From Ignavibacteria bacterium (lineage in GTDB: Bacteria; Bacteroidota; Ignavibacteria; Ignavibacteriales; Ignavibacteriaceae), in contig JAJTBZ010000070.1 in assembly GCA_021286645.1 (NCBI GenBank), positions 1 to 54,782 of the forward strand: a DNA stretch of 54,782 bases, read 5' to 3'. Below are positions 1 to 54,782 of this stretch, piece after piece (position 1 is the stretch's first letter; each line of letters begins with the position of its first letter). Both the position numbers and the translations under genes were made by a program. The notes beneath the pieces were generated by a model. That model did no database searches and was not told where the DNA came from. It saw only the letters and a program-made list of their open reading frames with translations.

Positions 1-605
1 TGGAATTCTATTTCAGGATATTCTTTTGCTATTTCCCTGCCAACATCCAGAAATAATCCGCCGGTATATTTTAGAATATTTGCTTTGTGTACTAAAGTCA
101 GTTTTTTTCTACTATGCTGTTTGGCATACTCGAAGGCAAATCGGATTATCCGTTCGGAACCCTTTCGTGTCACTATGCCTATGGTTTCAGCAGCAGACCT
201 GCTGCTATCGATGTAATGTTCGATACCCGAATAAAATTCTTCCAGATTCTCCCGAAAGATAATCATATCGAGTGATTCATGAAAAAGCGTTTTAATTCCT
301 TTGAATATTTTCGCCGGACGCTGATTTACATATAGCTCAAATTCTTTTCGTAAGGCAACATTGATACTACGGAAACCTTTTCCTACGGGCGTAGTCAGCG
401 GACCTTTTAACGCCACCTTATTTCTGCCAATGGATTCGATTACCGATTCAGGCAATGGATCATGATATTTCTCCAACGCGGGAATTCCTGCCTCCTGCAC
501 ATCCCAGTCGATCTGAACGCCGGCGTGCCCGATAATATCTACTGCCACTTTCGAAATCTCCGGACCAATTCCGTCACCGGGAATAAGTGTAATTGCATGT
601 TTCAT
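1..605 (-). CDS. NAD(P)-dependent isocitrate/isopropylmalate dehydrogenase family protein, 5' part (cut by window edge)
   Basis: Reading leftward from the ATG at 605-603, an uninterrupted frame of 201 codons runs off the window start. The N-terminus (MKHAITLIPGDGIGPEISK) is the classical beta-decarboxylating dehydrogenase start. It is followed by an ALKGPLTTPVGKGFRSIN stretch and an LRKEFELYVNQRP stretch, where Ser/Asn and the Arg residues bind the hydroxy-acid substrate, and then FRENLEEFYSGIEH. The RENxExxYxGIEH form and the LRxxxxLYxNxRP form favour an isocitrate dehydrogenase of the NAD/Thermus type over LeuB, but the C-terminal half that would settle substrate and cofactor lies outside. 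The start has an AGAGGCGG ribosome site just upstream. It begins 12 nt after the stop of the DUF3078 gene on the same strand, so the two may be co-transcribed. If it is an isocitrate dehydrogenase it acts in the cytoplasmic TCA cycle. Confidence 0.85.
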   Translation of the reverse strand, partial: MKHAITLIPGDGIGPEISKVAVDIIGHAGVQIDWDVQEAGIPALEKYHDPLPESVIESIGRNKVALKGPLTTPVGKGFRSINVALRKEFELYVNQRPAKIFKGIKTLFHESLDMIIFRENLEEFYSGIEHYIDSSRSAAETIGIVTRKGSERIIRFAFEYAKQHSRKKLTLVHKANILKYTGGLFLDVGREIAKEYPEIEF

Positions 606-617
606 AAAACCGCCTCT

Positions 618-1460
618 TTAAAAAATTGAATAAACCACTCCCATTTGCAATGCCTGTTTCAACTGTGTTCTTGTTGAAAGGCTTTTTTCGTAAACGAGTA
701 ACACACTTAAGTTAACATTCACATATTTTGTCGCCTTCACCGTAATATTATTATCCCAACGTACATCCCAAACATCCAGGTGGTTAAAACGGGTAAATAA
801 ACGCAAAGATGATTGATAGAGCAAGTTGTCATCCAGCTTTAACTTTGTATCGGTCACAGATTCCATTCCCGTTTCTAGTTTAAAAGCCTCTTCTTTATCG
901 GTGGTGGCAGGATCATCTGAGTACTGTCGATAATTTTTTGTAAAAACTTCCTGTAAAGCAATACCCATACGGGTTAGTAACCATGTATCTTCTTTATAGG
1001 TAAAACCAAGACTTTGTGAAATATAGCCCGGATCGAAAAAGTCTGATATGGGAACAGTTACCCCTGATTTGTAATCATAACCCGTTGTTAAAGTAGTTCG
1101 AACCGTATTACTGAAAAAAGGATTTACCGCCCAGCCGGCCATTTTTGTTGCGACTGTTTCAAAATACAACTCATTATCGTTAGTGCGGTAATCCTGATCG
1201 CCCAGTTTTGTACGGCCGTAAGCAATTTTTAATTTATTGGAAAGCGACCAGGTGCTTGTTTGGTACAATAATCCCATATTACCAAACCCGGTCCATGAAA
1301 TGGAATTATCACCACCCTGCGCCCAATTCGAGAATGAAACCTGACTAACATTGATCCCTACTGTACCTGTAGGCACCCAGGTAGTGTCGGCACCGGCAAA
1401 AGCCTTGCAATTATATAGTACTATAAAAATAGAAACAAATAGAAACAGTTTTTTAATCAT
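618..1460 (-). CDS. DUF3078 family exported/outer-membrane protein
   Basis: A 280-residue protein with a signal peptide (residues 1 to about 22, ending near CKAFAGA). The mature part carries the SFSNWAQGGDNSISW stretch that marks the DUF3078 family of Bacteroidota-type bacteria. The remainder is made of alternating polar/hydrophobic strands with aromatic girdles (WSLSNKLKIAYGRTK, YVNVNLSVLLVYEKS) and ends in VVYSIF, with a C-terminal Phe as in outer-membrane beta barrels. Its function is not known. It lies 12 nt upstream of the dehydrogenase fragment on the same strand and is divergent from the M24 peptidase. The family assignment rests on the NWAQGG motif and overall architecture; an outer-membrane location is inferred. 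Confidence 0.8.
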   Translation of the reverse strand: MIKKLFLFVSIFIVLYNCKAFAGADTTWVPTGTVGINVSQVSFSNWAQGGDNSISWTGFGNMGLLYQTSTWSLSNKLKIAYGRTKLGDQDYRTNDNELYFETVATKMAGWAVNPFFSNTVRTTLTTGYDYKSGVTVPISDFFDPGYISQSLGFTYKEDTWLLTRMGIALQEVFTKNYRQYSDDPATTDKEEAFKLETGMESVTDTKLKLDDNLLYQSSLRLFTRFNHLDVWDVRWDNNITVKATKYVNVNLSVLLVYEKSLSTRTQLKQALQMGVVYSIF

Positions 1461-1509
1461 TGTATACCTCTAATATTTGTTAAACTATATAAGTACAAAT
1501 TTAATTCCC

Positions 1510-1517
1510 CAAAGTTA
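1510..1517 (-). promoter_or_regulatory. Candidate Bacteroidota-type -7 element for the DUF3078 gene
   Basis: On the minus strand the octamer TAACTTTG matches TAnnTTTG exactly and lies about 50 nt before the ATG at 1460. No exact TTTG occurs 20 nt further upstream; only a T-rich stretch is present. This is therefore a half-supported promoter. Confidence 0.3.
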
Positions 1518-1699
1518 TTTATTTCCGGCATTAAAAACAGCCAGTAATATGAAATGTATTCCGGTTAAATCAATATACAGGTAATTCAGTATTTGTTATT
1601 TTAGGTATTCCGGCTATATTAAAATCGATTTCCTTCGGTTTTTCAGCAATTTGTACACAAGGAAAACTGCTTTTTACTCAATTAAATCTACAGGAATTT

Positions 1700-2893
1700 A
1701 TGGAAGCGTTTAATTTAGAAAAAATACAATCAATAATCCGCCAAAGGAAGCTTGACGGTTGGTTATTATATGATTTCCGGGCGTCTAATTCACTCGCGCT
1801 GGAAATCTTAAAGATGAGTCCCGCCTCACACCTGACCCGGCGGTTTTTCTATTTCATTCCGGCAAACGGAGTGCCTACAAAAATTGTTAACGGAATTGAA
1901 GCGCATAACCTTTCACATCTACCCGGCAAAGAATGTAAATATTCGAGTAAGGAATCGTTACATGGGTTTCTGGATGCAATACTGAAACCGGGTATGACGG
2001 TTGCAATGGAATACTCTCCTAAAAACGCCATTCCATATCTTTCTAAAGTAGATGCCGGAACTTACGAATATTTAAAAGATTTTGGAATAACCATCGTCAG
2101 CAGTGGCGATTTGATTACACTTTTTACCGCGATCTGGTCTGAAGAACAGTATCAGGAAAACCTTGCTACTGCAAAAGCGCTACCCGAGATCATCCGTAAT
2201 GCTTTTGGTTTTATTAAAGCTCGGTTAACCGAATCAGGTAAAACAACCGAATATGAAGTACAACAGTATATTACGAACCAATTAACCGAATACAAACTAA
2301 TAACTGACTTTCCCCCAATTGTTAGTGTTAATGAAAATGCCGCTAACCCGCATTATGGCCCCGATGAAAACACTTTTAAGGAAATATTGCCCGGCGATTT
2401 TGTACTTATTGACTTATGGGCAAAGCCCGATAATACGTGGTCTGTCTGGTCCGATATCACCTGGGTTGGGTATTGTGGTACGGAGGTGCCGGAAAAATAT
2501 ACAAAGATATTTACCATTGTAAAAAATGCACGCGATGCCGCATTGGAATTAATTACCAGCAGATTTGCAGAGGGTAAGGAAATCAAGGCATTTGAAGCCG
2601 ATGAAATTACTCGCAAGGTAATCACAGATGCAGGTTATGGAGAGTACTTTATCCACAGAACCGGGCACTCGATTACTACTGAAGTACATGGGAGCGGCCC
2701 GCACCTTGATAATTTTGAAACTCATGATGAAAGAGTTCTTCTCCCTTCAACAAGTTGTTCTATAGAACCAGGTATTTACCTACCCGGCGATTTTGGCGTT
2801 CGTAGTGAAATCGATGTATACATTCACCCTGATGGCCATGTTATTTATACCGGCGGCATCAAACAAGAAGAAGTTGTAGCGATACTCGCGTAA
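1700..2893 (+). CDS. M24 family metallopeptidase (Xaa-Pro aminopeptidase-like)
   Basis: A 397-residue cytoplasmic protein without a signal peptide. The N-terminal creatinase-like domain (about residues 1-150) is followed by a pita-bread catalytic domain. The expected metal ligands can be placed: Asp in VLIDLWA, Asp in WSDITW, His in HRTGHSI, Glu in SIEPGIYLP and Glu in RSEIDVYI. This is the D-D-H-E-E set of methionine/proline aminopeptidases. The likely role is removal of an N-terminal residue before proline in peptide turnover. The gap between the two Asp residues is longer than in many family members, and the first Asp lies in DLWAKPDNTWSVWSD, a form shared with the group of M24 proteins annotated broadly as Xaa-Pro peptidases. 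The gene is alone, divergent from the DUF3078 gene, and followed by a hairpin. Confidence 0.88.
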   Translation: MEAFNLEKIQSIIRQRKLDGWLLYDFRASNSLALEILKMSPASHLTRRFFYFIPANGVPTKIVNGIEAHNLSHLPGKECKYSSKESLHGFLDAILKPGMTVAMEYSPKNAIPYLSKVDAGTYEYLKDFGITIVSSGDLITLFTAIWSEEQYQENLATAKALPEIIRNAFGFIKARLTESGKTTEYEVQQYITNQLTEYKLITDFPPIVSVNENAANPHYGPDENTFKEILPGDFVLIDLWAKPDNTWSVWSDITWVGYCGTEVPEKYTKIFTIVKNARDAALELITSRFAEGKEIKAFEADEITRKVITDAGYGEYFIHRTGHSITTEVHGSGPHLDNFETHDERVLLPSTSCSIEPGIYLPGDFGVRSEIDVYIHPDGHVIYTGGIKQEEVVAILA

Positions 2894-2899
2894 TTGCTT

Positions 2900-2937
2900 A
2901 ACGGGCATGTTATGAAGCTGAATATAGCATGCCCGTT
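2900..2937 (+). terminator. Hairpin after the M24 peptidase gene
   Basis: The 10-bp arms AACGGGCATG (2900-2909) and CATGCCCGTT (2928-2937) are perfectly complementary around an 18-nt loop, seven bases after the stop codon. There is no strong T tract, so termination strength is uncertain. Confidence 0.55.
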
Positions 2938-3082
2938 ATAGAAATCAGTGTCCATCAAAATATATAGTCTGTCTATTTTTATATACACGTGCTAATACAA
3001 GCAGCCTTTTTCCTTTTCCATTCATACAAGAAATAAACCGTTCATCTATTTTACACCTTTGCAAGGCCGCGAATGCGATAAC

Positions 3083-3114
3083 TTTACGTTAGTAAAGTAA
3101 ATTAATTATTTTTG
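3083..3114 (+). promoter_or_regulatory. Bacteroidota-type promoter for the barrel protein gene at 3165
   Basis: TTTA (3083-3086) is followed by exactly 20 nt and then TATTTTTG (3107-3114), an exact match to TAnnTTTG. One base differs from TTTG in the -33 element. Transcription would begin near 3121, giving an untranslated leader of about 45 nt before the ATG at 3165. Confidence 0.55.
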
Positions 3115-3164
3115 GCACGAAACCTGAATAAATAATTACAAACTATTTATTGAAAGGACAATAC

Positions 3165-4127
3165 ATGAAAAATTTCGTACTATCATTACTCTGCATTACC
3201 CTTATGTACGGATTCTCTGCATTTGCTCAATCAGTCGATTCAGCATCAGGAACAGGTGAATCCACGGATACCAGTTCTTCCTCACACGGATTCATGCATA
3301 AAATGTCTAAGCATGCCACCAAGAAAACAAAAAAAGATAAATGGCATAAATTTCACTGGGATGATGATGATATGGATTTAACCGTATCAGGTGACCCGTT
3401 TATCGAATTGAACTATGGTATTTCCGGTTTAAATCATAATGAACTGTCACAAAATTTCAATAAATCAGGCGAAGTTGGAATGAAATTGGGTAGTGTTGAC
3501 ATTGATTATGAATACAATGGTACCAAAATTATTGAACAGGAAAAATGCTTCGTGTTGTTTGGCATCCACAATAAAGATTTTTATAAAGAAAACGATCAGG
3601 CTAAAATTACCGGAAAGATCATTCAACTGGGTGTTGGATTAGACAGGGCTCTTGCATATGGCGATAAACGCTCTTTCATCGCTTTTTCCAACGGTTGGGG
3701 CGTTGCATGGAGTAAGCTTCAATTAGATCAACAACCGCTATTACAAAAAGATTTTGATTACTTAAGCGACTATAACGAAACATTCCGATTCGGCATTCGT
3801 TCGGAAGGCGGAATTAATTACCAACCGTTTCCTTATCTATCGCTCAATGCTACATTTGAAAGAAATACCGTGTACAACAGAGTATTGTTCTGGCGAGCCG
3901 GTGGCAGCGTAGTTGCAGAAATTATTGGGCACAGCCTGCTTGATAAATTTATTGACCGGGTACTCGATACGACGCCTTCTGTAGCGCCTATTTTGAACTT
4001 TCTCTTGCAAAACGGGCTATCCTACGGTATGTCAGAGCTCCGGAAAAGTGAAATGAACTTCCCATTTGGCGGAGACAGCCCTTTAATGTACAGTACGGTT
4101 AAACTGGGCTTCTCTTTTACTTTCTAA
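3165..4127 (+). CDS. Predicted outer-membrane beta-barrel protein with a charged N-terminal linker
   Basis: The family is not recognised. The ATG at 3165 is preferred over an in-frame TTG at 3150 because GAAAGGA lies 7 nt upstream and the protein then begins with a clean signal peptide (MKNFVLSLLCITLMYGFSAFAQ). After cleavage comes a Ser/Thr-rich segment, then a His/Lys-rich stretch (HKMSKHATKKTKKDKWHKFHW) and a run of four Asp. About 260 residues follow with alternating strand pattern, ending in STVKLGFSFTF, a C-terminal Phe typical of outer-membrane barrels. The charged linker could bind metal, lipopolysaccharide or peptidoglycan, but this is speculation. The gene has its own promoter and ends at a hairpin shared with the convergent gene. 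Confidence 0.7.
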   Translation: MKNFVLSLLCITLMYGFSAFAQSVDSASGTGESTDTSSSSHGFMHKMSKHATKKTKKDKWHKFHWDDDDMDLTVSGDPFIELNYGISGLNHNELSQNFNKSGEVGMKLGSVDIDYEYNGTKIIEQEKCFVLFGIHNKDFYKENDQAKITGKIIQLGVGLDRALAYGDKRSFIAFSNGWGVAWSKLQLDQQPLLQKDFDYLSDYNETFRFGIRSEGGINYQPFPYLSLNATFERNTVYNRVLFWRAGGSVVAEIIGHSLLDKFIDRVLDTTPSVAPILNFLLQNGLSYGMSELRKSEMNFPFGGDSPLMYSTVKLGFSFTF

Positions 4128-4149
4128 TTTTTCTTCTCCACATATAGTT

Positions 4150-4180
4150 AAGCTTCGGGTATTACACGAGCCTGAAGCTT
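4150..4180. terminator. Bidirectional terminator-like hairpin between convergent genes
   Basis: AAGCTTCGGG (4150-4159) pairs with CCTGAAGCTT (4171-4180) over ten positions, one of them G-U, around an 11-nt loop. TACTATTTT follows on the plus strand. It lies between the barrel protein gene (+) and the transglutaminase-like gene (-). Confidence 0.6.
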
Positions 4181-4205
4181 TACTATTTTAAACCGATCAC
4201 CGTCG

Positions 4206-5759
4206 TTATTTCTTCTTTTTCGATGAATCAGGTGTTTTATATATTTTCCGGTTAATTTCTATCTGCTCATCAATGAGAGATTTATCCTTCTGAATAGCAG
4301 GATCATTCGGAAACTCTTCCGATAATATCTTAGCATAACTCTGTGCTTTCGACCATTCATATAATCGTACGAGTTTTAGTACTTTAGACCTGGCGGCACA
4401 AATATAAAGAGTTTTTGCCGAGGTGTTTGATTTATCGATCAGGTACTTCTCCCGACAGGATAATAATTTAGTCTCGATACTTTCCATAGTCTCGTTGGTT
4501 ATCCAACGCTGAACAAGTTCTTCCCCAAGTTTTCCAACAGCAACACTATTTAGACAGCTTGTACCCGATAAATCCTTTTTCAGAGTATCGACATAATAAA
4601 TGACACTTTCGAGATCTTCTTTAATTGCTAAATGCATAATCGCATAACTGGCATTGATACAGTAAATTTTCTTTGCCTCCTCGCTTGTTGAATCCTCCAG
4701 ATAGAATTTTCTGTTAATCGAAAAGTAGGAATCAAAATCTTCGCGATTATTACATTCCTTAAGTTGAGAATCAACTAACTTCGACTTTGCAATTTTATAA
4801 TTTTCCCGAATCGTATTATTGTTGCTGAAAACACTAACTCTGGCAAGCACGGCTAAGGCTGCACTAAAATTTTGTTTCTCGGAGTAAACATCTACCAGCA
4901 CTTTCATTGCTGTACTTAAAGCTTCACTGCAATCATTGGAAGAATCGAAGTGAGCAATGGACGTGTTAAATACTTCACCCGCGAGTACTGTATCATTGGA
5001 ATACTTTCCTAAAGCCAGAAAGGCAATTGAATAATACTGTGAATAGCTCGCAGGATTTTTCAGATAGTCGAGTGCAATTTTAGAATAATTATATGCAGAT
5101 CGTAGTTCATTTGCAGAGCATTCAATGGCAGCAATTTTCATAAATTGAATTCCCAGCAATTCGGAAAATGAAACCGGATGCGCGTTTCTATATATCTCAG
5201 TATAAACACCCAGCGAGCCTTTAAATTTCAGTTCCCGCTGTGTGATAATTTTCTGTTCCAAAAGATTATCGGTAACCTTATTAATATCTGTTTCAAATTC
5301 TTCTCCACCTGCCGGTTTAGTTACCTCTAAAACAAAAGATTCATCATTATCCAAATACGTTAAGAACACATGATCTGATGTACCATAAGCCTGAACAGTC
5401 ATTCCTGCTTCATCCATTACCGCAATATAAATAAGCGCAGCACTATAGCAGTTAAACTTACCGGAATTTAATAATTGACTTACTGAACTGTTTGAGGCAT
5501 ATTGCTCAAGGTATTTTTCCTGGAATTTCTCAAAAAATTTCTTATGAAATTTCTTTACAGAGCTATATTCACTTTTGTACTTTACTGCCAGAGAAACCAT
5601 TTCCCGATAAACAGCCTCATATTGCTGCATCACATCGGCAGGAGCAGAAACCTCACGACTGACAATTGATTGGAATTGCGACCAATGCTTAGTTTGTTGT
5701 GCATTTAGTTGGTACGAAAATATGATTGATAAAATTACAATACTGAATAATGTTCTCAT
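4206..5759 (-). CDS. Exported transglutaminase-like domain protein with TPR-like C-terminus
   Basis: A 517-residue protein with an N-terminal signal peptide (MRTLFSIVILSIIFSYQLNAQ). Residues from about 95 to 150 resemble a transglutaminase/NlpC-like core: a Cys in GKFNCYSAALIYIAV, then a His in GTSDHVFLTYL, then an acidic/Thr position in FVLEVTKPAGG. The spacing is right for a Cys-His catalytic pair; the third residue would be Glu rather than Asp. The rest is helical with repeated Ala/Tyr/Leu patterns (AYNYSKIALDYLKNP, AKILSEEFPNDPAI) that look like degenerate TPR units, and ends in a Lys-rich tail. The protein is probably periplasmic, perhaps acting on or scaffolding envelope proteins. Enzyme activity is not established. 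It lies 88 nt after the metallo-beta-lactamase gene on the same strand. Confidence 0.65.
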   Translation of the reverse strand: MRTLFSIVILSIIFSYQLNAQQTKHWSQFQSIVSREVSAPADVMQQYEAVYREMVSLAVKYKSEYSSVKKFHKKFFEKFQEKYLEQYASNSSVSQLLNSGKFNCYSAALIYIAVMDEAGMTVQAYGTSDHVFLTYLDNDESFVLEVTKPAGGEEFETDINKVTDNLLEQKIITQRELKFKGSLGVYTEIYRNAHPVSFSELLGIQFMKIAAIECSANELRSAYNYSKIALDYLKNPASYSQYYSIAFLALGKYSNDTVLAGEVFNTSIAHFDSSNDCSEALSTAMKVLVDVYSEKQNFSAALAVLARVSVFSNNNTIRENYKIAKSKLVDSQLKECNNREDFDSYFSINRKFYLEDSTSEEAKKIYCINASYAIMHLAIKEDLESVIYYVDTLKKDLSGTSCLNSVAVGKLGEELVQRWITNETMESIETKLLSCREKYLIDKSNTSAKTLYICAARSKVLKLVRLYEWSKAQSYAKILSEEFPNDPAIQKDKSLIDEQIEINRKIYKTPDSSKKKK

Positions 5760-5847
5760 TGGCTACCTTATTTATCCCCGGCAAATTAATTATATATTTT
5801 AGTGAGTCATTCGCACTATAAAAATGGAATGCAATTAACGCGCAATT

Positions 5848-6597
5848 TTATTTGCTAAAAATTTCCAAAGTGTGGAACAGGATTTCTTTTCCTCCAAAAG
5901 CACCATGACCTGGGATTACAATTTTTGCATCCGGAAAACTATCAATGACCTTTTGGATAGTAACCGGCCAGGCTTTTACATCGGCATCTCCAAGATTACC
6001 CCGACTCATCGATTTCATCTCTTTTGCCATGCAGCCGGCAAAAAGTACTTTTTCAGATGGTAAATAGACTACTATGTTATCAGGACTGTGAGCAGCTCCT
6101 AAATACCTGCAAATTATATCCTTATCATTTAATTTAAGATGCAGTGAATCAATAAAGCCTTGCTGTGGTACCGGCATATTGTTTTCTTTAGCCAATGTAA
6201 TTGTAAGCACATTAGCGTATGAGGGTATGCCGGCTTTGTGTATTGTGGCTAAACCTCCTACGCAGTCACCATGAAAATGATTCGGAACAAAACCGACTAA
6301 CTTTACTCTCATAATCTCCTGAATATAGTTAACGAGAATTTTTGTTGTCGAGTCGGTATACGGAGTATCAAAGAGAAACCCTTTATCACCATCAATATAG
6401 AGCATCCCGTCTGAAGGAATTCTGCCATAGGAGCCAATTGTGTCGTAGGAAATGTGTGCATATGCGTGTTCAGTAACACGTATCAATTGTAAATCTTCAT
6501 TAATATTGATAGTATCGGGCAAACTGCCAGAATTCATTCCATAAGTATATGCGAATAATACACAAATGAAAGTACATATGAATTTTAATCTATACAT
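5848..6597 (-). CDS. bla: Subclass B1 metallo-beta-lactamase (CcrA/CfiA-like)
   Basis: A 249-residue protein with an N-terminal signal sequence (about residues 1-20), so periplasmic. All B1 zinc ligands are in place: His107, His109 and Asp111 (NHFHGDCVGG), His170 (GAAHSPDN), Cys189 (FAGC) and His231 (PGHG). The substrate-binding Lys192 and Asn201, equivalent to standard Lys224 and Asn233, are present too. The stretch from GAAHSPDNIVVYLP to the C-terminus can be aligned from memory without gaps to BcII and CcrA of Bacteroides fragilis, which is much closer than to glyoxalase II or other fold members. Known members hydrolyse penicillins, cephalosporins and carbapenems. The true spectrum here is unknown. 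The gene follows the SDR gene by 38 nt on the same strand. No mobile element is nearby, so it looks resident and chromosomal. Confidence 0.9.
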   Translation of the reverse strand: MYRLKFICTFICVLFAYTYGMNSGSLPDTININEDLQLIRVTEHAYAHISYDTIGSYGRIPSDGMLYIDGDKGFLFDTPYTDSTTKILVNYIQEIMRVKLVGFVPNHFHGDCVGGLATIHKAGIPSYANVLTITLAKENNMPVPQQGFIDSLHLKLNDKDIICRYLGAAHSPDNIVVYLPSEKVLFAGCMAKEMKSMSRGNLGDADVKAWPVTIQKVIDSFPDAKIVIPGHGAFGGKEILFHTLEIFSK

Positions 6598-6635
6598 ATA
6601 AATTGCCAGGAATTGTTGAGGAACAAAAATCGGAA

Positions 6636-7454
6636 TTAAATTATTTCCGTCAAAAATTTTTCTGTGAATCTCCGGCTAATTTCCCAAAGTTTATCTGCTT
6701 TCAATTCATCCGAGGCTATATGTGAACATGCTGTTTCACGGGAATCCGAAAAGTATTTCCCGGTTACATTCCTCGCTTGGGTTGAAGTAGCAACATAGAC
6801 TGATGTTTCTGCACCCTCCGAAGTGGAAATTCCTTCCATACTGAACCCCGCACGCAGTAATTTGGTCGTCACTACTCCCGGATGCAGTGAATTTGAAGTT
6901 ATTCCATCATTTTCAAGTAGTCGTGCTAATTTATTGGCAAAAAGTATATTACAGAGCTTTGAAAGTGAGTAAGCAGAATAGCCATTATATCCGCGTTCGA
7001 ATTGTAAATCAGTAAAATCCAGCACACCACGCTGATGCGCGACTGAACTAACGGTTACAATTCTCCCTTCCGGGGATTTACGAATTAAAGGAAGTAATAA
7101 GTTCGTTAGTAAAAAATGTGATATATGGTTCACGCCAAAAGTCATTTCCAACCCATCTTCGGTTAGTTCGCGCGTCTTCATATAAACACCTGCATTATTA
7201 ATTAATACATCGAGTGATTCAAACGAATTGCGAATTTGTTGTGCCATGGCAAAAATCTCGTTCATGGAAGCCAGATTGGCAGAAACAGGTATAATTTTAT
7301 TATTTCCGGAATGCGATATTAACTCATTGGTTATAGCAGTTGCTCTATCAAATTTTCGCCCATGAACCAAAACTTGACAGCCCATTTTAGCCAAAGCGGC
7401 TGCAGTAGCCTTCCCGATTCCATCCGTCGCTCCGGTGACTAATACTGTATTCAC
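6636..7454 (-). CDS. Short-chain dehydrogenase/reductase (retinol dehydrogenase-like SDR)
   Basis: A classical SDR of about 272 residues. The cofactor motif TGATDGIGKATA lies at the N-terminus, NNAG follows in the middle, then a catalytic Ser (VTVSSVAHQRG) and YSLSK for the Tyr-Lys pair. The arrangement, with ARxLExxGI and LHPGVVTTKL later, is that of retinol dehydrogenase/WW-oxidoreductase-like SDRs; the physiological substrate cannot be told. Start choice: the frame extends upstream to 7499, but the first codons would lie inside a terminator hairpin. GAAGGG sits 6 nt before the GTG at 7454, so GTG is preferred. An ATG at 7469 has no visible ribosome site but remains possible. The gene is likely co-transcribed with the downstream metallo-beta-lactamase. 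Confidence 0.85.
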   Translation of the reverse strand: MNTVLVTGATDGIGKATAAALAKMGCQVLVHGRKFDRATAITNELISHSGNNKIIPVSANLASMNEIFAMAQQIRNSFESLDVLINNAGVYMKTRELTEDGLEMTFGVNHISHFLLTNLLLPLIRKSPEGRIVTVSSVAHQRGVLDFTDLQFERGYNGYSAYSLSKLCNILFANKLARLLENDGITSNSLHPGVVTTKLLRAGFSMEGISTSEGAETSVYVATSTQARNVTGKYFSDSRETACSHIASDELKADKLWEISRRFTEKFLTEII

Positions 7455-7488
7455 ATTTTCACCCTTCATTATAATATAAAAGTAAAAT

Positions 7489-7510
7489 AAAACCGGCACA
7501 TGCCGGTTTT
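7489..7510 (-). terminator. Terminator after gatD
   Basis: AAAACCGGCA (7489-7498) and TGCCGGTTTT (7501-7510) form a perfect palindrome, giving a 9-bp stem around ACAT with A/T runs on both sides. On the minus strand it follows the gatD stop at 7538 and precedes the SDR start. It separates the gatED unit from the SDR/beta-lactamase unit. Confidence 0.75.
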
Positions 7511-7537
7511 AAAATTCATCGGATTAGCAATTTTCGT

Positions 7538-8923
7538 CTATTTGTGATATCTGCGAATAAAATCTTCCACCTCCGGTAAACCGCCCTGATAGACAAGATA
7601 ACCGTTATATGGTTCTCTTTTCGTTATTTCATCAGATATCGGGGTTAGCATAATTCGTTTAACCTCTTCAAGGTCATCGGTTTGTCCAAGTGCCCAGCCT
7701 AGTTTAATATACGCGACTTCAGGTAACATATTTGCAGCAGGTATAATTCCTTTCGCCATTAAATCCCTTCCGGTATCGTAAACAAACATATGAACATAGC
7801 CCCACAGGGTTTGAACAGTCATATAGATTGCAATTCCCTTTTTTGCTGCACGTTCAATAGCCGGATACAAGGGTTTGTTAACGTGACCCAGCCCGGTTCC
7901 TGCGATAATTATTCCCCTATAACCATTATCAACTAATGAATCAATTATATCAGGAAACATGTTAGGGTAGTAATAAACCATAGCAACTTTTTCTTCAAAA
8001 TACGGCTTAATAGCTACGTTCCTGTCTTTTCGCCTATGATTATACTTTTGCTTTATCGGGGTAACCTGTTTTGTGGTAACCATTGCAAGAGGGGTATCGC
8101 CTAATGTACGGAATGTAGAGCGATACGAAGAATGCATTTTTCGAACACGCGTACCACGGTGTAATAACCCATACTCATCAGAAGTTGGGCCAAACATACA
8201 CACCATAACTTCAGCAATATCTCCATGCCCGGCTGCGAGTGTAGCATGTTGTAAATTTAAAGCGGCATCAGAACTGGGCCGGTCTGAAGAACGCTGGCTG
8301 CCCACAAGCACGATAGGTACCGGAGGATTTTGCACCATAAATGATAATGCAGTAGCAGTATGATGCAAAGTATCAGTTCCATGCCCGATAACAATACCGT
8401 CTATTCCATTCTCTATTTCTTTACCAATAGCAACAGCAAGTTTTTTATACTGCTCCGGACCCATGTTTTCACTAAATACAGCAAATAATTTTTCGGTAGT
8501 TAAATTGCAAATCGTTGCAAGTTCGGGTACGGCACCATACAATTCACCCGGTGAAAAAGCCGGAATTACCGCACCGGTACGATAATCAAGCCTTGACGCA
8601 ATGGTTCCACCCGTGCCGAGCAGTTTTACTTTCGGCAATCCCGGGGTAGTAGGAAATTCCTTTTCGGGAATTTTATACACTGCCTTTTTGTAACCCGTTT
8701 CCCGCATATCGGTTATAGTATCCACATCAATGCCAATATTGTAACCAGTTGAAATCTTTAATACAATGTGCTTATCGTCATCGTTTTCGGCTCTTGGTAA
8801 AACAGTGCCTGTAAACTTACCCCTGGTCGTTTCTATTTCTCCCTGCCCCCAAACGCGAACATTATATTTCATCAACGTTTCTAACGCTGCCCCTTTATAA
8901 CCCTGGAATATATCTTCAGCCAT
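7538..8923 (-). CDS. gatD: Glutamyl-tRNA(Gln) amidotransferase subunit D (archaeal-type GatD)
   Basis: GatD is the asparaginase-type subunit that releases ammonia from Gln or Asn and passes it to GatE for conversion of Glu-tRNA(Gln) to Gln-tRNA(Gln). The 461-residue length fits GatD and exceeds the roughly 330 residues of ordinary type I/II asparaginases. A GatD-specific N-terminal domain (about residues 1-95) precedes the asparaginase core. In the core GTGGTIAS (103-110) supplies the first catalytic Thr and HGTDT (181-185) supplies the second Thr and Asp. The catalytic Lys lies in GTRVRKMHSS. The gene starts 32 nt after the gatE stop and is followed by a terminator, so gatE-gatD form a two-gene unit. 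GatDE is classed as the archaeal system, which makes its presence here notable. Confidence 0.93.
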   Translation of the reverse strand: MAEDIFQGYKGAALETLMKYNVRVWGQGEIETTRGKFTGTVLPRAENDDDKHIVLKISTGYNIGIDVDTITDMRETGYKKAVYKIPEKEFPTTPGLPKVKLLGTGGTIASRLDYRTGAVIPAFSPGELYGAVPELATICNLTTEKLFAVFSENMGPEQYKKLAVAIGKEIENGIDGIVIGHGTDTLHHTATALSFMVQNPPVPIVLVGSQRSSDRPSSDAALNLQHATLAAGHGDIAEVMVCMFGPTSDEYGLLHRGTRVRKMHSSYRSTFRTLGDTPLAMVTTKQVTPIKQKYNHRRKDRNVAIKPYFEEKVAMVYYYPNMFPDIIDSLVDNGYRGIIIAGTGLGHVNKPLYPAIERAAKKGIAIYMTVQTLWGYVHMFVYDTGRDLMAKGIIPAANMLPEVAYIKLGWALGQTDDLEEVKRIMLTPISDEITKREPYNGYLVYQGGLPEVEDFIRRYHK

Positions 8924-8955
8924 ACTAATACTTTTTTAATTGCAAATTCATGTAG

Positions 8956-10914
8956 TTAATTATTTAACGCTTTGCGCAATTCACGAAGGTCTATATTCCC
9001 TTCAGCCAGTTTTCGAATTTGTCCCATAATCCAATTAGCGCGTGCTTCCGGATCGGTGGATGTATTAATCCCTAAGAACCGTTGTTTCAGGAACTCTATT
9101 CGGGAAACAATTTCAGCGTAAGTACAGTGCTTGTAATTAATGCTCATTAACACTGACTGAAAATCCATATTCGGGTGCTCATACATAACCGGTAAAATTT
9201 TACGGGCAAGTTCCAATCCGAGTTTTGAAGATTTCAAATATTTGAATATGTCGTAAATTTGTTCATACCGGAAATCGGCAGAACGGTTAAAATGCCCTTC
9301 AACGAACTTGAGAGTATGCCCAAAAAATGCTGTGACAAATTTTGGTGATAGTTCCAGGTCATTAATAATTTTTTCAATTACCGGAACCAGATTTTTCTTT
9401 AAGATATACGTATAAGTATCTACTGGCGCTTCCCACGTTTGCAGTTGATGATATCTGTCAATAATTTCAGCAGGCAACCCGGTACTTAGCTTTTCGATAT
9501 ATTCATTACTCAATGGAATTGGCGCAGAATCAGTATCCGGATACATCCTATCCGCTCCCGGTAAAACCCGTTCAAAAATTGTAGTACCATCAGATAAAGC
9601 TTTGCGTGTTTCTTTCGGTACACCTTCAAAAGCCATACGGCAACGTTCTTCAATGGTTTCTATTGCAGTTTTAATATCAGCTTCCGGGCCAAAGATAACT
9701 ACCTGGGCATCTTGTTCATTACTGCCTAACAACGACCGGATCTTCATCCAGTCTTCATCGGTCAATACGCTTTCAAAATCCTCGGAATGAGTCATATTTG
9801 GTTTTTCAATGCAAGCAATTACTTTTAAGCGATTTGCAAGTTCATCAGCAAAAGTCTTTCCGGGTTGAAGGAAATGCGAGAGTATTCCGGCGAAGCCAGG
9901 AAGATTAATTGCTACGGCTCTTTTTTTAATTTTATCCTTCTTGGCAATATGAGCAACTTTTACCTGTTTCTTGTCCAATACAGTATGTGAAACAGTCCAT
10001 GAAGATGCTGCATATCTTTCCAATAATATATTTTTAATGGCTAACAAAGCCCATTGACGAAAAGCTTCATTGTGTGTTAACCGTGGAATCCACCGTGCGT
10101 GAGCCACTCCCTTAATTTCAACCCTGGATCCACCCCGACAGCTAACATTTACATCCTGTCGTGAAGCCCCCATACCGGTACGAACCAAACCAGTACTCCT
10201 GTTCAGGAAGCGGATATAGTTGCATGTTTCCTCCACTTCGGCAGGATTTACACATTCCGGATATGTAACCGTCTCAATTAACGGCATGCCTAACCGGTCG
10301 GTCTTATATACCCGGACATGTCCGATATCAGAAATTTCCCGACAACTGTCTTCTTCGATACTTAGCTGAATCAGACGAATTTTTTTATGCCGTAGCGGAA
10401 GTTCGCCTTCCACACCAATAATAGCCGTTCTCTGAAAACCGGTGGGAATGCTTCCATCGAGATATTGTTTACGGGTAATATGCACTTCACCTACAATATT
10501 TAATTTACAAAGTAAAGAAATGCGGATGGCTATATCGAGAGCCTCCCTATTAATCGGGAAAGGCGGAGTATCATCCACTTCATACGTGCAGGTAGTTACA
10601 TTCTTAAGTTTATAAACAATTTCCTTACGGGTTCTAAACTCCATTAATGCTGTACCATCATATTCACCCAACTCGCTAAGTGTTGGCCGCATATGACGAA
10701 TTACTTCAGCATCGTATTCGTTATCTGATTGGAATACTCCTGCAGGGCACCGGCAAAATAGTTTCTCTGATGTTAATAACTGCTGATGTACTTCCAGCCC
10801 TGACATGAATCCAATACGGTCATAATCTTGTTGAGAGGCATCACGAAGAGGAACATAACCAATGTTGCTGCGTGTGTTTTGATAATTGGTCTGGGGATCG
10901 AACATTTTCTGCAT
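8956..10914 (-). CDS. gatE: Glutamyl-tRNA(Gln) amidotransferase subunit E (archaeal-type GatE)
   Basis: GatE is the transamidase subunit that phosphorylates the glutamyl group of Glu-tRNA(Gln) and amidates it with ammonia from GatD. It shares the GatB cradle fold: GLEVHQQLLTSEKLFCRCPAG at the N-terminus is the GatB/GatE signature, with a CxC pair that helps bind zinc. At 652 residues it is far longer than GatB (about 480). The difference comes from an inserted AspRS-like (GAD-type) region at about residues 270-430, present in GatE and absent in GatB. The C-terminal 150 residues form the helical and YqeY-like tail that binds the tRNA elbow (ARANWIMGQIRKLAEGN). The ATG at 10914 has AAGAG upstream, and an exact TAATTTTG promoter element lies at 10946-10953. 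Confidence 0.93.
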   Translation of the reverse strand: MQKMFDPQTNYQNTRSNIGYVPLRDASQQDYDRIGFMSGLEVHQQLLTSEKLFCRCPAGVFQSDNEYDAEVIRHMRPTLSELGEYDGTALMEFRTRKEIVYKLKNVTTCTYEVDDTPPFPINREALDIAIRISLLCKLNIVGEVHITRKQYLDGSIPTGFQRTAIIGVEGELPLRHKKIRLIQLSIEEDSCREISDIGHVRVYKTDRLGMPLIETVTYPECVNPAEVEETCNYIRFLNRSTGLVRTGMGASRQDVNVSCRGGSRVEIKGVAHARWIPRLTHNEAFRQWALLAIKNILLERYAASSWTVSHTVLDKKQVKVAHIAKKDKIKKRAVAINLPGFAGILSHFLQPGKTFADELANRLKVIACIEKPNMTHSEDFESVLTDEDWMKIRSLLGSNEQDAQVVIFGPEADIKTAIETIEERCRMAFEGVPKETRKALSDGTTIFERVLPGADRMYPDTDSAPIPLSNEYIEKLSTGLPAEIIDRYHQLQTWEAPVDTYTYILKKNLVPVIEKIINDLELSPKFVTAFFGHTLKFVEGHFNRSADFRYEQIYDIFKYLKSSKLGLELARKILPVMYEHPNMDFQSVLMSINYKHCTYAEIVSRIEFLKQRFLGINTSTDPEARANWIMGQIRKLAEGNIDLRELRKALNN

Positions 10915-10945
10915 AAAATCTCTTCAATGAGTAAATAATTCAATG

Positions 10946-10953
10946 CAAAATTA
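10946..10953 (-). promoter_or_regulatory. Candidate -7 promoter element for gatED
   Basis: On the minus strand TAATTTTG matches TAnnTTTG exactly and lies about 32 nt before the gatE start. A clear TTTG at 20 nt spacing is missing, so support is partial. Confidence 0.35.
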
Positions 10954-11102
10954 TGGAAATCATCCTATATACAGGTAGAAGTTTTTTCATATTACAAAAG
11001 TATTTACAATCGGACTGATGTATATGCATCATCCGATTTAGTATTGCATGCATGGCAGCGTTTCTGTATTTTGCAATGCAATAAGTGCATTCTCATAAAT
11101 CT

Positions 11103-14100
11103 ATGTTGCTTTTCAAAAAGGTAAATACAACTGTGAAAAATTCCGGCTCTGCTAGGTTATCGTTTAGTTTGTACATACTATTTAGTGTAATAATATTTAG
11201 TCCTCACATTTCAATTTTTGGCCAGTATAAATTCGAAAAAATCATATCAAAGGATTCAAAATCCATCATTTTGGAGTTCGAATTTTCGAATGCTTGTTAT
11301 GTAATAGATACAACAGTTAACGGAGCCTCCTATAGTAAAATCGTTTCTTCCTTATATTCAGGCAAAATCGCGGGTCAGCCATGGCTGCCTGAATACTCTG
11401 TACCATTGGCTATCCCCCTCAGTGATGCTCAGCAGATAAAAATACTATCGGATGATGAGGTTACTTATCCTAATAAGATGATACTCCCCTTCCCGGACAA
11501 TGCACATAAATCTGGCGAGATTACAACATTACAGGAATTTGACCCCGTAGTTTATTCAAAGAATTCATTATTCCCTGAACACGCCGTAACTCTAAGTAAG
11601 GCGTACCAGGCGCGACAGGCATCATTCAAAAAACTTCTTATTGCTCCGTTCCAATGGAATCCTGTTACAAGACAATTGATTTTCCATAAGAAACTTCGGG
11701 TTGAAGTGATATATGGCTCATACATCCCTTATGAAATTACTGATGATTTCACCCGGCAACTGCTCCGCACAGGTGCAGTTAATTATCCTGAGGCCTTGAG
11801 TTTTAACACCACCTCGCAAAAAATGGTAAAAAAAAACGAAACAGGATGGCTGGACCCAACCCGGATTTATTATAAAATTTATCTTAATAAAGAAGGTATT
11901 TATCAGTTAACATATTCTGATCTGGTTAACGCGGGCATTCCGGTAAATACGATTACTAATACCGGAACAATTCAATTATATGCCGATGGTAAACAGGTCC
12001 CAATTGAAGTTGTAACCGCTTCTTCCGGCGAATTCAAACAAGGCGATTATATTCGTTTTATCGGTAATACTGCCCCTGCATCTCCCTATTGCAGGATGAA
12101 CATATACAATACAAGTAATGTATATTTCCTTACTATCAACGGTGACGCTTCTGTTTCTCAACGTTTTACTCCCGGAAATCATAATACGTCAATTTCCGCG
12201 ACACCGCAAACATACTATCACAGAATGGATTATTATGAGAAGGATAGTGTTTTTGAACGGTTGGGACACGCTCCGGATGAAAAACGTGATTTCTGGTTCT
12301 GGGCAGGCATCGCCTATGATGGAGGCACCACCAATCCCCGTTTTGTTACTCAATTTAACTCGCCGGCAAACGTGATTATGGATTCTCAATTCGTAGATTT
12401 TCGATTGTTTTTGCATGGCATGACACATTATTTATGTAATTTCGACCATCACGCAATAATAAAAATAAATGGTAAAAAGATTGGCGAAGCCCTTTGGAAC
12501 GGGCAGACTGAATATATGTTTCAAACGCGGTTTAAAATTGGATCATCCGATATACCGTTGCAAACTACCAATACACTGGAGATATATCTTGATGGTGTAA
12601 TCTGCAGACCAAATGCTGCCGATGATATCAGAATTAATTGGTTCGATTTATCGTATTATTCTACACTTAAAGCGAACTCCAACTCATACCAATTTACTTC
12701 CTTAAACAACGGGCTTTCTCAATATACTCTTACCGCCTGGCCAGGTGACTCGATTCGTATCTATGTACCGGAAACTAAAACGATAATTGGCAATGCTGCA
12801 TTATTACATGATACCGAACAAAAAGTATTGTTTGCAGACTCAGCGGCAGCAAATACCAGTTACTATTGCACCGACGGCAGGAACCTTCTTCACCCCGATT
12901 CAATCCGGAACAACATTTCATCGAATTTGCATAATACTACTCGTGGAGCCGATTATCTCATAATTGCGCACCGAAATTTTCAGGAAGTTGCCGAGAGACT
13001 GAAATCACTCAGAAGTGTAAATTTTCCCGATTCCACGATAAAAAATCCCCGGATCAGTATAGTGTACGTTGATGAAATATATAATGAATTCAGTGACGGG
13101 CTGCAAGACCCTCGGGGTATTAAAGATTTTCTCCATTACACATACGAATCCTGGCAGGCCCCGGCACCTGCGTATGTTGTTCTTATTGGTGATATGAGTT
13201 CAGACTACCGCCATATTTTTCCGGATAGCAGGCCGAATTTTATACCGTCATTTGATGTTATGTCGGTAACATACGGTATTGCTGCCAGTGATAATTCCTA
13301 TGTCAGTTTTTCGGATGATGGTATATATCCATTCATGGCTATTGGTCGGATATCAATAGAAACCGTTGCTGAAGGGTTAGCATTTCTGCAAAAACTGGAA
13401 CAGTACCCTGCTGATAAGTCGAAGTCATGGAGGAATCGCGTGGGTTTGTTTGCATCCGGCGTAAATGCAGCAGATGAAATGAGCTATGGCTTTAATGCAG
13501 CAAGTCTTGCATTACGTAATTCATATTTAACACCAAATAATATCAACTCAACCTGTATATTCAACTTCCCTGGTACCCCCGAAGAGCAACTTTATATCGG
13601 CAGTACCGCCGAAATGCGAAATGCTTTAGATACGGGAATGGTATTACTTAGTTATTACGGGCATGGTGGTGGTTTCCAATGGGATCTGGTATTTTCCGAT
13701 TCCGATATTTACCTGCTTACGAATACACGTAAATTACCGGTTATCCTTAGTGTAACATGCTATACCGCACATTACGATAACCTTGATATTTTTGGCGAAC
13801 AATTTATTAAAGTCCCTAACAAGGGTGCAGTTGGCTTTTTTGGCTGCTCAGGGCTTACGAGTTGGGATTGTGGCTCGGTCATTAATACGTACATATTCGA
13901 TGAGCTTTTCGCGAAAAAGAACCATGTTACCGGTAAAGCTTTCATGGCGGCGAAATTACGCAGCCCTTCAGATGGTTATTGGCCGACTCAAATTTCTTTA
14001 CTTACATACCTGGGCGATCCCGTGTTAAGCCTGGCAATTCCGCCAAATCCTGAATACCGGGTTGGTGGAAACGATATTACCTTTAACACTGATTCTCCTT

Positions 14101-16079
14101 TTATTGGCGATACTGTCCAAATATCATGCACAATTCATAACGATGGCGCTGTTATGCAGGACTCGATTAGGATAAAACTCTTCGCCGTTAAACCGGACAC
14201 TTCGATTCTTATTGGCACAAAATTAATACCTTCTTTCGCTAACTCGTACTCATTAACCTTCCCGTGGAAAATTGTGCTTGACGGCTCAGTGACCATGAAG
14301 CTGAGTGTTAATTTACCAATGGTTTCCATTGAAGATGACACCACAAATAACTCTGCAACACAGATTCTAAATGTTGGAGATATAAATTCTCCACAGCTTA
14401 TTGGCCCTGCACATGCAAGCACTATTACACAAACTGAGTTTACGCTGCAAATGGCTGATATCTCGGGTAATGATTTTCATAAGTTCTCGTATTATTATGA
14501 AATTGATACATCCTTAAGTTTTGCAAATCCAATAAAAAAATCAGCAGCATTGCACGATACAGGCTCAATTATATCCTGGAAAATTTCAGACCTGCCGGCC
14601 GGCGCCTATTTCTGGCGGGGACGAGTAAGTGATGGCAGCAAAACGGGGCAATGGTCGCCGATAAGAGCATTGCAAACAGGTGCAGCATTAGCAACTGTCC
14701 AAAAAATATCTTCATCATTGCTCAAAACCCTGGAGACCAATAATGCAGTATATACACCCGTTTCTAAGACGCTTGTTGTAAAACTCGACAGCACTGCGCG
14801 CGGTATTACCCTTCCGGGTATTTCAACCGATTACGCCAAGAAATTTATAAGCATTACGGTGAATAAAAACAGTTCCGGATTAAGTGACAATCTGCTTATT
14901 TCAGTTGAAGGCAGGGCGCTGCATTCTACCAGTTGGACACATATATCAACTTCACGCAAAGACTCAGTAAATCTTTCCTCAATCGATAATTCAATTTATC
15001 AGCAACTTCGTTTTTCAATCACGGTATTCGATTCCAATTCTACTCTGCCGCAGCCAATTGAAATTTCCTCGATTCAGGTTAATTATATTCCGAGAAATGA
15101 ATTATACATTTATAATCGTGAACTTAAGGTATCAATGGATACCGTATTAAATAATAACCCTTTGCATGCAACATTACCCATACACAATCTGGGAATCGGC
15201 TCCTCAGATTCAGTTGCAGTATACTACAGTATAGATAAGAACGCGCCTGTGCTGCTCCCGGAAATTCAAAAGGTTGCTTCGCATGATATGACAACTTATT
15301 CATTTAGTTTGCCTACCAGTCAACTCGCTACCGGAATCCATACTCTTAACATTCGCATTGCAAGCTTGGACGATGATATTTTGTTAATGAATAACCGGAT
15401 TGACACAACGTTCGTGGTCAAAGATGATACAACGCGGCCTACTGTTCGTTTACTTATCGATAATAATGAAGTCGCCAGCGGAGATTTTGTGCCATCGCAT
15501 CCTGAAGTATTCCTTTCGATTCAGGATGATAATTTACTTCCTATTACATCCGAACAAGCCGTAATACTGGTAAATGGAACTCAGGTATTATTTCCCGGTG
15601 ACAGCGTCGGGTACTCGTTTAGCACAGCACCCAAACCAACTACACAAATACGGTTCTCGCCCTATTTGCAAGCCGGTACAAATTATATAGATTACCGGAT
15701 AAAAGACGCTCATGGTAATTCATCAAGTGTAGATACCGCTTTTACTCACCTGGTTGTTCAGGTTGCCTCAGGAAATGATATAATGCAGGTATATAATTAC
15801 CCGAATCCATTCACGAACTCGACGGCATTCCAATTCCAAGTGGCAGGAGCTGAAAAACCCAATAAGGTAACAATTAAAATCTTTACTGTTGCAGGGCGGT
15901 GTATCCGGGAATTAAATATTCCAACAGAGACCCTTCGCATCGGATTTAACTCGTTGCATTGGAACGGTTGCGATGCTGATGGCGATGCAATTGCCAATGG
16001 TGTATATCTTTATAAAGTGATCGCGGAATTCCCTGGAGGAAAAAAATCGGTTTTACAAAAATTAGTAAAAATGCAATAG
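11103..16079 (+). CDS. Gingipain-type C25 peptidase, PorU-like, with C-terminal sorting-type domain
   Basis: A very large exported protein (about 1,658 residues). A hydrophobic segment (SFSLYILFSVIIFSPHISIFG) serves as a long signal peptide, followed by a propeptide-like region ending in AIPL and an N-terminal beta domain. The C25 catalytic region holds the catalytic His854 (SYYGHGGG) and Cys886 (LSVTCYTAHYDN), the gingipain dyad. After it come CARDB/Ig-like beta domains (about residues 1,000-1,550). The C-terminus has NYPNPFTNSTAFQFQ with GRCIREL and HWNGCDADGD, matching the FlgD-Ig-like tail of PorU, the T9SS sortase that removes sorting domains and anchors cargo. A secreted C25 protease is the alternative. 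The start is uncertain: ATG 11103 is preferred over GTG 11085, and neither has a clear ribosome site. Confidence 0.8.
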   Translation: MLLFKKVNTTVKNSGSARLSFSLYILFSVIIFSPHISIFGQYKFEKIISKDSKSIILEFEFSNACYVIDTTVNGASYSKIVSSLYSGKIAGQPWLPEYSVPLAIPLSDAQQIKILSDDEVTYPNKMILPFPDNAHKSGEITTLQEFDPVVYSKNSLFPEHAVTLSKAYQARQASFKKLLIAPFQWNPVTRQLIFHKKLRVEVIYGSYIPYEITDDFTRQLLRTGAVNYPEALSFNTTSQKMVKKNETGWLDPTRIYYKIYLNKEGIYQLTYSDLVNAGIPVNTITNTGTIQLYADGKQVPIEVVTASSGEFKQGDYIRFIGNTAPASPYCRMNIYNTSNVYFLTINGDASVSQRFTPGNHNTSISATPQTYYHRMDYYEKDSVFERLGHAPDEKRDFWFWAGIAYDGGTTNPRFVTQFNSPANVIMDSQFVDFRLFLHGMTHYLCNFDHHAIIKINGKKIGEALWNGQTEYMFQTRFKIGSSDIPLQTTNTLEIYLDGVICRPNAADDIRINWFDLSYYSTLKANSNSYQFTSLNNGLSQYTLTAWPGDSIRIYVPETKTIIGNAALLHDTEQKVLFADSAAANTSYYCTDGRNLLHPDSIRNNISSNLHNTTRGADYLIIAHRNFQEVAERLKSLRSVNFPDSTIKNPRISIVYVDEIYNEFSDGLQDPRGIKDFLHYTYESWQAPAPAYVVLIGDMSSDYRHIFPDSRPNFIPSFDVMSVTYGIAASDNSYVSFSDDGIYPFMAIGRISIETVAEGLAFLQKLEQYPADKSKSWRNRVGLFASGVNAADEMSYGFNAASLALRNSYLTPNNINSTCIFNFPGTPEEQLYIGSTAEMRNALDTGMVLLSYYGHGGGFQWDLVFSDSDIYLLTNTRKLPVILSVTCYTAHYDNLDIFGEQFIKVPNKGAVGFFGCSGLTSWDCGSVINTYIFDELFAKKNHVTGKAFMAAKLRSPSDGYWPTQISLLTYLGDPVLSLAIPPNPEYRVGGNDITFNTDSPFIGDTVQISCTIHNDGAVMQDSIRIKLFAVKPDTSILIGTKLIPSFANSYSLTFPWKIVLDGSVTMKLSVNLPMVSIEDDTTNNSATQILNVGDINSPQLIGPAHASTITQTEFTLQMADISGNDFHKFSYYYEIDTSLSFANPIKKSAALHDTGSIISWKISDLPAGAYFWRGRVSDGSKTGQWSPIRALQTGAALATVQKISSSLLKTLETNNAVYTPVSKTLVVKLDSTARGITLPGISTDYAKKFISITVNKNSSGLSDNLLISVEGRALHSTSWTHISTSRKDSVNLSSIDNSIYQQLRFSITVFDSNSTLPQPIEISSIQVNYIPRNELYIYNRELKVSMDTVLNNNPLHATLPIHNLGIGSSDSVAVYYSIDKNAPVLLPEIQKVASHDMTTYSFSLPTSQLATGIHTLNIRIASLDDDILLMNNRIDTTFVVKDDTTRPTVRLLIDNNEVASGDFVPSHPEVFLSIQDDNLLPITSEQAVILVNGTQVLFPGDSVGYSFSTAPKPTTQIRFSPYLQAGTNYIDYRIKDAHGNSSSVDTAFTHLVVQVASGNDIMQVYNYPNPFTNSTAFQFQVAGAEKPNKVTIKIFTVAGRCIRELNIPTETLRIGFNSLHWNGCDADGDAIANGVYLYKVIAEFPGGKKSVLQKLVKMQ

Positions 16080-16091
16080 ATGATTCCCGGA

Positions 16092-16123
16092 TTTGCGTCA
16101 GATTAATAAAATTTCTAATTTTG
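16092..16123 (+). promoter_or_regulatory. Bacteroidota-type promoter of tRNA-Ala
   Basis: TTTG (16092-16095), exactly 20 nt, then TAATTTTG (16116-16123): a full match to TTTG-N20-TAnnTTTG. The transcription start would fall near 16130, about eight bases before the mature tRNA 5' end. Confidence 0.75.
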
Positions 16124-16137
16124 AGTAGTAATTATTC

Positions 16138-16210
16138 GGGGCTATAGCTCAATTGGGAGAGCGCTTCGTTCGCAACGAAGAGGTTGGCGGTTCGATCCCG
16201 CTTAGCTCCA
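16138..16210 (+). tRNA. tRNA-Ala (anticodon CGC)
   Basis: It folds fully by eye. The acceptor stem GGGGCTA/TAGCTCC has one G-U pair and discriminator A. The D stem is GCTC/GAGC. The anticodon stem CTTCG/CGAAG holds the loop TTCGCAA, giving anticodon CGC, which reads GCG. The variable loop is AGGTT and the T stem GGCGG/CCGCT encloses TTCGATC. The 3' CCA is not encoded (CAACAC follows the discriminator), so it must be added by a CCA-adding enzyme. Confidence 0.95.
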
Positions 16211-16303
16211 CAACACTTCATTATTTGTACAATTTTATCCCCTTTTTTCTTCCGGGCTTTTTTGTAATTTTCGGTATTATTTATGAATTGCTATTAGGAA
16301 AAC

Positions 16304-17662
16304 ATGTTAATAGATACACATGCACATTTATTTTTTAAGAATTTTGAATCAGATTTAGATAAAGTAATCGCGGATGCCAGAGAGGCCGGAGTTGGTAAAA
16401 TCGTAATCCCTGCTACTGATATTGCATCAGCCAAACAACTCATCGGTATTTGTGAACGTTACGAGCACACCTATGGCACTGTTGGTATTCATCCCCATGA
16501 TTGTAAGAATTGGGATGAGAAAATGAAAAAAGAGCTTGCCGAGCTTGCAATGCATCCCAAGATTATAGGAATTGGTGAAATAGGGTTAGATTATTTCTAC
16601 GATTTCACTCCGAAAGAAATTCAGAAAAAAGCATTTATTGAGCAGTTGAATCTTGCACTTGAGCTGGATCTACCGGTTGTTATACATAACCGGGATTCAG
16701 ATGCTGATATGTTGCATATTATCCGGAAGTATGAAAAAACAACATTACGGGCTCAGTTCCATTGTTTTAATGCTAATCTGGAATTCGCCGAAACTGTATT
16801 GGCTCTGGGGCATTACATTTCCTTTACGGGTAATATTACTTTCAGGAAAGCAGATGAGTTACGAAGCATTGTCGCTGCAATTCCTTTAAACAGAATCATG
16901 TTGGAAACCGATTCACCTTTTATGACTCCCATACCTCACCGTGGGCAGCGTAATGAACCGAAATATCTAACTCTTGTAGCTCAACAATTAGCTGAAACAA
17001 AAGGTATTGGTTTACCGGAGATTGAAAAACAAACAACAGAAAACGCGCTTATTTTCTTTAATCTTAAAGAAAAAGGCAAGCTAACCTTTACTTATAAACT
17101 TGGCGACGCGTTATATATTAATGTTACTAATCGATGCAATGCCGACTGTGTTTTTTGTGCAAGAAAAGATCAACCCGTTCTTCATGGTTATTCTCTCGGG
17201 ATGGAAAAATCGGCTGAACCCGATGCCGGAGTATATATCAATGAAATCGGCGATCCTACCCGCTATTCCGAAATTGTATTCTGTGGTTACGGTGAGCCTA
17301 CCATCCGTTTAGATATTATCAAAGAAGTTGGGAAATATGTAAAGCAAAACGGTGGTAATACACGATTAAATACCAACGGACATGGCAACATTATCAATAA
17401 ACGGGATATTACACCTGAATTACAGGGGGTTTTGGATTGTGTTTCCATAAGCCTGAACAGCCATGATCGTAAGCAGTATGCCGAACTTATGCGCTTGCCG
17501 GAATCATATTACGATGCAATGCTTGAGTTCGCGGGGAAAGCCATGGCATACATACCTGAAGTTGTGCTAAGCGTAGTAAATTATCCGGGTGTGGACCTGG
17601 AGGCTTCGGAAAAAGTTGCTCATGAAACAGGTGTGCAATTTCGGGTACGTGCATATTTTTAA
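16304..17662 (+). CDS. TatD-family hydrolase fused to a radical SAM domain
   Basis: A 452-residue two-domain protein. Residues 1 to about 255 are a complete TatD metal-dependent nuclease. HAH (IDTHAHLFF) and GEIGLDY carry metal ligands, the histidines of VGIHPHDC, VVIHNRDSD and AQFHCFN follow, and ETDSPFMTP ends the domain. Residues from about 262 are a radical SAM domain starting YINVTNRCNADCVFCARK. The CxxxCxxC residues bind the 4Fe-4S cluster, GYGEPTIR is the SAM-binding motif, and a short barrel follows. This second part resembles the TatD-associated radical SAM family, usually a separate neighbouring gene. Here it is one polypeptide, so the domains probably act on the same substrate or pathway, which is unknown. 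The gene follows tRNA-Ala and ends at a terminator. Confidence 0.9.
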   Translation: MLIDTHAHLFFKNFESDLDKVIADAREAGVGKIVIPATDIASAKQLIGICERYEHTYGTVGIHPHDCKNWDEKMKKELAELAMHPKIIGIGEIGLDYFYDFTPKEIQKKAFIEQLNLALELDLPVVIHNRDSDADMLHIIRKYEKTTLRAQFHCFNANLEFAETVLALGHYISFTGNITFRKADELRSIVAAIPLNRIMLETDSPFMTPIPHRGQRNEPKYLTLVAQQLAETKGIGLPEIEKQTTENALIFFNLKEKGKLTFTYKLGDALYINVTNRCNADCVFCARKDQPVLHGYSLGMEKSAEPDAGVYINEIGDPTRYSEIVFCGYGEPTIRLDIIKEVGKYVKQNGGNTRLNTNGHGNIINKRDITPELQGVLDCVSISLNSHDRKQYAELMRLPESYYDAMLEFAGKAMAYIPEVVLSVVNYPGVDLEASEKVAHETGVQFRVRAYF

Positions 17663-17688
17663 TTGCACTATAGTATGAGATGAGAATT

Positions 17689-17718
17689 AAAACGCCGGTG
17701 TTCAAAAGCCGGCGTTTT
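17689..17718. terminator. Bidirectional terminator between convergent genes
   Basis: AAAACGCCGG (17689-17698) and CCGGCGTTTT (17709-17718) are perfectly complementary around a 10-nt loop, with T runs in both directions. It serves the TatD-radical SAM gene and the convergent aminotransferase gene. Confidence 0.8.
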
Positions 17719-17731
17719 ACCTTTTATAAAC

Positions 17732-19195
17732 TTACAGTTCAAACCATTCGGGAATTTTCATTTCCATATTGCAGGTTTTATGGAAAAATTCATTCTTGGA
17801 GTTATTATATGTATAATCTTCAGACCATTTTTCAGCATGATGTACAACCTGATTTAAGCCTTCAGCGATAAGCAATATATCATCATCGGTCATAGTTGGG
17901 TGCAATGAAATCCTAATCCAACCTGGTTTTTCCGAAAGGTCTCCCTGATCAATTTTATCCGTAATTGCTTGTGACCGGTTAGGATCGACGTGCAAAAGAT
18001 AATGGCCATATGTTCCGGCGCAGGAACAACCGCCCCGGGTTTGAATACCAAATTTATCATTAAGCAGTTTTACTGCAAGATTGTAATGCACATTATCAAT
18101 ATATAAAGAAATTGCGCCTAATCGGTGGCGAAGATTGTCGGCCAATATATGAAGATGAGGAATATTTTCAACATTCTGAAATAACAGCCGGATAAGTTCT
18201 TCTTCCCGCTTTACCATCAATATAGGATTCATTTCCTCTTTTACTTTTATCGCCAGGGCTGCTTTAATAGTTTGTAGAAAAGGTGGCGTACCGCCATCTT
18301 CCCGTGCCTCAATAGAGTTTACAAATTTATGCCTGCCCCAGGGATTAGTCCATTCTACTGTCCCCCCTCCCGGGCTGTCAGGAATACGATTATGATATAA
18401 CTTTGAATCAAACAACATAATACCGGGGGTACCGGGTCCGCCAAGAAATTTATGCGGTGAAAAGAAAATACCGTCAAGTTTTTGTTCGGGGTCTTCAGGG
18501 TGCATGTTAATATTCACATAAGGAGCAGAACAGGCAAAATCGACAAAACAGAACCCGTTATTTTGGTGCATTATCGCGGCTAGTTCATGATATGGAGTCT
18601 GTACCCCAGTTACGTTCGAACAAGCTGAAAACGAACCAATCTTTAACGCACGGTCTGAATATTTTACTATTTCGTTTTGCAACGAAGTTGTTCCCACACT
18701 GCCATCAGGTTCCGCATCTAAAACGACCACGTCACATATCGTTTCCAACCAGGAAGTCTGGTTAGAATGATGTTCCATGTGGGTTATAAAAATAACGGGA
18801 CGAAGATGTTCAGGAAGATGAATAAAATCCTTCAATTGTTCCGGAGCTCTCAGACCTAATATTCGTATAAGTTTATTAACCACACCCGTCATTCCGGAAC
18901 CCGCATTGAGCAACACATCATCCGGACCGGCATTAACATGTTTCTTAATTACGGATTGAGCATAATGATAAGCATTGGTCATTATAGCCCCTGTCATGGA
19001 AGACTCTGAATGAGTATTAGCAACATAGGGGCCAAAGCGTTCGCAGATTGTTTTTTCAATTGGGCCATAGAGCCTGCCACTGGCAATCCAGTCGGCATAT
19101 AATAGCGGTTTATCACCTTCGGGTGTACAGATTTTAGCATCCCACCCTATCGTGTTCTCTCGAAATTTCCTGAAGTGTTCGGAAACATTCACCAT
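17732..19195 (-). CDS. Class V aminotransferase-fold PLP enzyme (cysteine desulfurase/selenocysteine lyase-like)
   Basis: A 487-residue cytoplasmic PLP enzyme. The PLP lysine is in FFSPHKFLGGPG, the Schiff-base motif of the class V family. HMEHHSNQTSW contains the His that stacks on the cofactor ring, and VDFACSAPYV carries the Asp pairing with the pyridine nitrogen. A Cys-rich loop, RGGCSCAGTYGH, lies near the C-terminus where cysteine desulfurases keep their catalytic Cys. The closest groups recognised are the broadly annotated cysteine desulfurase/isopenicillin N epimerase-like proteins. True sulfur transfer is not proven, and no iscU or sufE gene is adjacent. The gene is monocistronic, converges on the TatD fusion gene and is divergent from the large outer-membrane protein. 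Confidence 0.82.
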   Translation of the reverse strand: MVNVSEHFRKFRENTIGWDAKICTPEGDKPLLYADWIASGRLYGPIEKTICERFGPYVANTHSESSMTGAIMTNAYHYAQSVIKKHVNAGPDDVLLNAGSGMTGVVNKLIRILGLRAPEQLKDFIHLPEHLRPVIFITHMEHHSNQTSWLETICDVVVLDAEPDGSVGTTSLQNEIVKYSDRALKIGSFSACSNVTGVQTPYHELAAIMHQNNGFCFVDFACSAPYVNINMHPEDPEQKLDGIFFSPHKFLGGPGTPGIMLFDSKLYHNRIPDSPGGGTVEWTNPWGRHKFVNSIEAREDGGTPPFLQTIKAALAIKVKEEMNPILMVKREEELIRLLFQNVENIPHLHILADNLRHRLGAISLYIDNVHYNLAVKLLNDKFGIQTRGGCSCAGTYGHYLLHVDPNRSQAITDKIDQGDLSEKPGWIRISLHPTMTDDDILLIAEGLNQVVHHAEKWSEDYTYNNSKNEFFHKTCNMEMKIPEWFEL

Positions 19196-19308
19196 ACATA
19201 TTCCTGAAAATTTTATTTAAAAATATACAGAAATTTTAGCAGTCATATCTTTCTGTTCTTATGCTTATTTTACAGTTTATTTTCATTATAAATTAAGTAA
19301 ATACCCCG

Positions 19309-22300
19309 TTGCGTATATCGTATGTAATATACTTCGTATTCCTAACTGGAAGCATGCTTTTTAGCCAAACGAATGAGCAAACTGTTGCCGTTTCCGATAC
19401 ATTTCGGATTCGTTTGGATAACCAGTATCAGTTGGGTGCAATATCAATGCTTCCCGGCAGCGAATCGCTGATATTACGCGGGTGTACACTAACCAAATCA
19501 TCATACAATATTTCATACGCAAACGGTATAATTCAATTAAAACCGGATTTAACTTATTCAGTTTTCGATACTTTAATTGTACATTACCGAACCTATCGCA
19601 TTTCATTCCCGAAAGAGTATTATCATCGGCGTCTGGTATTTCAACCTTTTCAGGCTGGCCGGGATTCTACCCATGCTTTAACGCTCCAGGCTTCAGATTT
19701 ATCGTCAGAAAGTATATTTGGTAAAAATATAGAAAAGAGTGGTACGCTTATCAGGGGCTTTACCGTAGGCACTAATAGAGATTTAACCGTACAGAGTGGT
19801 TTCCGATTGCAAATATCCGGAAAATTGAGTGACGATATCGAATTGGTCGCCGCTCTCACCGACGAGAACTCCCCTATTCAACCCGAGGGTACATCCGAGC
19901 GGCTTGATGAATTGGATAAGGTCTTCATTCAGGTCAAACATCCAAACGCGACCGGCACGTTTGGAGAATACGATTTTACGAAAAAACTTGGTGAGTTTGG
20001 CGTAATTAACCGGAAATTACAGGGATTGTCTGCCGAGGCAAACTGGGAAGGATATTCAGGATTTGTAGCTTTTGCAACTTCGCGCGGAAAATTTACAACC
20101 AATTCTCTCAGCGGGCAGGATGCCGTGCAAGGGCCGTATCTGCTTTCGGGCAGGAATAATGAAAAAGATATAATAATTATTGCCGGATCTGAAAAAGTAT
20201 ATCTTAATGGCGAGCTTTTACGAAGGGGTGAGCAAAATGATTTTACTATAGACTATGCAAACGCTCAGATAACCTTTACTCCTAAGAAACTGATTACGTC
20301 TGCAAGCAGAATATTTGTAGAATTTGAATATACTGACAGGAAATTTACCCGGAATTTCTTTGGAACCGGTGTGGCTGTGAGTATTCCTGAATCAAGAATA
20401 AAAATGAGCTTTCAGTATTTTCGCGAAGGTGACGACCCCGATGCTCCAATTGATGCCACTCTCACTGCCGAAGATAAAAAAATATTGCAACAAGCCGGAG
20501 GTAATAGGCTCGCGGCAGTACGAAGTGGAGTAACTTTAGCCACTCCCGACTCTCTACAGGTTCGCCGGGGTTATTATACCGCAATAGATTCAATAAGTGC
20601 TGGAACAATTCTCCGGTACTACAAGTATGCTCCCGGCTCCGCCGATGCCATTTACAATATTTCATTCTCTTATGTTGGCGAAGGGAAAGGAAATTATACT
20701 CGTGACCTGCCCGGGCAATTTTCATACGTAGGCAGTCATTTGGGCGGCTACGATACAATTGTCTTTTTACCAATGCCTGAGTTACGGCAATTTTCATCCC
20801 TGTGCTTTACTTATACTCAGCCGGAATCCTTCATTTTGGATCTGGAAGGAGGCATCAGTTCATTGGCAATTAACCGCCTTTCCGGTTTGGAAGATGCACA
20901 ACATAAGGGATACGGAATAAATTTTTCATTCCGGGTACCTTTACGTGATTTGTCAATTCTCAAGAACAATTTCGGTAAAATAGGATTGGGCTGGAAAGAG
21001 CGAGTTATTCAAAGTACTTTCGATCCGCTTGATCGACTAGGGTCGGTTGAGTTTTCCCGGGACTATAATCTGCCAGCCAACGCGGCTCCTCAGGATGAAC
21101 ACTTACGCGAGATATCACTTCAATATCAGCCAATCAAATCCCTGGAATTCAGTTCGCTATATGGTCATATTCAGCGTGGTTCAGAATTTTCCACTTCACG
21201 CTATCATGAGGATATTGCGTTTAAGCAAGACTCCGGGTTTGCCGGTACATACTCAATTGATTATGTAGTAACACAAAATGGCCAAATGGATTCGAAATGG
21301 TTAAAACAACAATCCACGGTTAAATATAGGGCAAAAACACTAACACCTGCATTATCATTCCAACATGAGGATAAGCAAGATAAAAATACTACTCTCGATT
21401 CGCTATACTCAAGCAGCTTAAAATACTATCAAATGGATCCTGTTCTTACTTGGCAACCCTGGCAGGCGGTATCTATAAGCGGAGGATATACTTATCGTGA
21501 AGATTTTGCTGCACCGAACGGAGAATTAATCCCGCAAGCCGAATCATTCGGTTATAATATCAATTCCGATATCCGTTCCAGTTCAGTTTTTCAAACCTCT
21601 TTTTCTTTCAGCGCAGTATCAAAAGAGTTTAAACCATTCTACAGAAATAAGGGAGAACTTGATAGTAAAGTAATTCTCGTAAAAAACCAGACACGTTATA
21701 ATCCTCTGCGACAGTTACAAACTGAGCTATTTTATACTGTTTCCACCCAAAAAACTGCTAAACTGGAAAGAGTTTTCGTACAGGTAGCAAAAGGGTTTGG
21801 GAATTATCGGTACGTAGGCGATTTGAATAAGAACGGGATAAAAGATGATAATGAGTTTGAACCGGCAATTTATGATGGCGACTATCAAATAATTATGGTT
21901 CCTACGGATAAACTTTACCCGGTCATTGACCTGAAAACCAGTGCCCGTATTCGCTGGAACCTGCAGCAGATAATTACAGGCGCGGGTTTGTTTACTGACG
22001 CGATCAACGCGTTAACTTTCGAGACATATTTACGACTCGAAGAAAATAGCACTGATGATGTACTGGAGCACATTTATCTGCTTAATACAAAATTTTTCCG
22101 AAACGAAAAAAACACGATAAGAGGGACGCAATCCTTTCAACAAACGATAAATATTTTCGAAAATAAACCTGATCTAAATTTCCGGCTTTTTTATTCACAA
22201 ACTGATTTCCTGAACCAATATGGCTCCGGCCTGGAAACCGGGGGAAAAAAGGAGCAAAGCCTCAGGATAAAATTTCAAATGATGGAAGAAATCAGTAATC

Positions 22301-22767
22301 AAACCGATATCGTACACGAGCAGGATAACCTGTTTGCCCGCGATAATGCAATTCGATGCAGGAATATTGACGGGACTTCACTGACAATGGATTTCTCATA
22401 TCATCCCGTAAGCTGGATTGAAACGGGTTTTAAAATTAAAACCGCTAAAAGTACTGATAACTTCCCTGCCGTGCCAACCGTTTTAACAGAGAACGGGCAA
22501 CAATTCCGCACTATATTCCAATTCACCGGCAAAGGCCGACTTCGATTAGAGGCAGAGCGAATAGAGCTTAGCATTAATAACACAAAGAATTATATACCGT
22601 TTGAACTTACCGGAGGAAACGGCATAGGTTTAAATAATTTCTTCCGGGCTTTTTTCGATTACCGCCTTGCAGATAATTTGCAAGCTTCGGCTAACTATGA
22701 AGGACGTTCGATTAGCGGATCAAGATTAATACATACTGCGCGCGCGGAAATGCGAGCCTTTTTCTAA
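19309..22767 (+). CDS. Large exported protein, probable outer-membrane beta-barrel, function unknown
   Basis: A 1,152-residue protein that I cannot name. It starts at TTG: MRISYVIYFVFLTGSMLFSQ is a good signal peptide beginning at that codon, and the next ATG is 45 nt downstream and would cut it off. Residues of about 20-130 are beta-rich. A repeated-looking module follows with SGKLSDDIELVAALTDENSP, VFIQVKHPNATGTFGEYD, GSEKVYLNGELLRRGEQNDF and TIDYANAQITFTPKKLITS. These LLRRGxxxDFxIDYxxxxITFT sentences also occur in surface proteins such as SprA, so a distant link to translocon-type barrels is possible but unproven. The last 700 residues look like antiparallel strands and end in AEMRAFF, a C-terminal Phe as in barrels. 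The Nudix gene starts 8 nt downstream. Confidence 0.7.
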   Translation: MRISYVIYFVFLTGSMLFSQTNEQTVAVSDTFRIRLDNQYQLGAISMLPGSESLILRGCTLTKSSYNISYANGIIQLKPDLTYSVFDTLIVHYRTYRISFPKEYYHRRLVFQPFQAGRDSTHALTLQASDLSSESIFGKNIEKSGTLIRGFTVGTNRDLTVQSGFRLQISGKLSDDIELVAALTDENSPIQPEGTSERLDELDKVFIQVKHPNATGTFGEYDFTKKLGEFGVINRKLQGLSAEANWEGYSGFVAFATSRGKFTTNSLSGQDAVQGPYLLSGRNNEKDIIIIAGSEKVYLNGELLRRGEQNDFTIDYANAQITFTPKKLITSASRIFVEFEYTDRKFTRNFFGTGVAVSIPESRIKMSFQYFREGDDPDAPIDATLTAEDKKILQQAGGNRLAAVRSGVTLATPDSLQVRRGYYTAIDSISAGTILRYYKYAPGSADAIYNISFSYVGEGKGNYTRDLPGQFSYVGSHLGGYDTIVFLPMPELRQFSSLCFTYTQPESFILDLEGGISSLAINRLSGLEDAQHKGYGINFSFRVPLRDLSILKNNFGKIGLGWKERVIQSTFDPLDRLGSVEFSRDYNLPANAAPQDEHLREISLQYQPIKSLEFSSLYGHIQRGSEFSTSRYHEDIAFKQDSGFAGTYSIDYVVTQNGQMDSKWLKQQSTVKYRAKTLTPALSFQHEDKQDKNTTLDSLYSSSLKYYQMDPVLTWQPWQAVSISGGYTYREDFAAPNGELIPQAESFGYNINSDIRSSSVFQTSFSFSAVSKEFKPFYRNKGELDSKVILVKNQTRYNPLRQLQTELFYTVSTQKTAKLERVFVQVAKGFGNYRYVGDLNKNGIKDDNEFEPAIYDGDYQIIMVPTDKLYPVIDLKTSARIRWNLQQIITGAGLFTDAINALTFETYLRLEENSTDDVLEHIYLLNTKFFRNEKNTIRGTQSFQQTINIFENKPDLNFRLFYSQTDFLNQYGSGLETGGKKEQSLRIKFQMMEEISNQTDIVHEQDNLFARDNAIRCRNIDGTSLTMDFSYHPVSWIETGFKIKTAKSTDNFPAVPTVLTENGQQFRTIFQFTGKGRLRLEAERIELSINNTKNYIPFELTGGNGIGLNNFFRAFFDYRLADNLQASANYEGRSISGSRLIHTARAEMRAFF

Positions 22768-22775
22768 ATGGATGA

Positions 22776-23267
22776 ATGATGAAAATAAAAGGACAAATAA
22801 TAGAAGTACATGTAATCCGCCGAAATAAGGGCCGATTACAATTCCTGCTCATTAAAAGGGCCCCGGAAGAAATCTATCCCAATTTGTGGCAAATGGTAAG
22901 CGGGCGAATTGAAAAAGGCGAACATGCTGTACATGCCGCCTATAGGGAACTACTTGAAGAAACCGGGTTGATTCCAACTAAGATGTGGATAGTTCCGCAG
23001 ATAAACTCATTTTATAACCCGATAGATGACGAAATAAATGTAATTCCTGTCTTTGCAGCTCTTACTGAGCCGGAATTGCCGGTAATCCTGTCTGAAGAGC
23101 ACACGGAATTCCAATGGGTCTCAGCACAAAAGGCAAAAAAATTATTGGCCTGGGCCGGCCAACGACAGGTTGTGGATTTAATAACAGAGTATTTCTCATC
23201 TTCCCGGCAGTTTTTGAAATTTGTCGAGCTGGGGGCGCCTAATTCCTCGATGAGTGATCCTAATTAA
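22776..23267 (+). CDS. Nudix hydrolase (NudB-like)
   Basis: A 163-residue protein with an intact Nudix box spanning GRIEKGEHAVHAAYRELLEE and the TG that follows it. It has the spacing Gx5Ex7REUxEExGU, and the two C-terminal Glu residues bind magnesium. Such enzymes hydrolyse nucleoside diphosphates linked to another group. The IEVHVIRRNKGRLQFLLIKR start and overall size resemble dihydroneopterin triphosphate pyrophosphatase and related dNTP hydrolases, but the substrate cannot be fixed. ATG at 22776 is followed directly by a second ATG. It lies 8 nt after the large outer-membrane protein gene and is probably its operon partner, although a functional link is not obvious. Confidence 0.88.
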   Translation: MMKIKGQIIEVHVIRRNKGRLQFLLIKRAPEEIYPNLWQMVSGRIEKGEHAVHAAYRELLEETGLIPTKMWIVPQINSFYNPIDDEINVIPVFAALTEPELPVILSEEHTEFQWVSAQKAKKLLAWAGQRQVVDLITEYFSSSRQFLKFVELGAPNSSMSDPN

Positions 23268-23449
23268 AGCAAAAAATTTTCATTTCAGGCACTTTTTTGG
23301 TCTAAAAGGCCTTCAGTGTGAACTTTTTCACCTTGCCATTTTGTTATATTAGCTCAGGCGCCTCTATGGCCGTTAAATTACTAAACAGATTTTGGGTTTA
23401 AGGGACAAATCTCATAAATTCAAGTTTATTTTTCTAAAAGACAAAAGAT

Positions 23450-23818
23450 ATGTTAGAACAATATATACCACTTTTTCTTGTAATCGGCTTCGCGATAGTT
23501 TTAGCCACAGTACTTGTGGCGCTATCGAAATTATTAGGGCCGCAGCGGCCTACTGCAGAAAAACTTACCACGTACGAAAGTGGTGTGCAGCCAATTGGAT
23601 CTGCCCATGAACGGGTTTCAGTTAAATACTACCTGGTAGCAATGTTTTTTATCATATTCGACCTGGAAGTAATCTTCGTATATCCATGGGCTGTAGAGTT
23701 TAAGCGGTTGATTCATGAAATTGGAATTGTCGCTTTGTATTCTATGTTGGTATTTTTGTTTGTATTCGAAATAGGCTTTCTGTATGCCTACAAAAAAGGA
23801 GGTTTTAAATGGGACTAG
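23450..23818 (+). CDS. nuoA: NADH-quinone oxidoreductase subunit A
   Basis: NuoA is a small membrane subunit of respiratory complex I. The 122-residue protein has the expected three transmembrane helices: about residues 5-27, 63-83 and 92-112. The conserved loop [21 protein letters not shown], which contains the Glu/Cys-loop region near the quinone channel, and the [12 protein letters not shown] motif in helix 2 are present. In many NuoA proteins the loop reads YECG; here it reads YESG. It is the first gene of a six-gene nuo cluster. Its end overlaps nuoB by 10 nt, implying translational coupling. Confidence 0.93.
23794..23802 (+). promoter_or_regulatory. Strong ribosome-binding site of nuoB inside nuoA
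   Basis: AAAAGGAGG lies 6 nt before the nuoB ATG at 23809. This near-consensus site within the end of nuoA fixes the nuoB start and makes the 10-nt overlap credible. Confidence 0.75.
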
Positions 23819-24321
23819 AAGCTGCACTTACCCGTGATGGATTTATCACCACAACAGTCGACTTTCTTGCTTCCTGGGCGCGTAAAAACTCCGTTTGGCC
23901 TATGCCAATGGGAATTTCCTGCTGTGCAATCGAAATGATGGCAGCCGGTGATCCAAAGTATGATATAGCAAGGTTCGGTTCAGAAGTTATGCGTTTTACT
24001 CCCCGGCAGTGCGATTTGATGATTGTTGCAGGAACGGTAACCTTCAAAATGGCGAAAGTTGTAAGAAAAATTTACGATCAAATGCCTGAGCCGAAATGGG
24101 TTATAGCAATGGGCGCGTGCACTTCAACCGGTGGAATGTATCGATCATACTCAGTTGTACAGGGTATCGACCAGTTTTTACCCGTTGATGTTTATTGCGC
24201 GGGCTGCCCTCCCCGTCCGGATAACTTATTAAATGCATTAATTATGATTCAGGACAAAATAGGAAAATCGCGAGTACAGGATTTCCCTAATGTACCGCAA
24301 TTTGAAGAGGTGGGGAAATAA
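23809..24321 (+). CDS. nuoB: NADH-quinone oxidoreductase subunit B
   Basis: NuoB carries iron-sulfur cluster N2, the final electron donor to quinone, at the junction of the peripheral and membrane arms. The 170-residue protein has all four cluster ligands in family context: adjacent Cys38 and Cys39 ([11 protein letters not shown]), Cys104 ([10 protein letters not shown]) and Cys133 ([10 protein letters not shown]). PMPMGISCC and the [14 protein letters not shown] strand are typical. It overlaps nuoA and is followed by nuoC after three bases. Confidence 0.96.
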
Positions 24322-24324
24322 TCT

Positions 24325-24813
24325 ATGGAGTTGACAACCAAAATTATCGAGAAGATTCAAAGTATAAACCCCGAACTCCACGCGGAGACAGTAGAATTTC
24401 GCGGAGAGACAACTATTGTTCTCCCAAAGAGATTTATCAGGCCAGTATGCCAATTATTGAAGAATGATAGCGAACTGGAATTTATTCGCCTTGATGATGT
24501 AACGGCTATTGATTGGGCACAAAGGACTTCCCGTTTTCAGGTAATCTATAATTTATATTCTTTTAAAAATTCCTCCCGAATTCGTTTGGCAGCAGTTGTG
24601 GAAGAATCAGATTGCTCTATTGATACGGTAAGTGACATTTGGCGTTCGGCCAACTGGTATGAACGCGAGACTTTTGATATGTACGGGATAACATTTACCA
24701 ACCACCCCGATCACCGTAGAATGTATATGCCGGAGGAATTTGAATATCATCCGCTACGGAAAGATTTTCCACTTATGGGTATCCCGGGTTCAATACCGTT
24801 GCCAAAGAAATAA
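24325..24813 (+). CDS. nuoC: NADH-quinone oxidoreductase subunit C
   Basis: NuoC is a 30-kDa-type peripheral subunit that packs against NuoD. The 162-residue protein is a stand-alone NuoC, not a NuoCD fusion. It shows the family signature ANWYERETFDMYGITF followed by NHPDHRRMYMPEEF and HPLRKDFPLMG. The N-terminal 50 residues are variable, as usual. It begins three bases after nuoB and ends seven bases before nuoD. Confidence 0.94.
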   Translation: MELTTKIIEKIQSINPELHAETVEFRGETTIVLPKRFIRPVCQLLKNDSELEFIRLDDVTAIDWAQRTSRFQVIYNLYSFKNSSRIRLAAVVEESDCSIDTVSDIWRSANWYERETFDMYGITFTNHPDHRRMYMPEEFEYHPLRKDFPLMGIPGSIPLPKK

Positions 24814-24820
24814 GGTTATT

Positions 24821-26074
24821 ATGGAACAAATACATAAAGAAGATTTACAACCAGGAATTTTACAAGCATTATACAAGGCTGATTCTGAAGTTACATTCGA
24901 AGATGCCCTCGATAATGAAATGATATTAAATATGGGTCCCCAGCACCCTGCCACCCATGGTGTTTTACGTGTATTATTACGCCTTGATGGTGAAACAGTT
25001 GTTGCATCAGTCCCTGAGTTGGGTTACCTGCACAGAGGATATGAAAAGATGGCTGAAAATATGGGGTATCTGGAATATATACCTCACACAGACAGGCTTG
25101 ACTATCTTTCACCACCTGCCAATAATGTCGCGTATGTACTTGCCGTTGAAAAACTTGCAGGTATAGAAGCCCCTAAACGCGCCCAATATATTCGCATGAT
25201 TATAGCGGAATTGGCCCGAATGGGGTCGCATCTGGTTGCTATAGGCGCCTTGGCAATGGATGTAGGTGCGTTAACTGTGTTCTTATGGACATTACGGGAG
25301 CGTGAAAAAATACTTGATATTTATGACTTAGTATGCGGTGCCCGTTTTACTACCAGTTATACCCGCATCGGTGGCGTTGCGCAGGATATGTCCGCAAAAG
25401 CCTTACAGATGGTTCAGGAATTTGTGGATCAGAGTAATGCCCGTCTGGATGAAGTAGAGAAATTACTGAATACGAACAGAATTTTTCTTGAACGTCTGGA
25501 AGGAATTGGGGTAATTTCTGCAAAGGATGCTATTGAAATTGGCTTAACCGGACCTTCTCTTCGTGGAAGTGGCGTTGCCCATGATATAAGGCGCGCGGCC
25601 CCCTACCTATGTTATAATGAAGTGGATTTTTCAATCCCAACTTATAACGAAGGTGACTGCCTTGCCCGTTATTTTGTGCGGGCAGATGAAATTCGCGAGA
25701 GTGTTAAAATAATACAACAGTGTTTAAAACAGATGCCCGAGGGTGAAATACGCGCGAACATGCCTAAACAGGTTATGCCCCGAAAAACTGAAATCTATAC
25801 TAAGATGGAAGAGCTTATTCATGATTTTATGCTTGTCAACGAAGGGCTGCAGGTACCGGAGGGGCAGATTTATCATTCGATTGAAAACTCCAAAGGTGAA
25901 CTTGGTTTCCACATTGTTAGTAAGGGCGAAGGTCATCCCTGGAAAGTTAAAATAAAATCACCATCGTTTAGCAATTTACAGGCTTTGCCCCTTTTATGTA
26001 AAGGGCACCTGGTTTCTGACGTGGTAGCAATCATCGGCAGCCTTGACCCTGTTATGGGTGAGGCCGATAAATAA
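24821..26074 (+). CDS. nuoD: NADH-quinone oxidoreductase subunit D
   Basis: NuoD is the 49-kDa subunit that forms the quinone pocket with NuoB. It has NMGPQHPATHGVLRVLLRLD, with the His of the HPATHG loop next to the quinone head group, then GYLHRGYEKMAE, YIPHTDRLDYLSPP and the C-terminal SLDPVMGEADK. Its descent from the large subunit of NiFe hydrogenase is visible in the layout, without the Ni-binding Cys residues. The frame extends upstream into nuoC, but ATG at 24821 directly after nuoC gives the normal N-terminus (MEQIHKEDLQPG), about 417 residues. Confidence 0.96.
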   Translation: MEQIHKEDLQPGILQALYKADSEVTFEDALDNEMILNMGPQHPATHGVLRVLLRLDGETVVASVPELGYLHRGYEKMAENMGYLEYIPHTDRLDYLSPPANNVAYVLAVEKLAGIEAPKRAQYIRMIIAELARMGSHLVAIGALAMDVGALTVFLWTLREREKILDIYDLVCGARFTTSYTRIGGVAQDMSAKALQMVQEFVDQSNARLDEVEKLLNTNRIFLERLEGIGVISAKDAIEIGLTGPSLRGSGVAHDIRRAAPYLCYNEVDFSIPTYNEGDCLARYFVRADEIRESVKIIQQCLKQMPEGEIRANMPKQVMPRKTEIYTKMEELIHDFMLVNEGLQVPEGQIYHSIENSKGELGFHIVSKGEGHPWKVKIKSPSFSNLQALPLLCKGHLVSDVVAIIGSLDPVMGEADK

Positions 26075-26098
26075 GATTAATTAGCGTAAGGCTTTGTA

Positions 26099-26572
26099 AT
26101 GGAATTTGTATTTAGTGAAGAGAATCTGCGAAAGATTGAAAACATACTAAAAAAATACCCGGTTAAAAAGGCCGCCGTTATGCCTGTACTGTATGTGGCA
26201 CAGGAACAAAATGGCTGGATTTCAACTGAGGTTATGCGTGAAGTTGCCCGAATATTGGAAATTCCTGAAGAGGATGTTTTGGGAGTAGCAACTTTTTATA
26301 CGATGTATCATAAAAAACCCGCGGGTAAATACCATTTACAGGTTTGTACCAATGTATCATGTATGTTACGTGGCGGTTATGCAGTTTATGATGCGGTAAA
26401 GAACAAGTATGGGTTAAAAAATGGCAGTGTTACTGATGATGGCAAATACTCTCTCGAAGAGGTTGAGTGTATGGGGTCATGTGGAACAGCTCCCATGATT
26501 GCTATCAATGAAGACTACTTTGAGAATCTTACTCCCGAACAGGCACTTGCCATAATTGAATCAATGAAATAG
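26099..26572 (+). CDS. nuoE: NADH-quinone oxidoreductase subunit E
   Basis: NuoE is a thioredoxin-like subunit holding 2Fe-2S cluster N1a. The 157-residue protein has an N-terminal helical bundle (YPVKKAAVMPVLYVAQEQNG) and a C-terminal thioredoxin-like domain. The four cluster Cys residues are in VCTNVSCMLRGG and VECMGSCGTAPM. VATFYTMYHKKPAGKYHLQVC is the expected linker. It begins 24 nt after nuoD and ends seven bases before nuoF, and it works with NuoF at the NADH-oxidising tip. Confidence 0.95.
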   Translation: MEFVFSEENLRKIENILKKYPVKKAAVMPVLYVAQEQNGWISTEVMREVARILEIPEEDVLGVATFYTMYHKKPAGKYHLQVCTNVSCMLRGGYAVYDAVKNKYGLKNGSVTDDGKYSLEEVECMGSCGTAPMIAINEDYFENLTPEQALAIIESMK

Positions 26573-26579
26573 GCATACA

Positions 26580-27902
26580 ATGGAAAGAATAGTTTTACCT
26601 GAAATTGAGAACCTCCATAATATTGATGTATATATTGCAAACAACGGGTTTGCTGCAGCACGTAAAGCGCTTTTAATGTCACCTGATGATATAATCGATG
26701 TTGTAAAAAAATCGGGATTACGGGGACGAGGCGGGGCAGCATTTTCAACCGGATTGAAATGGAGCTTTATGCCTAAATCTACCGATAAACCTAAATACTT
26801 ATGTATTAACGGCGATGAAAGTGAACCCGGCTCATTTAAGGACAGGCAGATTTTTGAATTTAACCCGCATCAGTTAATTGAAGGAATAATCATTACCTGC
26901 TATGCAATACAGGCTAAATCTGCATACTTATACATACGTGGTGAATACCATAAATGGGTTAACTTGATGGAAACCGCCCTCGAAACAGCGTATGCGAGGG
27001 GTTTTGTCGGCGAAGAAATGAAGAAAACTTTCAACACAGATTTTTCCTGCAACATTTATATTCATAAGGGAGCGGGAGCATACATTTGCGGCGAAGAAAG
27101 TTCATTAATGAATAGTATTGAAGGCAAACGTGGCTACCCGCGTGTAAAACCCCCCTTCCCTGCCCAGAATGGATTATGGGGGAACCCGACAACAATTAAT
27201 AACGTAGAAACAATAACAAATATTCCTCCAATAATCAATAAGGGATGGGAGTGGTTTAGCGCGATTGGCGAACCCAAACACCCGGGAACAATTTTATTTG
27301 GTGTTAGTGGTCATGTTAATAAACCGGGAGTCTATGAACTGCCTTCCGGTACCCTGTTAACGGATGTAATATATAATTATGCCGGTGGTGTACCAGGAAA
27401 TAAAAAAATAAAATGCGTAATCCCGGGCGGCTCTTCCATGCCTCCTTTACGGGGAGATCAGCTTGAGGGCATTAAAATGGATGCCGAATCACTCCGCGCG
27501 GCCGGTTCAGCCATTGGTACCGGTGGAATTATGGTTATGGATGAGGATACCGATTTAGTAAAAGTACTCGCTCGCATTGCCAAATTCTATTATCACGAGA
27601 GCTGCGGCCAATGTACTCCTTGTCGGGAAGGTACCGGCTGGATGCTTAAACTGCTCAACCGTATTGTCAACGGTGAAGGTTCCCAACGGGATATCGATTT
27701 ACTGTTATCTGTTGCAAATAATATTGAAGGCAACACGGTATGTGCATTAGGCGAAGCTGCTGCCTGGCCGGTAAAATTCATGTTGATGAGATTCAGAGAT
27801 GAGTTTGAAGCACGTGTCAGTCCGCATATAAACCTTGAACCAAAGAACAAAGTGCACTCAATGAGGCACACGGTTAACCCCATAGATAAAGTTGAAATAT
27901 AA
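26580..27902 (+). CDS. nuoF: NADH-quinone oxidoreductase subunit F
   Basis: NuoF oxidises NADH. It binds FMN, NADH and 4Fe-4S cluster N3. The glycine-rich motif SGLRGRGGAAFSTGLKWSF binds NADH, and GAGAYICGEESSLMNSIEGK binds FMN. ESCGQCTPCREGTGWM plus the later Cys in GNTVCALGEAAAWP hold the cluster. The 440-residue length is normal. It is the last gene of this cluster: a strong hairpin follows within four bases of the stop. The usual partners nuoG to nuoN are not present in the window, so the membrane arm genes must lie elsewhere. Confidence 0.96.
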   Translation: MERIVLPEIENLHNIDVYIANNGFAAARKALLMSPDDIIDVVKKSGLRGRGGAAFSTGLKWSFMPKSTDKPKYLCINGDESEPGSFKDRQIFEFNPHQLIEGIIITCYAIQAKSAYLYIRGEYHKWVNLMETALETAYARGFVGEEMKKTFNTDFSCNIYIHKGAGAYICGEESSLMNSIEGKRGYPRVKPPFPAQNGLWGNPTTINNVETITNIPPIINKGWEWFSAIGEPKHPGTILFGVSGHVNKPGVYELPSGTLLTDVIYNYAGGVPGNKKIKCVIPGGSSMPPLRGDQLEGIKMDAESLRAAGSAIGTGGIMVMDEDTDLVKVLARIAKFYYHESCGQCTPCREGTGWMLKLLNRIVNGEGSQRDIDLLLSVANNIEGNTVCALGEAAAWPVKFMLMRFRDEFEARVSPHINLEPKNKVHSMRHTVNPIDKVEI

Positions 27903-27905
27903 TGC

Positions 27906-27932
27906 AAAAAGCCCGGCTCATCCGGGCTTTTT
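27906..27932. terminator. Bidirectional rho-independent terminator after nuoF
   Basis: AAAAAGCCCGG (27906-27916) and CCGGGCTTTTT (27922-27932) are perfectly complementary around a 5-nt loop, with T5 on each outgoing strand. It closes the nuoA-F cluster and the convergent M6 peptidase gene. Confidence 0.9.
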
Positions 27933-27956
27933 GTTTACCTATGAATTTGCTATTCG

Positions 27957-30083
27957 TTATTTAATAAGAACCATTTTTTTCACAGCCGAAAAATTTCCGG
28001 CGTGCAATGAATAAAAATAAATACCACTAGGCAGGTGACTTGCATTGAAAGTAATTGAGTACTCCCCTGCGGTCTTTACTTCATTAACGAGCGTGCTTAC
28101 TTCCCGCCCCAACACATCAAATACTTTCAGCACAACATTGCCATTGCCCTGAATAGTATAATTTATTGTTGTTGTAGGGTTAAACGGGTTTGGATAATTT
28201 GGAGATAAAGAAAAATCCTGTTGTTTCCCTTTTATATTGCTATCACCGGTCTGTTTATCGAGATTAGCGCCCAGTGCTACAATTGAAACCGGTCCGGCTG
28301 GTAAAGACTCTTTAGTAAGCTGGTTTACTGCCGAAACTTTGTATTGCACTGTATAAGTAGTACCGCCACCACTGGTTTGTTCACAATAATCCTGATAACT
28401 TGTTGATGTAGTTGATGCACATAGTACCCAATCAGATCCTGATGACCGTTTCTTATAGATTTTATAGGAGCTCAAATTCGGCTCGGTATTTGCCTGCCAG
28501 GTAATTACCGGATGATTTTGCGCACTGGATGAAATTGTTATTCCCTGAGGAATTGAAGGCGCGGCAGAGGAAGCGGTTTTTACATATATATCAAAAATTG
28601 CCAAACCATTTGCCATGCTTTTTAACTGAAAACCTATCCCTGTTGCCTGCCCGTCAGCCCGTTGTGAGTTTGGATTACTCCACGGTGAAAACACTTCAAC
28701 AAAACCGGGGCGAAACGCATCCTTTCCTTCTCCATTTCTGGCCAATACTACCTGATGAGTATTATTTGGGCCTTCTCTGTATAACGTTTCATAATTTAAT
28801 GTTGTACCCAGGCCAGGGTTGTAAAAAGGTATTTTATCAGCTGCAAACCAACCCGTTCCTCTATTGGGGGGTCCACAACGAACTACGGGTAATTGTCCAT
28901 TCCCCCAATCATTTTGATCCCATCGGATGACATTCCAGTCAAACCGGCCGGCAGCCGAAATTAGCTTCATAAAGTTTGCGCCACAGGTCGGGTCGGAAAA
29001 AGCATCCTGTCGAATTACATAGAGCCCTTTTTCATTCAGATCGCTTGAGCTTTTATCCCAATTGGATATCCTCTGATGATTTTCAACGTAAAAATACTGA
29101 TCAGTTGCTGCATCAATAACAAACCGATATGCATTACCCGTGGTGATATAATCTGTTAAGGTCGCGTTGCTTATTGTTTGTGTAGTAGTATCGATTGTTG
29201 TCAGGTTACACCAACCTAATAGATATCGCTCGAATGCGTTAATCATATATGATCGTACTTCATAACCGGAAAGCATTGCCCAAAAAGCGTGGCCATTATG
29301 CATATTGTTGTGACCAATTAAGTCATGTGCGAATTCATGAATAGAGAACCTGAATGCATCTTTATAAAAATAGTCGGGAATGGTACACCCCTGATCGCCA
29401 ACTATCCTCGCCCCATTATCAACGGGAACATTCCAGATATCCGTTGAGCCATACCAATAGAAATCCAGAGTGGTCATAATCCAGTCCCTGTCGTCATTCG
29501 AGTATTCCATGGCAATGTTTCGCCATACAAAAAACACATAATCTACTACTCCATCAGGTTGGTTGGGATGATTATAAGCTGATGACAGGTCCCAATTGTC
29601 GTATTTTGCAAAATTAATAACGGGATCAAGTTGCTGCGTAATTATTTCTCCCTGAATATCGCCCATCCTTTTGTGATTATATATATAATAATCCTTGGTA
29701 TGCAGAGCAGTTACGGAAACCACATCACCAATAACATGTAAATTATGGAGAGACATCTGATCAAAGTAATCTGTTAAAGAACCCGGCGTAGGGGTTCCCG
29801 TCCAGGATGTATCAACCCAACTGTTCATATTATACGGATTTCCATTTAGCGGCCATAGCTGAGCGCGTGCCGGATCGGAGGGAGTATAGGAATCCTCGGG
29901 GAATTTACAAAATACGATCAGTACTCTCAATGTACCCTGTGAAGGTAAAAATAGTCCCCCAACCTGCGAACACGTGCGAACCGGCATAACCTTCTCTTTT
30001 GTTCGATAATTATATACTTCCATCTGCCCGTAGATGGAAGTAATACAGGCAACTAATAACGCAATTGTATAAAAACGTTTCAT
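27957..30083 (-). CDS. M6-type secreted metalloprotease with fibronectin III and T9SS sorting domain
   Basis: An exported protease of 708 residues. Start: ATG at 30083 has AAGGG 7 nt upstream and gives a signal peptide (MKRFYTIALLVACITSIYGQ); the frame's earlier start at 30143 lacks both. The zinc motif HEFAHDLIGHNN (near 29,320-29,345) fits the HExxH of the immune inhibitor A (M6) family. VLIVFCKFPEDSYTPSDP and SLTDYFDQMSL near the N-terminus are M6-domain features. Then follow a fibronectin type III module (SIPQGITISSSAQNHPVITW onward) and a T9SS domain with NYPNPFNPTTTINYT, GREVSTLV and PSGIYFYSL, ending MVLIK. The protein is probably secreted and anchored by the type IX system and degrades extracellular protein. 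Confidence 0.88.
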   Translation of the reverse strand: MKRFYTIALLVACITSIYGQMEVYNYRTKEKVMPVRTCSQVGGLFLPSQGTLRVLIVFCKFPEDSYTPSDPARAQLWPLNGNPYNMNSWVDTSWTGTPTPGSLTDYFDQMSLHNLHVIGDVVSVTALHTKDYYIYNHKRMGDIQGEIITQQLDPVINFAKYDNWDLSSAYNHPNQPDGVVDYVFFVWRNIAMEYSNDDRDWIMTTLDFYWYGSTDIWNVPVDNGARIVGDQGCTIPDYFYKDAFRFSIHEFAHDLIGHNNMHNGHAFWAMLSGYEVRSYMINAFERYLLGWCNLTTIDTTTQTISNATLTDYITTGNAYRFVIDAATDQYFYVENHQRISNWDKSSSDLNEKGLYVIRQDAFSDPTCGANFMKLISAAGRFDWNVIRWDQNDWGNGQLPVVRCGPPNRGTGWFAADKIPFYNPGLGTTLNYETLYREGPNNTHQVVLARNGEGKDAFRPGFVEVFSPWSNPNSQRADGQATGIGFQLKSMANGLAIFDIYVKTASSAAPSIPQGITISSSAQNHPVITWQANTEPNLSSYKIYKKRSSGSDWVLCASTTSTSYQDYCEQTSGGGTTYTVQYKVSAVNQLTKESLPAGPVSIVALGANLDKQTGDSNIKGKQQDFSLSPNYPNPFNPTTTINYTIQGNGNVVLKVFDVLGREVSTLVNEVKTAGEYSITFNASHLPSGIYFYSLHAGNFSAVKKMVLIK

Positions 30084-30337
30084 GTACGTACCCTTATTTT
30101 GATGAACATTATGATTATTGCTTCCAAAGAAGGTTATCGCCAATTTATGGAAGCAGATTACTCAACTTTTGTGTAACGCCAGGAGGTGTTTTCTTATTAC
30201 ATCAAGAATGAGGGAATGAATCGAAGGACGGTGCGCGCGTTCCGGACACCAGCAATATTACAATTTACGATTTATATATGATTGCGCTAATTTTAGCTCA
30301 AAAGATATAGCATCTGTAAAAATGTTGTCAATAACAA

Positions 30338-30638
30338 TCAATTACCAAAACTATATCTTACCCTTACCACTATCTTTGGTTCACTAATCAAGTACGCATG
30401 ATATTTAATCATAATAGTGATAGATTGGCATTCCCCTTCAAAGAGATGTTCTCTCGCTTAAAAATATACCCCTACATTGATACAGCTTACTAAAATCCCG
30501 GCTCATAAATATGAATTCACCGTGTAATCCATTTAACGCCTGTATTGGTACATTTGCAGACACGCGCGTATTTACCCCCAATGCAAAAAGCGCTTTCCAA
30601 GAATAGAACATTGTATAGAACAATGAGTGTACCCGGCT
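30338..30638 (-). pseudogene. Decayed 3' end of an outer-membrane beta-barrel gene
   Basis: On the minus strand one frame reads ALGVNTRVSANVPIQALNG and then GEFIFMSRDFS, typical barrel strands. Near 30,465-30,500 the sense continues in a second frame as INVGVYF, then an in-frame TAA (30458-30460), then AREHLFEG and finally KIVVRVRYSFGN before TGA at 30338. That last stretch is a textbook final barrel strand. One frameshift and one internal stop are needed to join the parts, and no signal peptide or upstream half remains. The call is by eye and could be chance. The rest of the gap (30084-30337) shows nothing recognisable. The region ends just before the neighbouring T9SS cargo gene. Confidence 0.4.
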
Positions 30639-30663
30639 TCAGGAGAGTTAAATGGGGAAAATT

Positions 30664-31560
30664 TTATTTCAATAGAATCATTTTTTTTGCTGTGGCGAAT
30701 CCGGCAGATTCCAACTTATATATATAGACACCAGTTGGAAGATTTGATGCATTAAAATTATATGAGTACCCACCGGCAGGGAGTTCCTTATTTACAATAA
30801 TTGCAATTTCCTGACCCAAAGAGTTAAAGATTCGAAGCTTAACCAACCCTGTAACAGATGTCTGGAAAGATATGTTCGTTGAATTATTAAATGGGTTTGG
30901 GTAATTTTGACTTAGGTTAAATGATTTCGCCAGTCCGGCATCATTGCCATTTTTCACATCCAATGTACCGAGAGTATCCTGATCAATAACACATCCCAGA
31001 AGCCTTTTATATTCAACTTCGGTACCGTACCAAACAATTCCTCTGCCCTTACTAAAATACACTGTTTTGTAAAAGAGCCCGCCTGTTCCGGGGGTAACTC
31101 TTGAAGGCAGACCATAACCTAATTGAATAGTAGGAGCCTGAATCCCCGAGCATATTCCGGAACCCATTTGAATTACTTTTGCAACTTCAAGCGGTTGGTT
31201 TTGTGAATCATATTGTGTAACGAATATTTCATCGGTAGTAAGGGGAAGTTTGAGTGCTATCTTATCGAAAGTATAGGGCCCCCAAAGAGTATCTTCATTT
31301 GAATTGATTTTATAATTCCAATAGAACAAAGACTTTTCACCCGACTTTTTTGTTGTTACTGACTGAAACCTGACATATGTGTAGCCACAATTATCAATTG
31401 AGTCACCAACAATCTTAACAAGTTCAGTAGAATAATCGGAATGCAGATACAACCAATGGTTACCTACCGTATGCGGAAAAAAACTTGTGGAATCCTGCAC
31501 TCGCGCGTACAGAGTTATTGAAGCGATAAGAACAAATGCAACAATTACTAAATATCTCAT
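30664..31560 (-). CDS. T9SS sorting-domain protein of unknown function
   Basis: A 298-residue exported protein that I cannot assign. A signal peptide (MRYLVIVAFVLIASITLYA) is followed by about 190 residues of beta-rich sequence beginning FFPHTVGNHWLYLHSDYS. FPxxxGNxWxY openings are common in small lipocalin-like or extracellular proteins of this lineage. The C-terminal 80 residues are a type IX sorting domain: NYPNPFNNSTNISFQ, LGQEIAIIV, PTGVYIYKL, ending MILLK. GGGGAGCAGG upstream of the ATG is a strong ribosome site, and a TTTG-N20-TAAGTTTC promoter lies about 80 nt upstream. The protein should be exported to the cell surface or medium. Confidence 0.82.
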   Translation of the reverse strand: MRYLVIVAFVLIASITLYARVQDSTSFFPHTVGNHWLYLHSDYSTELVKIVGDSIDNCGYTYVRFQSVTTKKSGEKSLFYWNYKINSNEDTLWGPYTFDKIALKLPLTTDEIFVTQYDSQNQPLEVAKVIQMGSGICSGIQAPTIQLGYGLPSRVTPGTGGLFYKTVYFSKGRGIVWYGTEVEYKRLLGCVIDQDTLGTLDVKNGNDAGLAKSFNLSQNYPNPFNNSTNISFQTSVTGLVKLRIFNSLGQEIAIIVNKELPAGGYSYNFNASNLPTGVYIYKLESAGFATAKKMILLK

Positions 31561-31639
31561 AACCTGCTCCCCTGCATAAAAATATTTAAGTTATGTTAAA
31601 CCATAATGTCCGGAATGAGTGAATTGCCCATTCCAGCAC

Positions 31640-31671
31640 GAAACTTATATAATAATTATTTATAATCCAAA
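31640..31671 (-). promoter_or_regulatory. Bacteroidota-type promoter of the T9SS protein gene at 31560
   Basis: On the minus strand TTTG (31671-31668) is followed by exactly 20 nt and TAAGTTTC (31647-31640), one base off TAnnTTTG. Transcription would start near 31633. The remainder of the 31561-31857 gap is AT-rich with nothing else recognised. Confidence 0.55.
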
Positions 31672-31857
31672 TAGTTTTTATGGTTAGACAATAACCCGGG
31701 ATTCAGTATTTATCGATGATATTTTAACTATTGCGGTGTTTTAATTAAATATTTAAAGTAGCCCTATAGTTTTCCTCCGGCAATTTGAATTTTATTAATT
31801 TATTTCCCGTTAAACTTTATTTATACTGCGCTAGTAAAATTTCTATAAAAATAAAAA

Positions 31858-31887
31858 AGGGATGCCGAAATTAATTCCGGCATCCCT
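31858..31887 (-). terminator. Terminator of the glmS-GTPase-arcC-argF operon
   Basis: AGGGATGCCG (31858-31867) and CGGCATCCCT (31878-31887) pair perfectly around a 10-nt loop. On the minus strand the stem is followed by six T. It lies 23 nt past the ornithine carbamoyltransferase stop. Confidence 0.9.
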
Positions 31888-31910
31888 GAGAATAACCAAC
31901 AGACCTGGTA

Positions 31911-32852
31911 TTACATTACCAGAGCCATGATTGCCTTTTGTACATGGAGCCTGTTTTCAGCTTCGTCGAATACAACCGAATTCGGCGAATCAATCACTTC
32001 ATTCACTACTTCTTTGCCGCGATATGCCGGTAAACAGTGCATGAATAAGTAATCTGCTTTCGCGTGTTTTACCAAAGCTTCATTTACCTGTAACGGCTGG
32101 AAAACTTTTTCGCGTTCGTTCGCTTCGCCTTCCATACCCATACTGGCCCACACATCCGTATAAATAACGTCGGCATCTTTAACGCCGGCTACCGGATCGG
32201 TGGTGATTTCAACTTTACTGCCCTGATACTTTGCATTTGCCTGAGCATTTGCAACTATTTCGGCATTCGGTTGATATTCGTTACCAGACGGGGTTACAAT
32301 AGTAACATCCATACCAACTTTTGAACAACCATTCAATAAGCTGTGTGCCATGTTATTGCCGCCATCTCCCACATAGGTAAGTTTCAGGCCTTTGAGTACC
32401 TGTTTCTTTTCCAGAATGGTAAATAAATCGGTTAACACCTGGCATGGATGCAGCAAATCGGTCAGTCCGTTAATAATCGGGATTGAACCGAAACGGGCCA
32501 GGTCTACAACTTCCTGATGATCGAAGGTACGGATCATAATACCATCGAGGTAGCGTGAAAGTACTTTCGCGGTATCGGAAATACTTTCTTTTTTTCCCAA
32601 ATGGATGCTCTTACCATCGAAAAACATACCTACGCCGCCAAGCTCATACATACCGACTTCAAAAGAAATGCGGGTACGGGTAGAAGGTTTGGAAAAAATC
32701 ATTCCTAATTTCTTGCCTTCGAGCAGGCGGTGAGGTTCACCAGATAATCTTTTAAGTTTAAGTATTTTTGCCAGTTCAAAAATCTGATACACTTCTTCAA
32801 TGCTCAGATCATGAATGGAAATAAGGCTTTTACCTTTCATTGATACAGCCAT
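31911..32852 (-). CDS. argF: Ornithine carbamoyltransferase
   Basis: It transfers the carbamoyl group from carbamoyl phosphate to ornithine to give citrulline, or the reverse in catabolism. The 313-residue protein has the carbamoyl-phosphate motif SKPSTRTRISFE and the IMIRTFDHQEV strand. It also has HPCQVLTDLFT and the ornithine-loop motifs DVWASMGMEGE and HCLPAYRG. The last usually reads HCLPAHRG; the His-to-Tyr change is mild. It is the last gene of the glmS operon, 13 nt after carbamate kinase. That pairing favours the catabolic direction (citrulline to ornithine plus carbamoyl phosphate, then ATP), but no arginine deiminase is present. An anabolic role remains possible. Confidence 0.93.
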   Translation of the reverse strand: MAVSMKGKSLISIHDLSIEEVYQIFELAKILKLKRLSGEPHRLLEGKKLGMIFSKPSTRTRISFEVGMYELGGVGMFFDGKSIHLGKKESISDTAKVLSRYLDGIMIRTFDHQEVVDLARFGSIPIINGLTDLLHPCQVLTDLFTILEKKQVLKGLKLTYVGDGGNNMAHSLLNGCSKVGMDVTIVTPSGNEYQPNAEIVANAQANAKYQGSKVEITTDPVAGVKDADVIYTDVWASMGMEGEANEREKVFQPLQVNEALVKHAKADYLFMHCLPAYRGKEVVNEVIDSPNSVVFDEAENRLHVQKAIMALVM

Positions 32853-32865
32853 TGTTCAACTCCAA

Positions 32866-33807
32866 TTATTTAGTAATTATTGTTCCTGAACCCGGTTTAC
32901 CCAATGAATTCGAATCAGTAATAATAGCTTTATCGCCACCAGACTGTACGAATTCGATCGCGGCTTTAACTTTCGGGCCCATGCTGCCGGCTTCAAAATG
33001 GCCTTCATTATAGTATTGCAACGCTTCATCAACCGTAATAGTATCAAGATACTTCTCATCGGGTTTTCTGAAGTTAATTGCTACCTTATGAATATCGGTA
33101 AGAATAAATAATTCTTCAGCACCAATATTGCGAGCCATTAAAGAAGCAGCTAAATCTTTATCGATAACGGCTTCTTTTCCGCCAAAGAGTCCATTCGGCA
33201 TCACTTCAACAGGAATTCCGCCGCCGCCGGAGGCTATAACAACAATGCCTTCTTCGGCTAAACGCTTAATCAGCTCGGTATTAAAGATTTTTTGGGGGCG
33301 AGGTGAAGCCACAACGCGGCGCCATCCCCTGCCACGAGGATCTTCTTTAAACTTCCACTGATGTTTTTCTGCAAGTACTTCAGATTCTTCTTTTGTGTAA
33401 TAAGGGCCAACAGGCTTTGTCGGGTTGGCAAATGCCGGATCCTGATTATCAATAAGCACCTGGGTAACTAAAGTAACCACGTTCTTATCAATTTTTTCTT
33501 CCATCAGTACGTTACGCATCTGCTGTTCAATTACATAGCCTATACCGCCCTGGGAGTCTGCAACACAGATATCCAAAGGCATTTTCGGAATGCTGAAATC
33601 TTTATTACCGGCTTCATTACGTAAGAGAATATTCCCGACCTGCGGTCCATTTCCATGAGTAATAACAACCGATTCGAACTCAGAGAACAGCTTCGCGATA
33701 CACTGAGCGGTTTGATATGTATTTGATTCCTGCTCTTCGATAAAACCTACCTGGTCACCCCGCAGGAGAGCATTCCCGCCAAGGGCAACTACTGCCATTT
33801 TTTTCAT
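32866..33807 (-). CDS. arcC: Carbamate kinase
   Basis: It makes ATP from carbamoyl phosphate and ADP, releasing carbamate, which breaks down to ammonia and CO2; the reverse also occurs. The 313-residue protein has the family hallmarks: VALGGNALL at the N-terminus, VITHGNGPQVGNILLR, the substrate loop ADSQGGIGYVIEQ, VVASPRPQKI, the SGGGGIPV nucleotide loop, AVIDKDLAASLMA and GSMGPKVKAAIEF. Its ATG overlaps the stop of the GTPase gene by 4 nt, so the two are translationally coupled. Confidence 0.95.
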   Translation of the reverse strand: MKKMAVVALGGNALLRGDQVGFIEEQESNTYQTAQCIAKLFSEFESVVITHGNGPQVGNILLRNEAGNKDFSIPKMPLDICVADSQGGIGYVIEQQMRNVLMEEKIDKNVVTLVTQVLIDNQDPAFANPTKPVGPYYTKEESEVLAEKHQWKFKEDPRGRGWRRVVASPRPQKIFNTELIKRLAEEGIVVIASGGGGIPVEVMPNGLFGGKEAVIDKDLAASLMARNIGAEELFILTDIHKVAINFRKPDEKYLDTITVDEALQYYNEGHFEAGSMGPKVKAAIEFVQSGGDKAIITDSNSLGKPGSGTIITK

Positions 33808-35123
33808 AAGAAGTTCCGATCCTTCAATATTTTTTCAACTGTTACATCACCGGTCTCATTCAGATCGTAAGCTACACGGGTATGTGGTTTATTAATTTTA
33901 AGTAAACGACCTAAATCAATCGGGGTACCGATGATAACAGAATCACAATCTGTGTTATTGATTGTATCTTCAAGGTCTTTGATTTGCTTATCACTATAAC
34001 CCATAGCCGGCAATAATTTACCAATTTTGGGGTATTTCTTATAGGTATCGGTAATTGAATCCACCGTAAAAGGACGAGGATCAATGATTTCGGCAGCGCC
34101 ATGATTCCAGGCAGCAACCATTCCCGCACCATAAGTCATTTCGCCGTGAGTTAACGTTGGACCGTCTTCAACTACCAAAACGCGTTTACCGGATATAATA
34201 TTCGGATTTTCAACGGAGATAACCGAAGCGCCATCAATAACTTTTGCAGCCGGATTAACAACCTTAACATTTTCACGTACGGTTGCAATATCTTCCGGTT
34301 TAGCTGAATCAATTTTATTGATAACAACTACATCGGCAAGGCGAAGAGCAGTATTACCAGGATAATACATTAATTCATGACCCGGGCGATGGGGATCTAC
34401 TACTGTGAAAGTAAGATCTGATTTATAGAATGGAATATCGTTATTTCCACCGTCCCAGATAATAATATCGGCTTCCTGTTCAGCCTGACGGAGGATAGCT
34501 TCATAATCAACACCGGCATAAATAACGCCGCCGCTAACAATATGTGGTTCGTATTCTTCAATTTCTTCTATGGTGCACTGATGTAATTTCAGATCTTCCA
34601 ATGAACCGAAGCGTTGAACTTTCTGTTTTACTAAATCACCATACGGCATAGGATGACGAATGGCAACAACTCTTTTGCCTGCTTCGCGCAACATAGTTGT
34701 AATTTTACGCGAGGTTTGCGATTTACCGGCACCGGTACGAATAGCAATTATCGAAATAACCGGTTTCGTACTCTTGATCATTGTTTCTTCTGCACCTAAT
34801 AATCTGAATGATGCACCTGCCGCATTTACAATTGCTGCACGGGTCATTACATAATTAAAAGTTACATCTGAATATGCAAATACAACTTCATGAACGTTCA
34901 ACTCTTTGATCAGTTTTACCAGATCCGACTCGTCATAGATCTTGATGCCCTGAGGATAGAGTTTACCGGCTAATTCTGCCGGGTATAATCTGCCATCGAT
35001 ATTTGGTATCTGAGTGGCTGTGAAGGCTACAACATTGTAGTCCGCGTTGTCCCTGTAGTACACGTTAAAATTATGGAAGTCGCGTCCCGCCGCGCCCATA
35101 ATGAGTACATTTTTCGGGGTCAT
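33804..35123 (-). CDS. Cyclic 2,3-diphosphoglycerate synthetase-like P-loop protein
   Basis: A 439-residue cytoplasmic protein of the family named after archaeal cyclic 2,3-diphosphoglycerate synthetase. The N-terminal Rossmann-like part (NVLIMGAAGRDFHNFNVYYR) is followed by a P-loop, IAIRTGAGKSQTSRKI, then IIWDGGNNDIPF (Walker B-like), VDPHRPGHE and VVINKIDSAKPED, whose NKxD is the guanine-specificity motif. NKID points to GTP rather than ATP as the nucleotide, although the archaeal enzyme uses ATP. Bacteria with this protein are not known for large pools of the cyclic compound. The tight coupling with carbamate kinase and ornithine carbamoyltransferase suggests a different role in carbamoyl-phosphate or ammonia metabolism, perhaps as an activating GTPase; that is inference. 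Confidence 0.85.
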   Translation of the reverse strand: MTPKNVLIMGAAGRDFHNFNVYYRDNADYNVVAFTATQIPNIDGRLYPAELAGKLYPQGIKIYDESDLVKLIKELNVHEVVFAYSDVTFNYVMTRAAIVNAAGASFRLLGAEETMIKSTKPVISIIAIRTGAGKSQTSRKITTMLREAGKRVVAIRHPMPYGDLVKQKVQRFGSLEDLKLHQCTIEEIEEYEPHIVSGGVIYAGVDYEAILRQAEQEADIIIWDGGNNDIPFYKSDLTFTVVDPHRPGHELMYYPGNTALRLADVVVINKIDSAKPEDIATVRENVKVVNPAAKVIDGASVISVENPNIISGKRVLVVEDGPTLTHGEMTYGAGMVAAWNHGAAEIIDPRPFTVDSITDTYKKYPKIGKLLPAMGYSDKQIKDLEDTINNTDCDSVIIGTPIDLGRLLKINKPHTRVAYDLNETGDVTVEKILKDRNFL

Positions 35124-35144
35124 AGATTGTTCCTTATATTATTG

Positions 35145-36977
35145 TTATTCGACTGTCACGCTTTTCGCGAGATTTCTTGGTTGATCAACATTCAGACCTT
35201 TTTTAACAGCAATATAATACGCAAGTAATTGCAAAGGTATCACTGTTAAAATCGGCATTAACATTCTAATTGTATTCGGAATGCGAATGACATAGTTTGC
35301 ATACTTTTCTATAACATCATCATCTTCACTGGCGATGGCAATAATATTGCCGCGCCGGGCACGAACTTCCTGGATATTACTAATAATTTTATCATACGTA
35401 GAATCCTTGGGTGCAATAAACACAACCGGCATATTTTCGTCTACAAGCGCTATAGGCCCGTGCTTCATTTCAGCCGCCGGATATCCTTCAGCATGGATGT
35501 AAGAAATTTCTTTTAATTTTAACGCACCTTCAAGTGCAACCGGAAAATTATATCCCCTGCCCAGGTACAGGAAATTTGTTGCATCTTTAAAGATTTCAGC
35601 AATTTCTTCTACTTGTTTCCGTTGGGAAAGTATTGTTTTAACCTTTTCGGGTATTTTTAAGAATTCTTCTACGATAGCTTTGCCATCTGCAAGACTCATA
35701 TCACGTTTTCTAGCTGCAGCAAGGGTAATTAATGCCAACACCGTTAACTGCGCGGTAAAAGCTTTTGTTGAGGCAACGCCAATTTCCGGGCCGGCATGTA
35801 TATATACACCGCTATCGCTCTCACGGGCAATTGAGCTGCCCACAACGTTACAAATACCCAAACATAACGCGCCTTTTCTTTTCGCTTCTTTTAATGCGGC
35901 CAAAGTATCGGCTGTTTCACCGCTTTGCGAAATAAACAGAATCGTATCTTCCGGTTGAATAATCGGGTTACGATACCGGAATTCCGAGGCGTATTCTACT
36001 TCTGTAGGAATTCGTAGAAACTGTTCGAACATATACTCACCTACCAGACCAGCATGCCATGAGGTACCACATGCAGTAAAAACGGCTCGTTTACATCGAG
36101 CTATATGAACCAATTCACTTTCGATACCGCCAAGTTTGGCAGTCCCCTCTTCGGGAATCAACCTTCCACGAAGTGAATTCTGAATTGATTCGGGTTGTTC
36201 CATAATTTCTTTCAGCATGAAGGTTTCATATCCACCTTTATCGATTTCTTCCATCGTCATGCTAATTTCAGTTACTTCTTTAATAATATCTTCATCAAGG
36301 ATAGTTTTTGCCAAAAATCCTTCTGCCCGAATTTCGGCGACCTCGCCGTCCTCCAGATAAACTACTTGTTTAGTGTATGCCAGCAGAGCCGAGACATCAG
36401 AAGCAATATAATGCTCGTGATCGCCGATCCCGATTACCAAAGGAGAGCCTTTTCTGGCAGCTATTATTCTATCGGGTTCTTTAGAATATATAATAGCCAG
36501 TCCGTATGTACCTTCTATTTCAGATAATGCAAGACGAACAGCCTTAAAGAGATCAATGTCTTTTTTCAGGAAGCTATCAATTAAATGTGCAATAACTTCT
36601 GTATCGGTCTCACTGACAAATTTATACCCCTGTTTTTGCAGAGAGGTGCGCAAGGATTGGAAATTTTCAATAATACCGTTATGAATTAAAAACAAGTCGC
36701 CCGTGGTATTTGTATGCGGGTGCGCGTTAGTTTCATTTGGTTCACCATGAGTAGCCCAGCGGGTATGCCCAATACCAACGGGGGCGGTATAAACGTTTGT
36801 ACCAACACGTTTCTCAAGTTCAGAAACCTTACCCTTATTTTTAATAACAATCGGCTTTTGGTCAACTAATAACCCTACTCCGGCCGAATCATACCCCCGA
36901 TACTCGAGCCTTTTCAGACCCTCGATCAAGATCGGGACAGCATTCTTCGAACCTATATAGCCAACTATTCCACACAT
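35145..36977 (-). CDS. glmS: Glutamine-fructose-6-phosphate aminotransferase (isomerizing)
   Basis: It forms glucosamine-6-phosphate from fructose-6-phosphate and glutamine, the first step toward peptidoglycan and LPS amino sugars. The 610-residue length is normal. Cys2 (MCGIVGYIG) is the N-terminal nucleophile after Met removal, and HTRWATHGEP belongs to the glutaminase pocket. Two SIS domains follow (CGTSWHAGL; FISQSGETADTLAAL; YLGRGYNFPVALEGALKLKE). The C-terminus DQPRNLAKSVTVE is universal. The ATG has CGAGGAA upstream. A TAAATTTG promoter element lies 21 nt upstream, so this is the first gene of the four-gene minus-strand operon. The next gene starts 21 nt after its stop. Confidence 0.97.
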   Translation of the reverse strand: MCGIVGYIGSKNAVPILIEGLKRLEYRGYDSAGVGLLVDQKPIVIKNKGKVSELEKRVGTNVYTAPVGIGHTRWATHGEPNETNAHPHTNTTGDLFLIHNGIIENFQSLRTSLQKQGYKFVSETDTEVIAHLIDSFLKKDIDLFKAVRLALSEIEGTYGLAIIYSKEPDRIIAARKGSPLVIGIGDHEHYIASDVSALLAYTKQVVYLEDGEVAEIRAEGFLAKTILDEDIIKEVTEISMTMEEIDKGGYETFMLKEIMEQPESIQNSLRGRLIPEEGTAKLGGIESELVHIARCKRAVFTACGTSWHAGLVGEYMFEQFLRIPTEVEYASEFRYRNPIIQPEDTILFISQSGETADTLAALKEAKRKGALCLGICNVVGSSIARESDSGVYIHAGPEIGVASTKAFTAQLTVLALITLAAARKRDMSLADGKAIVEEFLKIPEKVKTILSQRKQVEEIAEIFKDATNFLYLGRGYNFPVALEGALKLKEISYIHAEGYPAAEMKHGPIALVDENMPVVFIAPKDSTYDKIISNIQEVRARRGNIIAIASEDDDVIEKYANYVIRIPNTIRMLMPILTVIPLQLLAYYIAVKKGLNVDQPRNLAKSVTVE

Positions 36978-36997
36978 AATTTCCTCGATTATTTATA

Positions 36998-37028
36998 CAA
37001 ATTTAGATAATAAAAGCCGGTTTAAAAA
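36998..37028 (-). promoter_or_regulatory. Promoter of the glmS operon
   Basis: On the minus strand TAAATTTG (37005-36998) matches TAnnTTTG exactly. A TTTT (37028-37025) sits 19 nt upstream in place of TTTG. Transcription would begin near 36991, about 14 nt before the glmS ATG. The intergenic region shared with glnN is AT-rich. Confidence 0.5.
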
Positions 37029-37223
37029 CTTAATTACTGTAACGATAAAATACTAATTCGCATTGGTTTAATAAAATAAGTGCATAAAATCCCTTTAAAA
37101 GTAAGTCAGTGATCACAAAACCCCTTAAGAAAAAAAGAAAATGTGGTAAATCACAGGCCGCGAAAATAATTAATTTTCCCATATTTATTATTTTCTTAAT
37201 GCTTTTTGCAACTTTTCCCTTAT

Positions 37224-37231
37224 TATATTTG
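37224..37231 (+). promoter_or_regulatory. Candidate -7 element for glutamine synthetase
   Basis: TATATTTG matches TAnnTTTG exactly, about 65 nt before the ATG at 37296. The nearest TTTG (37205-37208) is only 15 nt upstream instead of about 20, so this is tentative. No clear operator for a nitrogen regulator was recognised in 37006-37295. Confidence 0.3.
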
Positions 37232-37295
37232 GTTATTATTAAAATGTTACTTATTTTTTAAATAAACATTTAATAATTACTTGAAAAGGATTGCT

Positions 37296-39476
37296 ATGAT
37301 ATTACGATTCCATGCACTGAAAGAGGCAAATTCTCATGTTGCCTTCAGTACCGTCGCGCCTACAGAAAGGCCTGAAGAGTATTTTGGTTCTCATGTATTC
37401 GATTTATCGAAAATGAAACAATACCTTTCGAAGGAAGCGTATAAAGTGGTTGTAACCGCACGCGAAACCGGCGCGAGAATTGACCGAGAGATTGCAAATG
37501 AAATTGCCAATGGTATGAAGGCATGGGCAGCTACAATGGGAGTTACTCATTACGCGCATTGGTTTCAGCCTCTTACCGGTACAACTGCCGAAAAACATGA
37601 TTCTTTTCTTGATTATGATTTTGATGAACGCCGCATCATTGAGAATTTCTCCGGCTCTCTTTTGGTTCAACAGGAACCCGATGCTTCCAGTTTCCCGAGC
37701 GGTGGTATTCGCAGTACTTTTGAAGCTCGTGGTTATACAGCCTGGGATCCGGCCTCACCGGCTTTCATTATAGATAAAACTCTCTGTATTCCCTCGATAT
37801 TTATTTCATATACCGGCGAGAGTCTCGATTTTAAGACACCCCTTTTGAAATCGAATTCATTAATTGATAAAGCGGCTACTGCAGTTGCAAAATTGTTTGA
37901 TAAAAATGTAAAGAGGGTTACACCAACACTTGGTTGGGAGCAGGAATTCTTCCTGGTAGATTATTCACTCTATCAAACCCGGCCCGATCTTATGCTTACC
38001 GGCCGAACCCTGATCGGGCATGCTGCAGCAAAAGATCAACAGTTGGAAGACCATTATTTCGGTTCCATTCCCGAACGCGTAAAAGAATTCTTTAAAGATT
38101 TAGAAATCGAATGTTACCGTTTGGGAATCCCCGCAAAAACGAAACATAATGAAGTTGCACCAAACCAGTTCGAACTGGCTCCTATTTTCGAAGAAGTTGA
38201 TCTGGCTGTTGATCATAACATTTTATTGATGGATGTTATGTCTAAAATCGCGCGCCGTCATAATTTTGCAATTCTTTTACATGAAAAACCATTTGCAGGT
38301 ATAAACGGCTCCGGTAAGCATAACAACTGGTCCATGGCCACCGATACGGGCGTGAATCTCCTTCAACCGGGAAAAACCCCAAATGATAATTTACAATTCA
38401 TTACCTTCATGATTAACGTTGTGAAAGCAGTACATGAAAATGCTGATATCATGTTGGCGAGCATTGCCACAACAGGTAACGAGCACCGCCTGGGCGGCAA
38501 CGAAGCACCTCCGGCAATCTTCTCGGTATTTTTAGGATCTTATCTTACTGCTCTGTTAGATCAGATAGAGAATACCGTACCACAGGATATTAACGTTGCA
38601 CGTGAAGAAATGAAGCATTTATCATTGGATGTAGAGCGAATTCCGCAAATTATTTTACATAATACCGATCGGAACCGTACATCTCCATTTGCCTTTACCG
38701 GAAATAAATTCGAATTCCGCGCCGTTGGCTCAACAGCGAATTGTGCCCCGGGCATGATAGCTCTTAATACCGCGGTTGCTAAACAATTATTCGAATTTAA
38801 GAATGATGTAGATAAAGCTGTTGCAGGTGGTTTAAACAAACAGAATGCAATTTTACACGTGATTCATGGTTATACAATATCCTCAAAAAATATTCGTTTT
38901 GACGGAAACAATTATTCTCAGGAGTGGCAGGATGAAGCTGCACGACGCGGTTTACCAAATATCCGTACGGCCCCTGAAGCATGGAAAGCTCTGGTTTCCG
39001 AAAAAGCACATAAGTTATTTGTCGATAATAGTATTTATTGTGAGAGGGAACTGGAAGCCCGGTATGAAATTAACCTTGAAGGATATATTAAGAAAATTAA
39101 AATCGAAGCAAAGGTATTGCTCGATTTAGTATTAAATTATATCGTTCCGACCGGCATGAAATATCAAAATATGCTGATCGAAAATGCAAGAGGTTTAGCT
39201 GAGCTCGTTGGAGAGGAGTCAGCTGTACCGGCAAAAACTTTGCTCAAGGCAATTTCGGCTCATATCACCGGGCTACAGGATAACGTAAATAGCCTGAACA
39301 AGGCACTGAACTATGCTGACAGTCTGCCGTCTCTGGCAGAATCGGCAGGGTCTTATTCAACAGAAGTTCGCAGCCTGTTCGAAAAATTACGCTACCATAC
39401 CGATGAACTTGAAATGATTATCGATAATGAGGCCTGGCCACTCGCGAAATACCGCGAATTGCTCTTTATTCGATAA
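37296..39476 (+). CDS. glnN: Type III glutamine synthetase
   Basis: It makes glutamine from glutamate, ammonia and ATP. At 726 residues it is of the long GSIII type, not the 450-470-residue GSI. Family features include EYFGSHVFDL near the N-terminus, THYAHWFQPLTG, GGIRSTFEARGYTAWDP, TPTLGWEQEFFLVD (metal-binding Glu), KHNEVAPNQFELAPIFE, GINGSGKHNNWS, NEAPPAIFSVFLG and DRNRTSPFAFTGNKFEFR. Start: ATG at 37296 with AAAAGGA just upstream is preferred over the in-frame TTG at 37281, which would include that ribosome site in the coding region. It is divergent from the glmS operon, placing glutamine production next to a glutamine consumer. A strong hairpin follows. Confidence 0.97.
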   Translation: MILRFHALKEANSHVAFSTVAPTERPEEYFGSHVFDLSKMKQYLSKEAYKVVVTARETGARIDREIANEIANGMKAWAATMGVTHYAHWFQPLTGTTAEKHDSFLDYDFDERRIIENFSGSLLVQQEPDASSFPSGGIRSTFEARGYTAWDPASPAFIIDKTLCIPSIFISYTGESLDFKTPLLKSNSLIDKAATAVAKLFDKNVKRVTPTLGWEQEFFLVDYSLYQTRPDLMLTGRTLIGHAAAKDQQLEDHYFGSIPERVKEFFKDLEIECYRLGIPAKTKHNEVAPNQFELAPIFEEVDLAVDHNILLMDVMSKIARRHNFAILLHEKPFAGINGSGKHNNWSMATDTGVNLLQPGKTPNDNLQFITFMINVVKAVHENADIMLASIATTGNEHRLGGNEAPPAIFSVFLGSYLTALLDQIENTVPQDINVAREEMKHLSLDVERIPQIILHNTDRNRTSPFAFTGNKFEFRAVGSTANCAPGMIALNTAVAKQLFEFKNDVDKAVAGGLNKQNAILHVIHGYTISSKNIRFDGNNYSQEWQDEAARRGLPNIRTAPEAWKALVSEKAHKLFVDNSIYCERELEARYEINLEGYIKKIKIEAKVLLDLVLNYIVPTGMKYQNMLIENARGLAELVGEESAVPAKTLLKAISAHITGLQDNVNSLNKALNYADSLPSLAESAGSYSTEVRSLFEKLRYHTDELEMIIDNEAWPLAKYRELLFIR

Positions 39477-39500
39477 AAGAATGTCATATAGCCAAATACT

Positions 39501-39539
39501 GAAACTGCCCCCGGGTTTATTACAACAGGGGGCAGTTTC
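39501..39539 (+). terminator. Terminator after glnN
   Basis: GAAACTGCCCCC (39501-39512) and GGGGGCAGTTTC (39528-39539) pair perfectly over 12 bp around a 15-nt loop, followed by GTTTTA. It lies 24 nt past the glutamine synthetase stop. Confidence 0.85.
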
Positions 39540-39621
39540 GTTTTATCACTTTCCTTTTGTTTCAGAACTTTCATATTTTACGCCTTGATTTTCCTATTTG
39601 CAAAACTTATCCGGAGTCTGC

Positions 39622-42600
39622 ATGTCGCTATCTCGTTACCTGACCGCATTACTGATCTTATGTATCTGGTCACCAGAATTATTCTCCCAGCAAGTTCCTA
39701 TAGAAAATTCCGGTTTCGAAAACACTATGGCAGGATGGCAAATAACCAGAGGCCCCGAAACTGATTTTTCGGTGGATAAAACGAAAAGAAGCGAGGGTAT
39801 CTCCGCGTTATGTATTCATCATGCCACTTATAAACAATCGAGAATTATATCGGCCCCTGTTTCTCTAAAAATTGGTCATTTATATAAAGTCAGTGCAAAA
39901 ATCAGCACAGAAAATGCGTTCACAGAACCGGCAAAGCAATACCCGACTCCCGTTGCGGCCTGCATAAGCATGGCATCGTTTCCCTTTACCAATCATTCCC
40001 CTGCCGTAGGTGCTACACAAAATTGGCAAACTGTTGAGATGTATTTTTTCGCAACTTCCAAAGTTGATAATGTAGTTCTGAACTTTGGATATAACGGGGA
40101 GGCTGCCGGGAAAGCCTGGTTTGATGAAATCCAGTTAACTGAAATTTCTGATATAACCACAATTATACCCAAAGAAACTATCAAATGGTATGGCAAAGCG
40201 TTCCGTTTTGAAGATCGGGGCTGGATAAATATTCATATTGAAGGAAAACCATTCGAACGTGGCATTCAGTATGGGTATCTGGCAGCAAACGAAATCAAAG
40301 ATTTTATCACTAAGTTTTCAACACAAAAACAAAAAGATAACCCACAGGCTGCCTGGAGTAGTTTCCGGGGAACTACCGATCTATTATTTCTGCGGAAATT
40401 TGACGAAGAATACTTACTGGAAATGAAAGGAATTGCAGAAGGGGCAGCGAAAGCCGGGATAACGATATTCGGAAGAGCAGTTGACTTCCTCGATATCGTA
40501 ACTATCAATTCTGCAATTGATTTGGATTATGCTCAGGATGCAATTCATAAAACTGCCACTCCGCTCACAGGACGCAGTTTCCTCTCCGCCGAAGATGATC
40601 TTGATATCCGGGAAAGACTGCATAAATGTTCCGGGTTATTGGCAACTAAAAGTGCCACAAAAGATCATCGAATTGTGTTTGGCCAGTTGTTCATGTGGGG
40701 TGGATATACCGGTCCGCTTTGGAACATACTTCTGGATGTTGTACCCGAAAAAGGAAATCGACTGGTATATGAAACTTTCCCCGGAGGAATTCATTCAGGA
40801 GCAGATTTTTATATAAATTCGTCCGGTATTATGATTGGCGAGACTACAGTTGGTCAAACACCATTTAATATGGACGGTACACCGCAATCGAATCGGATAC
40901 GCAAAGCGGCTCAATACGCGAACTCGATCGATGATGTAGTTAAAATAATGACCACCAATAACAATGGTTTATATACAAATGATTGGCTTATTGGTGACAC
41001 TAAAACCGATGAGATCGCTATTCTTCTATTAGGCACAAAATCATTCAAGCTCTGGAGAAGCAGCAGTAATGACTTTTATGGCGGACAAAAAGATTGGTAC
41101 TGGAGTAATAACAATGCCAAAGATATTGATGTTCGAAAGGAGTATCGGGTAAATGATGACAACGCTCCGATGGATCTTACATTCAGACCCTGGGATAGAG
41201 ACGTGGCATTTTATAATTTCTATGAACTGGCCAAAGGCACTATTGATGCTAATGCCTGTATCAATTTGTGGAACTCATCACCGATAAACCGCCCGCATGC
41301 CTGTGATGGTAAAGTTGTTTCTTCCGATATGGCGGAAAAAATGATGTTCTTTATCAATTATGGGAAAGTTACGCTCCGTGAGGTTTTTGTTAACGAAAAT
41401 GGCAGGATACCCGATTTACCCGGCGCAATTCCCCGTTTATCGTTGGGCTATTATACCTGTAACCCGGTATTTATTGCAGAAAAAATTAAGGAATTATCGC
41501 CATTACCATCACCTAAATCGGCCGATGTTGTATACAATCTGAAAGATGTTAAGGATATTTATTCATTTGATAAATCCTTACTCTGGCATAATACCGTGTA
41601 CCCGGCAACAGAATCGGAAAACTGGTTTAATGCCGCCTCGGCAGCCTATTGGGCAAGCCTGAACAATCTTCCGTCTGTTCCGGCAAAAGCTTTTGCATCA
41701 TTGCGGGACGACCTGACCGAGTTAAATGTTCGATATCTTTATACTGAATCCCGTGAAGGGAAAATTAGTGCGTATGATTCACGGACTGTGTATAATGAGT
41801 ACAAGCAATACCAGTTCCCCAGAATCAAAGGCACCTATGCACTTCATCAACTCCGGTTGTATCTTGGGAATACTGTTTTTTCACGTGCAATGAATGTAAT
41901 TCATGAAAAGTACATGGAAAAACCTGTTACTACAGCCGATGTGATAAATATTTTTAATAGCGCATCCGGCAAGGACCTCTCTGATTTTATTAATCAATTT
42001 ATTAAGCGGGATGATATTCCTCAGCTAACCTGGGGAATGAAATTTACCGGAACAGGAGATAAAGGCAGTGTGGTTCTTGTAGTACATCAACAGGGTAAGC
42101 CGTATCACCTTTTCACTACTGTCACATTCAATACCGGCAAAGAGATTATTGTAAAACCGGTCGAGATAAGTAACAGTCTTGACAGTATAACGATTGCTAT
42201 TAATGGTACACCTTTGGAGTTAGATTTTAACAGTGGTAATGATATATTACTCTCCAAAAGAAACCCCTGTACCCTTTCAAATTTTTACGATGATTTTTCG
42301 AATACCATTATTGTGTATGGCACAACTACGGAAATTGAAGCACAACATGCATTAGCCCTGCGCTTGGCGAGAACAGCAGCGGATAGATTTACCGAAATAG
42401 TCTTACCGGTAAAAAAAGAAAGTGAACTTACCAATGAGGAACTCTCTGCCAAAGATATGATCTTATTAGGGGGCACAAACTATAATTCGTTAACGCGGAA
42501 AATTTGTGAAATAAATAAAATTTCTTACGGTAAAAACTTCTTTGTATGGAATGGTAAGACATATTCAGAACCCGATGATGGATTACTGTACGTCGTCCCG

Positions 42601-42750
42601 AATCCATACAACCCGAAAAAAATTATTTACATGTTCTTTGGCAATAGTAGTTTGCAATTATACAATATGCTGAAAACTTTACCTCGACTGCCCCAATATG
42701 CAGTATATAAGGGCGACACAGTTATCCAGCGCGGTTACCGCGAAGATTAA
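39622..42750 (+). CDS. Exported C45-type N-terminal nucleophile hydrolase fused to an M1-peptidase-like C-terminal part
   Basis: A 1,042-residue exported protein. ATG at 39622 with GGAG upstream gives the signal peptide MSLSRYLTALLILCIWSPELFSQ. Residues of about 25-180 form a carbohydrate-binding-like jelly roll (VPIENSGFENTMAGWQIT). Next comes a C45/acyltransferase-like domain. HKCSGLLATKSATKDHRI places Cys336 as the expected autocatalytic nucleophile, followed by FGQLFMWGGYTGPLW and INSSGIMIGETT. From about 41,820 to 42,030 the text reads like the C-terminal helical region of M1 aminopeptidases (LHQLRLYLGNTVFSRAM, SGKDLSDFINQFI), yet no HExxH zinc motif is present. A final domain (IIVYGTTTEIEAQHALALRL, DMILLGGTNYNSLTRKI) occurs in some secreted hydrolases. 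No T9SS domain is visible. The substrate is unknown; an amide or peptide bond is likely. Confidence 0.72.
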   Translation: MSLSRYLTALLILCIWSPELFSQQVPIENSGFENTMAGWQITRGPETDFSVDKTKRSEGISALCIHHATYKQSRIISAPVSLKIGHLYKVSAKISTENAFTEPAKQYPTPVAACISMASFPFTNHSPAVGATQNWQTVEMYFFATSKVDNVVLNFGYNGEAAGKAWFDEIQLTEISDITTIIPKETIKWYGKAFRFEDRGWINIHIEGKPFERGIQYGYLAANEIKDFITKFSTQKQKDNPQAAWSSFRGTTDLLFLRKFDEEYLLEMKGIAEGAAKAGITIFGRAVDFLDIVTINSAIDLDYAQDAIHKTATPLTGRSFLSAEDDLDIRERLHKCSGLLATKSATKDHRIVFGQLFMWGGYTGPLWNILLDVVPEKGNRLVYETFPGGIHSGADFYINSSGIMIGETTVGQTPFNMDGTPQSNRIRKAAQYANSIDDVVKIMTTNNNGLYTNDWLIGDTKTDEIAILLLGTKSFKLWRSSSNDFYGGQKDWYWSNNNAKDIDVRKEYRVNDDNAPMDLTFRPWDRDVAFYNFYELAKGTIDANACINLWNSSPINRPHACDGKVVSSDMAEKMMFFINYGKVTLREVFVNENGRIPDLPGAIPRLSLGYYTCNPVFIAEKIKELSPLPSPKSADVVYNLKDVKDIYSFDKSLLWHNTVYPATESENWFNAASAAYWASLNNLPSVPAKAFASLRDDLTELNVRYLYTESREGKISAYDSRTVYNEYKQYQFPRIKGTYALHQLRLYLGNTVFSRAMNVIHEKYMEKPVTTADVINIFNSASGKDLSDFINQFIKRDDIPQLTWGMKFTGTGDKGSVVLVVHQQGKPYHLFTTVTFNTGKEIIVKPVEISNSLDSITIAINGTPLELDFNSGNDILLSKRNPCTLSNFYDDFSNTIIVYGTTTEIEAQHALALRLARTAADRFTEIVLPVKKESELTNEELSAKDMILLGGTNYNSLTRKICEINKISYGKNFFVWNGKTYSEPDDGLLYVVPNPYNPKKIIYMFFGNSSLQLYNMLKTLPRLPQYAVYKGDTVIQRGYRED

Positions 42751-42758
42751 TCTACTAA

Positions 42759-42796
42759 CTGCTGCCTGGCGAAAACACCTTTTCGCCAGGCAGCAG
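42759..42796. repeat. Perfect 17-bp inverted repeat (probable terminator)
   Basis: CTGCTGCCTGGCGAAAA (42759-42775) and TTTTCGCCAGGCAGCAG (42780-42796) pair without mismatch around the 4-nt loop CACC, nine bases past the stop of the C45-type gene. This very stable hairpin lacks a T tract on the plus strand, so factor-independent termination is plausible but not clear-cut. Confidence 0.7.
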
Positions 42797-42835
42797 TACC
42801 GATTACGAAAACGATCAGTATGAATAGAATTCGCA

Positions 42836-42856
42836 GGTACGAAAATTTTGCGTACC
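42836..42856. repeat. Second inverted repeat in the same intergenic region
   Basis: GGTACGAAAA and TTTTGCGTACC pair over 10 bp with a single bulged G. It lies 40 nt after the longer hairpin in the 327-nt gap before the CotH gene. It could be a binding site or a weak hairpin. Nothing else is recognised in 42857-43077. Confidence 0.4.
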
Positions 42857-43077
42857 ATTTATGACACTCGTCTCGTTCAAAATCTCGTAAATAATTCAAT
42901 ATTGCTCGAAAGTACCATCCACAGACATAGAAATACCATGAAATAGTATAAAAACTTATGTGGTTCAATAATTGCTTATAAAGTTTAGTATGTTATCACT
43001 TTCCCATTGGAATTGTTATCTCCAATAATGATTTCAATGCATTTTGAAAAAACTTTTGCCATAAAAAATAGAGTCAG

Positions 43078-44649
43078 ATGCGTCTATTCGCCCTATTATG
43101 CTTACACTTTTTTCTAACCGGAGCAGTAAGTACCGGTTATGCTCAAAATCCCGGGGACAGTCTTTTTAAGGGAACGCAAATACACACAGTTAACATCAGG
43201 TTCTACCAGTCGACGTATTGGGACACCCTTACGAAGTATTATTACGATGGGCAGGAACAATACCTGCCTGCACAGGTAATATTCGATGGTGTTACCTATG
43301 ATAGCGTAGGGGTGCGCTTCAAGGGAAATTCTTCATTCACTTATCCAAATAATAAAAAGCCCTTCCGGTTAGCTTTTGATGAATTTAAATCTGATCAGAA
43401 AATTGACGGTTTAAAAGGCTTACATCTTAATAATTGTTGGGGAGATCCGACATTTTTACGAGAAAAGGTACACCTGGATTTTTGCCGTGACGCGGGTATT
43501 AAAGCCCCAAGAGCAAATTTCGCACGACTTTCTCTCAATGATACTCTCTGGGGTTTTTATTCTCTCGTTGAGCATGTAGATAAAACTTTCCTGAAAACAA
43601 ATTATGGTAATAGCAAAGGCGATTTATTCAAAGCGGTAGATGGCTTCGGCAGTATTGGAACTCCCCTTTTATCCAATTTTGTATGGTATGGAACGGCAGA
43701 ATCTCTCTATACCGGCAGGTACGAATTAAAAACTGATGGATCAACCACGGCCTGGCCCTCATTAATCAAATTACTCGATTCTTTGAATCATTCTTCTACC
43801 CCGGGCACTGTATTACCCGCAATGATAAATATGCAACCGTTATATAAAGCCTCTGCTGCGGATAATTTATTTGCAAATTTAGACGCCTATATAAATAGCA
43901 GTCGGAATTTTTATTTCTACTTCAACCCAACAAATTCAAAAGCAGAATGGATTGTTTGGGATGTCAGCTTAAGTTTTGGAGCCTACCAGGAAGGAATAAG
44001 TGCAGTAGAATCCATGAATGTAATGTACTTATTCAATTCGGCAGAACGTCCTTTGCTTGCCAATGTATTTGCTACCGATACATTAAAAAAAGAATATTTA
44101 CGAAATATGGATACACTGGTTCGATTGTATTTTACCAAAGAGCATCTATATCCTCATATTGATAGCTTAGTAAATATAGTTCGCCCGTATGTAAATGAAG
44201 ATCCAAGAAAAATGTATACACTCTTACAATTTGAGAACAATATTACTTCAGATATTACTGCAGCCGGCGGAACGGGTACGAGAAAACCAGGGCTAAAGGC
44301 ATTTATTAATTCCCGTAGAACAAATGTACTGACACAGCTATCTAACCTGGGTATTAGCGGTGTTACCGAATTACCTCTGAAGGCAAGCGAATTTAAAATG
44401 TATCCTAATTATCCTAACCCCTTCAACCCGGCAACAACAATTACATTCAGTATAGCCGGTAATAATCTTGTTAAAGTTGATATCTACTCAATTCTCGGTC
44501 AAAAGATTGCGACACTACACAATGGAGTGCTAAATGCAGGCACATATTCATTAAAATTCAATGCAGGTAATCTGGCGAGTGGTACCTATATTTGCAGGAT
44601 AATTGCAGGTCAAAAGCAATTAACTCAAAAAATGGTTCTTATTAAATAA
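43078..44649 (+). CDS. CotH-like protein kinase with T9SS sorting domain
   Basis: A 523-residue exported protein. Signal peptide MRLFALLCLHFFLTGAVSTGYAQ. The CotH-type atypical kinase domain spans about residues 30-420: VGVRFKGNSSFTYP, NNKKPFRLAFDEF (the ATP-contacting Lys), LNNCWGDPTFLREKVHLDF, GFYSLVEHVDKTFLK and WIVWDVSLSFGAY, in which the Asp is the expected metal ligand. CotH family members phosphorylate secreted proteins. The C-terminal 90 residues are a type IX sorting domain (NYPNPFNPATTITFS, LGQKIATLH, ending KMVLIK). It is the first of four co-directional secreted-protein genes spaced 21, 19 and 39 nt apart, so probably an operon. Surface phosphorylation is inferred from family knowledge. 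Confidence 0.88.
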   Translation: MRLFALLCLHFFLTGAVSTGYAQNPGDSLFKGTQIHTVNIRFYQSTYWDTLTKYYYDGQEQYLPAQVIFDGVTYDSVGVRFKGNSSFTYPNNKKPFRLAFDEFKSDQKIDGLKGLHLNNCWGDPTFLREKVHLDFCRDAGIKAPRANFARLSLNDTLWGFYSLVEHVDKTFLKTNYGNSKGDLFKAVDGFGSIGTPLLSNFVWYGTAESLYTGRYELKTDGSTTAWPSLIKLLDSLNHSSTPGTVLPAMINMQPLYKASAADNLFANLDAYINSSRNFYFYFNPTNSKAEWIVWDVSLSFGAYQEGISAVESMNVMYLFNSAERPLLANVFATDTLKKEYLRNMDTLVRLYFTKEHLYPHIDSLVNIVRPYVNEDPRKMYTLLQFENNITSDITAAGGTGTRKPGLKAFINSRRTNVLTQLSNLGISGVTELPLKASEFKMYPNYPNPFNPATTITFSIAGNNLVKVDIYSILGQKIATLHNGVLNAGTYSLKFNAGNLASGTYICRIIAGQKQLTQKMVLIK

Positions 44650-44670
44650 TAAAGAAGGAATTCTTTTTCC

Positions 44671-46134
44671 ATGAAGAAATCTGTTACCTTTTCCGTTTTC
44701 GTACTACTGTGTACTGCCAGCATTCTGGCACAATCACTTACCACTCCCATTCTCCCCCAATACATTGAGGGAAGTACATCAACTAATACAAACAGGCTAC
44801 CATTTGTTTACCGTGCAACTCTTACAGGGTTGTTACCTAATGCAACTTATCGCTATACCAATCAAATTGTAATATCAACTGATGCTGCTACACAGGCCGG
44901 GTCAGGAAATTGTCTCTATGTTTCACTCACGGGTGATTTCACGCGCACGACCAGCCCCTCATTATCAACAGCGGGAGGGTACAGCACATTCACGACTGAT
45001 GCTGCGGGGTCATTTACCGGATGGTTTGCAAATGAACCAACAGGCAATGCCCGTTTTGTTCCTGGTAAATATGTATTTATGCGGATCAATCTTAATGATG
45101 GCGGCACAGGCACTTCGGCAACAACCCGACTGACAACAACTGATTCGGTTCGGGTTGCTAAACTTGATACCTTGTCCTCTGATTCTACCGGTACAGCAGT
45201 ACGATGCAATTCGGATTTCAGTGCAAAGGATTTTGTTTTCCTTTATGATAATACCAGCGGCACAGGCAGACCAGTATGCGGAACGTTCGTGGAAAGTGAC
45301 GGAACTGATAATTCAACGACCAATAGTTACGCTGCTTTTTATGCGAATTCGGTAAATACGGTTGCAGGGGCTTTTGGTACAATTCTGCCCAATAAACTGG
45401 CAAATGGAATCCGCTGTATTGAAAGAAGAGGACTTGCAGACGGAGCAAAAAAATTCTCAGTTACAAGTACGAATGGTATCTGGGGAGCGAATGTCTCAAC
45501 TGTTAACCCACGGGGCGGTGTAACTGAAATTGTATTACCTGCAATTTCAAGTAGTGTTCCTGTTGAATTGAGTTCATGTACGTATGCTTTTTCGAAGGCA
45601 GGTGTACTTGAACTTAAATGGACTACAAAATCAGAAAAAAACAACCAGGGTTTTCAGGTCTTTAGAGCCAAAACTACCGATGGTGTATATACATTAGTAT
45701 CTTCAACCATTATTCTCGGTCACGGTACTACATTACTGAGTAATCAATATAGTTTTTCAGATCCGACATACAATACCGGATTTTCAAGCTATCGAATTCG
45801 CCAAATAGATTTCGATGGTACATATCATGATTACGCACCACTCCAAATTGCCTCCAATAATGGAACCGCGTCCTCACTGGTTGTGGAGCAAAATTATCCA
45901 AATCCTTACAACCCAACAACCACAATCAGATATTCATTACCCGAAGCAAGCAATGTTACTGTAAAAATCTACAATACTATGGGACAAGAAGTACTATTGT
46001 ACGCCATTGGGCAGCAACAAAGCGGGTCACATTATATAAACATTAATGCTTCCGGATTAAGCAGTGGTATATATTTCTATAAACTTATCACGAATTCAGC
46101 TTCGATAACGAAGCGAATGATCGTACTAAAATAG
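44671..46134 (+). CDS. T9SS sorting-domain protein of unknown function
   Basis: A 487-residue exported protein with signal peptide MKKSVTFSVFVLLCTASILAQ. The main part is a beta-rich, Thr/Ser/Gly-rich region (YIEGSTSTNTNRLPFVYRA, GLLPNATYRYTNQIVIS) of the type found beside CotH kinases and lamin-tail or nuclease proteins in this lineage; no enzyme motif is seen. Next comes a stalk module, PVELSSCTYAFSKAG then ELKWTTKSEKNNQGFQVFR and YRIRQIDFDGTYHDY, which recurs in the following gene. The C-terminus is a type IX domain (NYPNPYNPTTTIRYS, MGQEVLLY, SGIYFYKL, ending MIVLK). As the neighbour of a kinase it may be a substrate or partner; this is speculation. Confidence 0.82.
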   Translation: MKKSVTFSVFVLLCTASILAQSLTTPILPQYIEGSTSTNTNRLPFVYRATLTGLLPNATYRYTNQIVISTDAATQAGSGNCLYVSLTGDFTRTTSPSLSTAGGYSTFTTDAAGSFTGWFANEPTGNARFVPGKYVFMRINLNDGGTGTSATTRLTTTDSVRVAKLDTLSSDSTGTAVRCNSDFSAKDFVFLYDNTSGTGRPVCGTFVESDGTDNSTTNSYAAFYANSVNTVAGAFGTILPNKLANGIRCIERRGLADGAKKFSVTSTNGIWGANVSTVNPRGGVTEIVLPAISSSVPVELSSCTYAFSKAGVLELKWTTKSEKNNQGFQVFRAKTTDGVYTLVSSTIILGHGTTLLSNQYSFSDPTYNTGFSSYRIRQIDFDGTYHDYAPLQIASNNGTASSLVVEQNYPNPYNPTTTIRYSLPEASNVTVKIYNTMGQEVLLYAIGQQQSGSHYININASGLSSGIYFYKLITNSASITKRMIVLK

Positions 46135-46153
46135 CAAAATAAAGGCTGAAACT

Positions 46154-47950
46154 ATGAACCTAAAACGAGTAAAACACCTGTTAACTATCTGCATAATAAT
46201 TATAGGTTTCGCTGTTGTTACTGAAGCACAATCCTACCCGGGTTACACCTTATACGGCCCCAACAACGGTAAATACACCTATCTCATTAACAGCAGCAAT
46301 GCAGTTGTTCACTCGTGGACACATTCCAAAAGCGGCGGGTATTCACAATATCTGCTTTCCGATGGAAGTGTCATCCGTTCTGCTGTTTCTACCAATTCAT
46401 CGCTCAATGGCGGCGGTGCAACTGGTGTAGTGCAAAAATATAGTTGGGCGGGAGCACTAACGTGGGAATACACATATAGTTCTTCTACGTACCGCTCCCA
46501 CCATGATATATGCCCCATGCCGAACGGGAATGTTCTGCTTATTGCGTGGGAAACCAAAACAGCAGCTCAGGCTGTTCAGGCCGGCTTGAATCATAGTGGA
46601 GTAATTTGGCCGGACCATATCGTTGAAGTGCAACCAGTTGGCTCCACCGGCGGGAATATTGTATGGGAATGGCATGCATGGGATCATCTTATACAGGACT
46701 ACAGTTCTTCAAAAGATAATTATGGCGTTGTTGCAGATCATCCCGAATTACTTGACCTAAATGTAGGCAGTTCTGCTACCGGCGATTGGATGCATATAAA
46801 TGGCATCAGCTATAACCCCGATCTTGATCAGATAGTTATTTCTTCGCATAATCTCGATGAAGTATATGTAATTGACCATAGTACTACAACCGCACAGGCC
46901 AAAACACATGCCGGCGGCAAGTGGGGTAAAGGCGGCGATTTCTTATACCGTTGGGGCTGCCCTTCTAATTATCGTGCTGCAGGAACGCATGTTTTCGATG
47001 TGGTACATAGCGCTGCCTGGATTCCTGCCGGATTGCCCGGTGCAGGACACATATTGGCTTTTAATAATCGGGAATCTCAAAGCACATCAATGGTAGTTGA
47101 GTTGGCTTTACCTACCGATACAGCGGGTAATTATATCAGAACAGCAGGCAGCGCTTATGGCCCCCTTTCTCCGGTCTGGAGTTATACAGCAAGCGGGTTC
47201 TTTTCTGTTCACCTGGGCGGTGTGCAAAGATTACCGAACGGGAATACTATGATTGCACAATCCACGAGTGGCAAACTTTTCGAAGTTACCAGCTCAGGTA
47301 CCGTTGTATGGTCGTATACACCTGGCGGAGAAATTGTACGTGTACTCAGATATGGATTTAGTTTCCCCGGTGTCAGCGCGTTAGTACCTGTTGAGCTAAC
47401 TGCCTTTACAGTTCAAAAATCAGGCAATTCCAATATTTTACATTGGACAACGGCAACCGAAAAGAACAATAGTTATTTCGAAATTGAAAGCAGCAGTGAT
47501 AACTCAGTTTTTTCATCTATAGGTCGAGTATCCGGTAATGGCACTACTCTCGTAGCCCATTCATATCAATTCGAAGATAATGCGCAGAGTACCGGCATCA
47601 CCTATTATCGATTGAAACAGGTTGATTATAATGGCAACTGTCAGTATTCAGAAACCATTAGTTCTGCAAATACAATTCTTCCTGTTCAAAGTAATTTATA
47701 CCAGAATTATCCAAATCCATTTAATCCAACAACTACAATTGCTTTCAAAGCTTCCCGGACTGGCAATACGAAGCTCGCGGTTTTTAATCAGTTAGGCGAA
47801 CAGGTAGCCTTATTATTTGATGAAGCTACAATTGCAGGCAAAGAGTATTCGGTTAATTGTACGATCAAAAATTTACCGTCCGGAGTTTATATATACACTC
47901 TTATTGCGGGTGATCAGCGCATTTCGAAGAAAATGCTATTCTTAAAGTAA
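46154..47950 (+). CDS. Arylsulfotransferase-like beta-propeller protein with T9SS sorting domain
   Basis: A 598-residue exported protein. A signal peptide (ending VVTEAQS) is followed by a six-blade propeller-like domain of the arylsulfotransferase (ASST/AssT) type: YTLYGPNNGKYTYLINSSNA, VVHSWTHSKSGGYSQYLLSD, YRSHHDICPMPNGNVLLIAW, WMHINGISYNPDLDQIVIS and GGVQRLPNGNTMIAQSTSGK. Two His residues in SHHDICPMPNG and one in WMHINGISY occupy positions where AssT carries active-site His. The stalk PVELTAFTVQKSGN then LHWTTATEKNNSYFEI matches that of the preceding protein. The type IX domain has NYPNPFNPTTTIAFK, LGEQVALLF and SGVYIYTL, ending MLFLK. Sulfate transfer between phenolic compounds is the family reaction, but many such secreted proteins are untested. 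Confidence 0.8.
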   Translation: MNLKRVKHLLTICIIIIGFAVVTEAQSYPGYTLYGPNNGKYTYLINSSNAVVHSWTHSKSGGYSQYLLSDGSVIRSAVSTNSSLNGGGATGVVQKYSWAGALTWEYTYSSSTYRSHHDICPMPNGNVLLIAWETKTAAQAVQAGLNHSGVIWPDHIVEVQPVGSTGGNIVWEWHAWDHLIQDYSSSKDNYGVVADHPELLDLNVGSSATGDWMHINGISYNPDLDQIVISSHNLDEVYVIDHSTTTAQAKTHAGGKWGKGGDFLYRWGCPSNYRAAGTHVFDVVHSAAWIPAGLPGAGHILAFNNRESQSTSMVVELALPTDTAGNYIRTAGSAYGPLSPVWSYTASGFFSVHLGGVQRLPNGNTMIAQSTSGKLFEVTSSGTVVWSYTPGGEIVRVLRYGFSFPGVSALVPVELTAFTVQKSGNSNILHWTTATEKNNSYFEIESSSDNSVFSSIGRVSGNGTTLVAHSYQFEDNAQSTGITYYRLKQVDYNGNCQYSETISSANTILPVQSNLYQNYPNPFNPTTTIAFKASRTGNTKLAVFNQLGEQVALLFDEATIAGKEYSVNCTIKNLPSGVYIYTLIAGDQRISKKMLFLK

Positions 47951-47989
47951 TGGTAGATTTAGTCGAATTTTGAATTATAAGGTAAAAAT

Positions 47990-50119
47990 ATGGGACGTTT
48001 AATTTTATGGGTTTCTTTACTTGTCAGCCTTAGCATGGCTCAATCGTCATTTCACTGGCAAAATCCGTTGCCGCAGGGCAATACACTAAATAATGTATAT
48101 TTCGCAGAGTCCGGTTCATCGTTTGCTATTGGTAACTCAGGCACAATATTGCATACTACCGATAAAGGGGTAACATTTACGCAAATTCAAAGTCCGACAT
48201 CCTGCAATTTAAACGGAATATCCTTCCCTACCACAGCAACAGGTTTTATCGCGGGTGAATTTGGAACAATACTGCGCACCTCAAACGGCGGAGCAGCCTG
48301 GAACATTGTGAACATTGATTCCACTATTAATTTAAATGCAATTGCCTTTACTACCGACAAAGTTGGATTTGCGACCGGAGGATTTATTTCCGGTACCGGC
48401 GCGGTAATACTGAAAACCACAAACAGTGGCACTTCCTGGCAACAGATAACGCCCTCGGTCAGTTACCCTCTAACAAACATCCAGTTTGTTTCCGGCACTA
48501 CAGGTTATTCGATTGGAGTCGGTGGTACTATCTTAAAAACAACCGATGCAGGAACAACCTGGCTCACACAATCGAGCGGCACCATGAACTGGTTGCAGGG
48601 TTTACAATTTACGGACTCAGTAACCGGGTTTATTTGTGGAAGTGGCGGCACAGTTCTTAAAACTACAAATGGTGGGACTTCCTGGACTTCCGTAACAAGT
48701 AATAGTTTTGACTGGCTCCATGCTATTCGATTTACAAGCTCCACAACTGGTTATATAGCAGGCGACTTCGGCACAATATTAAAAACATCAAATGGCGGGG
48801 CCACATGGATTGCCCTCCTTTCTTCGGTATCCGCACAATTAAATGCAATTATATGCAGCCCCGATTATTCAACTTTGATAGCTGTCGGTGAATCCGGGAG
48901 CATTCTACGCAGTACTGATTCCGGAACTAACTGGGCGACAGCTTCAAAAGGTAATACCTCCATGCTCCAATCAGTTCAGTTTATTACATCCTCCAAAGGT
49001 TTTACCACCAGTGACGCCGGTATTTTGCTAAAAACAACAAACGGTGGGAATGATTGGATAAACGGGTCCATTAACAGTACAATATCTCTGCAAAAAGTAT
49101 TTTTCCTCGATACATTAACAGGGTATATCGTTGGCGATCTGGGTACTATTCTAAAATCTACTAATCAGGGAGCTAATTGGAACACCCAGACAAGCGGAAC
49201 AACAAACTGGCTGCGCTCGATTCATTTTATTAATGCCAATGTAGGCTTTGCTGTTGGCGATTTAGGAACAATTCTAAAGACAACAAATGGCGGTGCTAAC
49301 TGGGCAGCACAGACAAGCGGAACCAACAGCAGCTTATTCGATGTCCATTTTACTACCGAAAACCAGGGTTTTATCTTTGGAGGCGATAATTATGGCGGGG
49401 CATCTATTTTATTAAAAACCACGAACGGCGGATCAAACTGGTCTGTGATCTATAATGAAGCTTCGAGCGTTATTCATTCGGCCTACTTTATTTCCAGTCA
49501 GATGGCTATTGCAGTTGGCGGAAGTAATGTGGATGGAAGCAGTGTTATTCTTAAAACTACCGATGCAGGCTCAACCTGGCAAAAACAAGCGATTAGTTTC
49601 CCCGGTGTATTGTATTCTGTGTTCATAAAGAACACGGGTGAAGGGTACGCGTGTGGGTTCGGCGGTTTGATAATCAAAACTACAGATTTTGGCTCTCAAT
49701 GGGCTCTAATTCCTACCTTAACCAATAACAATCTTTTAAGTGTTGCTTGTAATACTGACGGATATATCTATTTTGCCGGAAATGGTGGAACTATCCTGAG
49801 CAATTTTCCAGTTAGCTCCTCCGCGGTTTCAAATCAAGCTGCCAGCAGCTTGGGTAAGGATTATATCATACTGCAAAACTATCCTAACCCGTTTAATCCA
49901 TCCACAACAATAACCTATTCTGTTCAGGCAGCAGCAAATATATCTCTCACAATATATAACAGCCTTGGGCAATTAGTATCAACCCTTTACCAGGGTTATT
50001 GCAGTGCGGGTAACCACCAGATAGTATGGAACGCGGGTAATTTGCCATCAGGAGTGTATTACGGAAAATTGCAGGTTGGAACACAGTCTGCGACTCGAAA
50101 ACTTTTATTGATTAAGTAG
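47990..50119 (+). CDS. Ycf48/BNR-like repeat propeller protein with T9SS sorting domain
   Basis: A 709-residue exported protein. After the signal peptide (MGRLILWVSLLVSLSMAQS) come about 13 repeats of roughly 40-45 residues, each with a core like GDLGTILKTTNGGANW, plus a partial one (GNGGTILSNF). These are the Asp-box-like units of Ycf48/HCF136 and sialidase-like propellers. Thirteen blades would make two seven-bladed propellers, one slightly incomplete. The type IX domain has NYPNPFNPSTTITYS, LGQLVSTLY and SGVYYGKL, ending LLLIK. The family is used for protein-protein or ligand scaffolding. Some repeats are nearly identical at the DNA level, suggesting recent internal duplication. It is the last gene of the secreted-protein operon, followed by a terminator. 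Confidence 0.88.
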   Translation: MGRLILWVSLLVSLSMAQSSFHWQNPLPQGNTLNNVYFAESGSSFAIGNSGTILHTTDKGVTFTQIQSPTSCNLNGISFPTTATGFIAGEFGTILRTSNGGAAWNIVNIDSTINLNAIAFTTDKVGFATGGFISGTGAVILKTTNSGTSWQQITPSVSYPLTNIQFVSGTTGYSIGVGGTILKTTDAGTTWLTQSSGTMNWLQGLQFTDSVTGFICGSGGTVLKTTNGGTSWTSVTSNSFDWLHAIRFTSSTTGYIAGDFGTILKTSNGGATWIALLSSVSAQLNAIICSPDYSTLIAVGESGSILRSTDSGTNWATASKGNTSMLQSVQFITSSKGFTTSDAGILLKTTNGGNDWINGSINSTISLQKVFFLDTLTGYIVGDLGTILKSTNQGANWNTQTSGTTNWLRSIHFINANVGFAVGDLGTILKTTNGGANWAAQTSGTNSSLFDVHFTTENQGFIFGGDNYGGASILLKTTNGGSNWSVIYNEASSVIHSAYFISSQMAIAVGGSNVDGSSVILKTTDAGSTWQKQAISFPGVLYSVFIKNTGEGYACGFGGLIIKTTDFGSQWALIPTLTNNNLLSVACNTDGYIYFAGNGGTILSNFPVSSSAVSNQAASSLGKDYIILQNYPNPFNPSTTITYSVQAAANISLTIYNSLGQLVSTLYQGYCSAGNHQIVWNAGNLPSGVYYGKLQVGTQSATRKLLLIK

Positions 50120-50137
50120 TTATTTTGTATTTCATAC

Positions 50138-50173
50138 AAGGGCAGCAATTCACCTGAACTGCTGCCCTTTTTC
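50138..50173. terminator. Bidirectional terminator between convergent genes
   Basis: AAGGGCAGCA (50138-50147) and TGCTGCCCTT (50160-50169) pair perfectly around a 12-nt loop and are followed by TTTC. It lies between the Ycf48-repeat gene (+) and the TonB-dependent receptor gene (-). Confidence 0.8.
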
Positions 50174-50191
50174 ATTTCAATAGAGTCTGAC

Positions 50192-53044
50192 TTAATGATC
50201 CCAGTGATCTCTGTCTCTGTCACGCGGTCCCTGACCGGAGTTATTAAATAGCCCGGTTGCCTTCAAATTGTAGGTAAACGTCAATAGGTAGTAGCGTTGT
50301 AAAACCTGTACAGTCTTACTTTCTGAGTATAGTTCATTAACATTACGTGAAAGCCCCTTGTTCTGATTAAAAGCATCAAAAACCTCGAGTTTTATCTCCC
50401 CGCTCTTATCCGAAAACAATTTACTGCCTAAACCTAAATTTACGATCATAAAACGCTTATCATCTACACTTCCGGTAATACCGGTATTGTAAACATAAGA
50501 AGCATCAGCTTTAATGAATAAACCCGCGTAATAAACCCAGGAAAAACTTCCGCTTAGATTCTGGATTGTATACTTGTTGTTATTCAATTTGGAAGACGTA
50601 CTTCGAGAAATACTATAAGCAGGAGAATACACCAGACGATAATCTAAATCTTCACTTATATTACTATTCAAAGATACACCGGGAGAATAGGAGTAGACAT
50701 CAGATTGGGTTTCAATATCATTAATCAATCCCGGTTGACGGGTATAGGAGAATGAAAAAAACGTATTTAAATTTAGCATTAAGGAATGTAACAGGGTGCC
50801 ATAATTGACAAAGCCCCTGAACGAATGCGATTGATCAAGGTTTGTAGGGAAGCTTAATTGAGAGCCTCGTGGTAAGAAGACCAGCCCGTGATAATTCGTA
50901 TCTTTTAACGCGGTATAGGTTGCGGTACTAACAGGATGCTTTGTATAGGTATAAGAAATATTTCCAAAAAACATACTTCCGGAAGCCTGATCGGTAGTCA
51001 TGTACATCGCGTTAACCCGGTGGCTGTATTCTTCAGACAGATCCGGATTACCCATTGAAAGTTGAACCGGATTACTATTGTCGATAGTATTCTGCAATTG
51101 CGAAATTGAGGGCGGGTTAATGCTTGTCTGGTAATTGAACCGTAAATTACTTGATTTTGAAAACCTGAACTGAACACGAAGCGCGGGCAAAAAACTCTCA
51201 AAATTTTTATCGACATCCTGTTTTACCGGGTAAGTCTGCTTACCATCGAGACCGGAATTTTGATAGTTCAATTCTACCGATGCATTCAGGTTGTCATCCC
51301 GTACTCTATAAGCCGCCCCTCCGCGAAGAGTCGTATAAGTATTTTCATATGTGTTGGATAAAGTCGGGTTAAACCAGTTGTACTGCCCTGTTATGTTATC
51401 AAGTGAATCGACATCTTTTGTACTCTGGTCATTACTAACCGTACCGCTGGCTGTCAGTTGCAACATCCCGTTTTTATGCAGCGGTTCTGTATAATTAATA
51501 TTTACTCCGCCACTTAATCCGGTGGTTTCCTGATATGTTTTTTGATTCACATTCGGCTGCACTGTCGCATGTGTGGAAAAATATTGATTCAATGATGTTA
51601 AATAGGTATAACTATGTTTGTTATTGGCACTTGATGATAAATTGATGGAAACAGTTCTACCGGGTGTATCAAATTTATGACGCCATAATAACTCGCCACC
51701 AAAGCTGTAGCCATCAACTGTTCTATCTGTTTGCGAGGTACTTGAGTTTAAATTTTCAATATTTTGGATATACGTTTTACTAAAAACCGAGCTGCCGGAG
51801 TTATTGTTCTGGAAGCTGATTCTTGGAGTAAAAATTAGTGAGTTTAGTGTATCGATAGTATATTCAAGGCGAACATTAACCCGGTTGTTATAATTTGTAC
51901 TATTGTTCTTGGAATCTTCGTAGTATGTTTGGTTTGCCGAGAGACCGGTTATATAGTCACGATATAATTGCTGACCAGTGTTATTCTTTGCATAATTAAA
52001 GAAATAACTACCGGTTATTTGTAAATTTTTATACCATGTATCAATTAAACTTACGCCACCGGACCATGTAGTTGTGTTTCCATCCTGGCTACTAACGGTA
52101 AAATTACTTACCCCGGGCATACGGTTTCCGCCGCCGCCCATCATTCTGCCCCCCATTCCGCCTCGTCCCCCGCTACCGGAGATACCCAGTATATCCTGAA
52201 ATGAGAAATTCTGTTTATTCACGTTATTTCCTAAACCCAGAACTGAAATTCGTTGATCGCCTGAAATGAAATGAAACGCCAATCCTGTGGAGTAACGATC
52301 CTCTGTACCGCCGCCGGCATAAGCTTTCCCAAATTGGGTTTTTCTCTGCCCCATGCGTGTTACAACATTTATCGCTTTGGTACTATTACCATCATCAAAA
52401 CCGGTAAAAGCCGCCTGATCACTCATGCGGTCATACACCTGTACTTTATCAACAATATCTGCCGGAAGGTTTCGAAGCGCTGCCGCGGGGTCATCACCAA
52501 AGAACTGCTTCCCGTCTACATAAACCTGCTTTACTTCTTCCCCCTGAGCTTTAATTGTACTGCCATCTTTCTGAATACCCGGCATTTTAGTAACAAGATC
52601 TTCTGCAGTAGCATCAGTAGCTACTTTGAACGCTTTAGCGGAATATGCAACCGTATCCGCATTCTGTTGCGCGGGAATGGCATTGCCCGTTATCTGAATT
52701 TCTTCCATCTCTATGGGAATACGGGCGAGGAATAATTGATTTCCTTCAATGCTACGACGACCAAGCTTAATAGTATCAAAACTGTTTTTAAACCCCACAA
52801 ATGAAGCTTCAAGTATATAAGTGCCCTGCGGCAAATTGGTAAAAGTAAATTTGCCATCTTTGCCGGTTATTTTAATTAACGGTGAGCCAGGGTTTCGGGT
52901 ATTAAATAACCGGACCGTAGTGCTATTTAATGACTTTTGGGTAGCACTATCCAATACGGCACCGGAAATTGATAATTGCTGCCCTAAAACGGTACCCCAC
53001 AGAGCTGAAATCAGTATGATTATAACAGGTAACTTTACATTCAT
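50192..53044 (-). CDS. TonB-dependent receptor family outer-membrane protein with CarboxypepD_reg-like N-terminal domain
   Basis: A 950-residue outer-membrane protein. ATG at 53044 gives the signal peptide MNVKLPVIIILISALWGTVLGQ; the frame's upstream start (53080) lacks a clear site. An N-terminal carboxypeptidase-regulatory-like domain (about residues 25-110; ISGAVLDSATQKSLNSTTVR) is followed by a plug (TAEDLVTKMPGIQKDGSTIK, VYVDGKQFFGDDPAAALRNL, VQVYDRMSDQAAFTGFDDG) and a large barrel. A Gly/Met-rich loop (GISGSGGRGGMGGRMMGGGG) sits between plug and barrel, as in many members of the OMP_b-brl_3 group. The C-terminus is a charged tail (GPRDRDRDHWDH) rather than a final Phe strand. These proteins import large nutrients or metal chelates with TonB energy. 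The ligand is unknown, and no SusD partner is adjacent on this side. Confidence 0.85.
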   Translation of the reverse strand: MNVKLPVIIILISALWGTVLGQQLSISGAVLDSATQKSLNSTTVRLFNTRNPGSPLIKITGKDGKFTFTNLPQGTYILEASFVGFKNSFDTIKLGRRSIEGNQLFLARIPIEMEEIQITGNAIPAQQNADTVAYSAKAFKVATDATAEDLVTKMPGIQKDGSTIKAQGEEVKQVYVDGKQFFGDDPAAALRNLPADIVDKVQVYDRMSDQAAFTGFDDGNSTKAINVVTRMGQRKTQFGKAYAGGGTEDRYSTGLAFHFISGDQRISVLGLGNNVNKQNFSFQDILGISGSGGRGGMGGRMMGGGGNRMPGVSNFTVSSQDGNTTTWSGGVSLIDTWYKNLQITGSYFFNYAKNNTGQQLYRDYITGLSANQTYYEDSKNNSTNYNNRVNVRLEYTIDTLNSLIFTPRISFQNNNSGSSVFSKTYIQNIENLNSSTSQTDRTVDGYSFGGELLWRHKFDTPGRTVSINLSSSANNKHSYTYLTSLNQYFSTHATVQPNVNQKTYQETTGLSGGVNINYTEPLHKNGMLQLTASGTVSNDQSTKDVDSLDNITGQYNWFNPTLSNTYENTYTTLRGGAAYRVRDDNLNASVELNYQNSGLDGKQTYPVKQDVDKNFESFLPALRVQFRFSKSSNLRFNYQTSINPPSISQLQNTIDNSNPVQLSMGNPDLSEEYSHRVNAMYMTTDQASGSMFFGNISYTYTKHPVSTATYTALKDTNYHGLVFLPRGSQLSFPTNLDQSHSFRGFVNYGTLLHSLMLNLNTFFSFSYTRQPGLINDIETQSDVYSYSPGVSLNSNISEDLDYRLVYSPAYSISRSTSSKLNNNKYTIQNLSGSFSWVYYAGLFIKADASYVYNTGITGSVDDKRFMIVNLGLGSKLFSDKSGEIKLEVFDAFNQNKGLSRNVNELYSESKTVQVLQRYYLLTFTYNLKATGLFNNSGQGPRDRDRDHWDH

Positions 53045-53146
53045 TCTAAATAAGCCTTTAATTCTGTTCTTATTTGACAAAGAGTTGAAATATACGGTTT
53101 AAATAATTCTATTCCGTCAATTAAAAAAGACAATCAAAGAAATAAA

Positions 53147-53176
53147 AAAAGCCGCGGGAAGGATGCCGCGGCTTTT
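53147..53176 (-). terminator. Terminator of the SusC/SusD-like operon
   Basis: AAAAGCCGCGG (53147-53157) and CCGCGGCTTTT (53166-53176) pair perfectly around an 8-nt loop. On the minus strand the stem continues into a T run. It lies 30 nt past the SusD-like stop. Confidence 0.88.
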
Positions 53177-53206
53177 AACCATCTATTAACCTGGAGAGTT
53201 ATAGGT

Positions 53207-54637
53207 TTACTTAAGGAAAGGCGATACATTGTTGATATTTTCTGCAAGAATTGCATTCATATCATATGTTATTGTTACAATACCGTTAACCGAATCGAAA
53301 TCGAACTGGTCCAAACCTTTTCCATCAGGAATATATGATGGAACTATTACTGAAGTGCCATAATCGCCCATATGAACATTGGGATTGGCTTCCATCTGGC
53401 GTCCCATTATCGGTAAACGAATACCCAGATCGGTCATTCTTCTCCCTTCGCCAAAGAAAATTTCCTGCCGTAATAAATACAGAAGCGCGAATAGATCTTT
53501 TACGGAATTTTTAGCATCAATCTCCGCTTCAGTAATATGTGTGCCGGAAACAACTCTGGCATCGTTAGAAATACCGGCTGCTCTTTTAATAATGAGCCCG
53601 CTTACAGCCGGAGCATTAACATCGGCTTTCACGAGGATATTTGATGCATTAGGCCGTCCTTTGCGGCGGTTACCTTCCAGATATGACCGCACCGGCCGAC
53701 TGTTAACTACATTTACAGCATTTTTCATTTGAATTTTTGCCTCACCAATGTTCCCTCCCGCTAAAGCCGCCTCTGCAAGAATAAGATAGGCTTCTTCGGA
53801 TTTCAAGACCGGAAGATCATCATCGCCGTTTTGACCGGGGCACTTCGGATCCAGGAAATCCAATCTTGGCAGCGGTTTCATATCAAATTGCGTTCTTATT
53901 ACCGTAAACTGCGATAATTGGTTTACGAGATTTGTCGCATCATAATTAGCATAGAATACAAAATTACCGGCATTAATAGACGCATTTGCCGCATTTACCG
54001 CTTCTGATTTTTTGCCTAACAGCCGGTAAGCCCGTGCTAATCCAAGCTGATTTTGAGCCGTAAGACTATTCTCAGAATCGAATTGAACTGATTTATTAAA
54101 GTTTTCAACTGCAAGAGCTAATGCATCTTTCGCCGTTACCATCGCTCCATTTTCAGCAATCGGAAATGCCGAAAAATTCTCCGATAACAGTAACAAACTC
54201 ATGGCTTTGTAGAAGTAAATCGTTGCCTTATCGGCATCAGTAGCACTGCCATCTTTTGGCAAAATGGTATTTAAGCCGAAATCGGCTAAAGCGCGAAGAG
54301 TTTGCATCTTAAAGTAAATCTCCCGCGGATCATTCAATTGCATTTCGTACGGCGTAATCGAACGTGGATTATCTGCCAGCGTAGAAAGGAATGTACTGGT
54401 ATTTTGATAGTTATCTGAAATCACTTCGGTATATGTAACCGCGCGTCCAATTGCGTCAGCCAGGGCGAAACGAAGGCCCACAATCAACGGCTTCGCTCCA
54501 CCGGTCGCATCCTGAAATAATTTCTCCTGCGTAATTGCCGGGTTTTCAACATTCGTAGGATCGGCTAATTCGCAGCCGATAAAATTGAAACCAGCCATCC
54601 CCAGTAACAAAACCAATAAAAATATTTTCTTTTTCAT
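53207..54637 (-). CDS. SusD/RagB-like nutrient-binding lipoprotein
   Basis: A surface lipoprotein of about 476 residues that partners a SusC-like receptor in uptake of glycans or peptides. ATG at 54637 gives a lipoprotein signal (MKKKIFLLVLLLGMAGFNFIGC), with Cys22 as the lipidated residue after FIG; the frame's extension to 54742 overlaps the upstream receptor gene and is rejected. The protein is helical with TPR-like pairs (SLTAQNQLGLARAYRLLGKK, EEAYLILAEAALAGGNIGEA) typical of the SusD fold. The later AEIDAKNSVKDLFALLYLLRQE and FFGEGRRMTDLGIRLPIM are the signature C-terminal segments. The ligand cannot be predicted, and no glycoside hydrolase or peptidase is adjacent in the window. Confidence 0.9.
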   Translation of the reverse strand: MKKKIFLLVLLLGMAGFNFIGCELADPTNVENPAITQEKLFQDATGGAKPLIVGLRFALADAIGRAVTYTEVISDNYQNTSTFLSTLADNPRSITPYEMQLNDPREIYFKMQTLRALADFGLNTILPKDGSATDADKATIYFYKAMSLLLLSENFSAFPIAENGAMVTAKDALALAVENFNKSVQFDSENSLTAQNQLGLARAYRLLGKKSEAVNAANASINAGNFVFYANYDATNLVNQLSQFTVIRTQFDMKPLPRLDFLDPKCPGQNGDDDLPVLKSEEAYLILAEAALAGGNIGEAKIQMKNAVNVVNSRPVRSYLEGNRRKGRPNASNILVKADVNAPAVSGLIIKRAAGISNDARVVSGTHITEAEIDAKNSVKDLFALLYLLRQEIFFGEGRRMTDLGIRLPIMGRQMEANPNVHMGDYGTSVIVPSYIPDGKGLDQFDFDSVNGIVTITYDMNAILAENINNVSPFLK

Positions 54638-54656
54638 ATAAAATCTCACTTTCCTC

Positions 54657-54782
54657 TTATATTGAGTATACAAAACCGAAACGAATCTGAACCGGAGCGG
54701 ATACATCCAAGTAACCATATCCACCCGTAGTTGCACGACCATTATCCTGCATACTGTTCAATTCCGGATCAAGCATTGTAGT
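54657..54782 (-). CDS. C-terminus of a SusC-like TonB-dependent receptor (cut by window edge)
   Basis: On the minus strand, from the window end to TAA at 54657-54659, 41 codons are open and end in DVSAPVQIRFGFVYSI. This is a final beta strand of an outer-membrane barrel and is often seen in SusC/RagA receptors just before susD. The gene stop lies 19 nt before the SusD-like ATG. Position and sequence together support a susC-susD pair. Too little is visible to name its ligand. Confidence 0.75.
   Translation of the reverse strand, partial: TTMLDPELNSMQDNGRATTGGYGYLDVSAPVQIRFGFVYSI

Follow-up and report, generated by a model that had tools for sequence, protein, structure and literature searches.

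How carbamate kinase (CK) and ornithine carbamoyltransferase (OTC) operate in a genome without a detectable arginine deiminase (ADI), and what the P-loop protein encoded beside them contributes, are questions raised by one locus of Ignavibacteria bacterium (GCA_021286645.1, contig JAJTBZ010000070.1). The window, that is, the whole 54,782-nucleotide stretch analysed, contains the following features.

35145..36977, minus strand: glmS, glutamine--fructose-6-phosphate transaminase, 610 aa; operon gene 1 (TIGR01135, 824 bits)
33804..35123, minus strand: probable arcE, encoding the P-loop protein, 439 aa; named from arcC linkage and co-occurrence, fold matches and homologue annotation
32866..33807, minus strand: arcC, carbamate kinase, 313 aa (TIGR00746)
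31911..32852, minus strand: ArgF-type ornithine carbamoyltransferase, 313 aa (TIGR00658)
31858..31887, minus strand: intrinsic terminator with a 13-bp stem, 4-nt loop and T-run, just past the OTC stop at 31911
36998..37005, minus strand: TAAATTTG, a possible Bacteroidota-type -7 element, 20 nt 5' of the glmS ATG

ORF analysis places the four minus-strand genes in the order earlier described, with 21 nt between glmS and the P-loop gene, a 4-nt ATGA overlap between the P-loop gene and arcC, and 13 nt between arcC and the OTC gene, in agreement with the original prediction; the strong terminator that it placed after the last gene is likewise found, at 31887-31858. The case for the promoter predicted before glmS is weak: a scan of 29500-38500 gave 30 sigma-70 sites against 28.2 +/- 5.1 in shuffles, and TAAATTTG is named a possible -7 element from TAnnTTTG, which we take to be the Bacteroidota -7 consensus. 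In profile searches, glmS, arcC and the OTC gene all score above their NCBIfam equivalog cut-offs, CK with 385.5 bits (cut-off 358.25) and OTC with 417 bits (cut-off 280.85). The OTC translation contains DVWASMG and HCLPAYR, presumably the ornithine-binding motifs DxWxSMG and HCLPA of this enzyme.

Whole-genome searches of the host (99% complete, 108 contigs) with TIGR01078 and PF02274 gave no match at E <= 0.001, bearing out the predicted absence of ADI. A check for carAB, suggested at the same time, shows that carA-carB, a separate carbamoyl-phosphate synthetase, is present, so that the P-loop protein is not needed for making carbamoyl phosphate from ammonia; argG and argH are present as well. 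Since an argC-J-B-D-G-H cluster elsewhere in the genome has no OTC gene of its own, the window OTC, the only host gene above the OTC cut-off in the genome search (the second match lies 221 bits below it), probably also serves arginine biosynthesis. The second OTC-family gene (G000:C105), considered as a candidate catabolic OTC, was set aside, as it scores below the cut-off and adjoins a YgeY homologue.

Across 296 sampled genomes of the phylum, full-length arcC occurs in 43 and the P-loop gene in 54, with both in 42 (Fisher p 6.7e-39, uncorrected for relatedness). These counts include three arcC matches just under the cut-off (352.9-357.9 bits) and omit arcC matches of 19.0-38.5 bits, which were assigned to other amino-acid kinases; twelve genomes have the P-loop gene (in one of them as a partial match) without full-length arcC. 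The two genes lie less than 5 kb apart in 31 of the 42 genomes, always on the same strand, and within 100 nt in 21. Several gene orders are seen (P, P-loop gene; ATC, aspartate carbamoyltransferase; OAT, ornithine aminotransferase): glmS-P-CK-OTC, P-OTC-CK-ATC-like, OTC-CK-ATC-like-OAT-P and OTC-CK-P. On haloarchaeal plasmids, a divergent CK adjoins the P-loop gene on all three plasmids matched. Many other loci of the P-loop gene have unrelated housekeeping neighbours, and of 77 family loci, 22 have glmS directly upstream. No P-loop ORF could be called in three of the 80 loci (L036, L058, L064), and loci cut by contig ends were scored as lacking neighbours. The linkage between the P-loop gene and CK is not due to chance, and the gene order is functional, not random, the P-loop gene accompanying arcC in 42 of the 43 full-length-arcC genomes. 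The earlier proposal that the P-loop protein is tied to carbamoyl-phosphate enzymes in an ammonia-involving route is supported.

All 43 full-length-arcC genomes have the P-loop gene or an ADI match: 33 the P-loop gene only, nine both and one (G009), the sole one without the P-loop gene, ADI only. The ADI match is weak in one of the nine; because the other eight combine a strong ADI match with the P-loop gene, replacement of one by the other is not exclusive. G152, with neither P-loop gene nor ADI, has an intact divergent arcC-like ORF (369 aa) that matched TIGR00746 in pieces of 155.9 and 83 bits and as a whole ORF at 240.9 bits, below the cut-off, and was left out of the arcC count; if this ORF encodes a working CK, G152 speaks against the complementarity. 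Among the 20 genomes of the host's taxonomic order in which no more than 100 nt separate the P-loop gene from CK, the nearby OTC is of ArcB type in eight (seven with ADI) and of ArgF type in 12 (one with ADI; p 7.7e-4, uncorrected); in four of these 12 (L173, L177, L180, L181) CK and OTC are separated by two other ORFs on the same strand. Of 30 genomes that carry both the P-loop gene and arcC and were tested for argG, 16 lack it, and nine of these also have no ADI match; in six of the nine, OTC lies beside CK, and citrulline from this OTC could not go to ArgG.

The arginine synthetase pathway (ArcE-ArcB-ArcC) is described in Thermococcus kodakarensis, where ArcE converts arginine, ADP and phosphate into citrulline, NH3 and ATP, OTC and CK act next, and the nucleotide is ADP/ATP (PMC13260591). 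Because linkage and partners match this pathway, we call the P-loop protein a probable ArcE homologue, and by analogy the operon very probably encodes the arginine synthetase pathway in Ignavibacteria bacterium. The assignment likens the P-loop protein to the characterised ArcE, TK2200, by its gene company, where gene content, order, family assignments and co-occurrence are observed directly, and by the published description. The earlier prediction of an unrecognised pathway is not supported: the unit fits the T. kodakarensis route, which is known (PMC13260591). In the degradative direction, the putative ArcE would turn arginine, ADP and Pi into citrulline, NH3 and ATP, an activity, direction and nucleotide that we infer, presumably by a mechanism in which phosphoryl transfer links the nucleotide to citrulline's ureido oxygen and ammonia is the other partner. 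OTC would then convert citrulline and phosphate into ornithine and carbamoyl phosphate, from which CK would form a second ATP, NH3 and CO2; ArcE would replace ADI and conserve its energy. The founding paper of the pathway is reportedly Michimori et al. 2024 in PNAS, in which ArcE is said to run also from citrulline to arginine. Literature searches found nothing that joins the name cyclic 2,3-diphosphoglycerate synthetase (cDPGS) with carbamate kinase, only unrelated GTPase papers among the matches listed for COG2403/GTPase, and only unrelated papers for CK, OTC and GTPase together.

Against NCBIfam, the P-loop protein gives no match at E <= 0.001. It comprises an N-terminal Rossmann-like domain and a SIMIBI-type P-loop domain (model pLDDT 93.2), and its model predicts a phosphoryl-transfer P-loop fold, in line with the ArcE assignment. 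Searched as a whole, both domains together, this model matches cDPGS (Z 21.3), LpxK (Z 19.0), HypB (Z 17.0) and UreG (Z 15.8), the latter three being SIMIBI-class P-loop proteins. The protein could be a true cDPGS, as the best PDB matches by both sequence and fold would have it, and a haloarchaeal homologue bears that name in its annotation; the superposition, however, covers 358 residues at about 16% identity, with a common two-domain fold and an rmsd of 11.6 that may reflect domain movement. Moreover, all 122 homologue ORFs, pooled from several collections without de-duplication, carry an RTG[CSA]GKS P-loop in place of the GKR[VI]GKT of cDPGS, and Lys145-Arg146 of cDPGS align with its Thr-Gly, so that the Lys-Arg pair, which binds 2,3-DPG according to PMC10690619, is absent. 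The gene is also linked to arginine enzymes, and the same source confines cDPGS to hyperthermophilic methanogens (PMC10690619). The doubt cast earlier on the cDPGS name, taken from an archaeal osmolyte enzyme, is thus well placed: the case for a cyclic-diphosphoglycerate synthetase is unconvincing, and of the identities considered this is the least probable. A GTPase that regulates or assembles CK and OTC in the style of the HypB/UreG nickel chaperones would suit the HypB and UreG fold matches, a Pfam cobW score of 24.2 bits and an NKID motif at residues 268-271 that aligns with the guanine-type motif of HypB. Yet the Asp of NKxD, kept in 102 of the 122 ORFs, is missing in 20, the two-domain architecture is that of the enzyme cDPGS and, to our knowledge, neither CK nor OTC requires a metal chaperone, which makes such a role very unlikely. 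The same motif had been read as GTP-type: it is indeed present, but with its incomplete conservation it is no strong evidence for GTP use. The guanine-type motif of the window copy, set beside the ADP/ATP use of the characterised ArcE, speaks against the ArcE assignment.

A further alternative concerns direction rather than identity. The unit might be mainly anabolic, with OTC making citrulline from CarAB-derived carbamoyl phosphate and ArcE using ammonia and a nucleotide to yield arginine, in a one-step alternative to ArgG/ArgH. The host does have carA-carB, argG and argH, and its one OTC above the cut-off is ArgF-type while its arg cluster has none; CK, however, has no obvious use when CarAB is present, argG is missing in over half of the tested relatives with both genes (16/30), and OAT, which is catabolic, is paired with the unit in some relatives, so we regard a mainly anabolic role as unlikely. 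Far less probable still, below even the chaperone-like role, is a split carbamoyl-phosphate synthetase, in which bicarbonate and ammonia would be joined to carbamate by the P-loop protein, and phosphorylation of this carbamate by CK would supply OTC. CK, OTC and the ATC-like partners of relatives are all carbamoyl-phosphate enzymes, and two carB-less genomes, G176 (P-loop gene and CK, no OTC match) and G283 (P-loop, OTC, CK and ATC-like genes all present), retain the P-loop gene and CK. We rejected it as the main reading because carB occurs in 292 of the 296 genomes, and in 40 of the 42 with both genes, and published ArcE genetics account for the partners: growth of T. kodakarensis without pyrimidines is hit by disruption of arcE or arcB and little by that of the CK gene (PMC13260591). 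By analogy, G176 and G283 may parallel T. kodakarensis, with arginine supplying carbamoyl phosphate; that G176 gives no OTC match weighs against this parallel and against the arginine synthetase reading.

In same-class relatives, the cluster often adds an ATC paralogue with altered substrate residues, directly after CK, and in some of them OAT too. At the presumed aspartate site, all 13 sequences of the paralogue clade have T[RH]x[ED] in place of the canonical TRIQ, and 10 of them lack the lysine of KGES. Tentatively, this branch may hand carbamoyl phosphate that stems from arginine on to an amine other than aspartate, probably a less acidic one, or reclaim it from that amine, and ArcE with intact NKxD, the window's included, may work on GDP/GTP rather than ADP/ATP; we give this combined proposal less than even weight. 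We know of no description of an ATC-like branch on an arginine synthetase unit.

If the arginine synthetase assignment is right, bacterial genes of this family named cyclic 2,3-diphosphoglycerate synthase are probably arginine synthetases, each arginine would yield two ATP rather than one in bacteria carrying ArcE, and OTC with CK but no deiminase would no longer be an apparent gap; the P-loop gene or ADI in every one of the 43 full-length-arcC genomes supports extending the archaeal finding to this bacterial phylum.

Among known systems, the arcABC deiminase pathway likewise joins CK and OTC in one operon for arginine catabolism, whereas the host genome has no ArcA match and its OTC is ArgF-type, not ArcB-type. 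LpxK, HypB and UreG share the fold of the P-loop domain, but their alignments omit most of the N-terminal domain and their substrates are different. The cDPGS of Methanothermus fervidus (8ORU, 8ORK; PMC10690619) has the two-domain architecture and P-loop domain in common with the P-loop protein, which differs in its low identity, its loop without Lys-Arg, an extra NK motif and its arginine-enzyme linkage. Closest is T. kodakarensis TK2200-TK0871-TK2158 (ArcE-ArcB-ArcC), which also has OTC and CK without ADI, and a partner whose distribution follows arcC and is for the most part complementary to that of ArcA; T. kodakarensis lacks carbamoyl-phosphate synthetase (PMC13260591), whereas the Ignavibacteria host has CarAB, ArgG and ArgH, and the host genes form one operon that includes glmS and an ArgF-type OTC.

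The four open reading frames (ORFs) of the operon, i.e., glmS, a 439-aa P-loop protein, carbamate kinase (CK, arcC) and ornithine carbamoyltransferase (OTC), together with their gaps and the terminator, match the description in the original prediction, and the operon is real; the claim of a promoter before its first gene is weak, as promoter matches are no commoner there than in shuffles. GlmS, arcC and OTC all score above the curated NCBIfam cut-offs; for the P-loop protein no NCBIfam family was found, and its only Pfam match is a weak one to cobW (24.2 bits). In line with the predicted lack of arginine deiminase (ADI), neither TIGR01078 nor PF02274 has a match across the window genome (G000; 3.72 Mb, 108 contigs, 99.0% complete), of which the window is contig C73. 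The reading of the genes as a functional operon stands, but the pathway, previously called unrecognised, is most probably the already known arginine synthetase pathway, predicted here in a bacterium. According to PMC13260591, the arginine synthetase ArcE (TK2200) converts arginine, ADP and phosphate into citrulline, ammonia and ATP, followed by ArcB and then ArcC.

A family scan of genome contigs, confirmed by tblastn, identified at least 582 relatives of the P-loop protein. The best 80 of these were kept; they are 64 to 83% identical to it and are titled Ignavibacteria, Bacteroidetes, Calditrichota, KSB1, Zixibacteria, Marinimicrobia, Chloroflexi, Acidobacteria, Cloacimonadota and others. An alignment of 57 family members has a mean column identity of 74%. 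TK2200 may belong to this family. Comparison of the AlphaFold2 model (pLDDT 93.2) using Foldseek and VIA-align ranks cyclic 2,3-diphosphoglycerate synthetase (cDPGS) top (Z 21.3; 358 residues aligned, rmsd 11.6), ahead of LpxK (Z 19.0; 277 residues, rmsd 3.2) and HypB (Z 17.0; 183 residues, rmsd 3.0), and the sequence profile finds cDPGS 9sxb (E 2e-9) and HypB 2hf8 (E 0.003) in the PDB. The cDPGS P-loop reads GKR[VI]GKT, and its Lys145 and Arg146 bind 2,3-DPG, as described in PMC10690619; in contrast, the family reads RTG[CSA]GKS in 122 of 122 ORFs and therefore lacks this DPG-binding Lys-Arg pair. The NKID motif of the window protein aligns with that of HypB; the Asp of NKxD is retained in only 102 of the 122 ORFs, and two haloarchaeal copies have NKEN instead.

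The gene neighbourhood was sampled at the 77 of the 80 loci with a callable P-loop ORF. With an operon defined by a common strand and gaps up to 200 nt, CK lies in the operon of the P-loop gene at 27 loci and OTC at 22, and a GlmS gene is immediately 5' at 22. A scan of 10 other neighbour genes gave Dus, ArgS, Obg and SUI1 once each, the remainder being further unrelated families. An ArgS-family (arginyl-tRNA synthetase) gene directly 5' of the P-loop gene, found at 5 loci by clustering, three of them checked (L046, L050, L078 and other Chloroflexi-titled loci are included), is perhaps a further hint of arginine. Across 296 genomes of the phylum, 292 of them with completeness of 90% or more and contamination of 5% or less, the P-loop gene occurs in 54, full-length arcC in 43 and both in 42 (Fisher p 6.7e-39, uncorrected for relatedness). 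The two genes are <5 kb apart, always on the same strand, in 31 of the 42 genomes (<100 nt in 21); in the remaining 11 they are on separate contigs (8) or distant on one contig (3). Gene orders vary, including arcE-CK-OTC, arcE-OTC-CK-ATC-like (ATC, aspartate carbamoyltransferase), OTC-CK-ATC-like-ornithine aminotransferase-arcE and OTC-CK-arcE. At L173, L177, L180 and L181, two same-strand ORFs of ~430 and ~1830 nt separate CK from OTC. Plasmid matches comprise three haloarchaeal plasmids only, with CK divergent beside the arcE-like gene; on the third (L203, Salinigranum marinum), both genes are fragmented, with an annotated IS1595 transposase between them.

None of the 43 genomes with full-length arcC lacks both the P-loop gene and an ADI match: the P-loop gene stands alone in 33, is joined by a strong ADI match in 8 and by a weak one in 1, and is absent from 1 (G009), which has ADI only, its CK directly following glmS in the position held by arcE elsewhere. 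Against this complementarity, G152 encodes an intact divergent arcC-like ORF (L130, G152:C15; 369 aa, 240.9 bits versus a cut-off of 358.25, matched in two stretches) with neither P-loop gene nor ADI match. Within the window genome's own taxonomic order, 20 genomes have the P-loop gene and CK at most 100 nt apart; the nearby OTC is ArcB-type in 8 (7 with ADI) and ArgF-type in 12 (1 with ADI; p 7.7e-4, uncorrected); these 12 include the four loci noted above in which two ORFs intervene. ArgG is absent from 16 of 30 tested genomes carrying the P-loop gene and CK, 9 of which also lack an ADI match, and this absence agrees with the argG statement in PMC13260591 and with a degradative role. OTC is beside CK in six of these nine (G132, G168, G180, G212, G232 and G283); no OTC was found within the fetched stretches of G140 and G290 or by genome search of G176.

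The window genome encodes carA-carB, and argC, argJ, argB, argD, argG and argH are clustered on contig C102 without OTC. Because the window OTC alone exceeds the TIGR00658 cut-off genome-wide, and none lies in the C102 cluster, it probably also serves arginine synthesis, and the unit may be amphibolic. Under excess arginine, the predicted ArcE would let the cell gain two ATP per arginine. Ammonia from the ArcE and CK reactions could be recaptured by the products of neighbouring genes, because glmS uses glutamine and a glutamine synthetase is encoded upstream:

37281-39476, divergent, upstream of the operon: type III glutamine synthetase

Despite carAB, a search for pyrB gave nothing over cut-off and one for PyrD nothing strong (top match 53 bits) in this genome, whose pyrimidine pathway looks incomplete unless the assembly has a gap. 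The YgeY homologue at L083 and L200 (G000:C105) neighbours an OTC/YgeW-like carbamoyltransferase, with a glycyl-radical-enzyme activase close by, and the group is perhaps a ureide degradation unit. The window also encodes GatD and adjoining GatE, the archaeal Glu-tRNA(Gln) amidotransferase, here in a bacterial genome, and two further proteins, one of them near gatDE:

5848-6597, minus strand: subclass B1 metallo-beta-lactamase homologue, near gatDE (NF033088, 246.8 bits, cut-off 200)
7538-8923, minus strand: GatD (TIGR02153, 502 bits, cut-off 324)
8956-10914, minus strand: GatE (TIGR00134, 408.7 bits, cut-off 319.55)
39598-42750, plus strand: protein of 1050 aa that carries a C45 autoproteolytic acyltransferase domain (NF040521, 89.8 bits) and weakly matches M1 peptidase

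In 13 of 17 same-class genomes with full-length arcC, CK is followed on the same strand, at no more than 436 nt, by an ATC-like gene, and 12 of the 13 have another ATC over cut-off elsewhere. An altered clade of 13 ATC-like sequences, 12 from CK-linked same-class genomes and one from L049 (the others being L118, L119, L121-L126, L137, L138, L140 and L141), has T[RH]x[ED] throughout where L038, L069, L136 and L143 have TRIQ, and in 10 of its members the KGES Lys is lost; another ATC is present in 12 of 12 tested genomes of the clade. Of the sequences retaining TRIQ, L136 (G176) is CK-linked, and the other three adjoin the P-loop gene, the stretches retrieved around them showing no CK. The TRIQ and KGES positions, which we take to bind aspartate in E. 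coli ATC, are altered in a manner suggesting that the clade is a carbamoyltransferase with another substrate. An ornithine aminotransferase gene accompanies the cluster in L119, L124, L125, L126 and L138 and is 5' of the P-loop gene in L061. G283 has the P-loop gene, OTC, CK and two ATC-like genes, and G176 has the P-loop gene, CK and one ATC; neither has carB. In this, both genomes may resemble the published case in which arginine supplies carbamoyl phosphate.
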